Assembly (NCBI RefSeq): GCF_003260205.1
Contig: NZ_QERF01000005.1
Coordinates: 124,001 to 188,000, forward strand
Source: Winogradskyella tangerina
Lineage (GTDB): Bacteria; Bacteroidota; Bacteroidia; Flavobacteriales; Flavobacteriaceae
Length of the DNA stretch: 64,000 nt
Reading direction: 5' to 3'
Shown here: positions 1-64,000 of the stretch, in pieces
How the letters are laid out: each line of letters starts with the position of its first letter
Position numbering within the stretch: the stretch's first letter is position 1
Translations under genes and position numbers: made by a program
Notes under the pieces: generated by a model
Told to the model about the DNA's origin: nothing
The model's input: only the letters and a program-made list of their open reading frames with translations
The model's database searches: none

Positions 1-1
1 G

Positions 2-118
2 CATTACAATAGAACGATTATTTGGGTAGATAAAGTGAAAATCAACAAAAACTACGTTAGGAATTATAGTTTTTATTTAGATTTGAGGCTCATTATAAAA
101 TCTACTTTAAACAAATGA
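2..118 (+). CDS. C-terminal end of a sugar transferase-like protein (partial)
   Basis: An open frame enters from the left edge and stops with TGA at 116-118. The stop overlaps the ATG of the next gene by 4 bases (ATGA), so the two are probably translationally coupled. The 38 visible residues end in the pattern YVRNYSFYLDLRLIIKST. This resembles the extreme C-terminus of bacterial sugar transferases that start polysaccharides on a lipid carrier: a Y-x-x-x-x-S-h-x-L-D-h-x-I-h-x-K-T tail. The complete transferase at 24427 ends in a similar way. The catalytic part lies outside the window, so the family call rests on this tail and on the polysaccharide context. Confidence 0.5.
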   Translation, partial: HYNRTIIWVDKVKINKNYVRNYSFYLDLRLIIKSTLNK

Positions 119-1410
119 CACATTCTGAAGACAAAATTGCAATCATCGGATTAGGTTATGTCGGTTTGCCCCTTGCAGTTGAATTTGCTAAACAATATTT
201 TGTTGTTGGTTTTGATATCAACAAACAGCGAATCAATGAGTTAAATTCTGGTGTTGATAAAACACTCGAAGTTGAAAATGATAATTTAAGATCTGTACTA
301 ACTTCAGATCTCAATGCAGATAAAGGATTATTTATTACTGATGACGTTGATGCGCTTGCCGTAGCTAACGTTTATATCGTGACGGTTCCGACGCCAACAG
401 ATGAATTAAAACGTCCTGTATTCACACCATTAATAAAAGCGAGTGAAACAGTTGGTAAAGTTCTAAAAAACGATGATATCGTCATCTACGAATCTACCGT
501 TTATCCAGGTGCAACTGAAGACATTTGTATTCCTGTTTTAGAAAAAGTTTCAGGCCTTTCCTTTAATAAAGACTTTTATGCGGGTTATTCACCAGAGCGT
601 ATTAATCCGGGTGATAAAAAGCACACAGTTACCAAAATTTTAAAGGTTACCTCTGGTTCTACACCAGAAATCGCTGAAAAAATAGATCAACTCTATAAGA
701 AGGTTATTACCGCTGGTACACATTTAGCACCTTCTATAAAGGTAGCTGAAGCAGCTAAAGTTATTGAGAATTCACAGCGCGATATCAATATCGCTTTCGT
801 AAATGAGTTATCAAAGATCTTTAGATTACTTGATATAGACACCAAAGCGGTATTAGAAGCTGCTGGTACAAAATGGAATTTCCTAAAATTCTCACCAGGA
901 TTAGTTGGTGGTCACTGCATTGGCGTTGATCCATACTACTTAGCACAAAAGGCTATCGAGTCTGGCTATAATCCTGAAATTATTCTTGCTGGTCGTAAGA
1001 TGAATGACAGTATGGGTGGCTATGTAGCTACTGAGACTGTAAAAATGATGATCAACAAAGGGGCTACAATCAAAGGGTCAAACGCGCTTGTGCTCGGAAT
1101 TACCTTTAAAGAAAATTGTCCAGATATAAGAAATTCTAGAGTTATCGATATTATTGAAGAATTACAATCGTATCATGTTAATGTGGATGTCTACGATCCA
1201 TGGGCTTCAAAAGAAGAAGTAAATCATGAATATGGGTTAGACTTAATTTCGTCTACGGACGAACTCAAGGCGAATTACGATGCTATCATATTGGCCGTTT
1301 CTCACAAAGAATTTTTAAACATTTCTATAGACAATTTGAAATCTGATAAATGTGTGGTATTCGATGTAAAATCACTATTACCAATTGAAGAAGTAGACGC
1401 ACGTTTATAA
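115..1410 (+). CDS. tviB: UDP-N-acetylhexosamine 6-dehydrogenase (TviB/WbpO-like)
   Basis: This enzyme oxidises C6 of a UDP-N-acetylhexosamine to the uronic acid with two NAD+, supplying an acidic sugar nucleotide in the cytoplasm. The N-terminal Rossmann motif GLGYVG lies at residues 12-17. The catalytic motif GGHCIGVDPYY has its cysteine at residue 268. The central dimerisation helix contains AEAAKVIENSQRD. The 431-residue length is normal for the UDP-glucose/GDP-mannose dehydrogenase superfamily, and the sequence style (TLEVE, PERINPGDK) matches the TviB/WbpO branch rather than UDP-glucose dehydrogenases. The TviC-like epimerase follows 21 bases downstream. The pair would make UDP-GalNAcA or a related uronate. 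The exact substrate cannot be read from sequence. Confidence 0.88.
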   Translation: MTHSEDKIAIIGLGYVGLPLAVEFAKQYFVVGFDINKQRINELNSGVDKTLEVENDNLRSVLTSDLNADKGLFITDDVDALAVANVYIVTVPTPTDELKRPVFTPLIKASETVGKVLKNDDIVIYESTVYPGATEDICIPVLEKVSGLSFNKDFYAGYSPERINPGDKKHTVTKILKVTSGSTPEIAEKIDQLYKKVITAGTHLAPSIKVAEAAKVIENSQRDINIAFVNELSKIFRLLDIDTKAVLEAAGTKWNFLKFSPGLVGGHCIGVDPYYLAQKAIESGYNPEIILAGRKMNDSMGGYVATETVKMMINKGATIKGSNALVLGITFKENCPDIRNSRVIDIIEELQSYHVNVDVYDPWASKEEVNHEYGLDLISSTDELKANYDAIILAVSHKEFLNISIDNLKSDKCVVFDVKSLLPIEEVDARL

Positions 1411-1431
1411 TTTTAACCTCAAATCAAAATA

Positions 1432-2409
1432 ATGTACTCTAATCAATATCATACTGAAGACTTATCACAGTTCGGATTTCTAGTGACTGGTGGTGGAGGC
1501 TTCATCGGTTCTAATATTGTTGAATATTTACTGAAATATGGCGCGAAGAAAGTTCGTGTTCTAGATAATTTTTCTAATGGCTATCGCGAAAACTTGACTG
1601 AGTTTATGGATAACCCAGCCTTTGAATTACTTGAAGGTGATATCCGCGACCTCGATACTTGTAAGAAAGCCATGGAAGGTATTGATTATGTTACACACCA
1701 GGCAGCCTTAGGGTCTGTACCTAGATCGATCAATGATCCGGCAACATCAAATGAGGTTAATATCTCTGGTTTTTTGAACATGTTGATCGCCCTTAAAGAT
1801 AGTCCGACAGTGAAGCGTATGGTTTATGCTGCTTCAAGCTCAACTTATGGTGATAGTAAGACACTCCCTAAAGTAGAAGATCATATCGGAAAACCTCTGT
1901 CTCCGTACGCCGTTACAAAATATGTAAATGAACTCTATGCAGATGTTTTCGGTAAAACTTACGGCACTGATGTTATAGGATTACGTTATTTTAATGTATT
2001 TGGTCCAAAACAGAGTCCGAATGGCGCATATGCTGCAGTTATTCCTTTATTTATGCAGGCTCTTAAAGATAATGAGCCATCAAAAATTAATGGTGATGGC
2101 GAACAAACCCGAGATTTTACATTTGTAGATAATGCAGTTCAAGCTAATATAAGAGGGTTTTTCGCTTCAAAAGATGCCGCTAATGAAGTATTTAATGTGG
2201 CCTGTGGCGAACGAATTTCGGTGAATTACCTTTGGGATTCATTACGTGATGCAGCAAATTCTGATCTTAAAGCTGTTTATGGTCCACCTCGACAGGGTGA
2301 TGTTAGAGACTCTTTAGCTGACATTTCAAAAGCAGAGAAATTATTAGGTTATAAACCACAATTCACTGTAAGAGAGGGGCTAAAAATTACCTGGGATTAC
2401 TTCAATTAG
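1432..2409 (+). CDS. tviC: UDP-N-acetylhexosamine(uronate) 4-epimerase (TviC/WbpP-like)
   Basis: This is an extended short-chain dehydrogenase that inverts C4 of a UDP-sugar using bound NAD. The nucleotide-binding motif TGGGGFIG is at residues 19-26, the catalytic Tyr-x-x-x-Lys is Y159/K163, and a serine-rich active-site stretch lies at 135-138. The N-terminal extension before the Rossmann fold and the segment LGSVPRSINDP are typical of the WbpP/TviC branch. It sits directly after the 6-dehydrogenase, so it probably works on the same UDP-GlcNAc/GlcNAcA pool. The alternative is a general UDP-glucose 4-epimerase, but the neighbourhood favours the N-acetylated or uronic substrate. Confidence 0.82.
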   Translation: MYSNQYHTEDLSQFGFLVTGGGGFIGSNIVEYLLKYGAKKVRVLDNFSNGYRENLTEFMDNPAFELLEGDIRDLDTCKKAMEGIDYVTHQAALGSVPRSINDPATSNEVNISGFLNMLIALKDSPTVKRMVYAASSSTYGDSKTLPKVEDHIGKPLSPYAVTKYVNELYADVFGKTYGTDVIGLRYFNVFGPKQSPNGAYAAVIPLFMQALKDNEPSKINGDGEQTRDFTFVDNAVQANIRGFFASKDAANEVFNVACGERISVNYLWDSLRDAANSDLKAVYGPPRQGDVRDSLADISKAEKLLGYKPQFTVREGLKITWDYFN

Positions 2410-2427
2410 AGAAAATCCTTTCAAATT

Positions 2428-2460
2428 TTGCTTTTTTAGTTCGAAAAATTTCTATATTTA
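2428..2460 (+). promoter_or_regulatory. possible promoter before the second SDR gene
   Basis: The 123-base gap between the two epimerase genes is AT-rich. It holds TTG at 2428-2430 and TATATTTA at 2453-2460, one base off the Bacteroidota -7 element TAnnTTTG. The spacing is 22 bases, slightly longer than usual. It could restart transcription of the polysaccharide operon at 2533. Confidence 0.3.
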
Positions 2461-2532
2461 TTGCGCTATTAATTCAATAAAAGTCTGTTATATTCCCTAG
2501 ATATATAAGTCTTTAATATTAATCCATTATTA

Positions 2533-3474
2533 ATGACAAATATTTTGATTACGGGAGGCGCTGGTCAGTTGGGTAGTTCTTTGGCTACAAAATTGGCTGT
2601 AAATGATAACCTTAATGTGGTTATTATTGATAATCTTTCTACAGGTAACCTTTCAAAAGTTCCAAAAAAACACAACGTTAAATTTATCAAAGCTGATGTC
2701 AATGACTACAATGACATTATCTCCATTTTTGCCACATTTAAGTTTGAATATGTGTTTCACTATGCCGCAGTTGTTGGCGTAGAGCGTACATTAAGCAATC
2801 CCATCAATGTCCTCAACGATATTGAAGGTATTAAGAATGTGTTGTCATTATCAAAAAATTCTGGAGTTAAGCGCGTTTTTTATTCGAGCTCCTCTGAAGT
2901 TTATGGTGAACCTTTTGAGATTCCGCAAAACGAAAAAACAACACCGTTAAACTCGCGCTTGCCATATGCTATTGTTAAGAATGTTGGGGAATCGTTTTTC
3001 AAAGCCTATCAAAGAGAATACGGTTTAAATTATACCATCTTTAGATTTTTCAATACATATGGGCCAACACAAAGTAATGATTTTGTCATGCCGAGGTTTA
3101 TGCGATTAGCATTGAATGATCAGCCTATTCCTATTTATGGGAAAGGCGATCAAACACGTTCATTTTGTTATATAGATGATAATGTTGATGTTTGCCTCAA
3201 AGCCTTATATGAAGATGCTTATGTAAATGATGTATTAAATGTTGGAAACGATGTAGAAATAAGCATTTTAGACCTCGCAAAGAAAATTATTGACATTACT
3301 GACTCTACTTCAGAAATCATTTTCTTACCATCCCTAAAAGAAGGAGACATGAATAGAAGATGTCCTGATATTACAAAAATGAAAGAACTTTTAGGTAGAG
3401 AATTAATTTCATTGGAAGAGGGTATTAACAAAATGAAATTATACTATAGTTCATACCTTGTGGAAAAAGCATAA
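2533..3474 (+). CDS. NAD-dependent epimerase/dehydratase (extended SDR)
   Basis: This is a cytoplasmic sugar-nucleotide epimerase or dehydratase. It has the Rossmann motif TGGAGQLG at residues 7-14, a serine cluster YSSSSEVYG near 117-125 and the catalytic pair Y145/K149 in YAIVK. The 313-residue length fits UDP-glucose 4-epimerase-like and UDP-glucuronate decarboxylase-like proteins. The substrate cannot be assigned. The gene stands between the TviBC-like pair and the ABC exporter, so it probably supplies one of the activated sugars of the same glycan. Confidence 0.8.
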   Translation: MTNILITGGAGQLGSSLATKLAVNDNLNVVIIDNLSTGNLSKVPKKHNVKFIKADVNDYNDIISIFATFKFEYVFHYAAVVGVERTLSNPINVLNDIEGIKNVLSLSKNSGVKRVFYSSSSEVYGEPFEIPQNEKTTPLNSRLPYAIVKNVGESFFKAYQREYGLNYTIFRFFNTYGPTQSNDFVMPRFMRLALNDQPIPIYGKGDQTRSFCYIDDNVDVCLKALYEDAYVNDVLNVGNDVEISILDLAKKIIDITDSTSEIIFLPSLKEGDMNRRCPDITKMKELLGRELISLEEGINKMKLYYSSYLVEKA

Positions 3475-3530
3475 TAATAAACTTATTTTCCTTTATTTCA
3501 TTTCTTATATTAGCCTAAAAATACTTTCAA

Positions 3531-4403
3531 TTGAAAACCGCTGAAGAGCGTTGGCTTTATACGATTTCCTCAAAAAAGAGATTAATTGACTTTAATTTCA
3601 GGGAGATTTGGCGCTACAGGGATCTACTTTTTTTGTTTGTAAAGCGCGATATTATAACCCTTTATAAGCAAACCATCCTCGGACCACTGTGGTATTTAAT
3701 TCAACCTTTATTTACCTCATTAATTTTCACATTAATATTTAATAATCTGGCTGATATACCAACTGGTGAAGGCGTTCCTAACTTCTTATTTAATCTTGCT
3801 GGAATTACCGCCTGGAATTATTTCAAAGAGTGTTTAGTTGGCACTAGTGATACCTTTAAGAAGAATGAAAACATTTTTGGGAAGGTATATTTTCCGAGAG
3901 TTATAATGCCAATGTCGGTTGTAGTTTCTAACCTTTTGAAATTTGGTATTCAATTATTGGTGCTTTCAGGTTTCTACCTGTACTACGTGTTTTTTAGTAA
4001 AGTTACTTATGATATAGCACCTGGATTAAACATACTTGTATTCCCGCTTTTTGTAATACTTATGGCTTTATTAGGTTTAGGATTGGGAATGATCGTTTCA
4101 TCTATGACGACCAAATACAGGGATCTTACTTTTTTAATTCAATTTGGTGTGCAGTTACTAATGTATGGTTCTGCAGTAATGTACCCTATGTCATATTTTA
4201 AGGATAAACTACCAAATTACTACTGGTTGATAGAATGGAACCCTATTGCGATTATTGTAGAGTCGTTTAGAGTAATCATTCTCGGGGACGGGCATTTAGA
4301 TATTAATAAGATCATTTATGCAATCATTATTTCATGTGTAATTTTCTTGCTGGGTCTAGTAATTTTTAATAAAACAGAAAAAAGCTTTATCGATACCATA
4401 TAA
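3531..4403 (+). CDS. wzm: O-polysaccharide/teichoic-type ABC exporter permease Wzm
   Basis: This inner-membrane permease, with its ATPase Wzt, moves finished undecaprenyl-linked polysaccharide to the periplasm. The protein has an amphipathic N-terminus followed by RDIITLYKQTILGPLWYLIQP, a hallmark of the ABC-2 polysaccharide exporter family, and about six hydrophobic segments. The 290-residue length is usual. The start is TTG at 3531; there is no earlier ATG in frame, and this start gives the expected N-terminus. The stop overlaps the Wzt start by one base (TAATG), so the two are coupled. Confidence 0.9.
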   Translation: MKTAEERWLYTISSKKRLIDFNFREIWRYRDLLFLFVKRDIITLYKQTILGPLWYLIQPLFTSLIFTLIFNNLADIPTGEGVPNFLFNLAGITAWNYFKECLVGTSDTFKKNENIFGKVYFPRVIMPMSVVVSNLLKFGIQLLVLSGFYLYYVFFSKVTYDIAPGLNILVFPLFVILMALLGLGLGMIVSSMTTKYRDLTFLIQFGVQLLMYGSAVMYPMSYFKDKLPNYYWLIEWNPIAIIVESFRVIILGDGHLDINKIIYAIIISCVIFLLGLVIFNKTEKSFIDTI

Positions 4404-5662
4404 TGAGTTCAGAGGTTATTTTAAAGGTTGAAAATTTAGGAAAACAGTACCGTTTAGGACTTGTTGGTACTGGGACTATTAGCCATGACATCAACCGATG
4501 GTGGAGTAGAGTGCGAGGTAAAGACGATCCCTATCTTAAAGTAGGAGAAACTAACGTACGAAGTGAAAAAGGCGATTCGCAATATGTTTGGGCTATAAAA
4601 AACATAAATTTTGAAGTAAAACGCGGTGAGGTTTTAGGTATCATTGGCAAAAATGGTGCGGGGAAATCTACCTTATTAAAAATTTTATCGAAGGTCACAT
4701 CACCAACGGTAGGCATCGTAAAAACTAATGGTCGAATAGCATCACTATTGGAGGTGGGAACTGGTTTTCATCCTGAAATGACCGGACGAGAAAATATCTA
4801 TCTAAACGGTGCAATTTTAGGAATGACCAAGGCAGAGATCAATGATAAGATTGATGAGATCATTGAATTTTCTGGCTGCTTGAGATATATAGATACACCA
4901 GTTAAACGCTACAGCTCTGGTATGCGAGTGCGCTTAGCTTTTGCAGTTGCGGCATTTTTAGAGCCCGATATTTTGGTCGTTGATGAGGTGTTAGCCGTTG
5001 GCGATGCAGAATTTCAGAAGAAAGCTATTGGGAAAATGCAAGATATATCTTCTAGTGATGGAAGAACTGTTCTTTTCGTAAGTCATAATATGGAATCGAT
5101 GGCTAGATTGTGCGAACGAGGTATTTTGCTCAACCATGGTGAAATAGAATTTACTGGGAAAATTAATGATGTTATAGATTACTACCTGAGCAACAATCTT
5201 GAGTTTAGATCCACTTTCACAGAAACAGATTTAGATGAAAACTGCTATGTACAGCGCGTTTCATTAAAGAATTCTAAGGGAGAGTCTACATCAAATTTTA
5301 GGTTTAATGAAGATATTTCAGTAGAGTTCGATATTATCAAGAATGAGGGTGTTTTAGATGATTTTGACTTGTCGTTTGCTGTAGTCAATTCTAGTAATGT
5401 TGTAATATTAAGTTCTTCATTTTCTGATAGTAATAGCTTTTCAATCGAAGAAGGTGAAACCACATTTAAGGCCAAAATAAACGGGAACTTTTTAAACAAA
5501 GGAGATTATAAAATACGACTCTTTTTCTATAATAACACCAAGCGCCAAGGTGTTCAGCGTATAGATTGTCTAAATTTCAAAATCAACGAAATTGGGTTTT
5601 ATAATAATGCGCAGGTAAGAAGAGCCTTAATTATTCCGAATTTGGATTGGGTTAAAGAATAG
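4403..5662 (+). CDS. wzt: polysaccharide ABC exporter ATPase Wzt with C-terminal domain
   Basis: This is the ATPase partner of Wzm. Walker A GKNGAGKST is at residues 82-90, the signature YSSGMR at 170-175 and Walker B ILVVDE at 190-195. After the nucleotide-binding domain there is an extra region of about 150 residues (roughly 270-419) that matches the place and size of the Wzt C-terminal carbohydrate-binding domain. In characterised systems that domain recognises the capped non-reducing end of the glycan, and only capped chains are exported. Two methyltransferase-like genes downstream (7527 and 9703) could provide such a cap, but this is inference. A 2-base gap leads into the next gene. Confidence 0.9.
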   Translation: MSSEVILKVENLGKQYRLGLVGTGTISHDINRWWSRVRGKDDPYLKVGETNVRSEKGDSQYVWAIKNINFEVKRGEVLGIIGKNGAGKSTLLKILSKVTSPTVGIVKTNGRIASLLEVGTGFHPEMTGRENIYLNGAILGMTKAEINDKIDEIIEFSGCLRYIDTPVKRYSSGMRVRLAFAVAAFLEPDILVVDEVLAVGDAEFQKKAIGKMQDISSSDGRTVLFVSHNMESMARLCERGILLNHGEIEFTGKINDVIDYYLSNNLEFRSTFTETDLDENCYVQRVSLKNSKGESTSNFRFNEDISVEFDIIKNEGVLDDFDLSFAVVNSSNVVILSSSFSDSNSFSIEEGETTFKAKINGNFLNKGDYKIRLFFYNNTKRQGVQRIDCLNFKINEIGFYNNAQVRRALIIPNLDWVKE

Positions 5663-5664
5663 GT

Positions 5665-6711
5665 ATGCAAAAGGAGATTTTCATACATATTGGTACACAT
5701 AAAACAGGGACGACAAGTATTCAAAATGCTTTAATGAAACATTCTAAAGCTTTGAAGAAATCTTCAGCAAAGTTTATTAATCTCTATAATTTTGAAGCTG
5801 CTCACGATCTTATGATGCTCGAGCAAGCAAACGATAAAATTAGTTCAGATTTAAAAACTTTTATCGATTCTCGACTTGAAGACGATATTCAGAAGTATAT
5901 TATCTGTTGCGAATATCTTTCAGGAAATCCTAAATCGCTTTATGCAAATTCTGCTGAAGTTGCTAAGGTGCTTTTTAATGCTTTGTCAGATTTCAGCATG
6001 AAAAAAATATTCGTTGTATTACGCCATCAAGAACAGTTTATTCAGTCGATCTATACACAATATTTACATCAAGGAGAACAGATCGAAATAGAAAGATTCA
6101 TGCAAAAACATCTGTTGTCAAATCTTAAATGGACGCAATTTTGTAAATCTTATGGCGTACTATTTGGCGATGATAATATATTCGCAGTTCCTTATGATAA
6201 GGCTATATTAGAAAGCAAAAATCTTATCAATATTTTAGGTGACTTTACCTCTATCGACGTTCTAAAAACACTAAACCTTGAAAATTACAATCAAGGCTAC
6301 AGTAAAAAAGCAGCTGAAATAGCTAAGGCATGTACACCGTATTTATCTAATGAAGAGAATAATATTTTGCGTTCATTGATGCAAAAGCATTTTCATAAAG
6401 CAAAATTTTCACGGTATAAATTACTAAATGATGAACAAGTAAGTGGTTTAAATGAGTTTTATGAAGCTGACAATGAAGAATTGTTCAAAACCCGTTTTAG
6501 TAACTTTCAAATTGAGAATTTCAGCCAATTTGATGAAGAACAACAGACGAATGAGTTAGAAATTACAGATAACTATGAAAAACTCATTGTTTTGTTGGTA
6601 AAAGAGCTCAACAAAATGCCAGACGCACAAATAATTACTCAGCCGTCGCAGCTAAATCGCACAAAAACAAAACTAAAAAAAGTACTTAAGAGAATTATTG
6701 GGCGCAAATAA
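5665..6711 (+). CDS. sulfotransferase-like protein
   Basis: The N-terminus HIGTHKTGTTSIQ (residues 8-20) has the form of the 5'-phosphosulfate-binding loop of PAPS-dependent sulfotransferases. VLRHQEQFIQS around residues 118-128 fits the 3'-phosphate-binding Arg...Ser element. The protein (348 residues) has no signal peptide and ends in a lysine-rich tail. The likely role is sulfation of a sugar in the glycan before export. The acceptor is unknown. It follows wzt by 2 bases, so it is part of the same operon. A non-catalytic P-loop relative is possible, because the family is poorly characterised in bacteria. Confidence 0.65.
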   Translation: MQKEIFIHIGTHKTGTTSIQNALMKHSKALKKSSAKFINLYNFEAAHDLMMLEQANDKISSDLKTFIDSRLEDDIQKYIICCEYLSGNPKSLYANSAEVAKVLFNALSDFSMKKIFVVLRHQEQFIQSIYTQYLHQGEQIEIERFMQKHLLSNLKWTQFCKSYGVLFGDDNIFAVPYDKAILESKNLINILGDFTSIDVLKTLNLENYNQGYSKKAAEIAKACTPYLSNEENNILRSLMQKHFHKAKFSRYKLLNDEQVSGLNEFYEADNEELFKTRFSNFQIENFSQFDEEQQTNELEITDNYEKLIVLLVKELNKMPDAQIITQPSQLNRTKTKLKKVLKRIIGRK

Positions 6712-6720
6712 TACTGTTAA

Positions 6721-7515
6721 ATGAATATACTGAAATCCATAAAATATAAATTGAATACCTTACTTGGTAGAGATGTATTGTTTCCGGAAAACCGTGAACT
6801 TATTCTTCATTTTCAGCAATATTCCAAGGCCTATATTTTGGGTTCTGCACCTTCAATTAATGAAATAGATTTTAGTTTATTTGATAAAGACGCGCTTGTA
6901 ATCTCGATGGGAAACTTTCACGAACATCCAGAGATCAAAGGTATAAACCCCGGGATTCATATTTTTGCAGCGTCTCATCCACCACTAACTGATAAGATCA
7001 TAAAATTATGGTATGCCAGGGCAGAGGAGCGACTTCCAAAGGATACAATTGTGTTGGTCGAAGCCCGAGATTTTGAAATAGCTAGCTCTGTTTTTAAGAC
7101 CCATAGAGTTTATCAGTATGCGTACGGCGGCACTTTTCCGAGTAGTTTTACAAAACGGATCATGGCACCAACAAGTGTTGCTATCGTTGCGCTTCAACTT
7201 GGATATTATTTAGGTCTTGAGGATTTAAATCTGTTAGGTATCGATCACGATTGGCAAACCACAAAAGGTTACGGGCATTTTTATGACCACGATAAACCGT
7301 CTCTCGAATTCTTCTTGAAAGAAGAAGGAATTATTACCGATACATTAGCATACCAAGGGCGTCAACCAAAAGGGCGACTTTATAAGTTTTATGCCATGTA
7401 TATGCAATATGAACAATTTAATGACCCCAACTTAAGACCAAATTTCAAAATATATAATGCAGATCCTTTGTCTGAGTTTGATGTTTTTGAAAAAAGGGAT
7501 TACAATACTAAGTAA
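6721..7515 (+). CDS. DUF115/GT42-like protein, candidate glycosyltransferase
   Basis: I do not recognise this protein with certainty. It opens the conserved part with YILGSAPSINEIDFS (about 38-52), a nucleotide-binding pattern G-x-x-P-S-h-x-x-I-D seen in MptE-like DUF115 proteins and in GT42 sialyltransferases. A second block, TSVAIVALQLGYYLGL followed by NLLGIDHDW (151-178), resembles the GT42 segment in which a helix leads into LSGIDFY. GHFYDHD at 185-191 supplies histidines. A CMP-sialic acid pathway lies 6 kb downstream in the same operon and otherwise lacks an obvious sialyltransferase, so this is the best local candidate. The call is inference. Confidence 0.45.
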   Translation: MNILKSIKYKLNTLLGRDVLFPENRELILHFQQYSKAYILGSAPSINEIDFSLFDKDALVISMGNFHEHPEIKGINPGIHIFAASHPPLTDKIIKLWYARAEERLPKDTIVLVEARDFEIASSVFKTHRVYQYAYGGTFPSSFTKRIMAPTSVAIVALQLGYYLGLEDLNLLGIDHDWQTTKGYGHFYDHDKPSLEFFLKEEGIITDTLAYQGRQPKGRLYKFYAMYMQYEQFNDPNLRPNFKIYNADPLSEFDVFEKRDYNTK

Positions 7516-7526
7516 TTAATAAAAAG

Positions 7527-8441
7527 ATGACACCAAATACGAATCCTAAATCACCATTCGGTCATGAGACAACCTTAGTTGAAACGTATACCACTAGTAG
7601 CTTTGTGGCTGATTATAAGGCGCAATTAAATTTAGATGTTGAGCACCTGTTTAATGGCAATGACACCTTTGGTTTGTACGAATGTAATGGTTCTGGGTAC
7701 AGATTTTTTTATCCGTTTAATCTGTCGGGTGATGATTTATTTTATCAAAAGCTTCAGGATTTTGATTGGTATTACATGCCGTGGAAATGGGAACACGATT
7801 TAGCTTTGAAATATATCAGTAAGGACGATAAAATTCTCGAAGTTGGTAGCGGTGGTCTTGGCTTTATTTCCAAACTTAACGATTTAGGTTATGATATAAC
7901 TGGTTTAGAACTTAATCAATCTAAGGTTGAAGAAGCACAGAAAAAAAACATCAAAGTGTTAGGGGAGACCATTCAGGCGCACAGCGAACATCAACGAGAA
8001 ACGTACGACTTTGTTTGTTCATTTCAAGTTTTAGAACATATTTCGGATGTTGCAAGTTTCATTGAGGCAATGATAACTGCACTTAAACCAAAAGGTAAAT
8101 TACTGATTTCAGTACCTAATAATGATTCATTTATTAAATACTCCAAGGGTGGAATTTTAAACTTCCCGCCACATCATATGGGATGGTGGACACAAAAACC
8201 ATTTGAATACCTTAAGGATAAATATAATTTGAATATAGAAACTGTCGATTTTGAGCCATTACAAGACTACCACGTTTCTTGGTACATTACTTCAAAATAT
8301 GACCAGTGGTTCAAAAATAGACCATTACTTAAGCGCATCTTTTTCAAACTCAAATTGAACAGATTATATAAGCGAAAGGTGTTATCTCAACAACAAAAAA
8401 TTAGAGGGCATTCAATAATTGTAGTGTTCGAGAAACCATGA
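7527..8441 (+). CDS. class I SAM-dependent methyltransferase
   Basis: This soluble methyltransferase has the SAM-binding motif ILEVGSGGLGFISKL near residues 109-123 and the acidic ribose-binding motif ITGLELNQ. CSFQVLEHISD follows as motif II/III, a common arrangement in Methyltransf_11/23 proteins that modify sugars or lipids. The length is 304 residues. The gene stop overlaps the next start by 4 bases (ATGA). In this locus it probably O-methylates a sugar of the glycan, perhaps the terminal one, but nothing in the sequence fixes the acceptor. Confidence 0.75.
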   Translation: MTPNTNPKSPFGHETTLVETYTTSSFVADYKAQLNLDVEHLFNGNDTFGLYECNGSGYRFFYPFNLSGDDLFYQKLQDFDWYYMPWKWEHDLALKYISKDDKILEVGSGGLGFISKLNDLGYDITGLELNQSKVEEAQKKNIKVLGETIQAHSEHQRETYDFVCSFQVLEHISDVASFIEAMITALKPKGKLLISVPNNDSFIKYSKGGILNFPPHHMGWWTQKPFEYLKDKYNLNIETVDFEPLQDYHVSWYITSKYDQWFKNRPLLKRIFFKLKLNRLYKRKVLSQQQKIRGHSIIVVFEKP

Positions 8442-9703
8442 AAATACTTCTGGTAAATACATATGACAAGGGTGGTGCTGCTAAAGCGTGTTTAAGACTT
8501 CATGAAGCCTTGATTTCAAAAGGTTATGATAGCAATTTACTCATCCTTCATCCTTCGCAAGACAATTCTAGGGCTGATGTAAAGGTCTTTCGGCCTAAGT
8601 CATCAAATGTATTTACTAAAATATGGAATCGCGTAATACGAAAATTTGATTTCAAAAGGAAACAAAGAAAAACGGAGGAATATAACTTTAGGCGGAATCG
8701 GTCTAAGCATTTAGAATATTTTTCAATGCCAGATTCAAACTATGATATTACACAAAGTGAATATTATAAAAATGCAGATGTCATTAATTTACATTGGGTA
8801 GCGCAATTCTTAGATTATGAATCTTTTTTTCGAAAAAATAAGAAACCAGTCTTTTGGACTATGCACGATATGAGTCCCTTTTTGGGAGGTGAACACTACG
8901 AAGAGATTTACGATGGAATCGATGATAACGGAAATCCAATACCTCGAATAATTAAACCTGAAGAGCAGATCATGTTCGATAGTATTATAGCTAAAAAACG
9001 AATGATTTTTAGCCGCGTGAATAATCTTAAACTCATTTCTCCCTCAAACTGGCTAAAAACGCAAGCACAAAATAGCGAGATATTTGGAAACTATGAAGGT
9101 TACTGCATTCCAAATACTATTGATTCAGATACTTTCAGAATTTATGAAGACCTAGATTTTAGGAATTCTAACCAAATAGATAAGACTAAAACGAATATAC
9201 TATTTGTGTCGCAATCCCTTAAAAACAGTAGAAAAGGAATTGAGATACTGATCAAAACTATTGTTTCATTAAATGACGATCGCTTGAGTTTTTATGCAGT
9301 TGGTTCTGATGACAACATTGATTTAGAGACGTTGGGTATCACATCCTTCGGTTCTATAGAGAGTGAAGATGAGATGTGCCAAATTTATAATGCGATGGAT
9401 GTTTTTGTTTTACCTTCATTAATTGATAACTTACCAAACACAGCAATAGAATCTTGTATGTGCGGAACACCTGTTATTGGCTTTGATGTTGGAGGAATCT
9501 CCGATATCATTGATGATGGTCTTAATGGCATTCTTGTAGCACAAGCAAATAGTTCAGGCCTTAGAGATGGAATTGAAAAATTTTTAGATTTGGGCGTGAA
9601 ATGGAACCGAAATGAGATCCGAAAACATGCCTTAGAAAAGTATAATGCCGAAACTGTTGTTAACCAATATATAAATGTGTTTGAAGCGGCTATGAAGAAT
9701 TAA
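8438..9703 (+). CDS. glycosyltransferase family 4 (GT-B)
   Basis: The N-terminus MKILLVNTYDKGGAAKAC is a glycine-rich acceptor-domain start typical of retaining GT4 transferases. The C-terminal donor domain carries VFVLPSLIDNLPNTAIESCM, the usual region with the E-x7-E type donor-binding motif, followed by GTPVIGFDVGGISD. The 421-residue length is normal. It acts on the cytoplasmic face of the membrane, adding one sugar to the growing lipid-linked chain. It overlaps the neighbouring genes on both sides by 1 to 4 bases. Confidence 0.85.
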   Translation: MKILLVNTYDKGGAAKACLRLHEALISKGYDSNLLILHPSQDNSRADVKVFRPKSSNVFTKIWNRVIRKFDFKRKQRKTEEYNFRRNRSKHLEYFSMPDSNYDITQSEYYKNADVINLHWVAQFLDYESFFRKNKKPVFWTMHDMSPFLGGEHYEEIYDGIDDNGNPIPRIIKPEEQIMFDSIIAKKRMIFSRVNNLKLISPSNWLKTQAQNSEIFGNYEGYCIPNTIDSDTFRIYEDLDFRNSNQIDKTKTNILFVSQSLKNSRKGIEILIKTIVSLNDDRLSFYAVGSDDNIDLETLGITSFGSIESEDEMCQIYNAMDVFVLPSLIDNLPNTAIESCMCGTPVIGFDVGGISDIIDDGLNGILVAQANSSGLRDGIEKFLDLGVKWNRNEIRKHALEKYNAETVVNQYINVFEAAMKN

Positions 9704-10623
9704 TGAATATGAATTTTATTAAGCATATATTAAATCAATTACCTTATATCAGAGGCTTACATAGACGTGATCGACTTTATAGAGATAATGCAAATTTTTC
9801 TCCAGGGCATTTTTACTCTGTAATTCCTAATTTAAAAGAAGTTAAAGCTGATGAAGATCGCATCTGGAAGGGTCTCGAAAGCGACGGTATCGATGGAATA
9901 GATTTAAATACTAAACACCAAAAATCATTTCTGAAGAATTTGAGTCAATTTTATTCAGAAATACCGTTTACAGAGGCTGCAAAGGAAGGGATGAGGTATC
10001 ATTTCGAAAACCCTTATTATCTTCATACAGACGGTATAATTCTTTATGGTATGCTAAGGTATTTGAAGCCTAATCGCGTTATTGAAGTCGGCTCTGGCTA
10101 TTCATCCGCCTTAATGCTAGACGTGAATGATAAGTTCTTCGATTCTAATATAAATTTTGACTTTATAGAGCCCTATACAGAGCGCTTGGAAAAATTGATA
10201 AATCAGAATGATAAGGAAAAGGTGGCGATTCTGAAAAGTCGCGTCCAAGACGTAGATATTTCATTTTTCAAAACTTTAAAAGCAAATGATATCTTATTTA
10301 TAGATAGCACGCATGTTTCAAAATGCGGAAGCGATCTAAACTTTATTTTATTTGAGATACTTCCTGCATTAAACGAAGGTGTATATATTCATTTCCATGA
10401 TATTTTTTATCCGTTTGAATATCCAAAAGAATGGGTTTTTAAAGGATATAACTGGAATGAAAATTATTTACTTAGAGCTTTTTTGATGAACAATAATGAT
10501 TATAGTATCCAAGTATTTGCACATTATCTACATGCGCATCATAAAGAGGTCTATGCAGACATGCCATTGGCTTACAAAAATACGGGCGGAAATTTATGGC
10601 TGAAAAAAGAATCAAATAAATAG
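9703..10623 (+). CDS. class I SAM-dependent methyltransferase-like protein
   Basis: The central part contains RVIEVGSGYSSALMLD (about 126-141), a good SAM-binding motif I, followed by NFDFIEPYTERL as motif II. ILFIDSTHVSKCGSD and a histidine-rich stretch (YIHFHDIFYPF) come after. The fold pattern is that of class I methyltransferases of the O-methyltransferase/Methyltransf_24 kind. The start overlaps the preceding stop by one base (TAATG). This is the second methyltransferase of the locus. The acceptor is unknown. Confidence 0.65.
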   Translation: MNMNFIKHILNQLPYIRGLHRRDRLYRDNANFSPGHFYSVIPNLKEVKADEDRIWKGLESDGIDGIDLNTKHQKSFLKNLSQFYSEIPFTEAAKEGMRYHFENPYYLHTDGIILYGMLRYLKPNRVIEVGSGYSSALMLDVNDKFFDSNINFDFIEPYTERLEKLINQNDKEKVAILKSRVQDVDISFFKTLKANDILFIDSTHVSKCGSDLNFILFEILPALNEGVYIHFHDIFYPFEYPKEWVFKGYNWNENYLLRAFLMNNNDYSIQVFAHYLHAHHKEVYADMPLAYKNTGGNLWLKKESNK

Positions 10624-10626
10624 CAC

Positions 10627-11472
10627 TTGACGACACTATTATCCATAATAACCATTAATTATAACGATGCCAAGGGTTTGAAGAAAACCTTAGAAAGCGT
10701 TAAGAATCAGAGTTGGCAAAACTTTGAGCATATTGTTATTGATGGTAACTCTTCAGACGGAAGTGTTGAGGTATTGCAATCATATAGCTATGCGCCTTTA
10801 AATTGGATTAGCGAAGCAGATTCTGGTATATACAATGCCATGAATAAAGGCATCAAAAAAGCAAAAGGGAAATATCTATTGTTTCTCAATAGCGGCGATT
10901 ATCTGTTTAACAATGACACACTTTCAAATGTTAAGAACTATTTCGAAGCAGACATCTCGTTTCTTTGCGGAAATATGTATTATGAAAGAGATAGACAGCT
11001 AACAGTTAGAAAGCATCCTGATGTATTAACGTTTTCCTATTTAATCTCGAAGACAGTCTCGCATCCTTCAACATTTATTCTAAAATCGATGTTCGATACT
11101 TATGGGTTGTATAATGAAGAATTAAAAATCGTTTCAGACTGGGAGTTTTTTCTAAAATGTTTGGGTTTAAATGGCGAATCTTATCAAAAAATTGATGAGG
11201 ATGTAACCATCTTCAATACCGACGGAATTTCGTCAAATTCAGAAAACCTTAAACTGGTAAGCGATGAAAAAGCCATCGTGCTGAAAGCCTACTTACCAAC
11301 AGTGTTTAACAGTGAACACGATACCTATATTTTCAACCATTTCAAGGAAACCTCAAAACGATTCAAACTTTTAAAGGTTATTGATAAGAGTCCATTCTTT
11401 AGAAAGATTGCAACATTGTTTCTAATGATCATTAAAGGTGTATTAACCTTTACTAAAAAACTTGGATTGTGA
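10627..11472 (+). CDS. glycosyltransferase family 2 (GT-A)
   Basis: The N-terminus LLSIITINYNDAKGLKKTL is the canonical GT2 start, followed by IVIDGNSSDGS and SEADSGIYNAMNKGI, which resemble the WcaA/WbbL type. The DxD-like region is FLNSGDYLF near residue 96. The start codon is TTG at 10627; it gives the expected N-terminus and no ATG is available upstream in frame. The stop overlaps the next GTG by 4 bases. The product is an inverting transferase acting in the cytoplasm. Confidence 0.86.
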   Translation: MTTLLSIITINYNDAKGLKKTLESVKNQSWQNFEHIVIDGNSSDGSVEVLQSYSYAPLNWISEADSGIYNAMNKGIKKAKGKYLLFLNSGDYLFNNDTLSNVKNYFEADISFLCGNMYYERDRQLTVRKHPDVLTFSYLISKTVSHPSTFILKSMFDTYGLYNEELKIVSDWEFFLKCLGLNGESYQKIDEDVTIFNTDGISSNSENLKLVSDEKAIVLKAYLPTVFNSEHDTYIFNHFKETSKRFKLLKVIDKSPFFRKIATLFLMIIKGVLTFTKKLGL

Positions 11473-12635
11473 GTGAAACACCAAAGAAAAAACTTCTAAT
11501 CGTAGGGCCATTCGGTGATTTTGGTGGAAGAGAACTCGAAGCGAGTTTCGTTGCAAGTATTTTTGAAGATCGTTTTGATATCAGAATTTTTTCGACGATG
11601 CACGCTTCAAAGCATTCTCAACTTTATAATTTTATTGCGTCACCTAAGGTCATCAACTTAAATGATCTCCTATACGAGCAGTCCTTATTCAAGTTTTTTG
11701 CATTCATAAGTTACCTCTTTAACCGTAAAGACAAACCCACTAGAGATTACCTTTCAAATGCTATAAATAAAAAGTTGGGACTCAGAAAAAAAGCTGTAAA
11801 AATAATCGAAGCCCAAATCGATGACTGCGATGCCGTTTTAATATTGGCTCAGGTATCGAGCAATTACATGGGGGAAATTATTGAAACTGCGAAGAGTGCT
11901 CAAAAAAAGATTATTTTCAGAACGACTAATTTCATTAAGTTAAAATCTGAAAGTGATTCAGAATGGTTAGCAAAGGTTGATTTATTTATTCATCATTCGG
12001 AGTCTAATGCTAGTCGACTTCAACATTTAAGTACACATAATTATCAACTAATTGATCAATGTTCTTTTAACGAATCGTCTTTGCTAATGCTTCCGAATAA
12101 GACAGAGATCAAATCGTTTTTAACGGTTTCAAGAGTCGTTAAGCAAAAAAACATTGATGTTTTAGTGAAAACATTTATGCGAGAAGAAAATAAGGATCTA
12201 AAACTCTATGTTGTCGGAAAAGGAGAACAACTAGCCGAATTAAAAGAAATGGCAGCAAACCACTCGAATATAATTTTTACAGGTTTTGTTCCTAATAATG
12301 AACTTGAAAACTACTATAAAAGTGTCGATTGTTTTATTGTGTCTCATTTCGAGTTTGAGGCTGGTCCATTAACTGCTATAGATGCTATGGCGGCCGGATT
12401 GCCAATTGTTTCAGCAAAAACGGGTGCAATGCCAGAACGTTTACCAACTAATGAATTTACTTTTGATAATACTGTTGAAAGCCTAAATCGTACCATTCAA
12501 AAAGTTAAAGATCTCAAGGCTGAAAAAATTACTCAAATTTCAGAATTTAATAGAAATAGATACCTTGAAAACTATAGTGTTGATGAGATAAGAAGTCAAT
12601 ATAAAAGTGCTATTTTTACCGTACTAAATGATTAA
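11469..12635 (+). CDS. glycosyltransferase family 4 (GT-B)
   Basis: The start is GTG at 11469 inside the overlap GTGA with the preceding gene. The N-terminus KKLLIVGPFGDFGGRE has the glycine-rich acceptor loop. The C-terminal half holds FLTVSRVVKQKNIDVLV, IIFTGFVPNNELENYY and CFIVSHFEFEAGPLTAIDAM, which are the GT4 donor-binding landmarks. The length of 388 residues is usual. It is one of several GT4 enzymes expected to build the repeat unit. Confidence 0.84.
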   Translation: MSETPKKKLLIVGPFGDFGGRELEASFVASIFEDRFDIRIFSTMHASKHSQLYNFIASPKVINLNDLLYEQSLFKFFAFISYLFNRKDKPTRDYLSNAINKKLGLRKKAVKIIEAQIDDCDAVLILAQVSSNYMGEIIETAKSAQKKIIFRTTNFIKLKSESDSEWLAKVDLFIHHSESNASRLQHLSTHNYQLIDQCSFNESSLLMLPNKTEIKSFLTVSRVVKQKNIDVLVKTFMREENKDLKLYVVGKGEQLAELKEMAANHSNIIFTGFVPNNELENYYKSVDCFIVSHFEFEAGPLTAIDAMAAGLPIVSAKTGAMPERLPTNEFTFDNTVESLNRTIQKVKDLKAEKITQISEFNRNRYLENYSVDEIRSQYKSAIFTVLND

Positions 12636-12649
12636 TCAAGCATGAAGTT

Positions 12650-13633
12650 ATGCGCGTAGGAATGAATCCTCAAAAACAGTCTAAAAAAATTGAGTTAGAC
12701 TGCCAACATAGACTGATAATTATAGTTTTTATTCCATCCTTGGAAGGCTACTATAAAAACGTTTTAGAAGTTTTCAAACTTTGTTTAGAGTCTGCAATCA
12801 CTACTACAAATTCTAATTGTGCCATTACTGTTGTAAACAATGCTTCTTGCGAAGAAGTTAACACCTACCTGAAAGGAAAGTTAGACGATAATAGTATTGA
12901 TACTGTTATTCATCATAAAAAGAACATAGGAAAAATAGATGCCTTAATTGGTGCGGCTCGAGCCAGTAGAGAACCAATTATTACAATTTCAGATGTTGAT
13001 ATTTTATTCAAGCATGGTTGGCAAAAAAGTGTTGAAGATATTTTTGAAAACTTTAAAGGCGTAGCCTCCGTATCGCCAATTCCGGCAAGAATGTTTAAAA
13101 ACTACGAGACCTATTCAACCTTCGAAAAAGTACTTCTTGGCAAAGTTAAATTCTCATACCAGTCCATCCCTGAAAATCACGATGATTATAACAAATATCT
13201 TGTGAGTACACACAACGATGAAGAATCTGACGACTCATTAAAATGGCCTGTGGTAACCTCTAATAATCATAAAGCTATTATTGGTAGTGGCCATCAGATA
13301 CTATGTATGAGAAGAGAATTGTTCTTCACAACTGTACCTTTCGAACCTTCACTGATTTTAGTTGGTAACAGGTCGGAGTATCATTATTGCGATGACCCCA
13401 TTAATTATTCTGGTGGAATGCGACTAGCAACTTATCATAACAATGCCTATCATATGGGTAATACCGTTGAGGATTGGATGCGTGAAGTTCAGACAGAAAA
13501 TATCTCAAAACAAAGTCAGTTGGAAGACAGCAAATTGAATTTACCAAGTTTTCGTGCAAAGACGCCAAACAGATCTATATATAAATTTAGAAAGCGCGTC
13601 GCGAACAGATTGTTTAAAATGATTTATAAATAA
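12650..13633 (+). CDS. GT-A fold glycosyltransferase, GT2-like
   Basis: The pattern HRLIIIVFIPSLEGYY then CAITVVNNASCEEV resembles the first two strands of GT2 enzymes. PIITISDVDILFKHGW (near residues 105-120) carries an Asp-x-Asp metal/nucleotide site. The protein has 327 residues and ends in a basic segment (RFRKRVANRLFKMIYK without the leader) that could touch the membrane. It is more divergent than its neighbours. It probably adds a sugar to the same glycan. Confidence 0.65.
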   Translation: MRVGMNPQKQSKKIELDCQHRLIIIVFIPSLEGYYKNVLEVFKLCLESAITTTNSNCAITVVNNASCEEVNTYLKGKLDDNSIDTVIHHKKNIGKIDALIGAARASREPIITISDVDILFKHGWQKSVEDIFENFKGVASVSPIPARMFKNYETYSTFEKVLLGKVKFSYQSIPENHDDYNKYLVSTHNDEESDDSLKWPVVTSNNHKAIIGSGHQILCMRRELFFTTVPFEPSLILVGNRSEYHYCDDPINYSGGMRLATYHNNAYHMGNTVEDWMREVQTENISKQSQLEDSKLNLPSFRAKTPNRSIYKFRKRVANRLFKMIYK

Positions 13634-13640
13634 ACGCATA

Positions 13641-14309
13641 TTGGGAAAAACCATTGCCATAATACCCGCTAGAGGAGGTTCTAAACGAATTCCGGATAAA
13701 AACATTATTAGCTTTAATGGTTTACCGCTTTTGGCACACTCAATTAACTATGCCAAAGCTAATCCCGAAGTAATCGACGAGGTCTATGTATCTACAGATA
13801 GTGAGGAGATCAAAACAATTGCACTAAGTCACCAGGCTAAGGTCATTGAGCGACCATCAAAATTTAGCAATGATACCGCGCCAACCATTTCCGTACTCAA
13901 ACATGCTCTCGAATTAGTCGAGGATATCGATAGTATAGTTTTATTGCAACCTACCAATCCGCTTAGGCCAGCGACTTTACTAAAAGATGCGTTTGAAGTT
14001 TTTAAAAACAACAATTACGACAGCTTATTTACGGTAAGTAGGGATCATAAAAAATTGGGAAAAATAGCTAACAATAAATTCATCCCTTTTAATTATGAAA
14101 TAGGACAACGCAGTCAGGACATGGAGCCATTATATTTTGAAAATGGATTGTTGTACATTACAAAATCCGAATTAATAAGTCAAGGTATAATTTTCAATCA
14201 CGACTCTTTCCCTTATGTGGTTGATCATCCATTCACGAAGGTCGATATCGATACTTATGACGACTTAGAATATGCCGAATTTTTAATTTCAAAAGGACAA
14301 GATCAATGA
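13641..14309 (+). CDS. neuA: CMP-sialic acid synthetase (acylneuraminate cytidylyltransferase)
   Basis: This enzyme activates a nonulosonic acid with CTP to the CMP-sugar. The N-terminal motif IIPARGGSKRIPDKN (residues 6-20) is diagnostic of the family, and LLQPTNPLRP and the region VDIDTYDDLEYAE are conserved. The length of 222 residues is normal. The start is TTG at 13641. The stop overlaps the next gene by 4 bases. With neuB and neuC downstream it forms a complete route from UDP-GlcNAc to CMP-sialic acid. Confidence 0.92.
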   Translation: MGKTIAIIPARGGSKRIPDKNIISFNGLPLLAHSINYAKANPEVIDEVYVSTDSEEIKTIALSHQAKVIERPSKFSNDTAPTISVLKHALELVEDIDSIVLLQPTNPLRPATLLKDAFEVFKNNNYDSLFTVSRDHKKLGKIANNKFIPFNYEIGQRSQDMEPLYFENGLLYITKSELISQGIIFNHDSFPYVVDHPFTKVDIDTYDDLEYAEFLISKGQDQ

Positions 14310-15109
14310 CCGCTGCAGAGAAGATAAAACATATCCTGAGAAGTTACTTCAATCGGTTATTAAACAGAAGGCAAGATCCTATTTTTATTGTCGGCACTGG
14401 GCGATGTGGAAGCACACTTTTGGTAGACATTTTAATGACGAATCCTGGCATTCAAATTGATCAAAATGAACAGTACGACTGGTTTTTGCAGGCTGCCAAT
14501 GATGAAGGTAAAAAACACAATCCGGTGTACTCAGATATTGTAAATTATGATATTACGGTGAAGAAAAGTCTAGAGCAATGGACGCCATATTACAAATCCA
14601 AGTTGCGCATAATGATGGACACCAAGATGAGCAAAACCAATAAGCGTTTTTTTCTTAAAAGTCCTGCAATAACGTTCATGTTGCCAGAATTGCACCAACT
14701 TTATCCAAAAGCTAAGTATATTCATTTATACAGAAACGGGTTCGCTGTGGCCAGATCCTGGTTCAAAAAGGAATATTTCCGTGTGAAAGAATATCAAGAG
14801 AACTTTACGGAAGACGCGTTCATTTTAGAGTGCGCCAAATATTATAATGCCTCCATTTTGGCTATCAATGACTTTTTTGAAGGCCTAGATGAAGACCAAA
14901 AATTTTCACTTAGTTACGAGGAACTAACAGAAGACCCTGAAGCAAAAATAAATGCGCTTTTGAAGTTTTCTGGCGTTGAAGAAAAGTGTGAATTTGATTT
15001 CTCTCAAGTAAAAAGCACCAATTTCAAAATTGATAAAATAGAAGAAAATCTTAAGTCTGAACTCCATCGGATTATGAATGAAAGTCTAAAATCACTCCAT
15101 TATATTTAA
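14306..15109 (+). CDS. sulfotransferase family protein within the neu block
   Basis: The motif FIVGTGRCGSTLLVDIL (about 23-39) is a clear 5'-phosphosulfate-binding loop, and YIHLYRNGFAVARSW (about 138-152) gives the 3'-phosphate-binding Arg...Ser. The length of 267 residues matches the Sulfotransfer_1/3 families. Its ATG overlaps the neuA stop (ATGA), and neuB starts 3 bases after its own stop. It is therefore embedded between the sialic acid genes. A role in sulfating the sialic acid or the residue next to it is an inference from this position. Confidence 0.76.
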   Translation: MTAAEKIKHILRSYFNRLLNRRQDPIFIVGTGRCGSTLLVDILMTNPGIQIDQNEQYDWFLQAANDEGKKHNPVYSDIVNYDITVKKSLEQWTPYYKSKLRIMMDTKMSKTNKRFFLKSPAITFMLPELHQLYPKAKYIHLYRNGFAVARSWFKKEYFRVKEYQENFTEDAFILECAKYYNASILAINDFFEGLDEDQKFSLSYEELTEDPEAKINALLKFSGVEEKCEFDFSQVKSTNFKIDKIEENLKSELHRIMNESLKSLHYI

Positions 15110-15112
15110 ACT

Positions 15113-16156
15113 ATGTCAGCACCATTTATAGAAATCGAAGGACGAAAAGTTGGTAGGGATTATCCGCCTTTAGTGATCGCTGAAATCGGTATCAATCACG
15201 AAGGTTCGTTGGCTGTGGCCAAAGAAATGGTTGATGCGGCACATCGCGCAGGCGCTGAGGTTGTAAAGCACCAGACCCATATCGTTGAAGATGAAATGAG
15301 CAAAGCGGCCAAGAAAGTTATTCCCGGAAATGCTGATGTATCGATCTATGAAATAATGGAACGTTGTGCACTTAATGAGGCCGACGAATTGGCATTAAAA
15401 AACTATGTTGAAGAAAAAGGGATGCTATTTATTTCTACACCTTTTTCGAGAGCAGCCGCGGAGCGATTAAAAAAGTTTGATATCCCTGCCTATAAAATCG
15501 GTTCTGGAGAATGCAATAATTACCCACTACTGGAGCATATCGCAAAGTTTGGGAAACCTGTGATCTTAAGCACAGGAATGAATACCATAGAAAGTGTATC
15601 TAAGGCTATAGATGTTTTTAAAAAACACAATACACCATTAGCCATTCTACACACAACTAATTTGTATCCTACGCCATCACACTTAGTACGTTACGGTGCA
15701 ATGTTAGAATTGCACGAGGCCTTTCCAGATCATGTGTTTGGGCTGAGTGATCATACCTTAAATAACAATGCGTGTTTGGGTGCGGTTGCTTTAGGCGCAT
15801 CAATTTTAGAACGGCATTTTACGGACCACATGGATCGCCAGGGTCCGGATATTGTATGTAGTATGGATGAAACAGCCTGCAAGGAACTGATAGAAGGAAG
15901 CAAGGAAATTTGGTCCATGCGTGGGGGAACAAAACAACCTGCAGCTGAGGAAAAAGTAACCATTGATTTTGCATTTGCTACCGTTTGTACCATAACCAAT
16001 GTAAATGCAGGTGATAAACTTACAGAACAAAATATTTGGGTGAAGCGTCCGGGAACAGGCAAAATATTAGCCGAACACTATAACGATGTTCTTGGCAAAA
16101 CTGCTCTCAGAGATATAGAAGAGGGCGAACATTTAGATTATAATGATTTTGAATAA
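15113..16156 (+). CDS. neuB: N-acetylneuraminate synthase
   Basis: This enzyme condenses phosphoenolpyruvate with N-acetylmannosamine (or a relative) to form a nine-carbon sialic acid. The N-terminal TIM-barrel part shows [19 protein letters not shown] (residues 20-38), [12 protein letters not shown] and [24 protein letters not shown] marks the C-terminal half of the barrel. Residues about 285-347 form the antifreeze-like SAF domain. The length of 347 residues is usual. The absence of legionaminic or pseudaminic precursor genes nearby favours an N-acetylneuraminate-type product. Confidence 0.92.
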
Positions 16157-16176
16157 TAGCAACATTAGATTTCAGC

Positions 16177-17298
16177 ATGCGTAATATAGTTTTTCTTACA
16201 GGTACACGAGCCGACTTCGGAAAAATAAAGGCATTAATTCAGGTGATCGAAAATCATAAGGATTTTGAGCCTTACATTTTTGTAACTGGTATGCACCTTA
16301 TGCATGAATACGGCTATACACTTATTGAGGTTGAACGCTGTGGATTCAAAAATCTGGCAACCTTCAATAATCATACAGATGAAGCTACTATGGATCTTAC
16401 GCTCGCTAAAACGATCAATGGATTTTCGGAGTATATAAAAACGATTGAGCCCGACCTGATCGTTGTACACGGAGATAGAGTAGAAGCCTTAGCTGGAGCC
16501 ATCGTAGGTAGTTTGAATAATGTGCTCGTTGCGCATATTGAAGGTGGTGAATTATCAGGGACTATAGACGAACTGATTCGGCATTCAGTGACTAAATTGA
16601 GTCATATTCACTATACTTCTAACGACGAGGCAAGAAAGCGTTTATTGCAAATGGGCGAATTAGAATCTTCAATTTTTACGATTGGTTCACCAGACGTAGA
16701 TATCATGTTTTCAGATGATTTGCCGCAGTTAAGTGTAGTAAAGGATTATTATCAGATCGCCTTTGATTCTTATGGTTTAGCGATGTTTCATCCCGTTACT
16801 ACTGAAATAGATACACTTGAAGAAAGTGCCAATAATTTTGTTCAAGCCTTGCTCGAAAGCAATAAGAACTTTGTTGTTATTTATCCTAACAATGATCTTG
16901 GTAGTAAACACATTTTAAAGGCTTACGAGAAATTAGCTAATAATGAAAGGTTCAAAGTATTCCCTTCCATCCGATTTGAATATTTTTTAACCTTGCTGAA
17001 AAATGCTGAGTTCATCATTGGAAATAGTAGTGCAGGTATTCGTGAGGCTCCTTATTACGGTGTTCCAACAATTAATATTGGAAGCAGACAATTAAATAGA
17101 GCAACTTCATCAGAGATCATTAATGTACCATGTCTAAAAAATGACATTCTCGAAGCCCTAAAAAAATTATCGAATAAAGTTGAGGTGAGTAGTGAGATCT
17201 TCGGAAAAGGAAACAGTGCAGAACTTTTTCTAAATACACTAGAATCTCGAGAACTTTGGGATATCAACCATCAAAAGCAGTTTAATGACACCTACTAA
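16177..17298 (+). CDS. neuC: UDP-N-acetylglucosamine 2-epimerase (hydrolysing)
   Basis: This enzyme converts UDP-GlcNAc to N-acetylmannosamine plus UDP, the first step of bacterial sialic acid synthesis. The start MRNIVFLTGTRADFGKI is diagnostic of the NeuC branch. LIVVHGDRVEALAGA, VAHIEGGELSGTIDE, FIGNSSAGIREAPYYG without its first residues and PTINIGSRQ follow in the expected order. The length of 373 residues is normal. The last 14 bases overlap the next gene. LegG/NeuC2 enzymes of the legionaminic route look similar, but their partner genes are absent here. Confidence 0.9.
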   Translation: MRNIVFLTGTRADFGKIKALIQVIENHKDFEPYIFVTGMHLMHEYGYTLIEVERCGFKNLATFNNHTDEATMDLTLAKTINGFSEYIKTIEPDLIVVHGDRVEALAGAIVGSLNNVLVAHIEGGELSGTIDELIRHSVTKLSHIHYTSNDEARKRLLQMGELESSIFTIGSPDVDIMFSDDLPQLSVVKDYYQIAFDSYGLAMFHPVTTEIDTLEESANNFVQALLESNKNFVVIYPNNDLGSKHILKAYEKLANNERFKVFPSIRFEYFLTLLKNAEFIIGNSSAGIREAPYYGVPTINIGSRQLNRATSSEIINVPCLKNDILEALKKLSNKVEVSSEIFGKGNSAELFLNTLESRELWDINHQKQFNDTY

Positions 17299-18676
17299 AA
17301 AGCATATTCTTTTTATTGTACCCGATGGTGTCGGTATAAAAAATTTTCTGTATTCCGATATCATCAAATTTTTAAAAGGTGAAGCTGAAATAACAATTTG
17401 GTCGTCGCTGCCAATAGATGCATTTGAAGATGTAAAGAAATTGCATCAGATTAAGTTCAATTATAAACAGCTAACCCTAAAACCCGAGAATGCCATTGTT
17501 CGATTGTATCGTGAAGCCACAACCTATGCAAGATTGCTACACAATACTAAATTGAAACAAAATAAAACGATTCTTACTAATTGGAGGCGTCCAAAGCAAG
17601 GGTTCAAACTAAAATTGTTATATAAAGTTGCAGAAGTTTTGGGACGGTATTTGTCTAAAAAATATGAACGAATTCTGCGCTATGAGTCGCAAGGAAAAAG
17701 CAAGATCGATAAATCAATTATTAATCATTACATCGAGGAATTAAAGTCAATTCAACCATCTGCCTTATTCATAACACATCAGCGCGTCCCCGGTGTGATG
17801 CCAATTTGTTTGGCAGCAAAGAAAGTGGGCATAAATAGAGCTACCGCAATTTTTTCTTGGGATAATTTACCGAAAGCACGTTTAGCCGTAGAAGCCGATC
17901 TGTATTTGGTTTGGTCGCAATGGATGAAGGACGAAATGCGCGATTATTATCCTGAAATTTCTGAAGAAAAGGTAAAGCTGGTCGGAACGCCTCAGTTTGA
18001 ATTTTATCTCGATAACAACCGAATTACACCAAGGCAAGAGTTTGCCAAAACATACGGATTAGACCCTCAAAAAAAATGGTTGTGTTTTAGTGGCGATGAT
18101 GTCACCACCTCGCCGTACGATCAGTTATTTTTTCGTGATGTTGTTGAGGCTTTGAAATCAAAGAAAGATGAAATTCAAATCATTTTTAGACGCTGTCCTG
18201 TTGACTTTTCTGATCGCTATGATGACGTACTAGAAAATCATAAGGATTTTGTGATCGCTATTGATCCTGAATGGAATAATCAGGCTAAGACGGGCTGGAC
18301 GGGCTATTTCCCAATGTATGATGATATCAACCTACAGGTGAATTTGGCAAAGCACTGTGAACTTGTAACCAACCTAGGTTCTACCATGGCCGTTGATTTT
18401 GCCACATTCAATAAGCCTTGTTTATATCTTAATTATAACCCTTCTGATGATTCAGACTGGAGTACCGAAATTATTTATAAATTTCAGCATTTTAGAAGCA
18501 TGAAGAACTACGATGCTGTGGGGTGGATTAACCGTAGAAATGAGATATTGAGTACCATTTTGAAAACCTTAAATGAACCAGAAGGCATAGCAAAAGATAG
18601 AACTCAATGGATCAATGACTTAGTACTTCATCCGTTAGACCAGAATTCAGAAAAAATCGCAAAGGTGTTACTATAA
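17285..18676 (+). CDS. GT-B-like glycosyl- or glycerophosphotransferase
   Basis: This 463-residue protein has two Rossmann-like halves. The N-terminal half has KHILFIVPDGVGIKNFLYS and FITHQRVPGVMPICLAAK. The C-terminal half has LVGTPQFEFY, WLCFSGDDVTTSPYDQLFF and LVTNLGSTMAVDFATFNKP. The last block, where a serine/threonine pair precedes a strand with a conserved acidic residue, recalls CDP-glycerol transferases and other GT-B enzymes. The family is not certain. It overlaps neuC by 14 bases and the next gene by one base, so it belongs to the operon. A role as the sialyltransferase cannot be excluded. Confidence 0.55.
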   Translation: MTPTKKHILFIVPDGVGIKNFLYSDIIKFLKGEAEITIWSSLPIDAFEDVKKLHQIKFNYKQLTLKPENAIVRLYREATTYARLLHNTKLKQNKTILTNWRRPKQGFKLKLLYKVAEVLGRYLSKKYERILRYESQGKSKIDKSIINHYIEELKSIQPSALFITHQRVPGVMPICLAAKKVGINRATAIFSWDNLPKARLAVEADLYLVWSQWMKDEMRDYYPEISEEKVKLVGTPQFEFYLDNNRITPRQEFAKTYGLDPQKKWLCFSGDDVTTSPYDQLFFRDVVEALKSKKDEIQIIFRRCPVDFSDRYDDVLENHKDFVIAIDPEWNNQAKTGWTGYFPMYDDINLQVNLAKHCELVTNLGSTMAVDFATFNKPCLYLNYNPSDDSDWSTEIIYKFQHFRSMKNYDAVGWINRRNEILSTILKTLNEPEGIAKDRTQWINDLVLHPLDQNSEKIAKVLL

Positions 18677-19827
18677 TGCACGTCTGTTTTATTACTTCAG
18701 AGTATCCAAAAGAAGGGTTTCCCCACGGAGGTATCGGAACTTTTGTCAAAACCATGAGCCATGAACTTGTGGGAAGAGGTTATAAGGTTACGGTAATTGG
18801 TATCAATGTTTATCATAATTCAACAGAAGAAATAACAGAAAATGGTGTGTCAATTGTAAGACTTCGACCAAAACAGTTTAAGGGTATAACCTGGTGGTTA
18901 AATTATAAGTCTATCAACAAAAAGTTAGAGCAAATACATCAAGAAAGCCCAATCGATATTGTAGAATCGGCTGAATTAGGTCTGGCATTTATAAAGAAGA
19001 ACAAAGCGATCAAATATGTAATTCGTCTGCACGGCGGCCATCATTTTTTTGCTGAAGCGGAACATAGAAAGATCAATTGGTGGAGAGGATTTCAAGAACG
19101 ACGCTCGTTCAGAAAAGCAGATGGGTTTATTGCTGTATCTAACTATGTGAAGACGCACACCGCAAAATATTTAAGTTATCATAATAAACCAATCGAGGTG
19201 ATTATGTCGCCAATAAATTTGGAAATATTCAAGCCTCAACCAGAAATAGAAGAACAAAAGCATACGCTTTTATTTGCAGGAACAGTTTGCGAAAAAAAAG
19301 GAGCTTTTCAGCTGGTGAAAGCTATGCCGATGGTTATTGAACAGTTTCCAGATGTGAAATTGAAAATCTATGGGAGGGATTGGTTTTTTAAGGATGGAAG
19401 ATCTTATATTTCGTTTTTAAAAGAATTTATTTCGAAGTCTGAAATTGATGAGAAACATATTCAGTTTGAGGGTGCTGTTAGTATGTATGAATTGGCGAAA
19501 TGCTATGCAGAAGCCGAGCTATGTGTGTTTCCGTCACTCATGGAAACTCAAGGTCTGGTTGCACCTGAAGCTATGGCGGTTGAAAAATTGGTCCTTTTTA
19601 CTGAATGCGGTCCCGGAAAAGAAACGATTACCCATAAAGACACGGGCTTATTGTGTAATCCTTATGATGAAAATGATATTGCTCAAAATATAATATGGGC
19701 ACTTCAAAATAAAACAGAAGGATCTGCAATGGCTAAAAAAGGCAGAGCTTATGTATTGGCAAATTTCAATATGGATAAGGTCTTGCAAACCAATATTGAG
19801 TTTTATAATTATTTAAAAGAAAATTGA
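18676..19827 (+). CDS. glycosyltransferase family 4 (GT-B)
   Basis: MHVCFITSEYPKEGFPHGGI with HGGIGTFVKTMSHEL shows the acceptor-domain glycine loop of GT4 enzymes. TLLFAGTVCEKKGAFQLVKA starts the donor domain, and VFPSLMETQGLVAPEAMAVE contains the E-x7-E donor site. The length of 383 residues is normal. It begins one base inside the preceding stop and its own stop overlaps the TTG start of the next gene. Confidence 0.86.
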   Translation: MHVCFITSEYPKEGFPHGGIGTFVKTMSHELVGRGYKVTVIGINVYHNSTEEITENGVSIVRLRPKQFKGITWWLNYKSINKKLEQIHQESPIDIVESAELGLAFIKKNKAIKYVIRLHGGHHFFAEAEHRKINWWRGFQERRSFRKADGFIAVSNYVKTHTAKYLSYHNKPIEVIMSPINLEIFKPQPEIEEQKHTLLFAGTVCEKKGAFQLVKAMPMVIEQFPDVKLKIYGRDWFFKDGRSYISFLKEFISKSEIDEKHIQFEGAVSMYELAKCYAEAELCVFPSLMETQGLVAPEAMAVEKLVLFTECGPGKETITHKDTGLLCNPYDENDIAQNIIWALQNKTEGSAMAKKGRAYVLANFNMDKVLQTNIEFYNYLKEN

Positions 19828-20972
19828 GTTCAAAAGAGACACATAAAAAACTAGCGATTTTTACACTTGTCGTTCACAAAAAAAAGGATGGTCAATATTA
19901 CGGATATGCGCCTTATGTGAGTGAAATGAATATGTGGACAAGTCATTTTGATGAAGTCATAGTTGTAGGTCCATTAAGTTCATCAACAAATCTGGAAAAG
20001 ATAGATTTGAATTATTCCCATGGAAATTTAAGTTTAGTAGAGGTTCCTGTTTTTCATATTAAATCATTTTTAGGGGTTCTTAAATTAGTTGCAAGCCTTC
20101 CGGGAATGTTTTTCAAAATGTATAAGGTGATGCGTAAAGCTGACTATTTTCATTTTAGATGTCCTAGTAATGTTTCGGCAGTTGCCGCTGTTGTGCAGAT
20201 ATTTTTTCCAAAAAAACCAAAGAGTACAAAGTATGCCGGTAATTGGGACCCGAATAGCAATCAGCCTATAGGGTATAGATTTCAGAAACGGTTATTGGCT
20301 AACCGTTTACTTACTAAAAACATGAAGGTGCTCGTGTACGGAGAATGGCCAAATCAGTCTAAATCGGTAGTGCCGTTTATGTCTGCTACCTACAGAGATA
20401 ATGAGAAGTTGACATTTCAGAAAAGAGATTATACACAACGTTTAAAGTTTGTGTTTATTGGAGCTATGGTTGTGGGGAAACGACCCTTACTGACCGTAAA
20501 GATCATTGAGGCATTAAGACTCCAAGGATTTGATGCAGAACTTCATATGTTTGGAGATGGCGATTTGATGGATGAGGTGAAACAATATGTTGAGGACAAC
20601 CAGCTTTCAGATGCCATAGAAATTTATGGTAATAGAAATAAAGAAACTGTTAAAGACTGTATTCAAGATGCTCATTTTACAATACTGCCCTCAAAAAGCG
20701 AAGGTTGGCCAAAGGCGATCGCCGAAGGTATGTTTTTTGGAGCCATCCCGGTTTCTACGAGGATATCTTGCCTACCATGGATTCTGAATGAAGGCGAACG
20801 TGGAATATTAATTAGCGATGAATTAGACGAGGCCGTAGATTTGATTTCAACAGAATTGAGGAAGGGAAATGAATACTTAAACGCCATGGCAGAGAAATCT
20901 TTAAATTGGGCGCAACAATATACATTAGATAGATTAGAACAAGAGATTGAAAAAGTCGTTACGAGTAATTAG
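19824..20972 (+). CDS. glycosyltransferase family 4 (GT-B)
   Basis: The start is TTG at 19824 inside a TTGA overlap. The donor domain is clear: LKFVFIGAMVVGKRPLLTV, IEIYGNRNKETVKDCI and FTILPSKSEGWPKAIAEGMF, the last being the usual E-G-x-P-x-x-h-x-E-x-M pattern. The N-terminal acceptor domain (YYGYAPYVSEMNMW) is less typical. The length is 382 residues. The next start lies 26 bases before this stop, so translation is tightly coupled. Confidence 0.82.
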   Translation: MSSKETHKKLAIFTLVVHKKKDGQYYGYAPYVSEMNMWTSHFDEVIVVGPLSSSTNLEKIDLNYSHGNLSLVEVPVFHIKSFLGVLKLVASLPGMFFKMYKVMRKADYFHFRCPSNVSAVAAVVQIFFPKKPKSTKYAGNWDPNSNQPIGYRFQKRLLANRLLTKNMKVLVYGEWPNQSKSVVPFMSATYRDNEKLTFQKRDYTQRLKFVFIGAMVVGKRPLLTVKIIEALRLQGFDAELHMFGDGDLMDEVKQYVEDNQLSDAIEIYGNRNKETVKDCIQDAHFTILPSKSEGWPKAIAEGMFFGAIPVSTRISCLPWILNEGERGILISDELDEAVDLISTELRKGNEYLNAMAEKSLNWAQQYTLDRLEQEIEKVVTSN

Positions 20973-22044
20973 GGTACTGCAAATTATTGATACTTTGCAT
21001 ACTGGCGGAGCAGAACGCTTGGCAGTGAATTATGCTAATGGCCTTATAAAACACAATGTTGAGTCTCATCTCTGTGCAACGCGTGCTGAAGGGCCACTGC
21101 TTAATTCTATCAACGGCAATGTCAATTATTTGTTTTTAGACAGAAAATCAACATTCGACCTCAAAGCAATTTTCCGTTTGAGAGCGTATGTTAGATCGCA
21201 TAAAATCGATATCATTCATGCACATGCGTCATCCTTTTTTATTGCCACTTTAATAAAAGTAGTGGTACCTAGAGTGAAACTTATTTGGCACGATCATTAC
21301 GGGAATAGCGAGTATTTAGATCAAAGACCAATCAAAGTATTGAAGTGGTGTTCCTCTAAATTTTCTCAAATATTTAGTGTAAATAAGACTCTTGAATCAT
21401 GGGCAAAAAAGACTTTGAATTGTGATCGTGTTACCTACATAAAGAATTTTCCAGTTTTGAAAAAATCTGATTCTAACCTCACCAAACTTGAAGGTAAAAC
21501 TGGTAAACGAATCTTATGTTTGGCAAACTTACGTGAACAAAAGAATCATATTAGACTTTTAGAAGCGTTTAAATTGGTAAAGGCCAAATATCCGGATTGG
21601 ACATTGCATTGTGTTGGTAAGGATTTTAAAGATGATTACTCCAAGTTATTTTTTTTAAATTTAAAAAATCATAGTCTAGAAAATCATGTATATTTTTACG
21701 ATACAAAGACAGATATACTTAATATATTACAACAAAGTACCATGGCAATTTTACCTTCAAAGTCGGAAGGTTTGCCATTGGCATTACTAGAATACGGTTT
21801 GGCTGGATTGCCAGTAATTTGTACTGATGTTGGGGATTGCGGGAAGGTAATTTCTGATGAAACTTATGGTATATTACTAAAGGAAGAAAAGCCTGATGTT
21901 ATTGCTGAGGCCATTTCAAAATTTATTGAAGAAGACGAATTTAGAATCAATTGTGGTAAAAACCTAAATCAAAAAGTACTTGAGGAATATTCAGAAGAAG
22001 CCATTTTAGGCGATATCAAACAGATATATCTCAATAGTATTTAA
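20947..22044 (+). CDS. glycosyltransferase family 4 (GT-B)
   Basis: LQIIDTLHTGGAERLAVNYA (about 11-30) is the standard GT4 acceptor-domain motif. ILCLANLREQKNHIRLLEA and AILPSKSEGLPLALLEYGLA mark the donor domain, followed by GLPVICTDVGDC. The start is TTG at 20947, overlapping the preceding gene by 26 bases. No ATG exists before the conserved motif in this frame, so a non-ATG start is required. The length is 365 residues. Confidence 0.86.
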   Translation: MKKSLRVIRVLQIIDTLHTGGAERLAVNYANGLIKHNVESHLCATRAEGPLLNSINGNVNYLFLDRKSTFDLKAIFRLRAYVRSHKIDIIHAHASSFFIATLIKVVVPRVKLIWHDHYGNSEYLDQRPIKVLKWCSSKFSQIFSVNKTLESWAKKTLNCDRVTYIKNFPVLKKSDSNLTKLEGKTGKRILCLANLREQKNHIRLLEAFKLVKAKYPDWTLHCVGKDFKDDYSKLFFLNLKNHSLENHVYFYDTKTDILNILQQSTMAILPSKSEGLPLALLEYGLAGLPVICTDVGDCGKVISDETYGILLKEEKPDVIAEAISKFIEEDEFRINCGKNLNQKVLEEYSEEAILGDIKQIYLNSI

Positions 22045-22056
22045 ATTTATTTCACT

Positions 22057-23412
22057 GTGGAAGCAAAATATATTTTTAAAATTCTAGTGCATATCGGCTT
22101 TGGAGTGTTATTATATTTTGTTGGGATTTTTCCAAAGATTTATTTTTTTGCTGTAATTGCTTATTTCTTCTTTAATATCATAGTAGCCCATCCGAAAGAA
22201 AAAACCACTGCAGTTTTATTAGGATGCGCTTATCTCACGGGTGCCGAAGTTATTTTCAGGATGACGGGTGCAGGAATTTTTTACGAATCTTCTAAGTACT
22301 TTATCATTTTCTATGTCATTTTTGGAATGTTTTACAACGGCATATCCAACAAAGGCTATCCTTACTTTATTTTCTTGATTTGTTTGGTTCCCTCCATAAT
22401 TGTCGCTTCAACAAATATTGGAATTGATGCAAGTTTAAGAAAGAACGTCGCTTTTGTACTTAGTGGCCCAGTTTGTTTAGGTATTGCTGCACTATATTGT
22501 TATGACAAAAAAATCAATATGAGGCAGATATTAGATATTATGCTTTATCTCACGCTGCCAGTAGTAACGCTAACAACTTATTTGTTTTTATATACGCCGA
22601 CTATCAAAGATATTGTTACCGGAACGGATTCTAATTTTGCGGCTTCGGGTGGGTTTGGACCTAACCAAGTATCGACCGTATTAGGATTAGGAATGTTTGT
22701 TTTTTGTGTGAATTACTTTCTCAATTCGAAAACCAGATTATTGAAAATCGTTAATATTATTCTCTTTTCATTAGTTGCCTTTAGAGGAATAATTACATTT
22801 AGTAGAGGAGGTGTCATTACTGCGATATTGATGATTTTCGCGTTTTTGGTGATTGTTTATTCAAAATCTAATCGAAGACAAAAAAACCTTATCATTACTT
22901 CTTTTATTTCATTTATAATAATGTCGGCCGTTATTTGGGCTGTGAGTTCAGAACAAACAAATGGATTAATAGAAAAACGCTATACCAATCAGGATAAAAT
23001 TGGTAGAGAAAAACGAGATGTCAGTGCAGGACGTGTTGATTTATTTATTGGTGAGCTAAGAGGATTTGTGGATCAACCCTTTTTGGGGGTTGGAGCTAGT
23101 GGTATGAAAGAGCGGCGATTAGAAAGTTTAGGTAGAGTGGTTGCAACACATAATGAATTGAGTAGGTTATTATCAGAACATGGAATACTAGGCATATTTA
23201 TGTTATTGATCTTAATTTTTAAACCTCTGGAAATGAGATCGACAAATCGATACAACTATTTCTTTTATGCCTTCTTAATATTTTGGTTTGCAACGATCAA
23301 TCACTCAGCCATGAGAATTGCGGCACCAGGTTTTATTTACGCTTTGGCACTTTTAAATGTTAGATATGAAAAACGTCCTTTACGTAGGAAACGCATTGTC
23401 CAAAAAAGGTAA
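22057..23412 (+). CDS. O-antigen ligase/polymerase family membrane protein (Wzy/WaaL-like)
   Basis: This 451-residue protein has about ten to twelve hydrophobic segments and a periplasmic loop region with VSAGRVDLFIGELRGFVDQPFLGVG without its last residues, where R and the G-x-G pattern typify the Wzy_C/O-antigen ligase family. HNELSRLLSEHGILGI (about 366-381) is the conserved H-x-x-x-h-x-x-x-x-x-x-G block near the C-terminus. It either polymerises repeat units or ligates finished chains to lipid A core. The ABC exporter in the same locus argues for a ligase. The start is GTG at 22057. Confidence 0.8.
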   Translation: MEAKYIFKILVHIGFGVLLYFVGIFPKIYFFAVIAYFFFNIIVAHPKEKTTAVLLGCAYLTGAEVIFRMTGAGIFYESSKYFIIFYVIFGMFYNGISNKGYPYFIFLICLVPSIIVASTNIGIDASLRKNVAFVLSGPVCLGIAALYCYDKKINMRQILDIMLYLTLPVVTLTTYLFLYTPTIKDIVTGTDSNFAASGGFGPNQVSTVLGLGMFVFCVNYFLNSKTRLLKIVNIILFSLVAFRGIITFSRGGVITAILMIFAFLVIVYSKSNRRQKNLIITSFISFIIMSAVIWAVSSEQTNGLIEKRYTNQDKIGREKRDVSAGRVDLFIGELRGFVDQPFLGVGASGMKERRLESLGRVVATHNELSRLLSEHGILGIFMLLILIFKPLEMRSTNRYNYFFYAFLIFWFATINHSAMRIAAPGFIYALALLNVRYEKRPLRRKRIVQKR

Positions 23413-24373
23413 AACGATCACTTCAATAGAGACCTTGGGAGCCCAATTGGCAGAGTTTTGTACCGTGAAGATCGTATCTAATAAATCTAATAAAATATTG
23501 CGTTTACTAGACATGATCGCTGCCGTACTTATAGGTAGAAATAGATATGATTTTGTTTTAATTGATACGTATAGTACCACTAATTTTTATTACGCCTTAG
23601 TCATTAGCCAACTCTGTAGACTTTTCAAAATTAAATATATACCCATTTTACACGGTGGAAACCTTGAAACCAGACTGAAAAACAATCCTAAACTCAGTGC
23701 CAAGATTTTTAAGAATGCACACAAATTGGTTTCCCCTTCAATTTTTTTGCAAAAGACGTTTGAAAACTATGGTTTCAATTCAGTTGAATTTATTCCGAAT
23801 ACCATAAATATTGAAAATTTCACCTTTCAGAAGAGAGATGGTGATACCACAGATCTTTTATGGGTGAGATCTTTTTCGAAAATTTACAATCCGGAAATGG
23901 CGGTGCATGTACTTGAAGGTCTATTAGCTAAAGGTATTGATGCCAAGCTTACTATGGTTGGTCCCGATTCTGACGGTTCTTTACAACGTGTGAAATCCCA
24001 AGCAAAAGAAAAAGGACTTCAAATTAAATTTACCGGGAAACTTTCACGACAAGAATGGGTAGAACTTTCTAAAACATGTAATATTTTTATTAACACTACC
24101 AATTATGACAATATGCCAGTGAGTGTTATTGAAGCTATGGCATTAGGACTTCCAATTGTATCTACTAATGTTGGAGGTATTCCTTTTCTGATTGAGGACG
24201 AAACGGACGGATTATTAGTACCCGCTAATAATGTAGAGGCAATGATCACTGCAATTATAAACCTGAAAAACAACCTAAAACTAAAAGATCAACTCATAGC
24301 TAACGCCAGAAAAAAAGTTGAAAATTTTGATTGGAAAATTGTTAAACCAATGTGGGAAAGTCTTTTGGCATAA
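23366..24373 (+). CDS. glycosyltransferase family 4 (GT-B)
   Basis: The sequence MKNVLYVGNALSKKGKTITS starts the acceptor domain; I prefer ATG 23366 to the ATG 9 bases upstream because it gives the usual start. PILHGGNLETRLKNNP and DLLWVRSFSKIYNPEMAVHV are typical, and NYDNMPVSVIEAMALGLPIV contains the donor-binding glutamate pattern. It overlaps the preceding membrane protein gene by 47 bases. It is the last glycosyltransferase before the phosphotransferase gene. Confidence 0.86.
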   Translation: MKNVLYVGNALSKKGKTITSIETLGAQLAEFCTVKIVSNKSNKILRLLDMIAAVLIGRNRYDFVLIDTYSTTNFYYALVISQLCRLFKIKYIPILHGGNLETRLKNNPKLSAKIFKNAHKLVSPSIFLQKTFENYGFNSVEFIPNTINIENFTFQKRDGDTTDLLWVRSFSKIYNPEMAVHVLEGLLAKGIDAKLTMVGPDSDGSLQRVKSQAKEKGLQIKFTGKLSRQEWVELSKTCNIFINTTNYDNMPVSVIEAMALGLPIVSTNVGGIPFLIEDETDGLLVPANNVEAMITAIINLKNNLKLKDQLIANARKKVENFDWKIVKPMWESLLA

Positions 24374-24426
24374 ATTTCAAAATAATAAATTGTAGTATTA
24401 TCTTTACGCAGTTACCAATTTTATAG

Positions 24427-25821
24427 ATGAGGTATAAAAAAGGCATCCACTTCGAAGTTTCCGAGCGGAAAGTTCTCCTAAGAATTATGGATTTGTTTAT
24501 GGTCTTTCTGGCTATATATGGTCTTAACCTGTATCCAGAGTTTGAGTATATCCAATTCAATCAAGACAACTTAGTATCTCTGGTATTACTGGGAATTTAT
24601 ATTACTGTTTTTGGGACCATTTTTGAACTTTATGATCTGCAGAAGGCCAGTAAAATAGAAACCACCTTCAGAAATATTGCTATTACAACTTCGACCGTTG
24701 TTTTGTTCTACCTTTTAACACCTATTTTATCGCCCTATTTACCAGAAGAGCGTATTCAAATTGTATACTTCTACCTCGCTATTGTTTTGTCAATTTTAGT
24801 CTGGCGATTTATTTACATCAACCTTATTGAATCCCCAAGATTTTACAAACGCGTTTTACTCGTGGCTGAGGTTTCAAATATTGATGGTCTTGTAAGTGCC
24901 TTAAATACATCCGATCCAAATTATAAGATTGTTGGGTTTATTAATAGTGAAGAATCTTCTCCAGATTCTGTAAAATTCAAAGGCTTAAGGGAGTTTGAAG
25001 CCAAAGACTTTCTTGATACTATTGAGAAAGAACGAATTTCAGAAGTTTTAGTGGCTAGTTTTAATTCGGAAGCCATAATTGCTGAAGTGTATCACGATCT
25101 CATTTTATTATTAGAACGTGGATTCAAGATTAGAGAATATACGCAAGTTTATGAAGAACTTCTACATAAGGTTCCTATACAATTTGTAGGCAAGGACTTT
25201 TACAAATATTTTCCGTTTAGTAGAAGTAATGAAAATAAGCTTTATATCTTTTTTCAAAGAGCTTTCGATATTATCATTGCTACAATTGGCTTGCTATTTG
25301 GTTTAGTATTAGTACCATTTATCCTAATTGGAAATGCAATAGGTAATAAAGGGCCGCTTTTTTATTCACAAGAACGTGTTGGTAGAAATAGTAAGCCTTT
25401 TAGGATCTTAAAATTACGCACCATGGTGGTGAATGCTGAAAAGGACGGTGTTAAATGGGCGCAGAAAAATGACAAGCGAATCACTGCTTTTGGTAAGTTT
25501 TTAAGACGCTCGCGTTTAGATGAGATTCCACAATTTATCAATGTTTTAAAAGGCGAGATGAGTATTATTGGTCCAAGACCTGAACGACCATTTTTTGTAA
25601 ATGAATTATCGCGCATTATACCGTTTTACGAAACACGTCATATCATTAAACCAGGATTAACAGGTTGGGCTCAGGTAAGTACACGATATGGGTCTTCAAT
25701 TGAAGATAGTCTTACGAAACTTCAATACGATCTGTACTACATTAAGCACAGAAGTTTATTCTTAGACTTTAGCATAACAATTAAAACCTTGAGTACAATT
25801 TTGTACTACAGAGGCCAGTAA
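24427..25821 (+). CDS. polyprenyl-phosphate hexose-1-phosphate transferase (WcaJ/WbaP family)
   Basis: This integral membrane enzyme starts glycan assembly by moving a sugar-1-phosphate onto undecaprenyl phosphate. It has four hydrophobic segments in the first 120 residues, a CoA-binding-like middle domain (about 140-240) and a fifth hydrophobic segment at about 275-300. The catalytic domain follows with LKLRTMVVNAEKDG, LRRSRLDEIPQFINVLKGEM and IGPRPERP. The length of 464 residues matches the full WcaJ type. TATCTTTA at 24399-24406 resembles a -7 element, so the gene may have its own promoter. It ends 8 bases from a convergent gene. Confidence 0.9.
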   Translation: MRYKKGIHFEVSERKVLLRIMDLFMVFLAIYGLNLYPEFEYIQFNQDNLVSLVLLGIYITVFGTIFELYDLQKASKIETTFRNIAITTSTVVLFYLLTPILSPYLPEERIQIVYFYLAIVLSILVWRFIYINLIESPRFYKRVLLVAEVSNIDGLVSALNTSDPNYKIVGFINSEESSPDSVKFKGLREFEAKDFLDTIEKERISEVLVASFNSEAIIAEVYHDLILLLERGFKIREYTQVYEELLHKVPIQFVGKDFYKYFPFSRSNENKLYIFFQRAFDIIIATIGLLFGLVLVPFILIGNAIGNKGPLFYSQERVGRNSKPFRILKLRTMVVNAEKDGVKWAQKNDKRITAFGKFLRRSRLDEIPQFINVLKGEMSIIGPRPERPFFVNELSRIIPFYETRHIIKPGLTGWAQVSTRYGSSIEDSLTKLQYDLYYIKHRSLFLDFSITIKTLSTILYYRGQ

Positions 25822-25829
25822 GATCTGTC

Positions 25830-27005
25830 CTATTGTTTATTCAAGAATTTCAGTAAGAAAATATATCTAAATGCAATAGCAATTAGGAGAGGAATGAGGG
25901 TAATTGCAAATATTTGTACCCCAATAAGCCAATGCATGGTCATAAGGCAAAGCATCAGAATTAAGAATTTCAAAAATCCTTTAACCCAATTTTTAACAAT
26001 GTTCTTTCTCAATTGAAAGAGCAATAATAAATTTAGTGGAAAGGCCCAAAGTAAGTTATAGTTATAGCCCGTTGTCGTATGGTCTGTTGCAAACCAAAGT
26101 AGCAATAAAAAGATGCCGATCACACCAGTAATACTAAAAATCAGGGTGTCTAACCACTTACTTCTAGCATTCAATTTGTGATCTCTATAGGTCAAATAAA
26201 TGATGCCTAGCGCCAATAATCCGAGTATGATAAATGGACTAATTAAGAAGAGATTAGAAGTCTTTTTAGGCTTGCTTGTATATAAGTTTGAACTACTTTT
26301 AACTAGGTCTTTGGTACTATCAATTTTAGCAGTTTCGAAAAAAGCATTAATATACTTTGGCAAGAACATATATTCGTACGGATTAGCGTCTCTGTCTATT
26401 ACCGAACCCAATGCAATGTCAATTCCCAAGCTTCCCCACGAATTTCGATTTACGTGCTCATGAATGAGTTGCCTGAACGTCTTTTGTTCAAAATCTTTAG
26501 GTGATCTATAGCTGATCTTATTATTAGTAGCAATGTTAGAAACATCCCTAATTCTCGTGGCGCAATTATCATAGAAAAAATCGTAAAGATATTTGCGGTT
26601 TTCTGGCTTGTAATTGTTTTCTAAAAAATCGAATAACCGTTGTTTTTCTTCAACAGTGAGATTTAGAATTTGTTCGTCAATAGTTCGATTGTAGTTCGTG
26701 TAGTGATAAAAAATATTTCTAAAACGATGTCTGCTAATCATATAATTGAGCTTACCTCTGGCAAATTTCAAATAGAAATTTGGGGCATCAAAATCGTATT
26801 CGCCATAGCCATAAACCAGATCAATACTCTGGTCTTCATCTTTTATTCTGAAAGCATTATGACCAAAAGCATCGTTTAAAGAAGTGCCAGGTCCAAAGGT
26901 GAGTACGGACACTTCAGCATTTTCCGTTAAAGATCGCTGCTGGCTGAATCCTAGAATTGAAATAAGTAAAAAAGTGAAAAAAGATAATTTTATTTTCATA
27001 GGCAT
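25830..27005 (-). CDS. DUF4105/Lnb-type membrane protein
   Basis: The protein has a signal sequence (residues 1-22) and then a periplasmic domain with SLNDAFGHNAFRI (H49) and FFYDNCATRIRDV (C148), the His and Cys conserved in DUF4105. About four or five membrane segments follow from residue 250 onward. DUF4105 proteins of Bacteroides (Lnb) have been described as lipoprotein N-acyltransferases with a Cys/His active site. That activity is plausible here but is an inference. It lies 2 bases after the PorV/PorQ gene stop, so the two are coupled. An alternative start is ATG at 26999. Confidence 0.78.
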   Translation of the reverse strand: MPMKIKLSFFTFLLISILGFSQQRSLTENAEVSVLTFGPGTSLNDAFGHNAFRIKDEDQSIDLVYGYGEYDFDAPNFYLKFARGKLNYMISRHRFRNIFYHYTNYNRTIDEQILNLTVEEKQRLFDFLENNYKPENRKYLYDFFYDNCATRIRDVSNIATNNKISYRSPKDFEQKTFRQLIHEHVNRNSWGSLGIDIALGSVIDRDANPYEYMFLPKYINAFFETAKIDSTKDLVKSSSNLYTSKPKKTSNLFLISPFIILGLLALGIIYLTYRDHKLNARSKWLDTLIFSITGVIGIFLLLLWFATDHTTTGYNYNLLWAFPLNLLLLFQLRKNIVKNWVKGFLKFLILMLCLMTMHWLIGVQIFAITLIPLLIAIAFRYIFLLKFLNKQ

Positions 27006-27007
27006 GG

Positions 27008-28084
27008 CTATCTAAAAATACTAAAATCTATTTTTAATGAGAACACATTTGAATATAAGGCTGCACTTTGATCTCCAATATCTGTGAACGCATAATCGAT
27101 TTGAATGCCTTTGTACTTAAAACCAACTCCAAAATTAGGTTGAAATGTTAAGTCTTCAGAATTGTCAATTTGCAATTCATTTTGAAAATTACCAACGCCA
27201 CCTCTAAGAAATACAAGGTCCGTATATCCGAATTCGAAACCTAATGCTGGATTTATACTTGCAAATGATGTTGAAATAATATCGTTATTTTCTTCAAATC
27301 TAACATTGAGATTGGCTGCTGCAGTGAGAGAATAATCATAGTTGAATATCCAATTTTTAGACATTCCTATTTGTAATTTAGGAATGGTGATCTCTGTAGT
27401 TTCAGGTAATTCTTGGTTTTGTCCTTCAATAGCACCACTGATCTGCTGAAACTTTTCTTCATCAATCGACCATGCATTGTAGGTTGTTGTAATGTCTCTT
27501 GCCATAAGTCCGAATTTCCAACCTGATTTATTTTCAAACTGAATTCCTGCATCTAAACCAAATCCCCAGGAAGACGCGAAATCACCAATGATACGTCTAA
27601 TAATCTTTGCATTAACACCAAAATTCAAACCGTCTAAGGGCAATTTCCTGGCATACGAAAAGGTGAGGCCATAATCTGCTGTAGAAAAGGTATTAATTCG
27701 GTCGTAATTTATGTTTCCTTGCTCGTCAATTAATTGCGTAGTATCTAAAATATCATCAACACCAAATCTTATGATCGAAATACCCACAGCACTTCGGTCA
27801 TCTAATGGCATACCATAGGCGATGTAATTGTAATTTGCAATATTGGCAAAGTAACTTGAATGCATCAAGGCGAGTTGGTTGTCTTCAAGATGTACTAATC
27901 CGGCCGGATTCCAATATCCAGAATTAACATCTGCAGTTTGAGATACCACTGCATTACTCATACCTAATGCAGCAGCATCCACACCGATATTCATAAATTC
28001 ATTGGAATACTTTCTGGTGGTTTGAGCCGAGGCAAAAAGAGTAAAAAGTGTTAAGAGAATTACTATGTAATTTTTCAACAGCAA
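27008..28084 (-). CDS. PorV/PorQ-family outer-membrane protein
   Basis: A signal peptide (about 1-20, ending ASA|QTT) precedes a FadL-like outer-membrane beta barrel. The opening KYSNEFMNIGVDAAALGMSN and NSGYWNPAGLVHLED are typical of the PorV/PorQ family (UPF0164) associated with the type IX secretion system. The chain ends in an aromatic residue after VFSLKIDFSIF, as barrels do. The length is 358 residues. This variant is better called PorV-like than PorV itself. It is the first gene of a two-gene unit with the DUF4105 protein. Confidence 0.82.
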   Translation of the reverse strand: MLLKNYIVILLTLFTLFASAQTTRKYSNEFMNIGVDAAALGMSNAVVSQTADVNSGYWNPAGLVHLEDNQLALMHSSYFANIANYNYIAYGMPLDDRSAVGISIIRFGVDDILDTTQLIDEQGNINYDRINTFSTADYGLTFSYARKLPLDGLNFGVNAKIIRRIIGDFASSWGFGLDAGIQFENKSGWKFGLMARDITTTYNAWSIDEEKFQQISGAIEGQNQELPETTEITIPKLQIGMSKNWIFNYDYSLTAAANLNVRFEENNDIISTSFASINPALGFEFGYTDLVFLRGGVGNFQNELQIDNSEDLTFQPNFGVGFKYKGIQIDYAFTDIGDQSAALYSNVFSLKIDFSIFR

Positions 28085-28221
28085 AATTTTTTACAAAGAT
28101 GCACAATTTTTCTATGTATTTAACTGCAAAACCGATGACTTATTGTTCTAAAATATGTGCAGTTCAACAAAAATAATAAGTTAAGCTCAAATACTTTTTT
28201 ATTTTTACAGAAATAGAACTT

Positions 28222-28980
28222 ATGAGTTTAAAGCAACACATACCCAATGCGGTAACACTTCTTAATCTATTTTCGGGTTGTATAGCTTTGATCTTTGCGG
28301 TGCATGGCAATTTTGTTGGTGCTGCCTTTTTCGTATTCTTAGGTATATTTTTTGACTTTTTTGATGGTTTATTGGCCCGTAAACTGAATGTACAAAGCCC
28401 GCTCGGAATTCAGTTAGACTCTCTTGCAGATCTTGTGACTAGTGGTGTTGTTCCAGGAATTATTATGATGAAATTAATAGCACTATCTGTAGGCGTTAAT
28501 GATTTTATCACTTTTGAAGAGAGCTGGACTGCCACCATGAAATGGACGTCCTTTAAAGTGTTTTATACGCCCTTAATAGGGTTGTTGATTCCTCTTGCAT
28601 CCGCCTATCGATTGGCAAAATTCAATTTAGATGAAGATCAACAGACCTATTTCAAAGGATTACCAGTTCCGGCAAATACTTTATTGATCTTGTCATTGCC
28701 ACTGATTTTAGAGTATCAGAACAATGATTTAATGAATTCAATTATTATCAATAAATGGTTTTTAATTGGATTGACATTACTGAGTTGCTATATGCTTAAT
28801 TCTAGTGTAAAGTTGTTTGCCTTGAAGTTTAATAACTGGAGTTTTAAGAACAACGCAACGAGATATATATTTCTGATATTAAGTATAGTAGTGTTGGTTA
28901 TTTTACAGTTTGCTGCAATACCTCTAATAATTTTACTATACATTCTATTATCGATTTTCGATCAAAATAATATTAACTAA
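28222..28980 (+). CDS. pssA: CDP-diacylglycerol-serine O-phosphatidyltransferase
   Basis: This inner-membrane enzyme makes phosphatidylserine, the precursor of phosphatidylethanolamine. The CDP-alcohol phosphotransferase motif D-G-x2-A-R-x8-G-x3-D-x3-D is complete at D48, G49, A52, R53, G62, D66 and D70. The N-terminus IPNAVTLLNLFSGCIAL is the typical PssA start. About six to eight hydrophobic segments and 252 residues agree with the family. It is transcribed divergently from the PorV-like gene and is followed 26 bases later by terC. Confidence 0.9.
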   Translation: MSLKQHIPNAVTLLNLFSGCIALIFAVHGNFVGAAFFVFLGIFFDFFDGLLARKLNVQSPLGIQLDSLADLVTSGVVPGIIMMKLIALSVGVNDFITFEESWTATMKWTSFKVFYTPLIGLLIPLASAYRLAKFNLDEDQQTYFKGLPVPANTLLILSLPLILEYQNNDLMNSIIINKWFLIGLTLLSCYMLNSSVKLFALKFNNWSFKNNATRYIFLILSIVVLVILQFAAIPLIILLYILLSIFDQNNIN

Positions 28981-29006
28981 CAATCAATCTTAAATAGTAC
29001 TCCAAT

Positions 29007-29816
29007 ATGGCTGAAGTAATTTTTACCCTTTTAATGCTAGTGATGCTTCAAGCAGTTCTAGGATTTGATAATTTGCTTTACATCTCATTAGAATCTAAAA
29101 AGGCACCTTTAGATCAGCAAAAGCGTGTTAGGAAAATTGGGATTCTCATTGCTATAGTATTGCGGATCGTACTTCTGTTTGTTTTGGTATCTGTGATAGA
29201 CTATTTTCAAGAACCTTTTTCATTTTTAACAGGTCATATAGATGATGTATTAGACTTCGCATTTAACGGACATAGTATCATTGTGCTTGCAGGTGGAGCC
29301 TTTATTATTTATACAGCACTTAAAGAAATATGGCATATGATTTCTTTAAAAGATCTCGATTATGATGTAGAAAGTGACGGCGGTTCTGACAGAAGAAAAT
29401 CGGCTAATGCTGCAATTTTCAGTATTGTAATAATGAATTTAGTGTTTTCATTCGATTCAATTTTGGCCGCAATTGGTCTAACCAGCGATATTGATAATTC
29501 AACCACAGCATTTATTGTTATGGCAATAGCTATTGTTGCCAGTGGGTTATTAATGTTATTGTTGGCAGACCGAATTTCAGCCTTTTTGGCTAAGAACCGA
29601 ATGTATGAGGTTTTAGGGTTGTTTATTTTATTTATTGTAGGAATTATGTTGGTCACAGAAGGTGGTCATCTGGCGCATCTGAGAATCTTCGGAAATGAGA
29701 TTGTTCCAATGAGCAAGACAACATTTTATTTTGTAATTGCTGTCTTAGTTGTTGTAGATATTGTACAAGGTCGTTATCAAAAGAAATTATTAAAAGAAGA
29801 AATTACAAAGAAATGA
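29007..29816 (+). CDS. TerC-family membrane protein
   Basis: The chain has seven or so hydrophobic segments and shows the TerC hallmarks LGFDNLLYISLES near residues 19-31 and FSFDSILAAIGLT near 147-159, each with an acidic residue inside the membrane. TerC proteins are linked to metal (tellurite, manganese) handling and to metalation of exported enzymes. The length is 269 residues. The next gene overlaps by 4 bases (ATGA). Confidence 0.85.
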   Translation: MAEVIFTLLMLVMLQAVLGFDNLLYISLESKKAPLDQQKRVRKIGILIAIVLRIVLLFVLVSVIDYFQEPFSFLTGHIDDVLDFAFNGHSIIVLAGGAFIIYTALKEIWHMISLKDLDYDVESDGGSDRRKSANAAIFSIVIMNLVFSFDSILAAIGLTSDIDNSTTAFIVMAIAIVASGLLMLLLADRISAFLAKNRMYEVLGLFILFIVGIMLVTEGGHLAHLRIFGNEIVPMSKTTFYFVIAVLVVVDIVQGRYQKKLLKEEITKK

Positions 29817-30115
29817 GAAAGCTTAAACTAAAATCAATCATCACCATTTTCGCTATTTTACTGGTGGTTCAGCTTTTGATGGTAATTGCGGATGTTACCC
29901 TCACAAAAAACGGTAGTGGTTTGGTATCAATTACCGACTCTATTGTTGAGCTTTTTAGCCTTCCAATTAGCCTTATTAACAAAAACTTACCTTTTTATGT
30001 AAGAGAAAGCCTGCCAATAAAGGTGCTTTACTGGATCATGAATGTATTCATTCAGGCATCAGTAATTTATATAGGTTGGCGCGTATTTAAAAGGGTAAAG
30101 AAAAAGTTGAAGTAA
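29813..30115 (+). CDS. small two-helix membrane protein, unknown
   Basis: I do not recognise this 100-residue protein. It has a basic N-terminus, a hydrophobic helix at about 9-27, a loop with polar residues, a second helix at about 70-90 and a lysine-rich end (RVFKRVKKKLK). It overlaps terC by 4 bases, so it is probably co-translated with it and may be a partner of TerC. It ends one base from the convergent lptB stop. Confidence 0.7.
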   Translation: MRKLKLKSIITIFAILLVVQLLMVIADVTLTKNGSGLVSITDSIVELFSLPISLINKNLPFYVRESLPIKVLYWIMNVFIQASVIYIGWRVFKRVKKKLK

Positions 30116-30116
30116 C

Positions 30117-30857
30117 TTAAAACTCTAGTTTCTTTTTGCGAAGTTCGAAGTTTTGCCCAAGGTAGACCTTACGGACCATTTCGTCACTTGCTAGTTCTTC
30201 AGGTACACCAGCTTTAAGTATACCACCTTCGAACATTAAATAGGTTCTATCGGTGATGGCCAAAGTTTCTTGTACGTTGTGGTCTGTGATAAGAATACCA
30301 ATATTTTTTTTAGTCAGCTTCGCCACAATACGCTGAATATCTTCCACGGCTACTGGGTCTACACCAGCAAATGGTTCGTCTAATAATATGAAATTAGGGT
30401 CTGTTGCTAAGGCACGTGCAATTTCCGTACGACGGCGTTCACCACCAGATAAAAGATCACCTCGATTGGTTCTAATATGACCTAAACCAAATTCTTCGAT
30501 TAGCGATTCCATTTTTTCGTGCTGTTGCTTCTTGGTCAATTTAGTTAGCTGAAGTACACTTAGAATATTATCCTCAATACTCAGTTTTCTAAATACAGAA
30601 GCCTCTTGCGCTAAATACCCAATTCCGTTTTGAGCACGTTTATACATAGGATATTTAGTGATGTTTGTATTATCGAGATAGATGTTTCCACCGTTAGGTT
30701 TGATAATTCCAACAATCATATAGAACGATGTTGTTTTACCAGCACCATTGGGTCCAAGCAATCCTACAATTTCACCTTGATTAACTTCAAGAGAAACGTC
30801 CTTTACTACTTTTCGTCCACTGTAGGACTTCATTAAATTCTCGGCACGTAACTTCAT
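30117..30857 (-). CDS. lptB: LPS export ABC transporter ATPase LptB
   Basis: This cytoplasmic ATPase powers extraction of lipopolysaccharide from the inner membrane through LptFG. Walker [10 protein letters not shown] is at 35-43, the signature LSGGE at 136-140 and Walker B FILLDE at 156-161. [19 protein letters not shown] is the LptB-specific Q-loop stretch. The length of 246 residues is usual. It is useful context for the O-antigen locus in the same window, although it is a core gene and not part of that operon. Confidence 0.93.
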
Positions 30858-30930
30858 AGACTCACTTAAAACGCTAAAAATAGAAAATTCATATAGATAA
30901 GTTCAATGCTTAGCCAGATTTATTAAAAGT

Positions 30931-31278
30931 TTAACCTTGCTGTTCTAAGGCTTCCCAATACTCATGAGCACGCCTTAAATGCGGAATAACAATAGTACCT
31001 CCGATTAAAGTTGCAATTCCAAGGGCTTCACTAACTTCTGCTTTACTAAGACCTTCATTATAAGATGCTTCAAGATGATATTTCACACAATCATCGCAGC
31101 GTAAAACGGTAGAAGCTACTAATCCTAAAAGTTCTTTTGTTTTTTTATCCAAAGCACCTTCAGCGAACGCATTCGTATCGAGATTAAATATGCGTTTCAC
31201 AATTTTATTGTTATCTGCAAGGATCTTATCGTTCATCCGTGAACGATACTCATTAAATTCTTTTACAATATCAGACAT
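30931..31278 (-). CDS. AhpD/carboxymuconolactone decarboxylase-like protein
   Basis: The 115-residue all-alpha protein has the active-site pattern C61-x-x-C64-x-x-x-H68 (RCDDCVKYHLE), which is the peroxidase/disulfide reductase signature of AhpD-like proteins. I place the start at ATG 31278. It overlaps the tatC stop by 8 bases; the longer frame to 31317 would run well into tatC and adds a lysine-rich stretch not typical of the family. A redox role is likely. Its place behind tatC and kdsD suggests a conserved operon. Confidence 0.82.
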   Translation of the reverse strand: MSDIVKEFNEYRSRMNDKILADNNKIVKRIFNLDTNAFAEGALDKKTKELLGLVASTVLRCDDCVKYHLEASYNEGLSKAEVSEALGIATLIGGTIVIPHLRRAHEYWEALEQQG

Positions 31279-32095
31279 GTTTTCTTTTTTTCTTTCTCTT
31301 TTGATTTCGAACAACAATAGCCGAAATGTAAATACTTACTTGATATAACACCAAAATCGGAATTGCAACAATAACCTGACTAGCAATATCTGGTGGCGTT
31401 ATGATCGCTGATAATATTAGTACCAATACCAAGGCGTACTTACGGTATTTTCTCAAGAATTGAGGCGTTACTAAACCAACTTTAGTTAAAAAGTAAATAA
31501 TTATTGGTAATTCAAATACAAATCCAGAGGCAAGTGCAGAGGATCTTACGAGGGCAATGTAAGACTGTAAATCCCATGCGTTAGAAATTTCATCTGTGAA
31601 CTCATAGTTGGCCAGGAAGTTTAAGGATAAAGGTGCAATAACAAAATAACCAAACGCCACACCTAGGAAAAACAAAAGTGAAGATATGATTATAAAACCT
31701 CTTGAACTTCGGCGTTCTTTTTCATGCAGTCCAGGACTAATAAAACTCCATAATTGATATAATACATATGGAAAAGCAAAAACTAAACCTGCGTAAATCG
31801 ATGTCCATATATGTGCCGAAAATTGACCTGCCGTTTTTCTTACTTCAATTTCGAAGGGCAATTCTGCAGCACAAAAAGAAGTGTTCACTTCCAAGAACTG
31901 AGCTGCTTTACACAAATAAGCATAAGTCGGAAAATTCATTTCCTTAGGTGCCATAATAATACCAACAACAAAGTCTTTAAAAATGAAAGCCAAGGTTGCG
32001 GCAATGAGTACACCGCTGGTTGCTCTTATTAAATGCCATCTCAGATCTTCAAGATGGTCTAAAAACGACATCTCGTCAATATTCTTTTTCGCCAT
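31271..32095 (-). CDS. tatC: Sec-independent translocase subunit TatC
   Basis: This six-helix inner-membrane protein is the twin-arginine signal receptor of the Tat system. MSFLDHLEDLRWHLIRA (about 9-25) is the conserved N-terminal motif with the essential Glu and Arg. FAFPYVLYQLWSFISPGL and the P-x-x-F-E-L-P block (ASGFVFELPIIIYFL) follow. The length of 274 residues is normal. Its ATG overlaps the kdsD stop by one base. The lysine-rich end is coupled to the AhpD-like gene. Confidence 0.94.
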   Translation of the reverse strand: MAKKNIDEMSFLDHLEDLRWHLIRATSGVLIAATLAFIFKDFVVGIIMAPKEMNFPTYAYLCKAAQFLEVNTSFCAAELPFEIEVRKTAGQFSAHIWTSIYAGLVFAFPYVLYQLWSFISPGLHEKERRSSRGFIIISSLLFFLGVAFGYFVIAPLSLNFLANYEFTDEISNAWDLQSYIALVRSSALASGFVFELPIIIYFLTKVGLVTPQFLRKYRKYALVLVLILSAIITPPDIASQVIVAIPILVLYQVSIYISAIVVRNQKRKKKRKHV

Positions 32096-33060
32096 CAGAT
32101 AATACCTTCTTTTATGAGATCGTGAAGGTGAACAACACCTGCGTAAGTTCCGTTTTTTTCAACAAGTAATTGAGATATCCCAAATTCTTCCATAAGCTCC
32201 ATAGCATCTACCGCCATTGCGTCTTCTGCAATTCGTCTTGGATTGGTACTCATTATATCCTTTGCCTTAAGATTGGTGATATCATTACTTTTAGTTAGCA
32301 TTCGTCGTAGATCACCATCTGTAATAATACCAACGATTTTATCATTATCCATTACAGCAGTTACACCAAGCATTTTCTCAGTAATTTCGACTATGACCTC
32401 CTTAAGACTAGCTTCCAATCCAACCTGTGGTTTCATGTTTTGTGAGGATAGATCATTCACTCTTAGATATAATCGTTTTCCTAACGAACCTCCCGGATGA
32501 TACTTAGCGAAATCTTTACTCGAAAATCCTCGTAATTCTAACAGACAAACCGCCAAGGCATCTCCAATGACTAACTGTGCTGTTGTACTCGTAGTTGGCG
32601 CTAGATTATTCGGACACGCTTCTTGTGCCACAAATGCATTAAGAACAAAATCGGCTTGCTGACCTAAATAAGAATCGATATTGCCCGTTATGGCTATCAT
32701 TTTATTTTTGGCATTCTTAATAAGTGGTACTAAAACTTTGATTTCTGGAGTATTTCCACTTTTCGAAATGCAAATAACTACATCATCTTTTAGAATAAGC
32801 CCCAGGTCACCATGGATGGCATCAGCAGCATGCATAAAAACAGCAGGAGTTCCAGTTGAATTTAATGTAGCAACAATTTTATTAGCGATAATGGCACTTT
32901 TACCAATACCAGTTATAATAACGCGACCCTTCGAATTGTAGATCAATTCTACCGCATTTGCGAAGTCGTCTGTAAGTAATTCCGACAAGTTAGCAATGGC
33001 CTTACTTTCTAATTCAATAGTACTTTTGGCCATGCTTAAGATTGAAGACACTGTGTTCAA
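32095..33060 (-). CDS. kdsD: D-arabinose-5-phosphate isomerase (KpsF/GutQ family)
   Basis: This enzyme converts ribulose-5-phosphate to arabinose-5-phosphate, the first committed precursor of KDO in lipopolysaccharide. The SIS domain (about 40-170) has VIITGIGKSAIIANKIVATL and the substrate region SKSGNTPE. Two CBS domains occupy about 205-321 (GIITDGDLRRML). The start is probably TTG at 33060, because it gives the usual ten-residue lead before AKSTIELE; the alternative ATG at 33033 would shorten it by nine residues. It is the first gene of the kdsD-tatC-ahpD-like unit. Confidence 0.92.
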   Translation of the reverse strand: MNTVSSILSMAKSTIELESKAIANLSELLTDDFANAVELIYNSKGRVIITGIGKSAIIANKIVATLNSTGTPAVFMHAADAIHGDLGLILKDDVVICISKSGNTPEIKVLVPLIKNAKNKMIAITGNIDSYLGQQADFVLNAFVAQEACPNNLAPTTSTTAQLVIGDALAVCLLELRGFSSKDFAKYHPGGSLGKRLYLRVNDLSSQNMKPQVGLEASLKEVIVEITEKMLGVTAVMDNDKIVGIITDGDLRRMLTKSNDITNLKAKDIMSTNPRRIAEDAMAVDAMELMEEFGISQLLVEKNGTYAGVVHLHDLIKEGII

Positions 33061-33226
33061 AACTAATTTTTTTGAGTGTTTTTTTATTTAAAGAAATTGT
33101 TATCTTTAAGGTTATGCAAAAGTACATGAATTTTTTCATTCGAAGATTCCTAAATGACGTTTGAAGAAATATTGGTTCTTACCACAATAGTACTTATGAA
33201 ATGTAGATAAAATACTATAGGGATTA

Positions 33227-35428
33227 ATGAGTATTGCTGAAATTGACTTACACTCCTCTCTTAAAAAATACTTTGGTTTTTCTGGATTCAAAGGACTACA
33301 AGAGGAGGTGATAAAAAATGTTGTTGAGGGTAATAATACCTTTGTCATAATGCCTACGGGCGGCGGTAAATCTTTGTGTTACCAATTACCAGCTTTAATA
33401 AAAGAAGGCACCGCCATCGTGGTTTCTCCACTTATCGCTTTAATGAAAAATCAGGTAGATGCTATTAGAGCAGTCTCCGAGCATGACGGTATTGCCCATG
33501 TTTTAAATTCGTCTCTGAATAAAACAGAGGTAAAGCGCGTTAAAGATGATATCACCAATGGCATCACCAAGTTACTTTATGTAGCACCAGAATCACTTAC
33601 AAAAGAAGAATATGTAGATTTTCTTAGATCAGTTAAAATCTCCTTTATGGCCGTTGATGAGGCACACTGTATAAGTGAATGGGGACACGATTTTAGGCCA
33701 GAATACAGAAATCTAAGACATATCATTAAACGAATAGGAGATAATATTCCTATTGTTGGCCTCACGGCAACAGCCACACCAAAAGTACAGGAGGATATTC
33801 TGAAAAGTTTGGGGATGACTGATGCGGTTACGTTCAAGGCATCTTTTAACAGACCAAACTTATACTACGAGGTAAGACCAAAAACCAAAAACGTTGATGC
33901 AGATATTATTCGTTTCATCAAACAAAACGAAGGTAAATCTGGTATCGTTTACTGTTTAAGCAGAAAGCGTGTAGAAGAATTGGCGCAGGTGCTTCAGGTT
34001 AATGGTATAAAAGCTGTGCCATATCATGCGGGATTAGATGCAAAAACACGTGTGAAGCATCAGGATATGTTCTTAATGGAAGATACTGATGTTGTTGTGG
34101 CAACCATTGCCTTCGGAATGGGAATTGATAAACCAGATGTCCGTTTTGTAATTCATCACGATATTCCTAAAAGCATTGAAAGTTATTACCAGGAAACAGG
34201 TAGAGCAGGGCGTGATGGTGGTGAAGGACATTGTTTGGCTTTTTATGCTTATAAAGACATTGAGAAATTAGAAAAATTCATGTCGGGTAAACCAGTGGCC
34301 GAGCAGGAAATTGGTCATGCTTTACTCCAAGAAGTTGTCGCTTTTGCAGAAACTTCTATTTCGAGACGTAAGTTCATACTTCATTATTTCGGTGAAGAAT
34401 TCGATAATGAGACTGGAGAAGGTGGTGATATGGATGATAATGTTCGCAATCCTAAAAAGCAGGTCGAAGCTAAGGATGATGTAAAGATCTTATTAGAAAC
34501 CATTAAAAACACTAATGAAAAATACAAATCCAAGGATTTGGTTCAAGTTATTATTGGTAAATCTAATGCGCTGATTTCTTCACATAAAACTGATACACAA
34601 CCGTTTTTTGGTGTAGGAAAGCATAAGGAAGCCAGACACTGGATGGCTTTAATTCGTCAGGTTATTGTGGCAGGTTATTTAAAGAAGGATATTGAAACCT
34701 ATGGCGTGTTGCGTTTAAGTGACTCTGGTAAGGCATATATTCAAGAACCGGTGTCCTTTATGATGGCTGAGGATCATGTTTATGATGAAGAATCTAATGA
34801 CGGTATTATTACAAATGCAAAAGGTGGTGGTGGCGCAGCCGATGAAAAGTTAATGGCTATGCTCAAGGATTTACGTAAGCGTAATGCTAAAAGTCTGGGT
34901 GTACCTCCATTTGTTATTTTTCAGGATCCATCTTTAGAGGATATGGCATTGAAATACCCAACCACACTCGAGGAGTTATCAAACGTTCATGGTGTTGGTG
35001 ACGGAAAGGCCAAGAAATATGGAAAAGACTTTGTGGCCTTAATTGCAGATTATGTTGAGGAACACGATATAACACGACCAGACGATTTGGTGGTGAAGTC
35101 AACAGGTTCTAACTCTGGATTAAAACTTTATATCATTCAGAATGTTGATCGAAAATTACCATTAGATGATATTGCTTCCGCCAAAGGCATGGAAATGCCA
35201 GATTTTATAAAGGAAATGGAATCTATTGTTTATTCAGGAACAAAACTGAATATCAATTATTGGATCGATGAGATCTTAGATGAAGACCAACAGGAAGAGA
35301 TTCACGAATATTTTATGGAGTCTGAAAGTGATAAAATTTCAGATGCAATAGAAGAATTTGATGGTGATTACGAGGATGAAGAACTACGCCTATACCGAAT
35401 CAAATTTATGAGTGAAGTGGCTAATTAA
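33227..35428 (+). CDS. recQ: ATP-dependent DNA helicase RecQ with altered zinc region
   Basis: This 3'-5' DNA helicase acts in recombination and fork repair. Walker A IMPTGGGKSLCYQLP (about 42-56), the DEAH box and SATATP-like GLTATATP mark the first lobe. IAFGMGIDKPDVRFVIHHD and QETGRAGRDG mark the second. The RecQ-C zinc-binding region is unusual. Relative to E. coli Cys380, 397, 400 and 403, an ungapped reading gives S379, T396, G399 and M402, so all four ligands are missing. An HRDC domain (about 540-610) and a helix-turn-helix-like C-terminus follow. Total length is 733 residues. Confidence 0.93.
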   Translation: MSIAEIDLHSSLKKYFGFSGFKGLQEEVIKNVVEGNNTFVIMPTGGGKSLCYQLPALIKEGTAIVVSPLIALMKNQVDAIRAVSEHDGIAHVLNSSLNKTEVKRVKDDITNGITKLLYVAPESLTKEEYVDFLRSVKISFMAVDEAHCISEWGHDFRPEYRNLRHIIKRIGDNIPIVGLTATATPKVQEDILKSLGMTDAVTFKASFNRPNLYYEVRPKTKNVDADIIRFIKQNEGKSGIVYCLSRKRVEELAQVLQVNGIKAVPYHAGLDAKTRVKHQDMFLMEDTDVVVATIAFGMGIDKPDVRFVIHHDIPKSIESYYQETGRAGRDGGEGHCLAFYAYKDIEKLEKFMSGKPVAEQEIGHALLQEVVAFAETSISRRKFILHYFGEEFDNETGEGGDMDDNVRNPKKQVEAKDDVKILLETIKNTNEKYKSKDLVQVIIGKSNALISSHKTDTQPFFGVGKHKEARHWMALIRQVIVAGYLKKDIETYGVLRLSDSGKAYIQEPVSFMMAEDHVYDEESNDGIITNAKGGGGAADEKLMAMLKDLRKRNAKSLGVPPFVIFQDPSLEDMALKYPTTLEELSNVHGVGDGKAKKYGKDFVALIADYVEEHDITRPDDLVVKSTGSNSGLKLYIIQNVDRKLPLDDIASAKGMEMPDFIKEMESIVYSGTKLNINYWIDEILDEDQQEEIHEYFMESESDKISDAIEEFDGDYEDEELRLYRIKFMSEVAN

Positions 35429-35433
35429 GTTGG

Positions 35434-35862
35434 TTATTGGTTATATTTCTTAAATAAAACCTCCTGATTTTTAACTTTCAAAATTATTTCGGTCAGCTTA
35501 GCTTTTCGAACCTTTTCGATATCTGATTCTTCAATTTGAAAATCGATATTTGTAACAAATCGCCCTTTGACATCTGACGGGTTAGACTGAAATTCGAGCG
35601 CGTCTGAATCCACATGCATTTCAAAGTCATTTCCAACTAAAGACAACTTTCCACCGTTTTTACTTTTCACTTTAAAAGCTCCAATGATTACAGTCTGAAG
35701 AAAGAAATATCCACCTAATTCATTGAATCCAGCATAGAGAACGTTATGGTCTGAAATAGCAAATGGCGCTTGTTCAACAGCTTCCATTATAGAATCAATA
35801 CTATCGTTTGATGTGTTGTCGGACTCTGATTTATTAAATAATTTCGAAAATGAAAAACCCAT
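35434..35862 (-). CDS. hypothetical protein, soluble
   Basis: I do not recognise this protein. It has no signal peptide or membrane helix. The N-terminal 20 residues are rich in Ser, Asn and Asp, and the rest alternates short beta strands with glycine turns (NELGGYFFLQTVIIGAFKV). A final lysine-rich strand pair ends in LFKKYNQ. I chose ATG 35862 (MGFSFSKLF); an in-frame ATG at 35889 would add nine residues. It converges on recQ with 5 bases between the stops. Confidence 0.65.
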   Translation of the reverse strand: MGFSFSKLFNKSESDNTSNDSIDSIMEAVEQAPFAISDHNVLYAGFNELGGYFFLQTVIIGAFKVKSKNGGKLSLVGNDFEMHVDSDALEFQSNPSDVKGRFVTNIDFQIEESDIEKVRKAKLTEIILKVKNQEVLFKKYNQ

Positions 35863-35950
35863 ATCATTGTTTTTGGCAAAACTAAACATATTAAATGCTT
35901 TTTCCGAATTAATTATATGAAGTAGGAGCGAGGTTGTATGTAGAACCTAG

Positions 35951-35985
35951 TGTAAAGTCTAAAGTGTAAAGTATATAGTAAGAAG
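35951..35985. repeat. degenerate 7-bp repeats of the form TnTAAAG
   Basis: Successive heptads read TGTAAAG, TCTAAAG, TGTAAAG, TATATAG and TAAGAAG. They are in the same 7-base register as the AACTnnn array that starts at 36006, although the 20 bases in between are degenerate. This may be the older, decayed part of one array. Confidence 0.55.
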
Positions 35986-36005
35986 TTGAAATTCGCTATT
36001 CACGA

Positions 36006-36124
36006 AACTTCAAACTCATAACTTCCAACTTCCAACTTCCAACTTCCAACTTCCAACTCACAACTCACAACTCACAACTCACAACTTATAACTTATAACT
36101 TATAACTTATAACTTATAACTTAA
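36006..36124. repeat. 17-unit tandem 7-bp repeat AACTnnn
   Basis: The 119 bases divide without gaps into 17 heptads that all begin AACT. The order is AACTTCA, AACTCAT, five AACTTCC, four AACTCAC, five AACTTAT and one AACTTAA. The three homogenised blocks show stepwise change of the last three bases. The array ends 5 bases before the TATCTTTG -7 element of the cyclophilin-FKBP gene, so the -33 region of that promoter lies inside the repeats. Seven is not a multiple of three, and the array is not in a gene. Confidence 0.95.
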
Positions 36125-36129
36125 CTTCG

Positions 36130-36137
36130 TATCTTTG
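36130..36137 (+). promoter_or_regulatory. -7 promoter element TATCTTTG
   Basis: TATCTTTG is an exact match to the Bacteroidota -7 consensus TAnnTTTG, 24 bases before the ATG at 36162. No TTG is present at the expected -33 distance, where the heptad repeat lies instead. Confidence 0.65.
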
Positions 36138-36161
36138 CAGCCTTAAACAAAAGAAAACACA

Positions 36162-37094
36162 ATGCAAGACGGTTTATACGCAAAATTCAACACTTCAAAA
36201 GGTGAAATAACAGTGAATTTAGAGTTTGAAAAAACTCCAGGTACAGTAGGGAATTTTGTGGCATTGGCAGAAGGTAATATGGAAAACTCTGCAAAGCCAC
36301 AAGGAACACCATATTATGATGGTTTAAACTTCCATAGAGTTATACCAGATTTTATGATTCAAGGCGGTTGTCCACTAGGAACTGGAACTGGGAATCCTGG
36401 ATATAAATTTGATGATGAAATTCATCCAGACCTTAAGCACGATGCTCCGGGGAAACTATCAATGGCTAACGCAGGACCAGGAACAAATGGGAGTCAATTT
36501 TTTATAACACATGTTGCAACACCTTGGTTAGACGGAAAGCATACCGTATTCGGTAGTGTGGTTGAAGGGCAAGATATTGTTGATGCTGTTGCGCAAGGTG
36601 ATAAAATTGAGAGTTTAGAGATCATTAGAGTAGGTGAGTCTGCAGAACAATTTAACGCTATTGAAGCTTTCAGAACCTTTGAAGGTGCCCGTGAGAAGCG
36701 CATAGCTGCTGAACGTGAAGCTGCACGAGCAGAGCTCGACAAGTTAGCTGCCGGTTTTGAGGAAACTGCTTCTGGCCTGCGCTATAAGGTTATTCAAAAA
36801 GGAGATGGTAAAAAAGCTGAAAAAGGAAATATGGTTTCTGTACATTACAAAGGTCAGTTGGCTGATGGTACAGTATTCGATTCATCGTACAAACGTAATT
36901 CGCCATTAGATTTTCAAGTTGGTGTCGGACAAGTAATTCCTGGATGGGATGAAGGTATCTGTTTACTTAATGTTGGAGACAAGGCTCGTTTGGTTATTCC
37001 TAGTGATTTGGCGTATGGTTCTGCTGGAGCAGGTGGTGTTATTCCACCAAATGCGACCTTAGTTTTTGATGTTGAATTAATGGGCGTCAACTAA
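36162..37094 (+). CDS. cyclophilin-FKBP fusion peptidyl-prolyl isomerase
   Basis: Two unrelated prolyl isomerase domains are joined in one 310-residue protein. Residues about 5-165 form a cyclophilin ([34 protein letters not shown]). A charged helical linker (about 170-200, rich in Ala, Glu and Arg) follows. Residues about 205-310 form an FKBP domain ([38 protein letters not shown]). The arrangement is that of dual-family immunophilins. No signal peptide is seen, so it should be a cytoplasmic folding helper. Its promoter abuts the heptad repeat array. Confidence 0.92.
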
Positions 37095-37132
37095 GTAAAT
37101 ATAGTAATCGGTAACATTTTTAATTTAAAATC

Positions 37133-37157
37133 GTCTCACTTTTAGTGAGACTTTTTT
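37133..37157 (+). terminator. intrinsic terminator after the PPIase gene
   Basis: A perfect 8-bp stem GTCTCACT/AGTGAGAC (37133-37140 and 37144-37151) with a TTT loop is followed by six T residues. Confidence 0.9.
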
Positions 37158-37215
37158 ATGTTTACTAACCAATGTTTCGAAGCGCATTACGCAGGAATTA
37201 AAAACCAATCAAAAA

Positions 37216-37929
37216 ATGAGATCTAAACAACCAATCATCATCCTTTTCATCCTAACGATTTTTCTGAGCTGTGGTAATTCTGTAGAGTATTCAGAATCCT
37301 TCAAAAAAGATACAGCCGGAAAATATTTATACAATCCAGATGAACTTATCTTAGTGTATTACGAAAATGACAAACTACGCCTAAATTGGAAGGGCGGCGA
37401 AATACAGCCTGTGACCTTAGATGAGAATGAGTTTTTTGTTCCAGATATGTATAAGAAGTTTCGTTTTGTTAAAGATTCAAAAACCCAAGAACGTTATTTA
37501 TCGATTGTAGATGAAGACGATCAGGAGAAAATTACCTACGATTATTTAAAGGTGCCAGACGATTATAAAACACCAAGTCAACATTTAAAAGATGGAAACT
37601 ATGAAGCGGCATTGGCTGGGTATTTAGAGATAAAAAAGCAAGATTCTACCAGTTCTTACATTAGAGAATGGGATTTTAATAGCAAGGGATATGGTCATAT
37701 TCGAAGAAAAGAATACGATAAAGCCATTGGCGTACTAACCTTGAACACCAAATTGCATCCTGAGAGTAGCAATACCTACGATAGTTTGGCTGAGGCCTAC
37801 TTAAGAAGTGGTGATAGTCTTCAGGCGTATAACAATTATAAAATTGCTTTAGGTATGAATCCAGTAAATCCGCGTGCTAGGGACTTTGTAACGGCATACA
37901 GGCCTAAAAATTCTGAAAGCAATAATTAG
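37216..37929 (+). CDS. TPR-containing lipoprotein
   Basis: A type II signal peptide ends in FLSC|G with the lipidated Cys at residue 19, so the protein should be anchored in the envelope. Residues about 30-115 are a beta-rich region with no recognised family. From about 125 to 225 there are two to three tetratricopeptide-like helix pairs (LKDGNYEAALAGYLEIKK, YDKAIGVLTLNTKLHPES, YLRSGDSLQAYNNYKIALGM). The partner is unknown. The length is 237 residues. Confidence 0.75.
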   Translation: MRSKQPIIILFILTIFLSCGNSVEYSESFKKDTAGKYLYNPDELILVYYENDKLRLNWKGGEIQPVTLDENEFFVPDMYKKFRFVKDSKTQERYLSIVDEDDQEKITYDYLKVPDDYKTPSQHLKDGNYEAALAGYLEIKKQDSTSSYIREWDFNSKGYGHIRRKEYDKAIGVLTLNTKLHPESSNTYDSLAEAYLRSGDSLQAYNNYKIALGMNPVNPRARDFVTAYRPKNSESNN

Positions 37930-37948
37930 AGTATTACTACAAAACAAA

Positions 37949-37973
37949 AATGGTATAGCTCAACTATACCATT
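37949..37973 (-). terminator. terminator between convergent genes
   Basis: A perfect 10-bp stem AATGGTATAG/CTATACCATT with a 5-base loop lies between the TPR lipoprotein and sodC stops. In the minus-strand direction it runs into TTTGTTTT, so it mainly serves sodC, and it may also stop the plus-strand transcript. Confidence 0.8.
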
Positions 37974-37997
37974 CTTTATCTATTTATTTAGTATTTA

Positions 37998-38585
37998 TCA
38001 TTCAATAATACCACCGCAGCTTATGCGGCTGCCAGCAGCACCAGAAGGCTGTGATGTAAAATCATCAACACCTTGATGAACAATTATAGCTTTTCCCAAA
38101 ATATCTTTGGTATCGTCACCGCATCCAATGCACCATTCAGAAGTGGCAAATTCTACATTACCTATACCATCGGCACCAACCATAAAATTACCAATGTCTC
38201 CTTTATGGTAACCTGTAGCATCTCCCCATTTTCCGTGTGGTTGAGCAGTTGGGTTCCAATGACCGCCTGTTGACTTACCATCTGGTGAAGAACAATCAGC
38301 CTTTTGATGAATATGAATTGCATGTTCTCCTTCAGATAATCCGGTCATTTCAGCAACCATTTTTACTTCTCCATTTTCTTCAGTAAATGTAACCGATCCA
38401 CTAACTTCAGAGTCGCTTTTTGGATCTAATGACATCGTGATTTTTTTGATCTCTACGTTTTCTTCAACGGTCTTTTTTATTTCTACATCTTCCGTTTCTT
38501 CGACTTTAGAGTCTTTATTGTCATTTTTACAAGCCGTCATAAAAATAATACTGAAGACAAGTAAGGTTATTCTAAAATGTTTCAT
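37998..38585 (-). CDS. sodC: Cu/Zn superoxide dismutase lipoprotein
   Basis: This periplasmic or outer-membrane-anchored enzyme dismutates superoxide. The type II signal ends in MTAC with Cys19. Metal ligands are all present: Cu H91, H93 and H170, the bridging H109, and Zn H117, H127 and D130. The disulfide pair is C98 and C190. An extra C152-x-x-C155 (WCIGC) sits in the loop before the last Cu ligand. I start at ATG 38585, which gives a proper signal; the longer open frame to 38648 has a poor N-terminus. It is the only gene of its transcript. Confidence 0.92.
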   Translation of the reverse strand: MKHFRITLLVFSIIFMTACKNDNKDSKVEETEDVEIKKTVEENVEIKKITMSLDPKSDSEVSGSVTFTEENGEVKMVAEMTGLSEGEHAIHIHQKADCSSPDGKSTGGHWNPTAQPHGKWGDATGYHKGDIGNFMVGADGIGNVEFATSEWCIGCGDDTKDILGKAIIVHQGVDDFTSQPSGAAGSRISCGGIIE

Positions 38586-38606
38586 GATTTGTTTTTTTGT
38601 TGAAGT

Positions 38607-38637
38607 TAAAGTTAAGCAGATAATTGCGCAACTGCAA
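38607..38637 (-). promoter_or_regulatory. sodC promoter (TTG-N20-TAACTTTA)
   Basis: On the minus strand TTG (38635-38637) is followed after 20 bases by TAACTTTA (38607-38614), one base off TAnnTTTG with the usual spacing. It lies 21 bases before the ATG at 38585, which supports that start. Confidence 0.55.
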
Positions 38638-38644
38638 AAAGAAA

Positions 38645-39130
38645 TCAATTCTTCTTAAACCATAGTTTTTGGTCTGTCACTCCACGTTTGAGGTTTTCGG
38701 TAAGAATAAGTGCTTTGTCTACGCGCAACTGCGATGACTTATAACGTGAGATCGCATAGATAATACTGCGTTGTTTTCCAGGTGTAAGATTTTCAAAAAT
38801 GCTGAAAGCTTCATAATCACTGAGAAGAACGGCCTCTAATTCTTCGGACATCTCAACACCATATTTAGAGGTGTCTTCAAAAATCTGAAGCTCAAAATAA
38901 TCGTTCATAAAAACTCCTAATTCCTTTTGTTTCCCCTTACTAAAATAGATAAGATGGACACCTTTTGTTTTTTTCAAGGCAGCATAAAATTCAATGCTTT
39001 TCTCCTCAAATGATGCAACCACCTTTATTCGTTTGTGGTTGCTTTCAACGAATTCAGCGATAGGTGCTTCAGGTAGAATTATACTCTGCTTATCGGCCAG
39101 AGTGACTTCAAATGGGGAACTTTTTAGCAT
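38645..39130 (-). CDS. YdeI/OmpD-associated family protein
   Basis: The 161-residue soluble protein has a mixed N-terminal part (VVASFEEKSIEFYAAL), a beta-rich middle (KKTKGVHLIYFSKGKQKELG) and a C-terminal helical part with EELEAVLLSDYEAFSIFENL and LTPGKQRSIIYAISRYK. The block L-T-P-G-x-Q-R-x-x-I-x-x-I is the signature of YdeI/OmdA-like proteins. The molecular role is unclear. It is divergent from hemN. Confidence 0.72.
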   Translation of the reverse strand: MLKSSPFEVTLADKQSIILPEAPIAEFVESNHKRIKVVASFEEKSIEFYAALKKTKGVHLIYFSKGKQKELGVFMNDYFELQIFEDTSKYGVEMSEELEAVLLSDYEAFSIFENLTPGKQRSIIYAISRYKSSQLRVDKALILTENLKRGVTDQKLWFKKN

Positions 39131-39153
39131 TTAACTGTTTATTAAATCTATAC

Positions 39154-39167
39154 ATGACAAAAATCAT
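39154..39167 (+). promoter_or_regulatory. putative Crp/Fnr box of hemN
   Basis: ATGAC-AAAA-ATCAT is a palindrome of Crp/Fnr type (TGA-N6-TCA core). Its centre (39160.5) is 29.5 bases before the -7 element at 39190. The predicted position is about -40.5 from transcription start, as for class II activator sites. Confidence 0.68.
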
Positions 39168-39189
39168 ATTTTTTACAGTGCCTTACCAG

Positions 39190-39197
39190 TAATTTTG
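39190..39197 (+). promoter_or_regulatory. hemN -7 element TAATTTTG
   Basis: An exact TAnnTTTG match lies 19 bases before the hemN ATG. There is no TTG at the -33 distance, which is expected if an activator at the palindrome replaces that contact. Confidence 0.65.
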
Positions 39198-39216
39198 ATG
39201 TAAGACAAACATAAAA

Positions 39217-40581
39217 ATGTGCCAAAAGTTAGTAAATAAATATAATGTGGCAGGTCCACGCTATACCAGCTACCCAACGGTTCCGTATTGGAATGCGGAT
39301 TCATTTTCCTTAATTGGATGGGAAAACGTACTAAAACAATCCTTTGATGAATCTAACAAAAATGAGGGTATTAGCCTGTACGTGCACCTGCCATTTTGTG
39401 AAAGCCTTTGCACATTTTGCGGTTGTCATAAACGCATAACCAAGCGCCACGAAGTTGAGCTACCATACATTAATGCAGTTCTGAAGGAGTGGAGTCTTTA
39501 TCTAAAGTTGCTAGGTGAAAAACCAAAAATTAAAGAATTACATCTTGGTGGTGGTACACCGACATTTTTTTCGCCTGAAAATCTGAAGTATTTAATTTCA
39601 GAATTATTGAAAGTCTCGGAATTGGCCAAAGATTATGAATTTAGTTTTGAAGGCCATCCAAATAATACAACTGTAGAACATCTACAGGTCTTATACGATC
39701 TCGGATTTAGACGTGTAAGTTTTGGGGTTCAGGATTATAATTTGAGAATTCAAAAAGCAATAAATCGCGTACAACCCTTCGAGAATGTGAAGAGTGCAAC
39801 TGACTTGGCAAGACAGATTGGTTATACTTCAGTTGGACATGATATCATCTTCGGATTGCCTTTTCAAACGGAAGCAGATGTTATTGAGACGATCAGAAAG
39901 ACCGAAGCGTTAATGCCAGACCGAATTGCATTTTATAGCTATGCCCATGTGCCATGGATCAAAGGAAATGGTCAGCGTGGTTTTAAAGATGATGATCTGC
40001 CTAGTGCAGAATCTAAGCGTCAGCAATACGAAACTGGCAAGTATTTATTAGAGAAAGTTGGTTATGCCGAAATTGGTATGGATCATTTCGCGCTTAAGAA
40101 TGATAATTTATATCAAGCTATGCGAAATGAAAGCATGCACCGAAATTTTATGGGGTATACGGCCTCAAAAACACAGGCGATGATTGGCCTAGGTGTGTCT
40201 TCCATTAGCGATAGTTGGTATGGTTTTGCACAAAATGTAAAGTCCATTGAAGACTATTATGACTTAGTGAATCAAAATATTATTCCGGTTTATCGCGGTC
40301 ATATTCTTAGCGAAGAGGACCTTAAAATAAGACGACATATTCTCAATCTTATGTGTCATTTTAAAACCTCTTGGATAAGACCAGAAATGACTTTTGATGA
40401 ACTGCCGGAAGTCCTTATAAAACTTAAAGAATTAGAACAAGATGGTTTAATCACTTTTGAAAGAAAGCAATTGACCGTAACTGAAAAAGGAAGACCTTTT
40501 ATTAGAAATATTTGTATGGCCTTTGATTTGCTATTACAGCGTAAAAAGCCAGATACCCAATTATTTTCAATGACCATATAA
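39217..40581 (+). CDS. hemN: oxygen-independent coproporphyrinogen III oxidase
   Basis: This radical-SAM enzyme makes protoporphyrinogen IX without oxygen. The [4Fe-4S]-binding motif C61-x3-C65-x2-C68 lies in FCESLCTFCGCHK. ELHLGGGTPTFFSPENL and the GHDIIFGLPFQT stretch are family landmarks, and a C-terminal HemN domain with LNLMCHFKT follows. The 454-residue length is that of true HemN. The gene is preceded by a Crp/Fnr-type palindrome and a -7 box. Its grouping with cbb3 oxidase genes fits haem supply at low oxygen. The Usp gene starts 10 bases after it. Confidence 0.95.
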   Translation: MCQKLVNKYNVAGPRYTSYPTVPYWNADSFSLIGWENVLKQSFDESNKNEGISLYVHLPFCESLCTFCGCHKRITKRHEVELPYINAVLKEWSLYLKLLGEKPKIKELHLGGGTPTFFSPENLKYLISELLKVSELAKDYEFSFEGHPNNTTVEHLQVLYDLGFRRVSFGVQDYNLRIQKAINRVQPFENVKSATDLARQIGYTSVGHDIIFGLPFQTEADVIETIRKTEALMPDRIAFYSYAHVPWIKGNGQRGFKDDDLPSAESKRQQYETGKYLLEKVGYAEIGMDHFALKNDNLYQAMRNESMHRNFMGYTASKTQAMIGLGVSSISDSWYGFAQNVKSIEDYYDLVNQNIIPVYRGHILSEEDLKIRRHILNLMCHFKTSWIRPEMTFDELPEVLIKLKELEQDGLITFERKQLTVTEKGRPFIRNICMAFDLLLQRKKPDTQLFSMTI

Positions 40582-40591
40582 TACGAACACC

Positions 40592-41425
40592 ATGAAAAAA
40601 ATAATAGTACCCATAGATTTTTCAGAGCATTCTGAATTTGCTCTTGAAGCTGCAGCTAATCTAGCTCATAAATATGATTCTGAGCTCATTGTGCTGCATA
40701 TGTTAGAATTGTCTAATGCCATTCTTATTGCAGATGAAAACTCAATTAATGAGGAAGCTGTGTTTTATCTTAAACTTGCGGAGCAGAAGTTTGAAGCATT
40801 TTTAGACAAGCCTTATTTAGATGGTATTAAGATCACACCGATTGTGAAGCACTTTAAAGTTTGGAGTGAAGTGAATGATGTTGCCAATAAACACGATGCA
40901 AATCTTATTGTAATGGGTTCTCATGGTGCTAGTGGTGTTAAGGAAGTATTGGTAGGCTCAAACACTGAAAAGGTGGTACGTCATGCAGATGTTCCTGTAT
41001 TGGTGATAAAGCACAATCCTATTTTATTAGATTTTGAAAACGGTGTGTTTGCGAGTGATTTTTCAGAAGAGGCTATTGCACCATATCTGAATGCTAGAAT
41101 CACCTTCAAAAAACTGGGAGCTCGAATGCACTTAGTGTATGTTAATGCACCCGATGGCAATTTTAAAAGTTCAACTGAAATAAATAAGAAAGTGTCATTA
41201 TTCTTGAAAAAGGCCGATGGTGATCTCAATAATCTCGACAATGTTCATATTGTTTCAGACTATTCTATTGAAAAAGGTATTTTGAATTTTGCCAACACCA
41301 TTGGCGCAGATCTAATTGCTGTGGCAACACACGGAAGAAAAGGCCTTGCACATTTCTTTGAAGGAAGTATTTCAGAAGATATTGCTAATCATTCAACATT
41401 ACCTGTGATGACCTTTAAAATATAG
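40592..41425 (+). CDS. tandem universal stress protein
   Basis: Two Usp domains are fused: residues about 1-140 with KKIIVPIDFSEHSEFALEAA and the ATP-binding tail VMGSHGASGVKEVLVGSNTE, and about 150-277 with VATHGRKGLAHFFEGSISE. Both halves keep a G-x2-G-x9-G-S/T-like pattern, so nucleotide binding is likely. The gene is 10 bases behind hemN and should share its oxygen-linked promoter. The role is probably stress survival at low oxygen (inference). Confidence 0.9.
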   Translation: MKKIIVPIDFSEHSEFALEAAANLAHKYDSELIVLHMLELSNAILIADENSINEEAVFYLKLAEQKFEAFLDKPYLDGIKITPIVKHFKVWSEVNDVANKHDANLIVMGSHGASGVKEVLVGSNTEKVVRHADVPVLVIKHNPILLDFENGVFASDFSEEAIAPYLNARITFKKLGARMHLVYVNAPDGNFKSSTEINKKVSLFLKKADGDLNNLDNVHIVSDYSIEKGILNFANTIGADLIAVATHGRKGLAHFFEGSISEDIANHSTLPVMTFKI

Positions 41426-41469
41426 TTCTTGATGTTTATTAGTTAGTGTTATTTAATATCAAGTTTAAG

Positions 41470-41499
41470 CGCCAGAGATGTATTTCTCTGGCGTTTTTT
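41470..41499 (+). terminator. intrinsic terminator after the Usp gene
   Basis: A perfect 9-bp GC-rich stem CGCCAGAGA/TCTCTGGCG (41470-41478 and 41485-41493) is followed by six T residues. It closes the hemN-usp transcript. Confidence 0.92.
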
Positions 41500-41602
41500 G
41501 TTTCAGATAATTTGCGTTTAATTCCTATAAATATTCACTCAAGTACAAAGGCTTCAGTGTTAAGTGATATTAACAAACAATAAGCTAGAAAAAATTAAAT
41601 TT

Positions 41603-42304
41603 TTAATGGCAATCAATTGTGCTAGAAGCCATCTCAACGATAGGAGCAGGAGAGATGTATGGTATTCCAAGTCCTAGACCTCTTAAAATGAATAGAGCAC
41701 CGATGATGACTACAAATACAGGAATGGCATTCTGAATTCGTTGCTTTATCGTCTGATTCAGAAATTTACCCAAATATATCGCTGAGGTCATTAAAGGTAT
41801 TGTACCAATACCGAATAAAGTCATATAATAACTGCCTTCTAATAAGCTACCTGTGGCTACGGCACCAAAAACGGCCATATATACTAATCCACAAGGCAAA
41901 AAGCCATTAAGAAATCCAATGGTTAGATAGGTGTCAGCAGATTTTTTCTTGAGCGCTTGACCGAGCTTGGTTTTTACTTTCGAAATGAGTCGATTCAAAG
42001 GTTTAGAAAGATTGTATTTAGAGAAGGTTTTATATGGAATTAATACAACTACAATCATTAATACACCAATTGCGATAGATAATTGCTGCTGCACACCAAA
42101 GAGATAAAGGCTCTTTCCTAATAAACCAAAAACGAGACCTATAAGACTATAGGCCAACAATCTTCCGAAGTGATAAATACCGATCTGACTTACTTTTTTA
42201 AACGAATTAGATCGGTCTACGGGGAGCATAAAGGCTATAGGTCCACACATGCCAACGCAGTGTAAACTTCCTAATAAACCCAATATGAACGCCGAATAAA
42301 GCAT
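41603..42304 (-). CDS. TauE/SafE-like membrane protein of the cbb3 assembly locus
   Basis: This 233-residue protein has six or so membrane helices. It carries HCVGMCGP (H15, C16, M19, C20) in the first helix and FLPCGLVY in the fourth, a Cys/Met/His pattern suited to copper. Such SafE/UreH-type proteins sit at the end of cco operons and are thought to help copper handling or cytochrome assembly. It starts 1 base after the ccoH stop, so it is co-translated. Confidence 0.84.
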   Translation of the reverse strand: MLYSAFILGLLGSLHCVGMCGPIAFMLPVDRSNSFKKVSQIGIYHFGRLLAYSLIGLVFGLLGKSLYLFGVQQQLSIAIGVLMIVVVLIPYKTFSKYNLSKPLNRLISKVKTKLGQALKKKSADTYLTIGFLNGFLPCGLVYMAVFGAVATGSLLEGSYYMTLFGIGTIPLMTSAIYLGKFLNQTIKQRIQNAIPVFVVIIGALFILRGLGLGIPYISPAPIVEMASSTIDCH

Positions 42305-42305
42305 A

Positions 42306-42752
42306 TTAATAATTTATAGCCTCTTTGAATAAGTAAGTGTTATTATTGTAGGTCCAGTCTATTCTAATGTTCCAGCGACCATCTAGTAAACGTTTGTCAG
42401 GTATGAGCAAATTGTGGTTAGATAATGAAATAGGAGTTTCAAAATCTAGATGTTTATTAGATGGTCTGTAAAGGAACACTGAACCATTAATGGCTTTTAT
42501 ATCTAAATCTTCAGGGAAGGTAATTAATAGTCCGCCCTCTGTTTTTTTCCAGGTAATATTAGTCTTAAGGGATTTTGATTTTTCTTCTTTATCAATATCC
42601 GTTTGAAATTTTAATTCTTGTTGGTAATAATCTTCAACAACCAAATCGTGGTCATACTTATCATTTGCTGCCATATTTACCACGAAATACATGATAAATC
42701 CTATAAATCCTATAAATGCAATTACAATTGCTGTTCCCCAGTTAATTCTCAT
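42306..42752 (-). CDS. ccoH: cbb3 oxidase assembly protein CcoH/FixH
   Basis: One N-terminal membrane helix (about 6-27) is followed by a periplasmic domain of about 120 residues. AANDKYDHDLVVEDYYQQEL (29-48) is the FixH signature around the D-x-Y-D-x-D-L-V-x-x-D-Y-Y pattern. CcoH helps assemble and stabilise the cbb3 oxidase. The length of 148 residues is typical for Bacteroidota. A perfect inverted repeat lies just upstream. Confidence 0.88.
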   Translation of the reverse strand: MRINWGTAIVIAFIGFIGFIMYFVVNMAANDKYDHDLVVEDYYQQELKFQTDIDKEEKSKSLKTNITWKKTEGGLLITFPEDLDIKAINGSVFLYRPSNKHLDFETPISLSNHNLLIPDKRLLDGRWNIRIDWTYNNNTYLFKEAINY

Positions 42753-42766
42753 ACCCTTGATATTTT

Positions 42767-42787
42767 ATTCTGAAAACATTTCAGAAT
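42767..42787. other. perfect 9-bp inverted repeat between ccoG and ccoH
   Basis: ATTCTGAAA and TTTCAGAAT flank a 3-base loop in the 53-base gap between ccoG and ccoH. On the transcribed (minus) strand no T-run follows, so it does not look like a normal terminator. It could protect or cut the operon mRNA. Confidence 0.7.
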
Positions 42788-42805
42788 GTCATTATTACTT
42801 TTTTT

Positions 42806-44230
42806 CTAATTATAATTTCGCGGCCCTAAGAAGCCTACAGTAGTACTTTCAATGAATTTATCATTACTGTAGATGTCAATTCTCAGTTTAATTTTCCCGC
42901 CGGAAATATCTCTTTTCTTTAACTCAATAAATAATGTACCTTCAGCAAACTCTTGTGCTTTAATTATCATTTGTTCTGATGCTGAAACCATATTAATATC
43001 TCCTTCAACACCTCTAATTCTGAAACTTACATTTTCAATATCATTAGAAGTTTTATTGACCAACTTATAAGTGTAAACATTACTGATAATGTTATTATCC
43101 TTTTGAACATAAGATTGGCCCGGTAAACGAAGAATTCGAGCTTCCACGTCATTTCGAAGGGTTAGCATGCCTGCCAAGACACCGATCAGAATTACAAGTA
43201 CGGCTATATAGCCTTTCATGCGTGCTGTAAGTTTAAAAGGTGCTTTGTTTTCAATATTTTCTTCACTTGCATAACGAATAAGCCCTTTCGGAAGGTTGAT
43301 CTTTTCCATTATGGTATCACATTCATCAATACAAGCAGTACAATTCACACATTCTAATTGTGTACCATTTCTGATGTCAATTCCTGTCGGACAAACATGC
43401 ACACACTGAAAGCAATCGATACAGTCACCATGTCCTAAGGCTGCTCTGTCTTCATTCTTTCTGAATTTCTTACGACCATTTGGTCCTTCACCACGTTTGT
43501 GATCATAGGCCACCACGATCGATTTATTATCTAAAAGTACACCCTGCAAACGACCGTATGGGCATGCGATAATGCAGACTTGCTCTCTAAACCATGCGAA
43601 AACAAAATAAAAGACAGCAGTAAATATCAGTAACGGAATTAATGTTCCTAAGTGAGATGAAGGCCCTTCTTTTATGTAGTTAAGTAATTTATCTCCGCCA
43701 ATTAAATATGCCAGAAATACATTTGCAATTAAGAATGAAACCACTAAAAATATGAACCACTTCAGCAAACGTTTTCTGATCTTTTCAGCATTCCATTTCT
43801 GGCGATCTAAACGCATTTGTTTATTACGATCGCCATCGATCCAATATTCTATGCGTCTGAAGACCATTTCCATAAAAATGGTCTGTGGACAGATCCAACC
43901 ACAGAAAATACGACCAAATCCAACGGTGAATAATGTGATGAACACCACACCGATGATCATAGAAATTACAAAGAGATGAAAGTCTTGCGGCCAGAACGGG
44001 AAACCAAAAATATTAAATCGTCGCTCAAGGACATTGAACATTAAAAATTGGTTGCCATTGATTCTCACGAAGGGCGCTGCAAATAGAAAGGCTAATAAAA
44101 AATAGCTAACTAGTTTTCGCTTATCGTAATACCAGCCAGAAGGCTTTTTTGGAAATATCCAGTTACGTTTGCCCTCTTCATTGATAGTGCCAATAGAATC
44201 TCTAAATACTTCGTTTGCTGGCGTTTCCAT
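42806..44230 (-). CDS. ccoG: cbb3 oxidase accessory iron-sulfur protein CcoG (RdxA/FixG)
   Basis: This membrane-bound ferredoxin-like protein reduces copper during cbb3 oxidase assembly. It has about five helices, the GWICPQTIFMEMVFRRIEYW block (about 110-129), and the C-x2-C-x2-C-x3-C-P clusters in DCIDCFQCVHVCPTGIDIR and ECVNCTACIDECD. A C-terminal immunoglobulin-like domain follows the last helix (about 370-474). The length of 474 residues is usual. Confidence 0.94.
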   Translation of the reverse strand: METPANEVFRDSIGTINEEGKRNWIFPKKPSGWYYDKRKLVSYFLLAFLFAAPFVRINGNQFLMFNVLERRFNIFGFPFWPQDFHLFVISMIIGVVFITLFTVGFGRIFCGWICPQTIFMEMVFRRIEYWIDGDRNKQMRLDRQKWNAEKIRKRLLKWFIFLVVSFLIANVFLAYLIGGDKLLNYIKEGPSSHLGTLIPLLIFTAVFYFVFAWFREQVCIIACPYGRLQGVLLDNKSIVVAYDHKRGEGPNGRKKFRKNEDRAALGHGDCIDCFQCVHVCPTGIDIRNGTQLECVNCTACIDECDTIMEKINLPKGLIRYASEENIENKAPFKLTARMKGYIAVLVILIGVLAGMLTLRNDVEARILRLPGQSYVQKDNNIISNVYTYKLVNKTSNDIENVSFRIRGVEGDINMVSASEQMIIKAQEFAEGTLFIELKKRDISGGKIKLRIDIYSNDKFIESTTVGFLGPRNYN

Positions 44231-44263
44231 ACCTCACGTTTTGGGACGTTCCTATTTCTTAAA

Positions 44264-45256
44264 TTAATTGTTTATATCTGCAACGGTCTCACCTTCAAGT
44301 ATTACCTCTTCTTCAACAGGCTCAACTGCTTCTGATTCTTCTTCTGATGATTCACCATCTGTTTCTCCTGCAGATTCATCAACCCAAAGATCACCTTCAG
44401 CTTTTTTAGCTTTCGGGCCAGGCGTTGTACCTTGAAATTCTAATACATAACTAGCCACCTGAGCCATTTCTAGAGGTGTAAGCCCTTCTTTTTTCCAAGA
44501 CACCATACCTTTACCATCTCTACCACCTTCAGAAATTGTTCGGAATACATTCTTGATGCCTCCGCCCAATATCCAGTATTCATCGGTGAGATTCGGACCA
44601 ATATTACCACCTCCATCTGGTCTATGACACACCACACATTTTGCTTCAAATATGGCTTTACCAGCATTAAGATCTGATGCTTCTGTTAAGACTTCAACTG
44701 TATTAACATCAACTAAATTTTTGGCGTTTCTTCTGTATTCTTCAATAGCACGTTCCGCTTCTGCGATTTCAATTTCATACTCAACAAATTGGTCGTCTGC
44801 ATTAAAAACATGATAGCGAGCCATGTATACAACGCCAAAGATTATGGTAGCATAAAAGCCATATAACCACCATGGTGGTAGGCTATTATCTAGCTCTTTA
44901 ATGCCGTCATAATTATGATCTAGAATAATTTCACCTTCTTCTTCCATTGGTCTTGAGCCCAGAAGTTTCATATAGGTCTTTTTGATCCAAAGTACAAGCT
45001 TGGAAGGTGCTGCTTTTCGTGCATCATAGCGTGCCTTGGCTTCTTCATCTAAACTCTGATAAAGAATGTTATCCATTGAACCTACGATACCTTCAATAGC
45101 TAAAAGAATCAATAATACTAATAACAAAAAGAGCATTATAATTGGCTGTTCCATAAATGCTGGCTGATCGCCAGAATCAATGAAGTACTCTACGAGTCCA
45201 ACAATAGTTAGAAATACGACTGGGACTCTTATATATGATGGAATTAAATGTCTCAT
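44264..45256 (-). CDS. ccoP: cbb3 oxidase subunit CcoP, one haem c site
   Basis: Two or three hydrophobic segments in the first 150 residues (including the N-terminal pair and WWLYGFYATIIFGVVYMAR) precede a periplasmic cytochrome c domain. Only one C-x-x-C-H is present (C207-x2-C210-H211) with a distal Met in GKGMVSW. Proteobacterial CcoP has two such domains. The C-terminal 50 residues are very acidic. It passes electrons to CcoO and CcoN in the inner membrane. It overlaps ccoQ by 4 bases. Confidence 0.9.
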   Translation of the reverse strand: MRHLIPSYIRVPVVFLTIVGLVEYFIDSGDQPAFMEQPIIMLFLLLVLLILLAIEGIVGSMDNILYQSLDEEAKARYDARKAAPSKLVLWIKKTYMKLLGSRPMEEEGEIILDHNYDGIKELDNSLPPWWLYGFYATIIFGVVYMARYHVFNADDQFVEYEIEIAEAERAIEEYRRNAKNLVDVNTVEVLTEASDLNAGKAIFEAKCVVCHRPDGGGNIGPNLTDEYWILGGGIKNVFRTISEGGRDGKGMVSWKKEGLTPLEMAQVASYVLEFQGTTPGPKAKKAEGDLWVDESAGETDGESSEEESEAVEPVEEEVILEGETVADINN

Positions 45257-45438
45257 GATCTTGTATTATTATTTTGGTCTAACGGTAAATTACTAACTGA
45301 GGTGATGTATTCTTTTTTAGCTGTAATAACCCAATAAAACAAGGCTACAAAAAAGATAAAGAATATTAACAAGGATATGATCGGGTAGATTTCTATACCC
45401 GAGATACTATCCATATGATTTTTTACAAATTTTAACAT
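45253..45438 (-). CDS. ccoQ: cbb3 oxidase small subunit CcoQ
   Basis: The 61-residue protein has one membrane helix (about 17-40, YPIISLLIFFIFFVALFYW) and a short polar cytoplasmic tail. Size, position between ccoNO and ccoP, and the 4-base overlap with ccoP identify it as CcoQ/FixQ, which stabilises the complex. Confidence 0.86.
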   Translation of the reverse strand: MLKFVKNHMDSISGIEIYPIISLLIFFIFFVALFYWVITAKKEYITSVSNLPLDQNNNTRS

Positions 45439-45442
45439 GGTC

Positions 45443-47647
45443 TTATTGGTTTTGAGCAGTTGTGTTCGTTAAATCTTTTACTTTGATATCCGTACCTAGA
45501 CGTTGTAGATATGCAATAAGTGCAATAATTTCTCTGTCTTTCATCTCAACATAGTCTTCGCCATTTGCTAAAGCTTCTTTCTTGCCGCTTTCAAAAGACT
45601 CTAATAGATCAGGATCTTCTTTCAAACTTTTAACAATTGCTTCAGACTGAACATTCATCAATTGTTGTGCGTTAGTTATTTCATCCTCGGTGTAAGGAAC
45701 ACCTAGAGAAACCATGGCCTCCATTTTCTTTTCAGTCATAGATTTGTCTAATTCATTTCTGATTAGCCATTGATATGCTGGCATAATTGATCCCGGTGAC
45801 ATTACCTGTGGTTCATACATGTGCTTAAAGTGCCACGAGTCTAGATATTTTCCACCAACGCGGTGAAGATCTGGTCCGGTACGCTTACTTCCCCAAAGGA
45901 ATGGATGGTCGTAAACAAATTCACCAGCTTTTGAATACTCACCGTAACGTTCTACCTCACTTCTAAATGGACGAATCATTTGAGAGTGACAACTCACACA
46001 ACCTTCTCTGATGTAGAGATCACGTCCCTCTAATTCGAGTGGCGTATAAGGCTTAACACTACTGATGGTAGGTATATTTGATTCTACAACAATGGTTGGA
46101 ATGATCTGAACGATACCTCCAATTAAAATTGCTACTGTAGCATAAATAGTTAATAGTACTGGCTTACGCTCTAACCATGTGTGCCATCCTTCTCCTGCAA
46201 CTCTGCCTTTAGAAACACGTTGTAATGCTGGTGCTTCAGCCAATTCATCAGTAACTTTTGCGTTTGATCTAACTACGGTCATAATAACGTTATAAACCAA
46301 GATCAACATACCGATGAGATATAATGTACCACCAATGGCTCGCATCCAGTACATCGGAATAATTTCGGTTACGGTTTCAAGAAAGTTACCATAAACTAAA
46401 TTTCCATCAGGTCTGAATTGCTTCCACATACTTGCTTGTGTGAAACCAGCAACATACATTGGTAATGCATAAAGGATGATGCCTAATGTGCCAATCCAGA
46501 AATGAACATTTGCAAGTCCAACAGAATGTAGCTTAGTTTTAAATAGTTTCGGAATTAAGAAGTAGATCATACCGAAGGTTAAGAAACCATTCCAAGCTAA
46601 TGCTCCAACGTGAACGTGTGCAATGATCCAATCGGTAAAGTGCGCAATGGCATTCACATTTTTTAAGGAAAGCATTGGGCCTTCAAAGGTTGCCATACCA
46701 TAACCAGTAATAGCAACAACCATAAACTTCAGAACTGGATCAGTTCGAACTTTATCCCAAGCACCTCTTAAGGTCAAGAGACCGTTGATCATACCACCCC
46801 AAGATGGTGCAATCAGCATTACTGAGAACGCAACACCTAAATGTTGTGCCCATTCTGGTAGCGCTGTATACAATAAGTGGTGAGGTCCAGCCCAGATATA
46901 AATAAATATTAAGGACCAGAAGTGAACAATAGATAGTCTATAAGAGTAGACAGGTCTATTGGCAGCTTTAGGTACAAAATAGTACATCAAGCCTAAGAAT
47001 GGTGTAGTAAGGAAGAATGCAACAGCATTATGTCCGTACCACCACTGTACCAAGGCATCTTGTACACCTGCATAAACTGAATAACTTTTTAAACCACTAA
47101 CAGGCAATTCTAAACTGTTAAAAATATGGAGTACAGCAACGGTTACGAATGTTGCGATATAAAACCAAATAGCAACATATAAGTGGCGTTGGCGACGTTT
47201 TAAAATGGTTCCAATCATATTGATACCAAAAACAACCCAAACCAATGCGATTGCAATGTCAAAAGGCCATTCGAGTTCGGCATACTCTTTAGATGTTGTA
47301 ATACCTAACGGTAAGGTAATTGCAGCACCAACAATAATTAATTGCCATCCCCAAAAGTTGATATTACTTAGTAGATCGCTAAACATTCTCGCTTTAAGTA
47401 AACGCTGCATTGAGTAATAAACACCTGCAAAAAGTGCGTTACCAACAAATGCAAAAATGATCGCATTAGTATGCAATGGTCTTAATCGGCCAAAACTCAG
47501 CCACGAAATACCATCGGTCATGTTAGGGAATAAAAACATAAAGGCCAGAATAAGCCCAACAAGCATCCCGACCACACCAAAAACTATGGTAGCGTAGAGG
47601 AATTTTTTGACGATTTTATTATCGTAATAGAATTGTTGCATTTCCAT
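45443..47647 (-). CDS. ccoNO: fused cbb3 oxidase subunits CcoN and CcoO
   Basis: The 734-residue protein joins the catalytic subunit and the monohaem subunit. Residues about 1-480 are CcoN, with twelve helices and His ligands in PLHTNAIIFAF, WWYGHNAVAFFL, AGPHHLLYTA and IIAHVHVGALAWNG. A short linker and one helix (about 505-525) lead to CcoO, with the haem c site C550-x2-C553-H554 (CVSCHSQMIRPF) and GPDLHRVGGKY. The complex is a high-affinity proton-pumping terminal oxidase for low oxygen. Such N-O fusions are known in Bacteroidota. Confidence 0.94.
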   Translation of the reverse strand: MEMQQFYYDNKIVKKFLYATIVFGVVGMLVGLILAFMFLFPNMTDGISWLSFGRLRPLHTNAIIFAFVGNALFAGVYYSMQRLLKARMFSDLLSNINFWGWQLIIVGAAITLPLGITTSKEYAELEWPFDIAIALVWVVFGINMIGTILKRRQRHLYVAIWFYIATFVTVAVLHIFNSLELPVSGLKSYSVYAGVQDALVQWWYGHNAVAFFLTTPFLGLMYYFVPKAANRPVYSYRLSIVHFWSLIFIYIWAGPHHLLYTALPEWAQHLGVAFSVMLIAPSWGGMINGLLTLRGAWDKVRTDPVLKFMVVAITGYGMATFEGPMLSLKNVNAIAHFTDWIIAHVHVGALAWNGFLTFGMIYFLIPKLFKTKLHSVGLANVHFWIGTLGIILYALPMYVAGFTQASMWKQFRPDGNLVYGNFLETVTEIIPMYWMRAIGGTLYLIGMLILVYNVIMTVVRSNAKVTDELAEAPALQRVSKGRVAGEGWHTWLERKPVLLTIYATVAILIGGIVQIIPTIVVESNIPTISSVKPYTPLELEGRDLYIREGCVSCHSQMIRPFRSEVERYGEYSKAGEFVYDHPFLWGSKRTGPDLHRVGGKYLDSWHFKHMYEPQVMSPGSIMPAYQWLIRNELDKSMTEKKMEAMVSLGVPYTEDEITNAQQLMNVQSEAIVKSLKEDPDLLESFESGKKEALANGEDYVEMKDREIIALIAYLQRLGTDIKVKDLTNTTAQNQ

Positions 47648-47657
47648 ATTAAAAAAA

Positions 47658-47843
47658 TTAGTCAGATTTTGTTTGTATTGATTCTTTAGAAGGTTCTGTT
47701 ACAAGTTCATCTTCAAATAACATGCGAACTGAAGGCGTATAGCTATCGTCGTATTGACCTGATTTTACAGCCAATAAAAAAACGATAAAGAAAGCCATGC
47801 CAACAATGACGCTAACCGTTAAAACAATGTATATAACACTCAT
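47658..47843 (-). CDS. ccoS: cbb3 oxidase assembly protein CcoS
   Basis: The 61-residue protein has one N-terminal helix (about 3-26) and the family motif AVKSGQYDD (27-35) just after it, ending in a charged tail. CcoS is needed to mature the oxidase cofactors. It is the first gene of the long minus-strand cco operon and starts about 17 bases after the predicted transcription start. Confidence 0.88.
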   Translation of the reverse strand: MSVIYIVLTVSVIVGMAFFIVFLLAVKSGQYDDSYTPSVRMLFEDELVTEPSKESIQTKSD

Positions 47844-47863
47844 ACCTATTTGAAGTTATGGTT

Positions 47864-47871
47864 CAAATTTA
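47864..47871 (-). promoter_or_regulatory. cco operon -7 element TAAATTTG
   Basis: On the minus strand TAAATTTG matches TAnnTTTG exactly. It lies 20 bases before the ccoS ATG. No TTG is found at the -33 distance. Confidence 0.68.
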
Positions 47872-47893
47872 CTGTTGAACCTTTTTTTAAAAC

Positions 47894-47907
47894 ATGACTT
47901 TTATCAT
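47894..47907 (-). promoter_or_regulatory. putative Crp/Fnr box of the cco operon
   Basis: ATGAC-TTTT-ATCAT (wider palindrome ACATGA...TCATGT) has its centre at 47900.5, exactly 29.5 bases upstream of the -7 element. This is the same geometry as at hemN. It lies in the 74-base gap between ccoI and ccoS. Confidence 0.72.
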
Positions 47908-47917
47908 GTCGTTTTTT

Positions 47918-50293
47918 TTATTTTAATTTTCGCCCTAAAAGATTGGTACATATTGTTGTGAATACGACGATACTTATAGAACTTAATGGCATCAGAATAG
48001 CTGCTACAACAGGTGCTAACTGACCAGTGACAGCAAAATATAATCCGATGACATTGTAAATAAATGAGAGTAGGAAACTCCATTTTATTATGGTGATTGC
48101 AGATCTTGAAGCTTTAATAAATGGATATAAATCTTGAAATTTTGTAGCATCCAAAATAGCATCGCAAGCAGGTGAGAAGACATTCACATTTTCGGAGATG
48201 GCGATACCTACATCGCTCTGTGCAAGAGCTCCTGCATCATTTAGACCATCACCAACCATTAGTACTTTTGCACCTTCAGACTGATGGTATTTTATAAACT
48301 CTAATTTGTCTTCTGGTTTTTGATTAAAAATCAGTTTAGTTTTTGACGGTAATAGCTTTTTCAAATTTTCGCGTTCACCTTCATTATCTCCTGATAGAAT
48401 AACGAGATCGAAATGTTGTTTCAATTGATTGAATAACTTAGAAACACCTTTTCTGTAGCTATTATAAAAGGTAAATTTCCCTTTATATTTTTCATTACTA
48501 GTGATATGAACTGTAGTGTTCAGAGCCGATGATTGTTCGGGTTGGCCAACAAAGCTAGCCGATCCAATTCTGAGATTAATTTGATCATGCTTCGCTTCAA
48601 TACCTTTACCGATGTGCTCTTCAAATTCATCGAGAGTAACAATATTATGTTCTTCAAGTATATTATATAAGGTTCTGCTCAACGGATGATTAGACCCACG
48701 TAGGGAGTTCTTCAATACCAGACTTTCAGACGCAGACAATTGTTCGCCATCGTAAAGGGCATTACTTCTTTCATTTGAGGTAATGGTTCCTGTTTTATCA
48801 AAGATTACGGTATTAATCTGTGCTAATTGCTCGATTACACTTGCATTTTTGATATAAAATTTAAGTTTACCAAAAAGGCGCAATAAGTTTCCGAAGGTGA
48901 ATGGTGCAGACAAAGCAATGGCACACGGACATGCAATAATCAATACTGCTGTAAAGACATTCATGGCCTTACTCGCATCGGTGAATAGCCAATAAGAAGT
49001 GGCAATAATTGCAATGCTAAGAATTGCGATAGTAAAATGCTTACTAATGGCGTTGGTTATGTTGGTAAAACCGTCTTCTTTATTTTTATTGAACACATCA
49101 TTACTCCACAATTGAGTTAAATAACTTTGTTCAACAGACTTTAGAGCTTCAAGCTCAATAACCCCAGCTGTCTGTTTTCCTCCAGCAAAAAGTTTATCAC
49201 CAGATACCTTGGTTACACTCTGAGATTCGCCAGTAACAAAACTATAATCAATTTTGGCTCTGCCATTAATAAGAATTCCATCAACAGGAATTAGTTCTTC
49301 ATTCCTTATTAATAATCGATCGCCTTTTTTAATGTCATAAACCTGAATGGCATTTTCGGTGCCATCTCTTTCAATTTTTGTAATGGCTATAGGGAAGTAG
49401 GATTTATAGTCGCGCTCAAACGAAAGGAAATTGTAGGTTTTCTGTTGGAAAAATTTTCCAACCAATAAAAAGAATACCAATCCGGCCAGACTATCAAAAA
49501 ATCCCGAACCGATATCGAGTGCTATTTCAATGGTACTTCTTATAAATAATACCGAAACACCAAGCGCAATCGGAACATCAATATTTAATAGTTTAGCCTT
49601 TAAGCCTTTGTATGCTGAAATGAAATAATCCTGGGCAGAATAGAAAACTACCGGGACTGATAGCGCAAACATCAACCATCTAAAGAAGTGCTTGTATTTT
49701 TCTAACCAGAATTCATTAATTTCGAAATACTCCGGAAATGATAAAAACATAATATTTCCGAAGGCAAATCCTGCAACACCAAGTTTGTAGATTAGAGTTC
49801 GGTTAATGTGCTTCTTTCCAGATTCGAAATCATCTAAGCTGATGTAAGGTTCATAACCAATAGAGCTTAATAGCTGAACGATCGACTTAAGATCTGTAGT
49901 TTCAGAGTTATAGGTAACCCTCACGGTTTTCTTACCAAAATTGACTTGAGAGTCGGTAATATTTGGGTTGAGTTTTTTCAGATTTTCAAGGATCCATATA
50001 CACGAACTACAGTGAATATGAGGAATGTAAAGTGTAGCGATCTCTATATTGTCACTTCTAAATTCTGTAAGTTTTTCAATGATATTTTCTTGAGATAGAA
50101 AATCATATTTGCCTTCAATTTCCTTCGGAATTGCTCCAGGTGAATTCTGTAGATCGTAATAACAGGTTAGATCATTTTCGCTAAATATTTCAAAAACGGT
50201 CTTACACCCATTACAGCAGAATGACTTTTCTTGAAATAAGATCGGATGATTTCCACAAACGTCACCACAATGAAAACAGGATTTGTTTTCCAT
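47918..50293 (-). CDS. ccoI: cbb3-associated copper P-type ATPase CcoI/FixI
   Basis: This inner-membrane P1B-ATPase supplies copper for the cbb3 oxidase. The N-terminal Cys-rich region (C6, C9, C13, C26, C27, C30) is typical of FixI and is followed by a heavy-metal-associated domain with C95-x2-C98. The ion site is CPC 455-457, the phosphatase TGES is at 354-357, the phosphorylated Asp is D499 in DKTGT, and GDGLNDAGAL hinges the nucleotide domain. The length of 791 residues is normal. It is separated from ccoS by a probable promoter, so it is its own transcript with possible read-through. Confidence 0.94.
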   Translation of the reverse strand: MENKSCFHCGDVCGNHPILFQEKSFCCNGCKTVFEIFSENDLTCYYDLQNSPGAIPKEIEGKYDFLSQENIIEKLTEFRSDNIEIATLYIPHIHCSSCIWILENLKKLNPNITDSQVNFGKKTVRVTYNSETTDLKSIVQLLSSIGYEPYISLDDFESGKKHINRTLIYKLGVAGFAFGNIMFLSFPEYFEINEFWLEKYKHFFRWLMFALSVPVVFYSAQDYFISAYKGLKAKLLNIDVPIALGVSVLFIRSTIEIALDIGSGFFDSLAGLVFFLLVGKFFQQKTYNFLSFERDYKSYFPIAITKIERDGTENAIQVYDIKKGDRLLIRNEELIPVDGILINGRAKIDYSFVTGESQSVTKVSGDKLFAGGKQTAGVIELEALKSVEQSYLTQLWSNDVFNKNKEDGFTNITNAISKHFTIAILSIAIIATSYWLFTDASKAMNVFTAVLIIACPCAIALSAPFTFGNLLRLFGKLKFYIKNASVIEQLAQINTVIFDKTGTITSNERSNALYDGEQLSASESLVLKNSLRGSNHPLSRTLYNILEEHNIVTLDEFEEHIGKGIEAKHDQINLRIGSASFVGQPEQSSALNTTVHITSNEKYKGKFTFYNSYRKGVSKLFNQLKQHFDLVILSGDNEGERENLKKLLPSKTKLIFNQKPEDKLEFIKYHQSEGAKVLMVGDGLNDAGALAQSDVGIAISENVNVFSPACDAILDATKFQDLYPFIKASRSAITIIKWSFLLSFIYNVIGLYFAVTGQLAPVVAAILMPLSSISIVVFTTICTNLLGRKLK

Positions 50294-50321
50294 AATTTAA
50301 TTTGCTCATTTATACCTGTAA

Positions 50322-50329
50322 CAAAGGTG
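50322..50329 (-). promoter_or_regulatory. weak -7-like element of ccoI (CACCTTTG)
   Basis: CACCTTTG differs from TAnnTTTG only at the first base. It is accepted because it lies 29.5 bases from the centre of the shared palindrome, the same distance as in the hemN and cco promoters. Confidence 0.45.
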
Positions 50330-50351
50330 ACATTAACTTCATATTTAAAAT

Positions 50352-50365
50352 ATGATATTTGTCAT
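50352..50365. promoter_or_regulatory. putative shared Crp/Fnr box, ccoI / crp-fnr gene
   Basis: ATGAT-ATTT-GTCAT is the reverse form of the same palindrome. For ccoI (minus strand) it has the activating spacing. For the regulator gene (plus strand) its centre is only 15.5 bases before the -7 element, which would overlap the -33 region and suggests self-repression. Confidence 0.68.
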
Positions 50366-50373
50366 GGAATTTT

Positions 50374-50381
50374 TATATTTG
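50374..50381 (+). promoter_or_regulatory. -7 element TATATTTG of the Crp/Fnr gene
   Basis: An exact TAnnTTTG match 23 bases before the ATG at 50405. Confidence 0.65.
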
Positions 50382-50404
50382 AATAGTGACGAAAATCAAT
50401 TGGT

Positions 50405-51082
50405 ATGGGTAAATGTGAACAGTGCATTATAAAGGAATTTAACGCTTTGAAATCATTGACAAAAGAAGAATTGATGCGTGTTTCTGCATGTAAAACAGGC
50501 CGATTATACAAAAAAGGGCAGATCATTTTTGAAGAAGGAGAGACGTTAAATGGTGTATACTGCGTTAGAGACGGTGTATGTAAATTGTCTAAACTTAGCG
50601 AAAATGGAAAGGATCAGGTTGTAAAACTTGTGGTTAAGGGAGGACTTTTAGGCAAACGTTCATTAGTTACTGAACAAAAAACAAACCTTAGTGCTGTTGC
50701 TTTAAATGATATGGAAATGTGCTTCATTCCGAAGAGCGAGATAATGAGCGACCTGTCTAAAAATCCTAAATTCACAATGGATGTTTTACGTGAAATGGCT
50801 CACGACCTTAAAGAATCTGACGAGTCATTAGTGAATATGGCTCAAAAATCGGTGAAGCGTCGCATGGCCGAAATTTTAATGTACATACATGATAATTTTG
50901 GTACAGACAATGAAGATTATTTAAGCATAGTTCTATCTAGGGAAGATTATGCGAGTATTGTAGGAACTGCTACTGAATCTGCCATAAGAATCTTGTCTCA
51001 ATTTAAAAAAGAAGGTCTTATTTCTACACGTGGTAAACAGATTAAGATTGAAGACTACGGAAGCCTTAAATGGATTGAATAG
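50405..51082 (+). CDS. Crp/Fnr-family transcription regulator, possibly oxygen-sensing
   Basis: A cyclic-nucleotide-binding-like beta roll (about 30-115), a dimer helix (about 120-145) and a helix-turn-helix (about 165-215) make up this 225-residue DNA-binding protein. C4, C7 and C106 line up with E. coli FNR Cys20, Cys23 and Cys122. The Cys29 position is Asn13, but C29, C53 and C59 are available. An iron-sulfur cluster is therefore possible but not shown. The recognition helix keeps the Glu...Arg pair (ESAIR) that contacts TGA/TCA half sites. The flanking palindromes and cco/hem genes suggest it controls them. Confidence 0.86.
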   Translation: MGKCEQCIIKEFNALKSLTKEELMRVSACKTGRLYKKGQIIFEEGETLNGVYCVRDGVCKLSKLSENGKDQVVKLVVKGGLLGKRSLVTEQKTNLSAVALNDMEMCFIPKSEIMSDLSKNPKFTMDVLREMAHDLKESDESLVNMAQKSVKRRMAEILMYIHDNFGTDNEDYLSIVLSREDYASIVGTATESAIRILSQFKKEGLISTRGKQIKIEDYGSLKWIE

Positions 51083-51103
51083 CACTATCCTCAATATGCT
51101 TAA

Positions 51104-52258
51104 ATGTCTTACAAAAAGCACCAACCCAAGTATTCCAATCAATTCCCTGCAATTGAAGATTTAGCTAAAAAAGCAAAAAAAAGAATACCGCATGTCTCGT
51201 GGGAGTATTTAGAATCTGGAACAGGCGATGAAGCTTTGTTAGAACTAAACAGAGAAGCCTTTAAAGCTATTCAGTTTACACCGCGATTTTGTAAAGGCCA
51301 CTTAGAAGCAAATATTAGCACTTCACTTTTCGGTAAGCATTATTCTAGTCCGATCGGAATAGCTCCAGTAGGTTTAACTGGTCTTATTTGGCCAAAGGCC
51401 GAATTGATTCTTGCTAGCGCAGCAAATCGGCTGCAATTACCATTTTGCCTCAGTACTGTAGCCACTGAAACACCAGAACAGGTCGGGTCCGTGGTGGGCG
51501 AACAAGGTTGGTTTCAACTGTATCCTCCGAAGTCTTTGGATTTGGCTTATGAGCTCTTAGATAGAGCGAAACAATCTGGTTTTCATACGTTGGTCATAAC
51601 TGCAGATGTACCTATGGCAAGTCGCCGTGAACGCACTAAGCGCGCTGGTATGCGCATGCCACCAAAAATAACTGCTGGTTTAATCTGGGACGGAATTAAG
51701 CATCCATTTTGGTCACTTCAAACGTTGCAAAGAGGACTACCTAGACTTCGAACTGTTGAGACCTATGCAGATCAAACCGATTTTAAGTTTGTTAGTGGTT
51801 TTGTTGGTAATCGATTAGGTGGCACGCTCGATTGGGAGTATTGCAAAGCCCTGAAATCCTATTGGGAAGGTACTGTAATTATTAAAGGAATTTTACACCC
51901 TAAGGATGCTGAAATGGCTATTGAGGCAGGGATGGATGGCATTTGGATATCTAATCACGGCGGTCGTCAGTTTAATGGTGCACCTGCTTCGATTGAGGTA
52001 TTATCAGATGTGGCGGCAATGGTTTCTAAGCAAGTACCGATTTTATTTGATAGTGGTGTAAGAACGGGATTAGATGTAATGCGTGCTTTGTACCTAGGTG
52101 CAGATTTTGTTATGCTTGGGCGACCATTTTTATATGGAGTTGCGGCAATTGGTAAATATGGACCTGATCATGTTGCTCATATTCTAAATGACGACTTAAA
52201 GAATAATATGGTTCAATTGGGTGTGAGAACAATAGAGGAGCTCAAGTCTTTATCTTGA
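51104..52258 (+). CDS. FMN-dependent alpha-hydroxy-acid dehydrogenase/oxidase
   Basis: This TIM-barrel flavoenzyme oxidises an L-2-hydroxy acid such as lactate. The catalytic His is H285 in SNHGGRQFNG, with the FMN-phosphate site FDSGVRTGLDV and LGRPFLYG after it. SPIGIAPVGLTGL and LSTVATETPEQV lie in the N-terminal half. The 384-residue length fits the LldD group. It starts 21 bases after the Crp/Fnr gene and is probably co-transcribed, feeding electrons to the respiratory chain. The precise substrate is unknown. Confidence 0.88.
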   Translation: MSYKKHQPKYSNQFPAIEDLAKKAKKRIPHVSWEYLESGTGDEALLELNREAFKAIQFTPRFCKGHLEANISTSLFGKHYSSPIGIAPVGLTGLIWPKAELILASAANRLQLPFCLSTVATETPEQVGSVVGEQGWFQLYPPKSLDLAYELLDRAKQSGFHTLVITADVPMASRRERTKRAGMRMPPKITAGLIWDGIKHPFWSLQTLQRGLPRLRTVETYADQTDFKFVSGFVGNRLGGTLDWEYCKALKSYWEGTVIIKGILHPKDAEMAIEAGMDGIWISNHGGRQFNGAPASIEVLSDVAAMVSKQVPILFDSGVRTGLDVMRALYLGADFVMLGRPFLYGVAAIGKYGPDHVAHILNDDLKNNMVQLGVRTIEELKSLS

Positions 52259-52269
52259 AATGTAACTCA

Positions 52270-52313
52270 TAAAAAAAACTGCCTGAAATCTTTCAATTTA
52301 AGACTTCAGACAG
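52270..52313 (-). terminator. terminator after the S9 peptidase
   Basis: A 14-bp stem (52279-52292 with 52300-52313; two G-U pairs in the minus-strand RNA) is followed on the minus strand by eight T residues (52271-52278). It closes the 57519-52334 transcript. Confidence 0.85.
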
Positions 52314-52333
52314 CTTAAATTTATGTGAACTAA

Positions 52334-54280
52334 TTATTCAGATTCGCTTTCGATTTCTTTGGATTCGATTTCGCCATCTAGCGGCTTATCTTCCTTAAGA
52401 TATTTGTCTAGGAATTCTACAATCTTGCTATAGGCTTCAATTTGATTTTCCTTTTTAATAAAACCATGTCCTTCATCTTCAAACAGTACATATTCAACAG
52501 GAACACCATTTTTTCTAACGCCAGCTACGATTTCATCAGATTCAACTTGAAGAACTCTAGGGTCTTTCGATCCTTGAAGCACGATCAATGGCTTTGTAAC
52601 TTTATCTGTATGAAATAGTGGTGAGATTCGCTTCAAACGCACAGAGTCTGCAGAATACGGATCACCTAATTCTTTGTACAAAGCTTCTCTGAAAGATTCC
52701 CAATATGGTGGTATACTTTTCAATGTACGCATCCAGTTGGTTACGCCAAACAGGTTTACGCCAACATCAAATTCTTCTGGTGTATAGGTTAAGGCTGCCA
52801 TGGTCATATAACCACCATAGGACCCACCAATTATTCCAATCTTATTGCCGTCAATTTCAGGTTGAGTCGCCAACCAGTTTTTACCTTCTACGCAATCTTG
52901 GAGGTCATTTTCGCCGTGATTTTTATCATCCATTTGGTAGAATGTTTTTCCATATCCGCTACTGCCTCTGTTATTGACTGCTAAAATTGCATAGCCTTGG
53001 TTGACCATAAATTGAATTAATGAGCTAAAATTTTGTCGTGTTTGTCCACCTGGTCCACCATGTACCCAAACCATTGCAGGCACTTTATTATCCGCAGAAG
53101 CCTGATGTGGTAAATAGTAAATTGCAGGTATTTCAACACCGTCAAATGATTTGAATCTCACAACTGAAGCCTTAACTAAATCTTGCGGATTGATGTCGTC
53201 ATTCAATACGTTCGTAATTCTATGTTGCGCTTTGGTTTCAAGGTTATAAGTGTACATGTCTGAAGGCGAATTAGAACCACCAACATACATACGCATCCAT
53301 TTTTCGTCATCGCTAAAGCCAACGCTAGTGATACTCTTACCTTCAAAATCTGGCAATTCTATTGGTTCAGAATTTTTGGTATCTATAACTTCAATAGCAT
53401 TTTTGCCATCCTCATTAACGTAAACGACCATATAACTACCTTCCGAAGTAAAACCACTACCTAAAATATCCCATGATTTTTCTACAACTTTCTTCTTTTC
53501 CTTTGTATTTAAATCGTAGGACATTAAATATGAAAATTCAGAACCATCATCAGTAGTATAATAGAGTTTACTACTATCTTTAGAAAAATCTTGCGCAGAA
53601 TTGGCACTCAAGTTGTCATTCACCTTAATGGTTTCTTTGGTATTTGCATTGTAAACAAACAGATCGCTATCGTTGGTGTTTACAGTCTTAGACAATGCGA
53701 AGAAATTTTCATCATCAGACATACCAGAGAAATTCATACCATCATTATTCTGATATAGCATTTCCGCAGAGTAATCATCGATAGACATTTTATAAACATC
53801 AAAGAATCTTGGATCGCGTTTATTTGATCCATAATAAAGATATTTATCATCTTTAGACCAGCCATAAAAATTGGACTTTACACCTTCGTATGGCGTAATA
53901 TCTTTTATGGTTCCATCTAATTCTCGCACATATAAGTGATCTATTTCGTCTCCATTGCCATCAGCACTAAGTAACATTCTGTCATCTTGTGGAAAATAGG
54001 AGTCAGCAAAATAAGATGTTGTATCTGATTGTGTAATAGGAGTTAATTCGCCACCTGTCGCAGGTACAGTATAGACATTGTATATGCCAGTACGGTTGCT
54101 CGACATTAAAAGTTTACTATTATCTGATGAGAAGCTACCACCACCAACAGCTTCATTATCCATGAACTGCTCAATAGAGTATAATTGAACTTCACGCTGA
54201 GCGATATCCTTATCTTTGTTTTCCTCTTTGCAGGAAAAAACAAATAGAATAATTAAAAATGCTAAAAGTTTTGATTTCAT
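52334..54280 (-). CDS. S9-family serine peptidase, lipoprotein
   Basis: A type II signal with Cys17 (FVFSC) anchors the protein in the envelope. Residues about 35-380 form a beta propeller with repeated DD/GS-containing blades. The C-terminal alpha/beta hydrolase has the triad S487 (GGSYGGY), D573 (QGSKDPRV) and H605 (DEGHGF). The family includes dipeptidyl and acylaminoacyl peptidases that cut short peptides. The length is 648 residues. The end is a Glu/Ser-rich tail. It follows the BNR-repeat protein by 23 bases, so the two probably work on the same peptide pool. Confidence 0.9.
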   Translation of the reverse strand: MKSKLLAFLIILFVFSCKEENKDKDIAQREVQLYSIEQFMDNEAVGGGSFSSDNSKLLMSSNRTGIYNVYTVPATGGELTPITQSDTTSYFADSYFPQDDRMLLSADGNGDEIDHLYVRELDGTIKDITPYEGVKSNFYGWSKDDKYLYYGSNKRDPRFFDVYKMSIDDYSAEMLYQNNDGMNFSGMSDDENFFALSKTVNTNDSDLFVYNANTKETIKVNDNLSANSAQDFSKDSSKLYYTTDDGSEFSYLMSYDLNTKEKKKVVEKSWDILGSGFTSEGSYMVVYVNEDGKNAIEVIDTKNSEPIELPDFEGKSITSVGFSDDEKWMRMYVGGSNSPSDMYTYNLETKAQHRITNVLNDDINPQDLVKASVVRFKSFDGVEIPAIYYLPHQASADNKVPAMVWVHGGPGGQTRQNFSSLIQFMVNQGYAILAVNNRGSSGYGKTFYQMDDKNHGENDLQDCVEGKNWLATQPEIDGNKIGIIGGSYGGYMTMAALTYTPEEFDVGVNLFGVTNWMRTLKSIPPYWESFREALYKELGDPYSADSVRLKRISPLFHTDKVTKPLIVLQGSKDPRVLQVESDEIVAGVRKNGVPVEYVLFEDEGHGFIKKENQIEAYSKIVEFLDKYLKEDKPLDGEIESKEIESESE

Positions 54281-54303
54281 ATTGATCGATTTTAAGTTAT
54301 TTT

Positions 54304-57300
54304 TTAATCTGTGCTAAAGACTTTGGTTGCTTTAAATGGATTAATTTGAAGCTGGCTCATCTTAGTTTCATAATCTTTCCAAGTTGTATTGAAGAAATTG
54401 TTCGTCTCTCCGAATACTTTATCTAATGCATCCTTAGCATGTTTCATAAGCGTAGTTTCCGTTGAGGTTAATCCTGTTTGACTGTTGTACACGTAATTTC
54501 TGGCTAAACCAAGACGTTGCATTGGAGTTACTTCTGGATTTCTTGTTATGCCCTGGCGTTCGTCTCTTTTGCCCAAAAATTTATCTATAATACTGTCTAT
54601 GGACTTTATGGTTTCTTTTGAAAGTTTAATGTCATCTTTATAGGCTTCTTTATCTAGTTTTGATAACTGATTTTTATAAGCCTCTGCAATGTTTTTACTT
54701 TCAACCAATTGTTTTACCGCATCTGCAGCAGATTGTTGCATTTTTTCAAGTTCTTTGGCTGCTGTGTAAACTTCATTAATATTACTTTGAGAGACATTAA
54801 GTCTTGGATCGGACTCTACTTTTATTGTTGTTTCAGACATGATATCACCGTAATGAAGAACGGCTTTGTATGTTCCTGGTTTAACACTTACGCCTCCTGG
54901 CTCTCTTGTTCGTTTTCTGATAGAACGCGATGGATAATCAACACCAGCCTCGTCCATGTACCAGGTCCATTTGTGAAGACCATTTTCCTTTGGAGCCTTA
55001 CGTTTTAAAGTTCTAATGAGGCGATCACCATCATAAAGTTTTAAGGTTAAAGAATCCCATTTCACAGCGTTTTCAGCATCTGTTTTCTTATCACTTACAG
55101 ATTTGTCTCCTTTTTTGGCATCTGATTTAATATCTGATTTATCATTTTGCTTTTTGTTGAATAGATATGTGAATCTAGCACCGCCACCACGATTTTCACC
55201 ATGATATAGGGCGTCAGCACCAAAACGACTGCCAGTTGGTTGTTGATAGGCCGCTTGATAGGCTGTTGGTGGGTCAAAAAGTTCAATTTTTGAAGACATT
55301 ACAGTGGCATTCTTCGCCATAGCCCTTAATGGTCTAATATCATCTAAAACCCAAGCAGCACGTCCAAAAGTTCCAATAACAAGATCGTGTTCTCTTGGAT
55401 GAATAACTAAATCTTTTACTGAAGTCGTAGGGAAACCTTCGGTCCACTTGGTCCATTTTTCACCTGCATTTAATGAAACATATAAACCGTCATCTGTACC
55501 TAGAAACATGAGGTTTGGTTCTTCAAGATCTTCTACAATTGATAATGTATAACTCTGAACATCATTGCCATCAACAATACGCTCCCATGTTTTTCCATAG
55601 TTTTTGGTTCTATAGGCATAAGGTTCATAATTAAAACGTCGGTAATCATTTGCAATTAATAAAGCCTCACCTTTATTTTTGTTTGAAGCTTTTATTTGAG
55701 CAATCCAGCTACCTTCAGGCAGACCCTTAATATTTTTGGTTACATCCGTCCAGTTGGTCCCACCATCAGTTGTATAATGTACGCGACCATCATCAGTTCC
55801 GGCCCAAAGCATATCTTTTTCAACTTCAGAAGGTTCAATAACTAATATTGTACAGTGATTTTCGGCTCCGGTTGCATCCATAGTTAATCCGCCACTTTCA
55901 GATTGCTTCTGTTTTTCAGGATCATTAGTAGACAAATCAGGAGATATTACCGTCCAGGTTTCACCTTTATCCGTGGATTTATGTACAAATTGACTTCCGA
56001 AGTAAATGGTACTATTATCGAAAGGATCGATATTTATGGCAGAATTCCAATTAAACCTGAGTCTTACCTCAGGATCTGGATGTGTTGGTCTTACCCCATA
56101 GTTATTACCAGTCTGCCAGTCGTAACGACTCACGTAACCTTGTTGGCTCATAGACCATCCATAGCGCGAATCATCTCTATCTGGTACCACGTCAAAGCCG
56201 TCACCAAAACTAATTTCCTGCCAGTAACTATTTCTAATGCCTTGAGCACGCCATACATACGCAGGTCCGCGCCAAGAACCATTGTCTTGCATTCCACCAT
56301 AAACGTTATACGGATATTCGTTATCTACGGCAATATGGTAGAATTGCGCTACTGGTAAATTGCCAATAAAACGCCATGTTTTACCACCATCTCTGGTAAT
56401 ATTCATTCCACCATCATTTCCGTCGATCATAAAACTACCATCTTCAGGATGTATCCACCATGCATGGTGATCTGGGTGAACACCATTACTAACGCCATAG
56501 GCTGGCATTAATTGATCGAAATTTTTTCCACCATCTTCAGAAACATTGACATAGGTGAAAATCGAAAACACACGATTTTCATTTTGCGGGTCTACGTAAA
56601 TTTCAGAATAATAAAACGGACGATTTCCTATATCGCTTTTATCATTGATTTTTCGCCAATTGAACCCACCATCAGTACTTTTATAAAGCGCATTCTTTTT
56701 CGCCTCAACTAAAGCGTAGACAATATTCGGTTTTCCTGGTGCTATTGCCACACCGATTCGTCCTAAATTACCTTTAGGTAAACCGTCTTCATCTGTAATT
56801 TTTTTCCAGGTTTTACCACCATCGTGTGTCATGTGTAAGCCAGAACCTTCACCACCAGAATTAAAGAACCAAGGGTCGCGCTTGTGCTCCCACATAGCAG
56901 CAATAAGTTTATTTGGATTTGTTGGGTCCATTACAAGGTCAGCAACACCTGTTTTATTATTGGTGAATAGAATTTTGTTCCATGTTTTTCCGCCGTCAAT
57001 GGTTTTGAAAACGCCACGCTCAGGATGTTCTCCCCAGGGAGAACCAATCGCGCCGACGTAAACAACATCAGGATTTGTTGGGTCTACGATGATTCTATGA
57101 ATGTGTCGTGTTTTTTCTAGCCCCATAGCCATCCAAGTTTTACCACCATCTAAGGATTTGTAGATACCATAACCGCCATTTAGCGAATTACGTGGGTTAC
57201 CTTCACCTGTACCGACCCAAATGACGCTTGGGTTAGATTGCTGAATTTCAACAGCTCCAATAGAAGCGGTTAATTCATTATCAAAAATAGGTTCCCACTT

Positions 57301-57519
57301 TATGCCTCCTGAAGTTGATTTCCAAAGACCACCTGATGCGGTTCCGACATACATAATGTCTGGGTTATCAATAACCACGTCAATGGCTGTAACACGACCA
57401 GACATACCGCCCGGACCTATATTCCTCGGCGTCATGTTTTTAACCATGTCCATTGAAAATTCTTGTGCAGAAAGTGATGCCATGCAGCTTAGCATGAGCA
57501 ATAAAAAAAATCGTTTCAT
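54304..57519 (-). CDS. large BNR/sortilin-like beta-propeller protein
   Basis: A signal peptide (about 1-19, ending SLSA|QEF) leads to a 1071-residue secreted protein. The first two thirds hold many Asp-box type repeats (SxDGGKTW, TDKGETW, TTDGGTNW), forming one or two propellers like those annotated as glycosyl hydrolase or VPS10/sortilin. The last third (about 810-1071) is a lysine-rich and then alpha-helical region. No catalytic residues can be named, so the enzyme label is uncertain. I start at ATG 57519 because the signal begins there; the longer frame to 57558 adds an unlikely N-terminus. Confidence 0.82.
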   Translation of the reverse strand: MKRFFLLLMLSCMASLSAQEFSMDMVKNMTPRNIGPGGMSGRVTAIDVVIDNPDIMYVGTASGGLWKSTSGGIKWEPIFDNELTASIGAVEIQQSNPSVIWVGTGEGNPRNSLNGGYGIYKSLDGGKTWMAMGLEKTRHIHRIIVDPTNPDVVYVGAIGSPWGEHPERGVFKTIDGGKTWNKILFTNNKTGVADLVMDPTNPNKLIAAMWEHKRDPWFFNSGGEGSGLHMTHDGGKTWKKITDEDGLPKGNLGRIGVAIAPGKPNIVYALVEAKKNALYKSTDGGFNWRKINDKSDIGNRPFYYSEIYVDPQNENRVFSIFTYVNVSEDGGKNFDQLMPAYGVSNGVHPDHHAWWIHPEDGSFMIDGNDGGMNITRDGGKTWRFIGNLPVAQFYHIAVDNEYPYNVYGGMQDNGSWRGPAYVWRAQGIRNSYWQEISFGDGFDVVPDRDDSRYGWSMSQQGYVSRYDWQTGNNYGVRPTHPDPEVRLRFNWNSAINIDPFDNSTIYFGSQFVHKSTDKGETWTVISPDLSTNDPEKQKQSESGGLTMDATGAENHCTILVIEPSEVEKDMLWAGTDDGRVHYTTDGGTNWTDVTKNIKGLPEGSWIAQIKASNKNKGEALLIANDYRRFNYEPYAYRTKNYGKTWERIVDGNDVQSYTLSIVEDLEEPNLMFLGTDDGLYVSLNAGEKWTKWTEGFPTTSVKDLVIHPREHDLVIGTFGRAAWVLDDIRPLRAMAKNATVMSSKIELFDPPTAYQAAYQQPTGSRFGADALYHGENRGGGARFTYLFNKKQNDKSDIKSDAKKGDKSVSDKKTDAENAVKWDSLTLKLYDGDRLIRTLKRKAPKENGLHKWTWYMDEAGVDYPSRSIRKRTREPGGVSVKPGTYKAVLHYGDIMSETTIKVESDPRLNVSQSNINEVYTAAKELEKMQQSAADAVKQLVESKNIAEAYKNQLSKLDKEAYKDDIKLSKETIKSIDSIIDKFLGKRDERQGITRNPEVTPMQRLGLARNYVYNSQTGLTSTETTLMKHAKDALDKVFGETNNFFNTTWKDYETKMSQLQINPFKATKVFSTD

Positions 57520-57545
57520 TATTTTTGGGTTAGTTAAGAATTGCC

Positions 57546-57578
57546 TAAAGTTAAGCAAAAGAAGCTTTAGTTTTCCAA
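57546..57578 (-). promoter_or_regulatory. possible promoter of the propeller-peptidase pair
   Basis: On the minus strand TTG (57576-57578) is followed after 22 bases by TAACTTTA (57546-57553), one base off the -7 consensus. The same -7 sequence occurs at sodC. It fits the ATG at 57519. Confidence 0.35.
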
Positions 57579-57717
57579 AAGAGATGTTAATGTATAAGCC
57601 TTAAAAATGACTATAATTTTTGATTTTTGATATCTTTAATATTTGAATGCGGTTATCGATCCATTATTTTGGCTTTGTTTTTGATTTAAGTACCTTAAAC
57701 AGCCAGTTTAGTACTTT

Positions 57718-60700
57718 ATGAAGACTTCACTTTTAAGACATATCTGTTTTTTGATCTTAACCATGAGCTTTGCGTTTTTGATGGCTCAGGAATCGAAAAT
57801 AATGGTGCAATCTGCACATGCGGGACATATCAGTTTTGCAAAAATTGATAGCGTACAAAATCTATTGGTGACTTATGGAAGCTTTGATGATAAGTCCATT
57901 AAATTTTGGGATTTAGACAACGGAACCATGTTGAAGGCCATAGATAATGATCTTTCAATTTCAAATATTGTTATTGATGCGTCAAATGGACTAACCTATA
58001 TATCCACTAAAGAAGGAATAAGGGCCATTAGCAATAATACTTTTGAAAATGTAAAAGAGTATCCAATTTCATTTTTGAAAAACTTTGTCTATTATCCAAA
58101 ATACAATAAGATCTATTACGTTTCGGGCACAGCAGAATTTGAAGGTGTTAACTCATTTTATGAGTTGAATCCGAATACTGGCAAAAGTATAGAGTATAAA
58201 TCAAAATGGCCAAGCCAAGGGTATCCAATGAAGGCCAATCTGGTTGGAGAAAATAATTTCATTGAGTTCAGGACGAACTATATGGAAAAGATTTATTACA
58301 ATCCAGATTCGGGTGAATTCGGGAGTCTCAACAGTGAACATCTGGCGGTATTTAGCAACTATGACTTGCTGTATGCCAATGTTGTAGACGACGAGCATAT
58401 AAGAGTTTTAAGGTATAATATTGAGAGTCAAAGTATTGTTTGGGAACAAAATCTTAATGTAAAAGAAACGCGACTAATCAATAGAACGGCTAATGTACAT
58501 GCGGCCTTAACACCAGATGAATCAGGCATTTGGGTAATGGTCTCTAAATCTGATATTTTTGAATTAGATGCTAAAACAGGCGAAGTAAAAGGAACCATTC
58601 CATCCAATAAAAACAAAACCAAGCTCATTGCAGATAATGATTTTGTATATGTCTTAGAGCGCACAACCAATTCATTAAAAGCTTCGGGCTACTTTAGAAA
58701 ATTCAGACGTTATTCAGATAATCCGTTAGCAACTTACGGTTATGCAATTTTCAACGGAAGCAATTTTGAAACTTTTCAAACCGAAACAGAAAACGGTTTT
58801 GTTTTTAACGATCTAATGGGGAATATTGGTTCATTCATGGTGAACCAACAGGGTGTAGAGCTTTATAACTACAACACCAATTACAAACAAAATATGTCCT
58901 TGGGTGGTGGCTTTAAAATTGATGACGCTAATAAGAAGGCCTATTACGTGATGGGAGATAAAGAAGGCATAAAGTCTTTTACTATCGGAAAACCTTTGAG
59001 TTTCGGGCAATATTTTGAGTCGGAAGCCTACAATAGTATCAATATCGATACAAAGCAAGATATCGTAGTAACACGAAATGAAAATAGTTTCGTAGTTACA
59101 AATGTGAGTGACCAAAGTGAGGTGTCGATCCCAATAAATAATGTAAATACCATCGTAAATTTTAATGCTATTGTTCACGGAGATTATGTTGGTATTATTA
59201 TAAATGATGAAGTCGTTTTCGATCAGACGTACAAAAAGCGAATTGACTATTACAATTACAAGTCAAAAACCTTGATATGGCAAAAGGAAGGCGAATATGG
59301 CAATCTTTTGCATTTGGAAAATCGGGATCAATTAATCACTCTTAATATTTCTGAAAGTCAGGTCGAAGTTTTAGATGCTAAAACGGGAAATTTAGTGAAC
59401 GCATTCAAGGTTCCAGACCTTAGCTATGGCGAATATATAGAATTGAGTCCGTCTGAATCTTTATTGATAGTTTCTGGTTATAGAAGGGATCTACAGATAT
59501 TTGATATTTCTAGTGGAGAAAAAATAAGTAGCACATCACAATTTGATGAAAACTATGCTTTCGCGAAGTTTTTTAGTGAAAATATCTATGCGCTGTTAAT
59601 CGATGGGCATTATAGGTTTTACAGCATTCAAAGTCACGAAGAGCTTTTCAGATTGTATATATTTCTGGATGGTGAATGGTTGGCACATGCGCCTAATGGC
59701 CAGTTTGAAGGTTCTCAAAAAGCTTGGAGTAGAGTCATCTTCACTAAAGGGTCTGAAGTAATTCCATTGAACCAGGTATTTTCAAAATTTTATACGCCGA
59801 ATTTGATTTCTGGTTTAATTGAAGATGCTTCAAATCTAAACACTGGTTTAGATATTTCCCAATTAAATCAAGTTCCAGAGATCAGTATGCAACCTTCAGG
59901 TGCAAGCAGAGATTTTCGCACTGAAGATGACTCAATTGAAGTGCAGGATGCCACGTTCTCAATCGAACTCTCAGCTGAGGCCTTCAACGATGAGATCAAG
60001 GAAATTCGGATTTACCAAAATGGGAAACGGATATTAGCTGATAGCAAAATAAGGGATTCAAAAATGGAAGTCGATATTGAGTTGATCGATGGCGACAATA
60101 CCATCGAAGCAGTTGCAGTCAATAGTCAAGATACCGAGAGTGCACCAAGAACACTGCGTGTAAGACGTAGAAAAAAGGCACAAACTGATTCTAAAAATAT
60201 CAATTTGCATTTGGTTACCATAGGAATTGATAAGTACAAAAATCCGAAGTACAATCTCAATTATGCCGTAGCCGACGCGTCTGGTTTTGAAAGCTCCGTG
60301 ACCAAAGGAATTAAAGATTTGGTGATTAAAACTAATAGCTATAATATTCAAGATAATGAAGCGGTTAAGCAACGTATTATTGAAACCATGAATGCTATTT
60401 CCAAGAATGCGAAACCCGAAGATATTTTAATTTTTTACTATGCTGGTCACGGTGTTATGAGTGAAGGTGAACAGAAAGAATTTTACATTATACCTCACGA
60501 TCTTACTCAGCTCTATGGTAATGATGATGCACTAAATAATAAAGGAATTTCAGCTACAGAATTAAAATCATTATCCGGGAATATTGCAGCTCAGAAACAA
60601 CTTTTCATTTTAGATGCTTGTCAGAGTGGAGGAGCCTTACAGAATTTGGTTGCACGTGGTGCAGCAGAAGAACGAGCGATCGCACAATTAGCAAGAAGTA

Positions 60701-60963
60701 CAGGCACTCACTGGCTCACAGCAAGTGGTTCTGAACAATTTGCAACCGAATTTGCCGACTTAGGTCATGGTGCGTTTACCTATGCGCTGTTAGAAGCATT
60801 AGCAGGAAAGGCAGATAGCGGTGACTCAAGAATAACAGTCAACGAGATCAAAGCATATTTAGAATCGCGAGTGCCTGAACTTTCAGAACAATACAAAGGC
60901 ACACCTCAGTATCCATCGAGCTTTGGATTTGGACAAGATTTTCCTGTTTCCATCAAGCAATAG
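57718..60963 (+). CDS. secreted caspase-like (C14) protein with propeller region
   Basis: The signal peptide ends near residue 23 (LMAQ). Residues about 25-640 look like WD40/PQQ-type propeller blades (SIKFWDLDNGTMLKAI, VEVLDAKTGNLVNAF, LQIFDISSGEKISS). A short Ig-like part (about 745-815) follows. The C-terminal peptidase C14 domain (about 825-1081) has the catalytic His911 in YYAGHG and Cys968 in LDACQSGG, so it should be active as a cysteine protease with basic-residue preference by family. The role is unknown. It is 98 bases upstream of a VWA gene on the same strand. Confidence 0.88.
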   Translation: MKTSLLRHICFLILTMSFAFLMAQESKIMVQSAHAGHISFAKIDSVQNLLVTYGSFDDKSIKFWDLDNGTMLKAIDNDLSISNIVIDASNGLTYISTKEGIRAISNNTFENVKEYPISFLKNFVYYPKYNKIYYVSGTAEFEGVNSFYELNPNTGKSIEYKSKWPSQGYPMKANLVGENNFIEFRTNYMEKIYYNPDSGEFGSLNSEHLAVFSNYDLLYANVVDDEHIRVLRYNIESQSIVWEQNLNVKETRLINRTANVHAALTPDESGIWVMVSKSDIFELDAKTGEVKGTIPSNKNKTKLIADNDFVYVLERTTNSLKASGYFRKFRRYSDNPLATYGYAIFNGSNFETFQTETENGFVFNDLMGNIGSFMVNQQGVELYNYNTNYKQNMSLGGGFKIDDANKKAYYVMGDKEGIKSFTIGKPLSFGQYFESEAYNSINIDTKQDIVVTRNENSFVVTNVSDQSEVSIPINNVNTIVNFNAIVHGDYVGIIINDEVVFDQTYKKRIDYYNYKSKTLIWQKEGEYGNLLHLENRDQLITLNISESQVEVLDAKTGNLVNAFKVPDLSYGEYIELSPSESLLIVSGYRRDLQIFDISSGEKISSTSQFDENYAFAKFFSENIYALLIDGHYRFYSIQSHEELFRLYIFLDGEWLAHAPNGQFEGSQKAWSRVIFTKGSEVIPLNQVFSKFYTPNLISGLIEDASNLNTGLDISQLNQVPEISMQPSGASRDFRTEDDSIEVQDATFSIELSAEAFNDEIKEIRIYQNGKRILADSKIRDSKMEVDIELIDGDNTIEAVAVNSQDTESAPRTLRVRRRKKAQTDSKNINLHLVTIGIDKYKNPKYNLNYAVADASGFESSVTKGIKDLVIKTNSYNIQDNEAVKQRIIETMNAISKNAKPEDILIFYYAGHGVMSEGEQKEFYIIPHDLTQLYGNDDALNNKGISATELKSLSGNIAAQKQLFILDACQSGGALQNLVARGAAEERAIAQLARSTGTHWLTASGSEQFATEFADLGHGAFTYALLEALAGKADSGDSRITVNEIKAYLESRVPELSEQYKGTPQYPSSFGFGQDFPVSIKQ

Positions 60964-61061
60964 TCTTATTCTTTATCCTTAAACAAAGTAAATCTTAATG
61001 TGTTGTTAAGGTATTTGTATTGCTGTTTTCGCGTTGAAAAAAGCAGTATTTTTACATAACT

Positions 61062-62198
61062 ATGAAAGAAAAGGATAAAAGATCAGGTTTTATATTTAAG
61101 ACCTATGAAGCACCTCACCAATCACCTTTTGATAAGCTCTTCGAGATTTTTAAAGAACTCATCACTTATACTTCTGGTGATTTTGATGAAGCTATTGACT
61201 GGTTGAGGCAGCTCGATAAAGAGTATAATCTCACTACGCCAGAGTATACTATTGATGATTTTATTGAAGACCTAAAAAATAAAGGATATATCCGCGAAGA
61301 GATCGATCCTACAGGTGACGGAAATGGCAAGGGAAAAACTACAATTACGGCCAAAACCGAACGCGCCATTAGAAAGCAAGCACTAGATCACATATTTGGT
61401 AAAATAAAACGTAGCGGCTCAGGTAATCATAAAAGTAAAGGTGTTGGTTTAGGTGATGAACACACGGGAGATTTTAGAGCATATCAGTTCGGAGATGCTT
61501 TAGATAAAGTGTCTATGACCGAAAGCTTGCGTAATGCGCAAATAAATCATGGTGTTGGCGATTTCAACTTAACTGAAGATGATCTTGTTGTTGAGGAGAC
61601 CCTACACAAAAGCCAAATGAGTACCGTACTAATGATCGATATAAGTCATAGTATGATCTTATATGGCGAAGATCGGATAACACCTGCTAAGAAAGTAGCG
61701 ATGGCATTGTCTGAATTAATAACCACACGTTATCCCAAAGACAGTTTGGAAATACTTGTCTTTGGCAATGATGCTTGGCCCATAAAGATCAAAGATTTGC
61801 CTTATTTAAAAGTTGGGCCGTATCACACTAACACAGTTGCTGGATTACAACTAGCAATGGATATGCTTCGCAGAAAGCGAAATACAAACAAACAAATATT
61901 TATGATCACTGACGGTAAACCGAGTTGTTTAAGGTTACCCGACGGACAATATTATAAGAATAGTAATGGTCTAGATCCGTATATCACAAATAAGTGCTAT
62001 GCGATGGCACAGCAGGCAAGACGATTGCATATTCCTATTACAACCTTTATGATTGCTGAAGACCCTTATTTAATGCGATTTATTCGTGAGTTTACACAGG
62101 CAAATAGAGGGAAAGCATTTTACACTGGACTGAAAGGTCTAGGGGAAATGATATTTGAAGATTACGAAAACAATAGAAAAAGAAGAATAAAAGGCTAA
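61062..62198 (+). CDS. VWA-domain protein
   Basis: The 378-residue soluble protein has a charged helical N-terminal half (about 1-180). A C-terminal von Willebrand A domain follows with a MIDAS site D193-x-S195-x-S197 (MIDISHSM), the later Thr in PYHTNTVAGL and an Asp in FMITDGKPS. Proteins of this kind act with MoxR/Mg-chelatase-like AAA+ ATPases to bring metal or protein clients together. The AAA+ gene follows 28 bases later, so the two form a pair. Confidence 0.86.
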   Translation: MKEKDKRSGFIFKTYEAPHQSPFDKLFEIFKELITYTSGDFDEAIDWLRQLDKEYNLTTPEYTIDDFIEDLKNKGYIREEIDPTGDGNGKGKTTITAKTERAIRKQALDHIFGKIKRSGSGNHKSKGVGLGDEHTGDFRAYQFGDALDKVSMTESLRNAQINHGVGDFNLTEDDLVVEETLHKSQMSTVLMIDISHSMILYGEDRITPAKKVAMALSELITTRYPKDSLEILVFGNDAWPIKIKDLPYLKVGPYHTNTVAGLQLAMDMLRRKRNTNKQIFMITDGKPSCLRLPDGQYYKNSNGLDPYITNKCYAMAQQARRLHIPITTFMIAEDPYLMRFIREFTQANRGKAFYTGLKGLGEMIFEDYENNRKRRIKG

Positions 62199-62223
62199 AA
62201 GCCAAAAGCGTAAAGCAGAGAGA
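62196..62223. repeat. short 7-bp-periodic tract between the VWA and AAA+ genes
   Basis: Four heptads TAAAAGC, CAAAAGC, GTAAAGC and AGAGAGA begin at the VWA stop codon. The middle units resemble the TnTAAAG units at 35951. Confidence 0.4.
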
Positions 62224-62226
62224 ACA

Positions 62227-63684
62227 ATGAAAGACATCAAAACACTAGGTGAACTAAAAAAGTCAGGTTATCAATCTCGATCTATTAAAGACGAATTGAG
62301 ACATAATCTAATCGAAAACATAAAAAATAAAGTCACAACCTTTGAAGGTATTCACGGGTATGAAAATACAGTTATACCAGAATTAGAACGCGCAATTTTA
62401 TCCAAGCACAACATAAATTTACTTGGGTTACGAGGCCAGGCGAAAACCCGCTTAGCACGGATGATGGTTAATCTTTTGGATGAGTATATTCCGGTGGTTG
62501 AGGGCTCCGAGATTAATGACGATCCGTTGCAACCCATTTCAAGATATGCTGTTGAACTTATCTCTGAAAAGGGAGATGAAACACCAATCACATGGTTGCA
62601 CAGAAATGAACGTTTTGCTGAAAAGCTTGCAACACCAGACGTTACAGTTGCTGATATTATTGGGGACGTTGATCCGATAAAAGCAGCGAATTTAAAGCTT
62701 AACTATGCCGATGATCGTGTTATTCACTACGGAATGATACCACGGGCTAACCGTTGCATTTTCGTTATTAATGAGCTGCCTGATTTACAGGCAAGAATTC
62801 AAGTTGCACTTTTTAATATTTTACAGGAAGGCGATATTCAGATAAGAGGATTCAAATTACGACTGCCTCTAGACATGCAATTTGTTTTTACGGCAAATCC
62901 TGAAGATTATACCAATCGCGGAAGTATTGTAACACCCTTGAAAGACAGAATTGGGTCGCAGATTTTAACACATTATCCGGCCAATGTGGAAATTGCTCAA
63001 ACGATAACATCACAAGAGGCGAAATTAGATGAGCGCCAATCGGCTTCAGTTTACGTGCCAGAGTTGGCTAAAGAACTTTTAGAGCAGATCAGTTTTGAAG
63101 CTCGCGAAAGTGAGTACGTGGATGTAAAAAGTGGTGTAAGCGCCAGAATGAGTATTACGGCTTTTGAAAATCTGTTGAGCACAGCTGAGCGTCGCGCTTT
63201 GCAATCTGGAGATGACACTACGGTAGTTCGATTATCAGATTTTGTTGGTGTAATACCTGCAATTACTGGTAAAGTTGAATTGGTTTATGAAGGTGAACAA
63301 GAAGGGGCTGATTTTGTGGCGAATACTTTGATAGATGAAGCTATTAAAACCTTGTTTCCGAAATATTTTCCTAAGATCGAAAAGCTTCAGAAGCAAGATG
63401 AAGAAACCCCTTATGATGATATCATTTCTTGGTTCTTCAATGGGGATAGTTTCGAGTTGTTGGATGATTTCAACGATGCACAATACAAATCGAAATTAGA
63501 TGAAGTGTCGCCATTAGGTAAGTTAATTGCAGAACATCAACCAGATATCGATCCTAGAGATGCTTATTTTGAAAAGGAATTTGTCCTTTGGGGATTGGTA
63601 CAGTATAAGAAGTTAAGTAAATACCGCTACGCTGAAGGATTACAGATCAAGGATCCCTACGGAAGTTTTATCAGCGGATTATAA
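62227..63684 (+). CDS. MoxR/Mg-chelatase-like AAA+ ATPase
   Basis: The AAA+ core has Walker A GLRGQAKT (67-74, with Ala before Lys as in MoxR proteins), a Walker B/sensor region CIFVINELPDLQARIQVAL and FVFTANPEDYTNRG. The helical lid and a C-terminal extension (about 340-485, acidic) follow. The length is 485 residues. With the preceding VWA protein it probably forms a chaperone-like module for inserting cofactors or remodelling a client. No chlorophyll pathway is present, so a true magnesium chelatase role is unlikely. Confidence 0.88.
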   Translation: MKDIKTLGELKKSGYQSRSIKDELRHNLIENIKNKVTTFEGIHGYENTVIPELERAILSKHNINLLGLRGQAKTRLARMMVNLLDEYIPVVEGSEINDDPLQPISRYAVELISEKGDETPITWLHRNERFAEKLATPDVTVADIIGDVDPIKAANLKLNYADDRVIHYGMIPRANRCIFVINELPDLQARIQVALFNILQEGDIQIRGFKLRLPLDMQFVFTANPEDYTNRGSIVTPLKDRIGSQILTHYPANVEIAQTITSQEAKLDERQSASVYVPELAKELLEQISFEARESEYVDVKSGVSARMSITAFENLLSTAERRALQSGDDTTVVRLSDFVGVIPAITGKVELVYEGEQEGADFVANTLIDEAIKTLFPKYFPKIEKLQKQDEETPYDDIISWFFNGDSFELLDDFNDAQYKSKLDEVSPLGKLIAEHQPDIDPRDAYFEKEFVLWGLVQYKKLSKYRYAEGLQIKDPYGSFISGL

Positions 63685-63690
63685 AATAAA

Positions 63691-63716
63691 GGGAGGCCAA
63701 TCGGCCGCCCTTTTTT
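63691..63716 (+). terminator. terminator after the AAA+ gene
   Basis: An 8-bp stem GGGAGGCC/GGCCGCCC with one mismatch and an AATC loop (63691-63710) is followed by six T residues. The A-rich sequence before it lets it also serve the convergent gene. Confidence 0.85.
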
Positions 63717-63724
63717 AACTAACT

Positions 63725-64000
63725 CTAGTTTTTCTTCTTCTTTTTTATTCCTGTCCATGGGGCCGTTAATTCGCGATTGGGGCAATACGATATCCCGTAA
63801 ATATTTCCATCTAAAATATAACCTGAATGGTAATAGGAGTTAGAAGCATCTTTCGTAGTGAAAGCGAAAAATAATTTCTCCCAGTTTTTATTCAAATAAG
63901 CATTCTCAATGGCGCTGCCATAAAAACGACCTTCAAAGGTATTGTCATCGATACTTGATATAACAAGAGTCTGATAGTATGCATCAGCATCGGGAGTAGG
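63725..64000 (-). CDS. 3' end of an unrecognised protein (partial)
   Basis: An open frame enters from the right edge on the minus strand and stops with TAG at 63725-63727. The 91 visible residues are rich in Tyr, Asn and Gly (IDDNTFEGRFYGSAIEN, SYYHSGYILDGNIYG) and end in a lysine run. It could be a small beta-rich envelope or lipocalin-like protein, but I do not recognise the family and the start is outside the window. Confidence 0.65.
   Translation of the reverse strand, partial: PTPDADAYYQTLVISSIDDNTFEGRFYGSAIENAYLNKNWEKLFFAFTTKDASNSYYHSGYILDGNIYGISYCPNRELTAPWTGIKKKKKN

Follow-up and report, generated by a model that had tools for sequence, protein, structure and literature searches.

The window, that is, the whole 64-kb stretch of Winogradskyella tangerina DNA that was analysed, contains a cbb3 oxidase (cco) gene cluster lying between hemN and a gene for an FNR-like regulator, with predicted regulatory sites as listed below.

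39154..39167, plus strand: predicted Crp/Fnr box 5' of hemN, reading ATGACAAAAATCAT; its centre is 29.5 bases before TAATTTTG, predicted centre -41.5
39190..39197, plus strand: -7-type promoter element of hemN, TAATTTTG, read from the sequence; gap 23
39217..40581, plus strand: hemN, oxygen-independent coproporphyrinogen III oxidase (TIGR00538, 439 bits, cutoff 325)
40592..41425, plus strand: universal stress protein gene directly 3' of hemN after a 10-base gap (PF00582)
41603..42304, minus strand: DsbD_2-type membrane protein, end of the cco cluster (PF13386)
42306..42752, minus strand: ccoH (FixH; PF05751)
42806..44230, minus strand: ccoG (TIGR02745, 433 bits, cutoff 317)
44264..45256, minus strand: ccoP (PF14715 FixP_N; TIGR00782 at 106 bits, under its cutoff of 180)
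45443..47647, minus strand: ccoNO fusion, cbb3 oxidase subunits I/II (NF011053, 1343 bits, cutoff 1080)
47658..47843, minus strand: ccoS (TIGR00847, 39 bits, cutoff 28)
47864..47871 (read 47871 to 47864), minus strand: -7-type promoter element of ccoS-ccoNO, TAAATTTG; gap 23
47894..47907, minus strand: predicted Crp/Fnr box 5' of ccoS, reading ATGATAAAAGTCAT on that strand
47918..50293, minus strand: copper P-type ATPase gene of the ccoI type (matches to heavy-metal P-type ATPase families and to the HMA and ATPase-cat_bd domains)
50322..50329 (read 50329 to 50322), minus strand: degenerate -7-type element of ccoI, CACCTTTG, first T missing (xAnnTTTG)
50352..50365, serving both sides: predicted Crp/Fnr box common to the regulator gene on the plus strand and to ccoI on the minus strand, where it reads ATGACAAATATCAT
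50374..50381, plus strand: -7-type element of the regulator gene, TATATTTG; common box centred 15.5 bases upstream, predicted position -27.5
50405..51082, plus strand: FNR-like regulator of the Crp/Fnr superfamily (PF00027 and PF13545); its cysteines include C4, C7, C53 and C106, besides C29

The name ccoI rests on the P-type ATPase family and domain matches together with the place of the gene in the cluster. The hemN and universal stress protein genes are probably carried on one transcript.

Exact matches to ATGAC-N4-ATCAT were identified at three sites in the window, 39154-39167 (plus), 47894-47907 (plus) and 50352-50365 (minus), and two more places match with one mismatch. The motif had been called a palindrome in a preliminary description of this DNA; it is an imperfect one, with C facing A at an inner position, and the box family is TGAY-N4-RTCA. 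The same description had placed the box centres 29.5 bases before a TAnnTTTG-type element and had found the expected -33 TTG missing, and both observations were confirmed: at hemN, ccoS and ccoI alike, 29.5 bases separate the box centre from the element's first base (the element being xAnnTTTG at ccoI), and no TTG is present near -33 at any of the three promoters. Its view that identical spacing was unlikely by chance also held, since three such pairs did not arise in any of 300 dinucleotide-shuffled versions of the window. The spaced pair TGAY-N4-RTCA-N23-nAnnTTTG was observed three times (shuffle mean 0.03, maximum 1) and its strict TAnnTTTG form twice, against none in any of the shuffles. 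The bare TGAY-N4-RTCA box was not enriched in the window (10 observed, shuffle mean 10.9), indicating that the spacing is the signal; ATGAC-N4-ATCAT alone reached three in one of the 300 shuffles. According to the part of PMC9723704 available to us, TAnnTTTG spans -12 to -5 in F. psychrophilum. An inverted repeat centred 29.5 bases before T1, with T1 at -12 as in that part of PMC9723704, would therefore lie at -41.5, indicating class II activation and agreeing with the position of about -41 first suggested. The Crp/Fnr gene reported in the same cluster corresponds to the FNR-like regulator, which adjoins it and has one box in common with ccoI.

The box-element arrangement was kept in all same-genus loci compared (ccoS 19/19, ccoI 21/21 and hemN 15/15, the last being the loci with readable upstream DNA), and in the same-genus alignment the box columns carried 1.80-1.88 bits against 0.78-1.31 bits in the spacer. 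On the regulator-gene side of the common box, the same spacing (gap 9) was found in 16 of 21 same-genus loci. A set of 80 named cbb3 loci, largely flavobacterial, contained 90 box-element pairs at gap 23 versus 0 in two controls, and its spacing histogram had one dominant sharp peak at this gap. Allowing at most one mismatch in the element, gap-23 pairs were present at 56/77 ccoS, 20/31 hemN and 39/62 ccoI named loci; the box was absent from 13 of the 77 named ccoS upstream regions. A second peak fell at gaps 45-46 (16 and 5 pairs), where 7 of the 16 gap-45 rows have tandem boxes 22 bases apart and the rest are mixed. Among 40 named ccoI promoters, just 3 have the first T of the element; with a non-T first base, this promoter should therefore be weak and activator-dependent.

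The spacing is not confined to these genes. In the same genome, gap 23 also occurs at look-alikes of ferredoxin-NADP reductase, universal stress protein and outer-membrane protein genes, and mdh, udk, persulphide dioxygenase and sdhC look-alikes have gaps of 22 or 24 (all named by eye); gaps 22-24 were found at nine promoters of the genome, two of them of cbb3 or haem genes. Across 26 same-genus genomes, 237 sites with gap 23 were counted versus 5 in the reversed control, a 47-fold excess. A relaxed search of the genome itself with the first T left free gave 8 matches versus 3 in the control, weak if taken alone, and ATGAC-N4-ATCAT regardless of spacing gave 20 versus 12 in the reversed control. 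The preliminary description had proposed a small cbb3-haem regulon, and of this the identical class II geometry at three linked promoters, kept well beyond chance expectation, stands. A regulon that is small and restricted to cbb3 and haem genes was rejected in view of the gap 22-24 sites elsewhere in the genome and by the 237 sites in the genus; the genome scan suggested in that description returned equally spaced matches at unrelated genes, an outcome it had itself named as counting against the idea. The spacing is probably used in common by Crp/Fnr paralogues.

The neighbouring regulator belongs to the Crp/Fnr superfamily, with matches to PF00027 (67.8 bits) and PF13545 (51.5 bits) that are both above cutoff and a matching fold. 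The best curated family was Fnr (PRK11161), which scored 91.3 bits, below its cutoff of 228, and the FixK model scored 56 bits (cutoff 300). The cluster cysteines of FNR are at positions 20, 23, 29 and 122. The regulator aligns to Aliivibrio fischeri FNR over nearly its full length, and three of these four positions fall on cysteines, namely the CxxC pair and C106 (alignment read by eye). None of 73 aligned relatives has a cysteine at the FNR C29 column; 64 of the 73 carry C53 along with CxxC and C106, and six have none of these cysteines. Cys29 of the regulator itself was considered as third cluster ligand and rejected, being present in only 40 of the 64 four-cysteine proteins. The N-terminus is poorly placed in the AlphaFold model (pLDDT <50 at residues 1-6 and 8-11). 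The recognition helix, GTATESAIR, has E191 and R195 invariant in 27 sequences, and we take these residues to make the E...R contacts that fit a TGA half site.

We infer that the neighbouring regulator is the best candidate reader of the cbb3-haem boxes, and its co-occurrence with the boxes inside the genus supports this. Among 26 genus genomes, regulator and CcoNO were found together in 20 and neither in four, and CcoNO alone is known in none; one genome, G017, lay outside the CcoNO test. Exact co-occurrence is ruled out by G040, which has the regulator without CcoNO, a broken ccoI and no cco-hemN block. In other flavobacteria, regulator and boxes do not always go together. No match above 38% to the regulator was found in seven flavobacterial genomes that have CcoNO (Mangrovimonas, Maribacter sedimenticola, Psychroflexus, Aquimarina AU474, two Aequorivita and Tenacibaculum agarivorans), and six of them keep the ccoS box at gap 23, so another Crp must read the box there. 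Conversely, Arenibacter latericius (61% homologue) and Myroides marinus (51% homologue) have the regulator without a ccoS box. The genome studied here encodes five further proteins above the HTH_Crp_2 cutoff, one of them with a similar recognition helix.

We consider it probable that the three boxes serve as class II Crp/Fnr sites, centred at -41.5 of flavobacterial promoters without a -33 element, that the FNR-like regulator (50405-51082) is their main reader within the genus, and that low oxygen switches on cco, ccoI and hemN while damping the regulator's own gene. The proposal draws directly on positions, spacing, conservation, the common box and the cysteine pattern. The regulator, which probably contains an iron-sulphur cluster sensitive to oxygen, would dimerise when oxygen drops; the dimer would bind ATGAY-N4-RTCAT, substitute for the -33 contact and recruit RNA polymerase to ccoS-ccoNO-ccoP-ccoG-ccoH, ccoI and hemN-usp. 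On the box held in common with ccoI it would cover its own promoter at about -27.5, predicted to be a repressing position, and so probably repress its own gene while ccoI goes on. What is predicted in this scheme is where transcription begins, how the genes are grouped into transcripts, that the regulator binds the boxes, that oxygen is the signal, and which site activates and which represses. The available part of PMC9723704 states that limiting oxygen brings a strong rise of the cbb3 oxidase in F. psychrophilum, and a rise of haem-synthesis enzymes too.

It is possible, though unlikely, that two regulators, the FNR-like protein and its paralogue REC-Crp (a receiver-Crp fusion, C12:308k of the genome studied here), both act on these boxes, so that each promoter would combine two signals; this overlaps with the preferred explanation, and the odds of the readings therefore do not sum to one. 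The same box family and spacing at promoters near both regulators are consistent with joint reading, as are boxes kept where only one of the two is found, whereas the outer box flanks vary (A..T or C..T at ccoS and ccoI), which may mean different readers. REC-Crp as the main reader of these class II sites, answering a two-component signal and not oxygen directly, appears rather improbable. It has the same ATE-x-x-I-R recognition pattern (the receiver domain was identified by eye), a -41.5 box occupies the space between its gene and a usp gene, and it has matches of 46-58% in the six genomes queried among those without a close FNR-like homologue. However, in G007, G008, G014, G017 and G024, where the cco boxes are kept, searching with REC-Crp brought up the FNR-like protein and nothing else, and G001 and G015 have REC-Crp-size matches (356 and 354 codons) but no CcoNO. 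That the box is a repressor site, its distance to TAnnTTTG merely reflecting promoter occlusion, is very unlikely: the regulator-gene side does have the box at a repressing distance, but the exact gap of 23 without a -33 element at ccoS and hemN is the class II expectation, and repression would tolerate more positions than the single dominant peak of the 80-locus histogram. Coincidence or a conserved non-regulatory repeat is barely conceivable given the spacing enrichment in the genus and the named loci, even though the bare box is no commoner than chance in the window and 12 of the 20 genomic ATGAC-N4-ATCAT matches fall in open frames of at least 100 codons.

Returning to the FNR-like regulator, we tentatively suggest, at somewhat less than even likelihood, that flavobacteria possess a separate FNR-type oxygen-sensor lineage with its cluster on C-X2-C-X45-C-X52-C, C53 replacing FNR C29. 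In much of the family, such a sensor might activate cbb3 and haem synthesis at low oxygen, acting at Bacteroidota-type promoters from a site at -41.5, and repress its own gene from the ccoI-common box. By the FNR strand pairings that we assume, C53 and C106 might face opposite sides, which argues against the ligand idea.

How proteobacteria control the cbb3 oxidase at low oxygen is well understood. Flavobacteria are an abundant marine, freshwater and fish-associated group, and no flavobacterial low-oxygen cbb3 regulon of this kind was found in the limited collection of literature searched; the available parts of PMC13277301 and PMC12531629 hold nothing on the regulator. The footprint yields a testable promoter rule (TGAY-N4-RTCA, 23 bases, TAnnTTTG) together with a candidate regulator and its cysteine pattern, and points to how class II activation is superimposed on the unusual, -7-element promoter type of Bacteroidota.

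FNR of E. coli and Aliivibrio fischeri and the proteobacterial FnrP, FnrL and Anr act at TTGAT-N4-ATCAA, class II at -41.5. The regulator described here resembles them in its Crp fold, in a profile match that puts CxxC and a later cysteine on cysteines of A. fischeri FNR, in the class II geometry and, probably, in controlling the cbb3 oxidase and hemN. Unlike FNR, its relatives have C53 with CxxC and C106 in place of a cysteine at the C29 column (lacking in 73/73), the box is TGAY-N4-RTCA on a TAnnTTTG promoter and the curated Fnr cutoff is not reached. FixK and FixK2 of rhizobia are activators of fixNOQP and, like them, the regulator is a candidate Crp/Fnr activator of cbb3 oxidase genes. To our knowledge FixK has no N-terminal iron-sulphur cysteines, in contrast to the CxxC, C53 and C106 found here, and the score with the FixK model was far below cutoff. 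The PDB entry that matched best, both in sequence and in fold, was 2gau, a Crp/Fnr family protein of Porphyromonas gingivalis with a solved structure; unlike the regulator it lacks a cysteine where C106 lies, and the alignment begins after CxxC. In the available part of PMC8510549, Flavobacteriales CRP/FNR homologues are proposed as MalR-like carbon sensors. The regulator is of the same superfamily and from the same order as those homologues but, as far as that part of the source describes them, differs in being FNR-like and tied to cbb3 and hemN, making oxygen a likelier signal than carbon.

The exact sequence ATGAC-N4-ATCAT has exactly three matches in the window, at the positions of the preliminary description, and in all three the distance from the box centre to the start of the promoter element, read from the sequence, is 29.5 bases.

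Crp/Fnr boxes with their promoter elements, and the neighbouring regulator
39154-39167, box upstream of hemN; element TAATTTTG, 29.5 bases from the box centre
47894-47907, box upstream of ccoS; element TAAATTTG, 29.5 bases from the box centre
50352-50365, box common to ccoI and the regulator; ccoI element CACCTTTG, 29.5 bases from the box centre
50405-51082, plus strand, FNR-like Crp/Fnr protein (the regulator)

The bare box of the family, TGAY-N4-RTCA, was not enriched in the window (10 seen against a mean of 10.9 in 300 shuffles), whereas 3 relaxed spaced pairs of box and element were counted where the shuffles averaged 0.03 and never exceeded 1, indicating that it is the spacing that carries the signal. 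The proposal that chance was an improbable source of the common spacing is upheld by these shuffles, and the observation of three equally spaced boxes was confirmed and strengthened by the coordinates, the spacing, the shuffles and the conservation. PMC9723704 places TAnnTTTG at -12 to -5 in F. psychrophilum. With the first T at -12, a gap of 23 bases between box and element corresponds to a box centred at -41.5, as in class II activation, and a gap of 9 to one centred at -27.5. The mechanism in the preliminary description's interpretation, predicted from sequence, is probably right.

Family searches placed hemN, ccoS, the ccoNO fusion (CcoNO, cbb3 oxidase subunits I and II) and ccoG above their family cutoffs and identified ccoH as FixH; ccoP fell under its NCBIfam cutoff, but FixP_N was present. 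By the same searches the 791-residue protein belongs to the heavy-metal P-type ATPases; its name, ccoI, follows from its position in the cluster. A universal stress protein gene lies 3' of hemN, separated by 10 bases. The regulator has 225 residues, with a cNMP-type domain and a Crp-type HTH in a domain search. A lactate-dehydrogenase-like gene (51104-52258, by eye) begins 22 bases past it and also adjoins the regulator in two other loci (L080 and L082); the two genes are possibly on one transcript.

Regulator neighbourhoods were compared from 20 genomes of the same genus, the window being the 21st locus. The ccoS box with a strict element (full TAnnTTTG) at gap 23 was present in 19/19 loci holding the region, and in G008, a genome read apart, TAATTTTA follows the ccoS box at the same gap. 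The hemN box was found in 15/15 readable loci (14 strict, one with TAATTTTA), a count that omits 6 of the 21 because their stretch did not include hemN together with its upstream DNA. For ccoI, 21/21 loci had a box followed at gap 23 by nAnnTTTG, the first base being T in only one. Across these loci information content averaged 1.80-1.88 bits in box columns and 0.78-1.31 in the spacer, and the ccoS flank past the element was itself fairly conserved (1.47 bits).

Beyond the genus, distances from TGAY-N4-RTCA to TAnnTTTG were counted over both strands at gaps 0-59 in the best 80 of 589 confirmed CcoNO loci, taken with their record titles. The nearest named CcoNO relatives among them belong to Winogradskyella. 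In these 80, gap 23 was the peak with 90 pairs, next to 6 and 5 pairs at gaps 22 and 24; two smaller groups lay at gaps 45-46 (16 and 5 pairs) and 9-10 (9 and 7 pairs), the remaining gaps having 0-4 pairs each. Over the same loci, the reversed box gave at most one pair at any gap and the reversed element at most 6 (at gaps 0 and 1), and both gave none at gap 23. Counted per promoter, using loci with readable upstream DNA among the best 80 of 589, any box preceded ccoS in 64/77 (at gap 23, 43 strict and 56 with at most one element mismatch) and ccoI in 51/62 (3 strict, 39 with one mismatch allowed); hemN had 20/31, all strict, and the regulator matches, some of them paralogues, had any box in 34/46, 16 with TAnnTTTG at gap 9-11. 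The 13 of 77 readable loci without a ccoS box included, on the Flavobacteriaceae side, Mangrovimonas, Arenibacter latericius, Myroides marinus and a Flavobacteriaceae record (L199) and, outside the family, Pedobacter, Pontibacter, Hufsiella, Roseivirga, two Flammeovirgaceae, Melioribacteraceae and Calditrichota. Among order-level relatives, G027 and G037 had boxes in tandem, the nearer at gap 23 (the element being degenerate in G037), G036 and one G028 locus had a box at a different spacing, no upstream box was found in G025, G030 or the other G028 locus, and G026 had no suitably placed box. In L184, L192, L195, L206, L208, L210 and also L130 and L133, whose records either do not carry Flavobacteriaceae in the title or come from other families in the order, two boxes lie in tandem at a spacing of exactly 22 bases (-41.5 and -63.5).

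The box at 50352-50365 overlies the regulator's own promoter (element 50374-50381) at a conserved gap of 9. On this side TAnnTTTG was at gap 9 in 16/21 genus loci and at gap 10 or 11 in two, with none at these gaps in the other three, and this arrangement suggests that the regulator represses itself through the box common with ccoI. With gap 23 (-41.5) on one side and gap 9 (-27.5) on the other, a single box probably serves both as an activating site for ccoI and as a repressing site for the regulator. The first T of the ccoI element was replaced in 37/40 named promoters, against 0/53 at ccoS and 0/20 at hemN (best 80 of 589 CcoNO loci); the simplest reading is that ccoI has a conserved weak promoter that would lean more on its activator.

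The window's genome (3.52 Mb, 16 contigs) contains 19 pairs at gaps 8-38 (10 + 9), compared with 2 + 2 in reversed controls. Nine of the 19 are at gap 22, 23 or 24, against 1.8 expected under uniform gaps (binomial 3e-5), and in all nine cases a gene begins 18-37 bases past the element; for the mdh look-alike the distance (37 bases) was taken to the first ATG within the conserved start of the protein.

Look-alikes at the nine sites, gene names judged from sequence only
Gap 23: ferredoxin-NADP reductase, hemN, ccoS, universal stress protein, outer-membrane protein
Gap 22: mdh, persulphide-dioxygenase-like protein, udk
Gap 24: sdhC

The strict gap-23 pattern occurred 237 times in 26 same-genus genomes, against 5 in the reversed control. 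None of 29 examples (L100-L128) lay inside a same-strand frame of at least 100 codons; a start codon followed 6-51 bases downstream in 24 and at 123-202 in the other five. Within 148 sampled genomes of the phylum, the pattern numbered 122 (control 3) in 15 Flavobacteriaceae and 69 (control 4) in 20 other class members, with none in most of the remaining genomes. These counts across genus, family and class indicate that the geometry is a Crp/Fnr promoter type in general use among these bacteria, within which the cbb3-haem sites are one module. The shared spacing at the promoters named in the preliminary description stands, but its small cbb3-haem regulon is rejected as too narrow, given nine promoters in the genome, two of them of cbb3 or haem genes, and the excess in the genus. 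Runs of -41.5 boxes were also seen near other large Crp proteins (G005:C1:3270-3306k, G019:C23:87-113k and G013:C4:126-166k), TGACCTAGGTCA being frequent in the first two; they are possibly respiratory or denitrification islands.

Six proteins of the window's genome, the regulator included, scored above the HTH_Crp_2 cutoff. One paralogue of 349 residues reads as a response-regulator receiver fused to Crp (REC-Crp, domains named by eye) and two further ones have REV-x-x-R helices (by eye). At G000:C12:308432-309071 (L037, L041) a -41.5 box and then a universal stress protein gene come after the receiver-Crp fusion gene; -41.5 boxes accompany usp-like genes elsewhere too (L100, L104, L105, L106, L110 and L125). 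The boxes at the ferredoxin-NADP reductase and persulphide-dioxygenase-like genes have an outer G and C, thereby resembling the CRP site, TGTGA-N6-TCACA, and may belong to the two REV-x-x-R proteins.

The regulator and CcoNO were both present in 20/26 genus genomes (the window's own, 18 others and G008) and both absent from four (G001, G012, G015 and G020), of which G012 and G020 had zero strict sites; no case of CcoNO without the regulator is known among the 26, CcoNO having been assessed in all but G017. In G040 the regulator is present at 88%, accompanied by its own box, and one strict site is kept, CcoNO being absent and ccoI broken; the gene after the broken ccoI resembles the SodC-like one beyond hemN in the window. 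At this locus (L245, G040:C6, about 8600-10700) the cco-hemN block is lost and ccoI runs straight into the SodC-like-type gene. Two adjoining regulator copies, with 86% and 60% identity to the window protein, were observed in L086 (G019:C26). Regulator homologues were searched for in 23 genomes, most picked for having no close regulator near ccoNO. Seven flavobacterial genomes among them had no match above 38%; six retain the ccoS box at gap 23 (L158, L160, L165, L168, L170 and L213), and the seventh (L147) has no gap-23 ccoS box and retains the ccoI box. Conversely, Arenibacter latericius (61%) and Myroides marinus (51%) have a homologue and no ccoS box. The pairing of regulator and boxes is therefore not exclusive. 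REC-Crp matched at 46-58% in all six queried of the seven genomes, and its query in G007, G008, G014, G017 and G024, where boxes are kept, returned nothing beyond the FNR-like protein. Evidently either protein can be the sole candidate reader, and naming the neighbouring regulator as the reader is plausible but unproven.

An FNR regulon for flavobacterial cbb3 genes, experimental or predicted, was not found in the literature searched, many subscription papers lying outside its scope. Strong induction of cbb3 and haem enzymes at low oxygen is described for F. psychrophilum in the main text of PMC9723704, where neither 'Fnr' nor 'Crp' occurs, and MalR-like carbon sensing is predicted for Flavobacteriales homologues in PMC8510549.

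The cysteine pattern of the regulator was aligned in 73 sequences, 27 from one alignment (A1) and 46 from named loci, some of them paralogues. CxxC, C53 and C106 were all present in 64/73, 40 of which also had C29; all three were absent in six, two had only C106 and one lacked CxxC, its start probably chosen too late. In L077 (G028), a relative encoded roughly 3 kb away from a cbb3 locus, all four cysteines of CxxC, C53 and C106 are gone together. By FNR residue numbering, all 73 sequences lack a cysteine in the column of FNR C29. The joint presence and loss of CxxC, C53 and C106 suggests an iron-sulphur site in which one ligand has shifted; alternatively, C53 may have another role. In a fold search the top match was 2gau, with a holo-FNR in sixth place (TM 0.77-0.79), a result compatible with any Crp/Fnr protein. 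Tenacibaculum agarivorans and Maribacter sedimenticola (L233, L234) have another Crp protein with C-X2-C-X4-C near its start, a pattern nearer to that of classical FNR. In a printed alignment, cysteines of A. fischeri FNR coincide with CxxC and C106 of the regulator, whereas an alanine stands where the regulator has C53.
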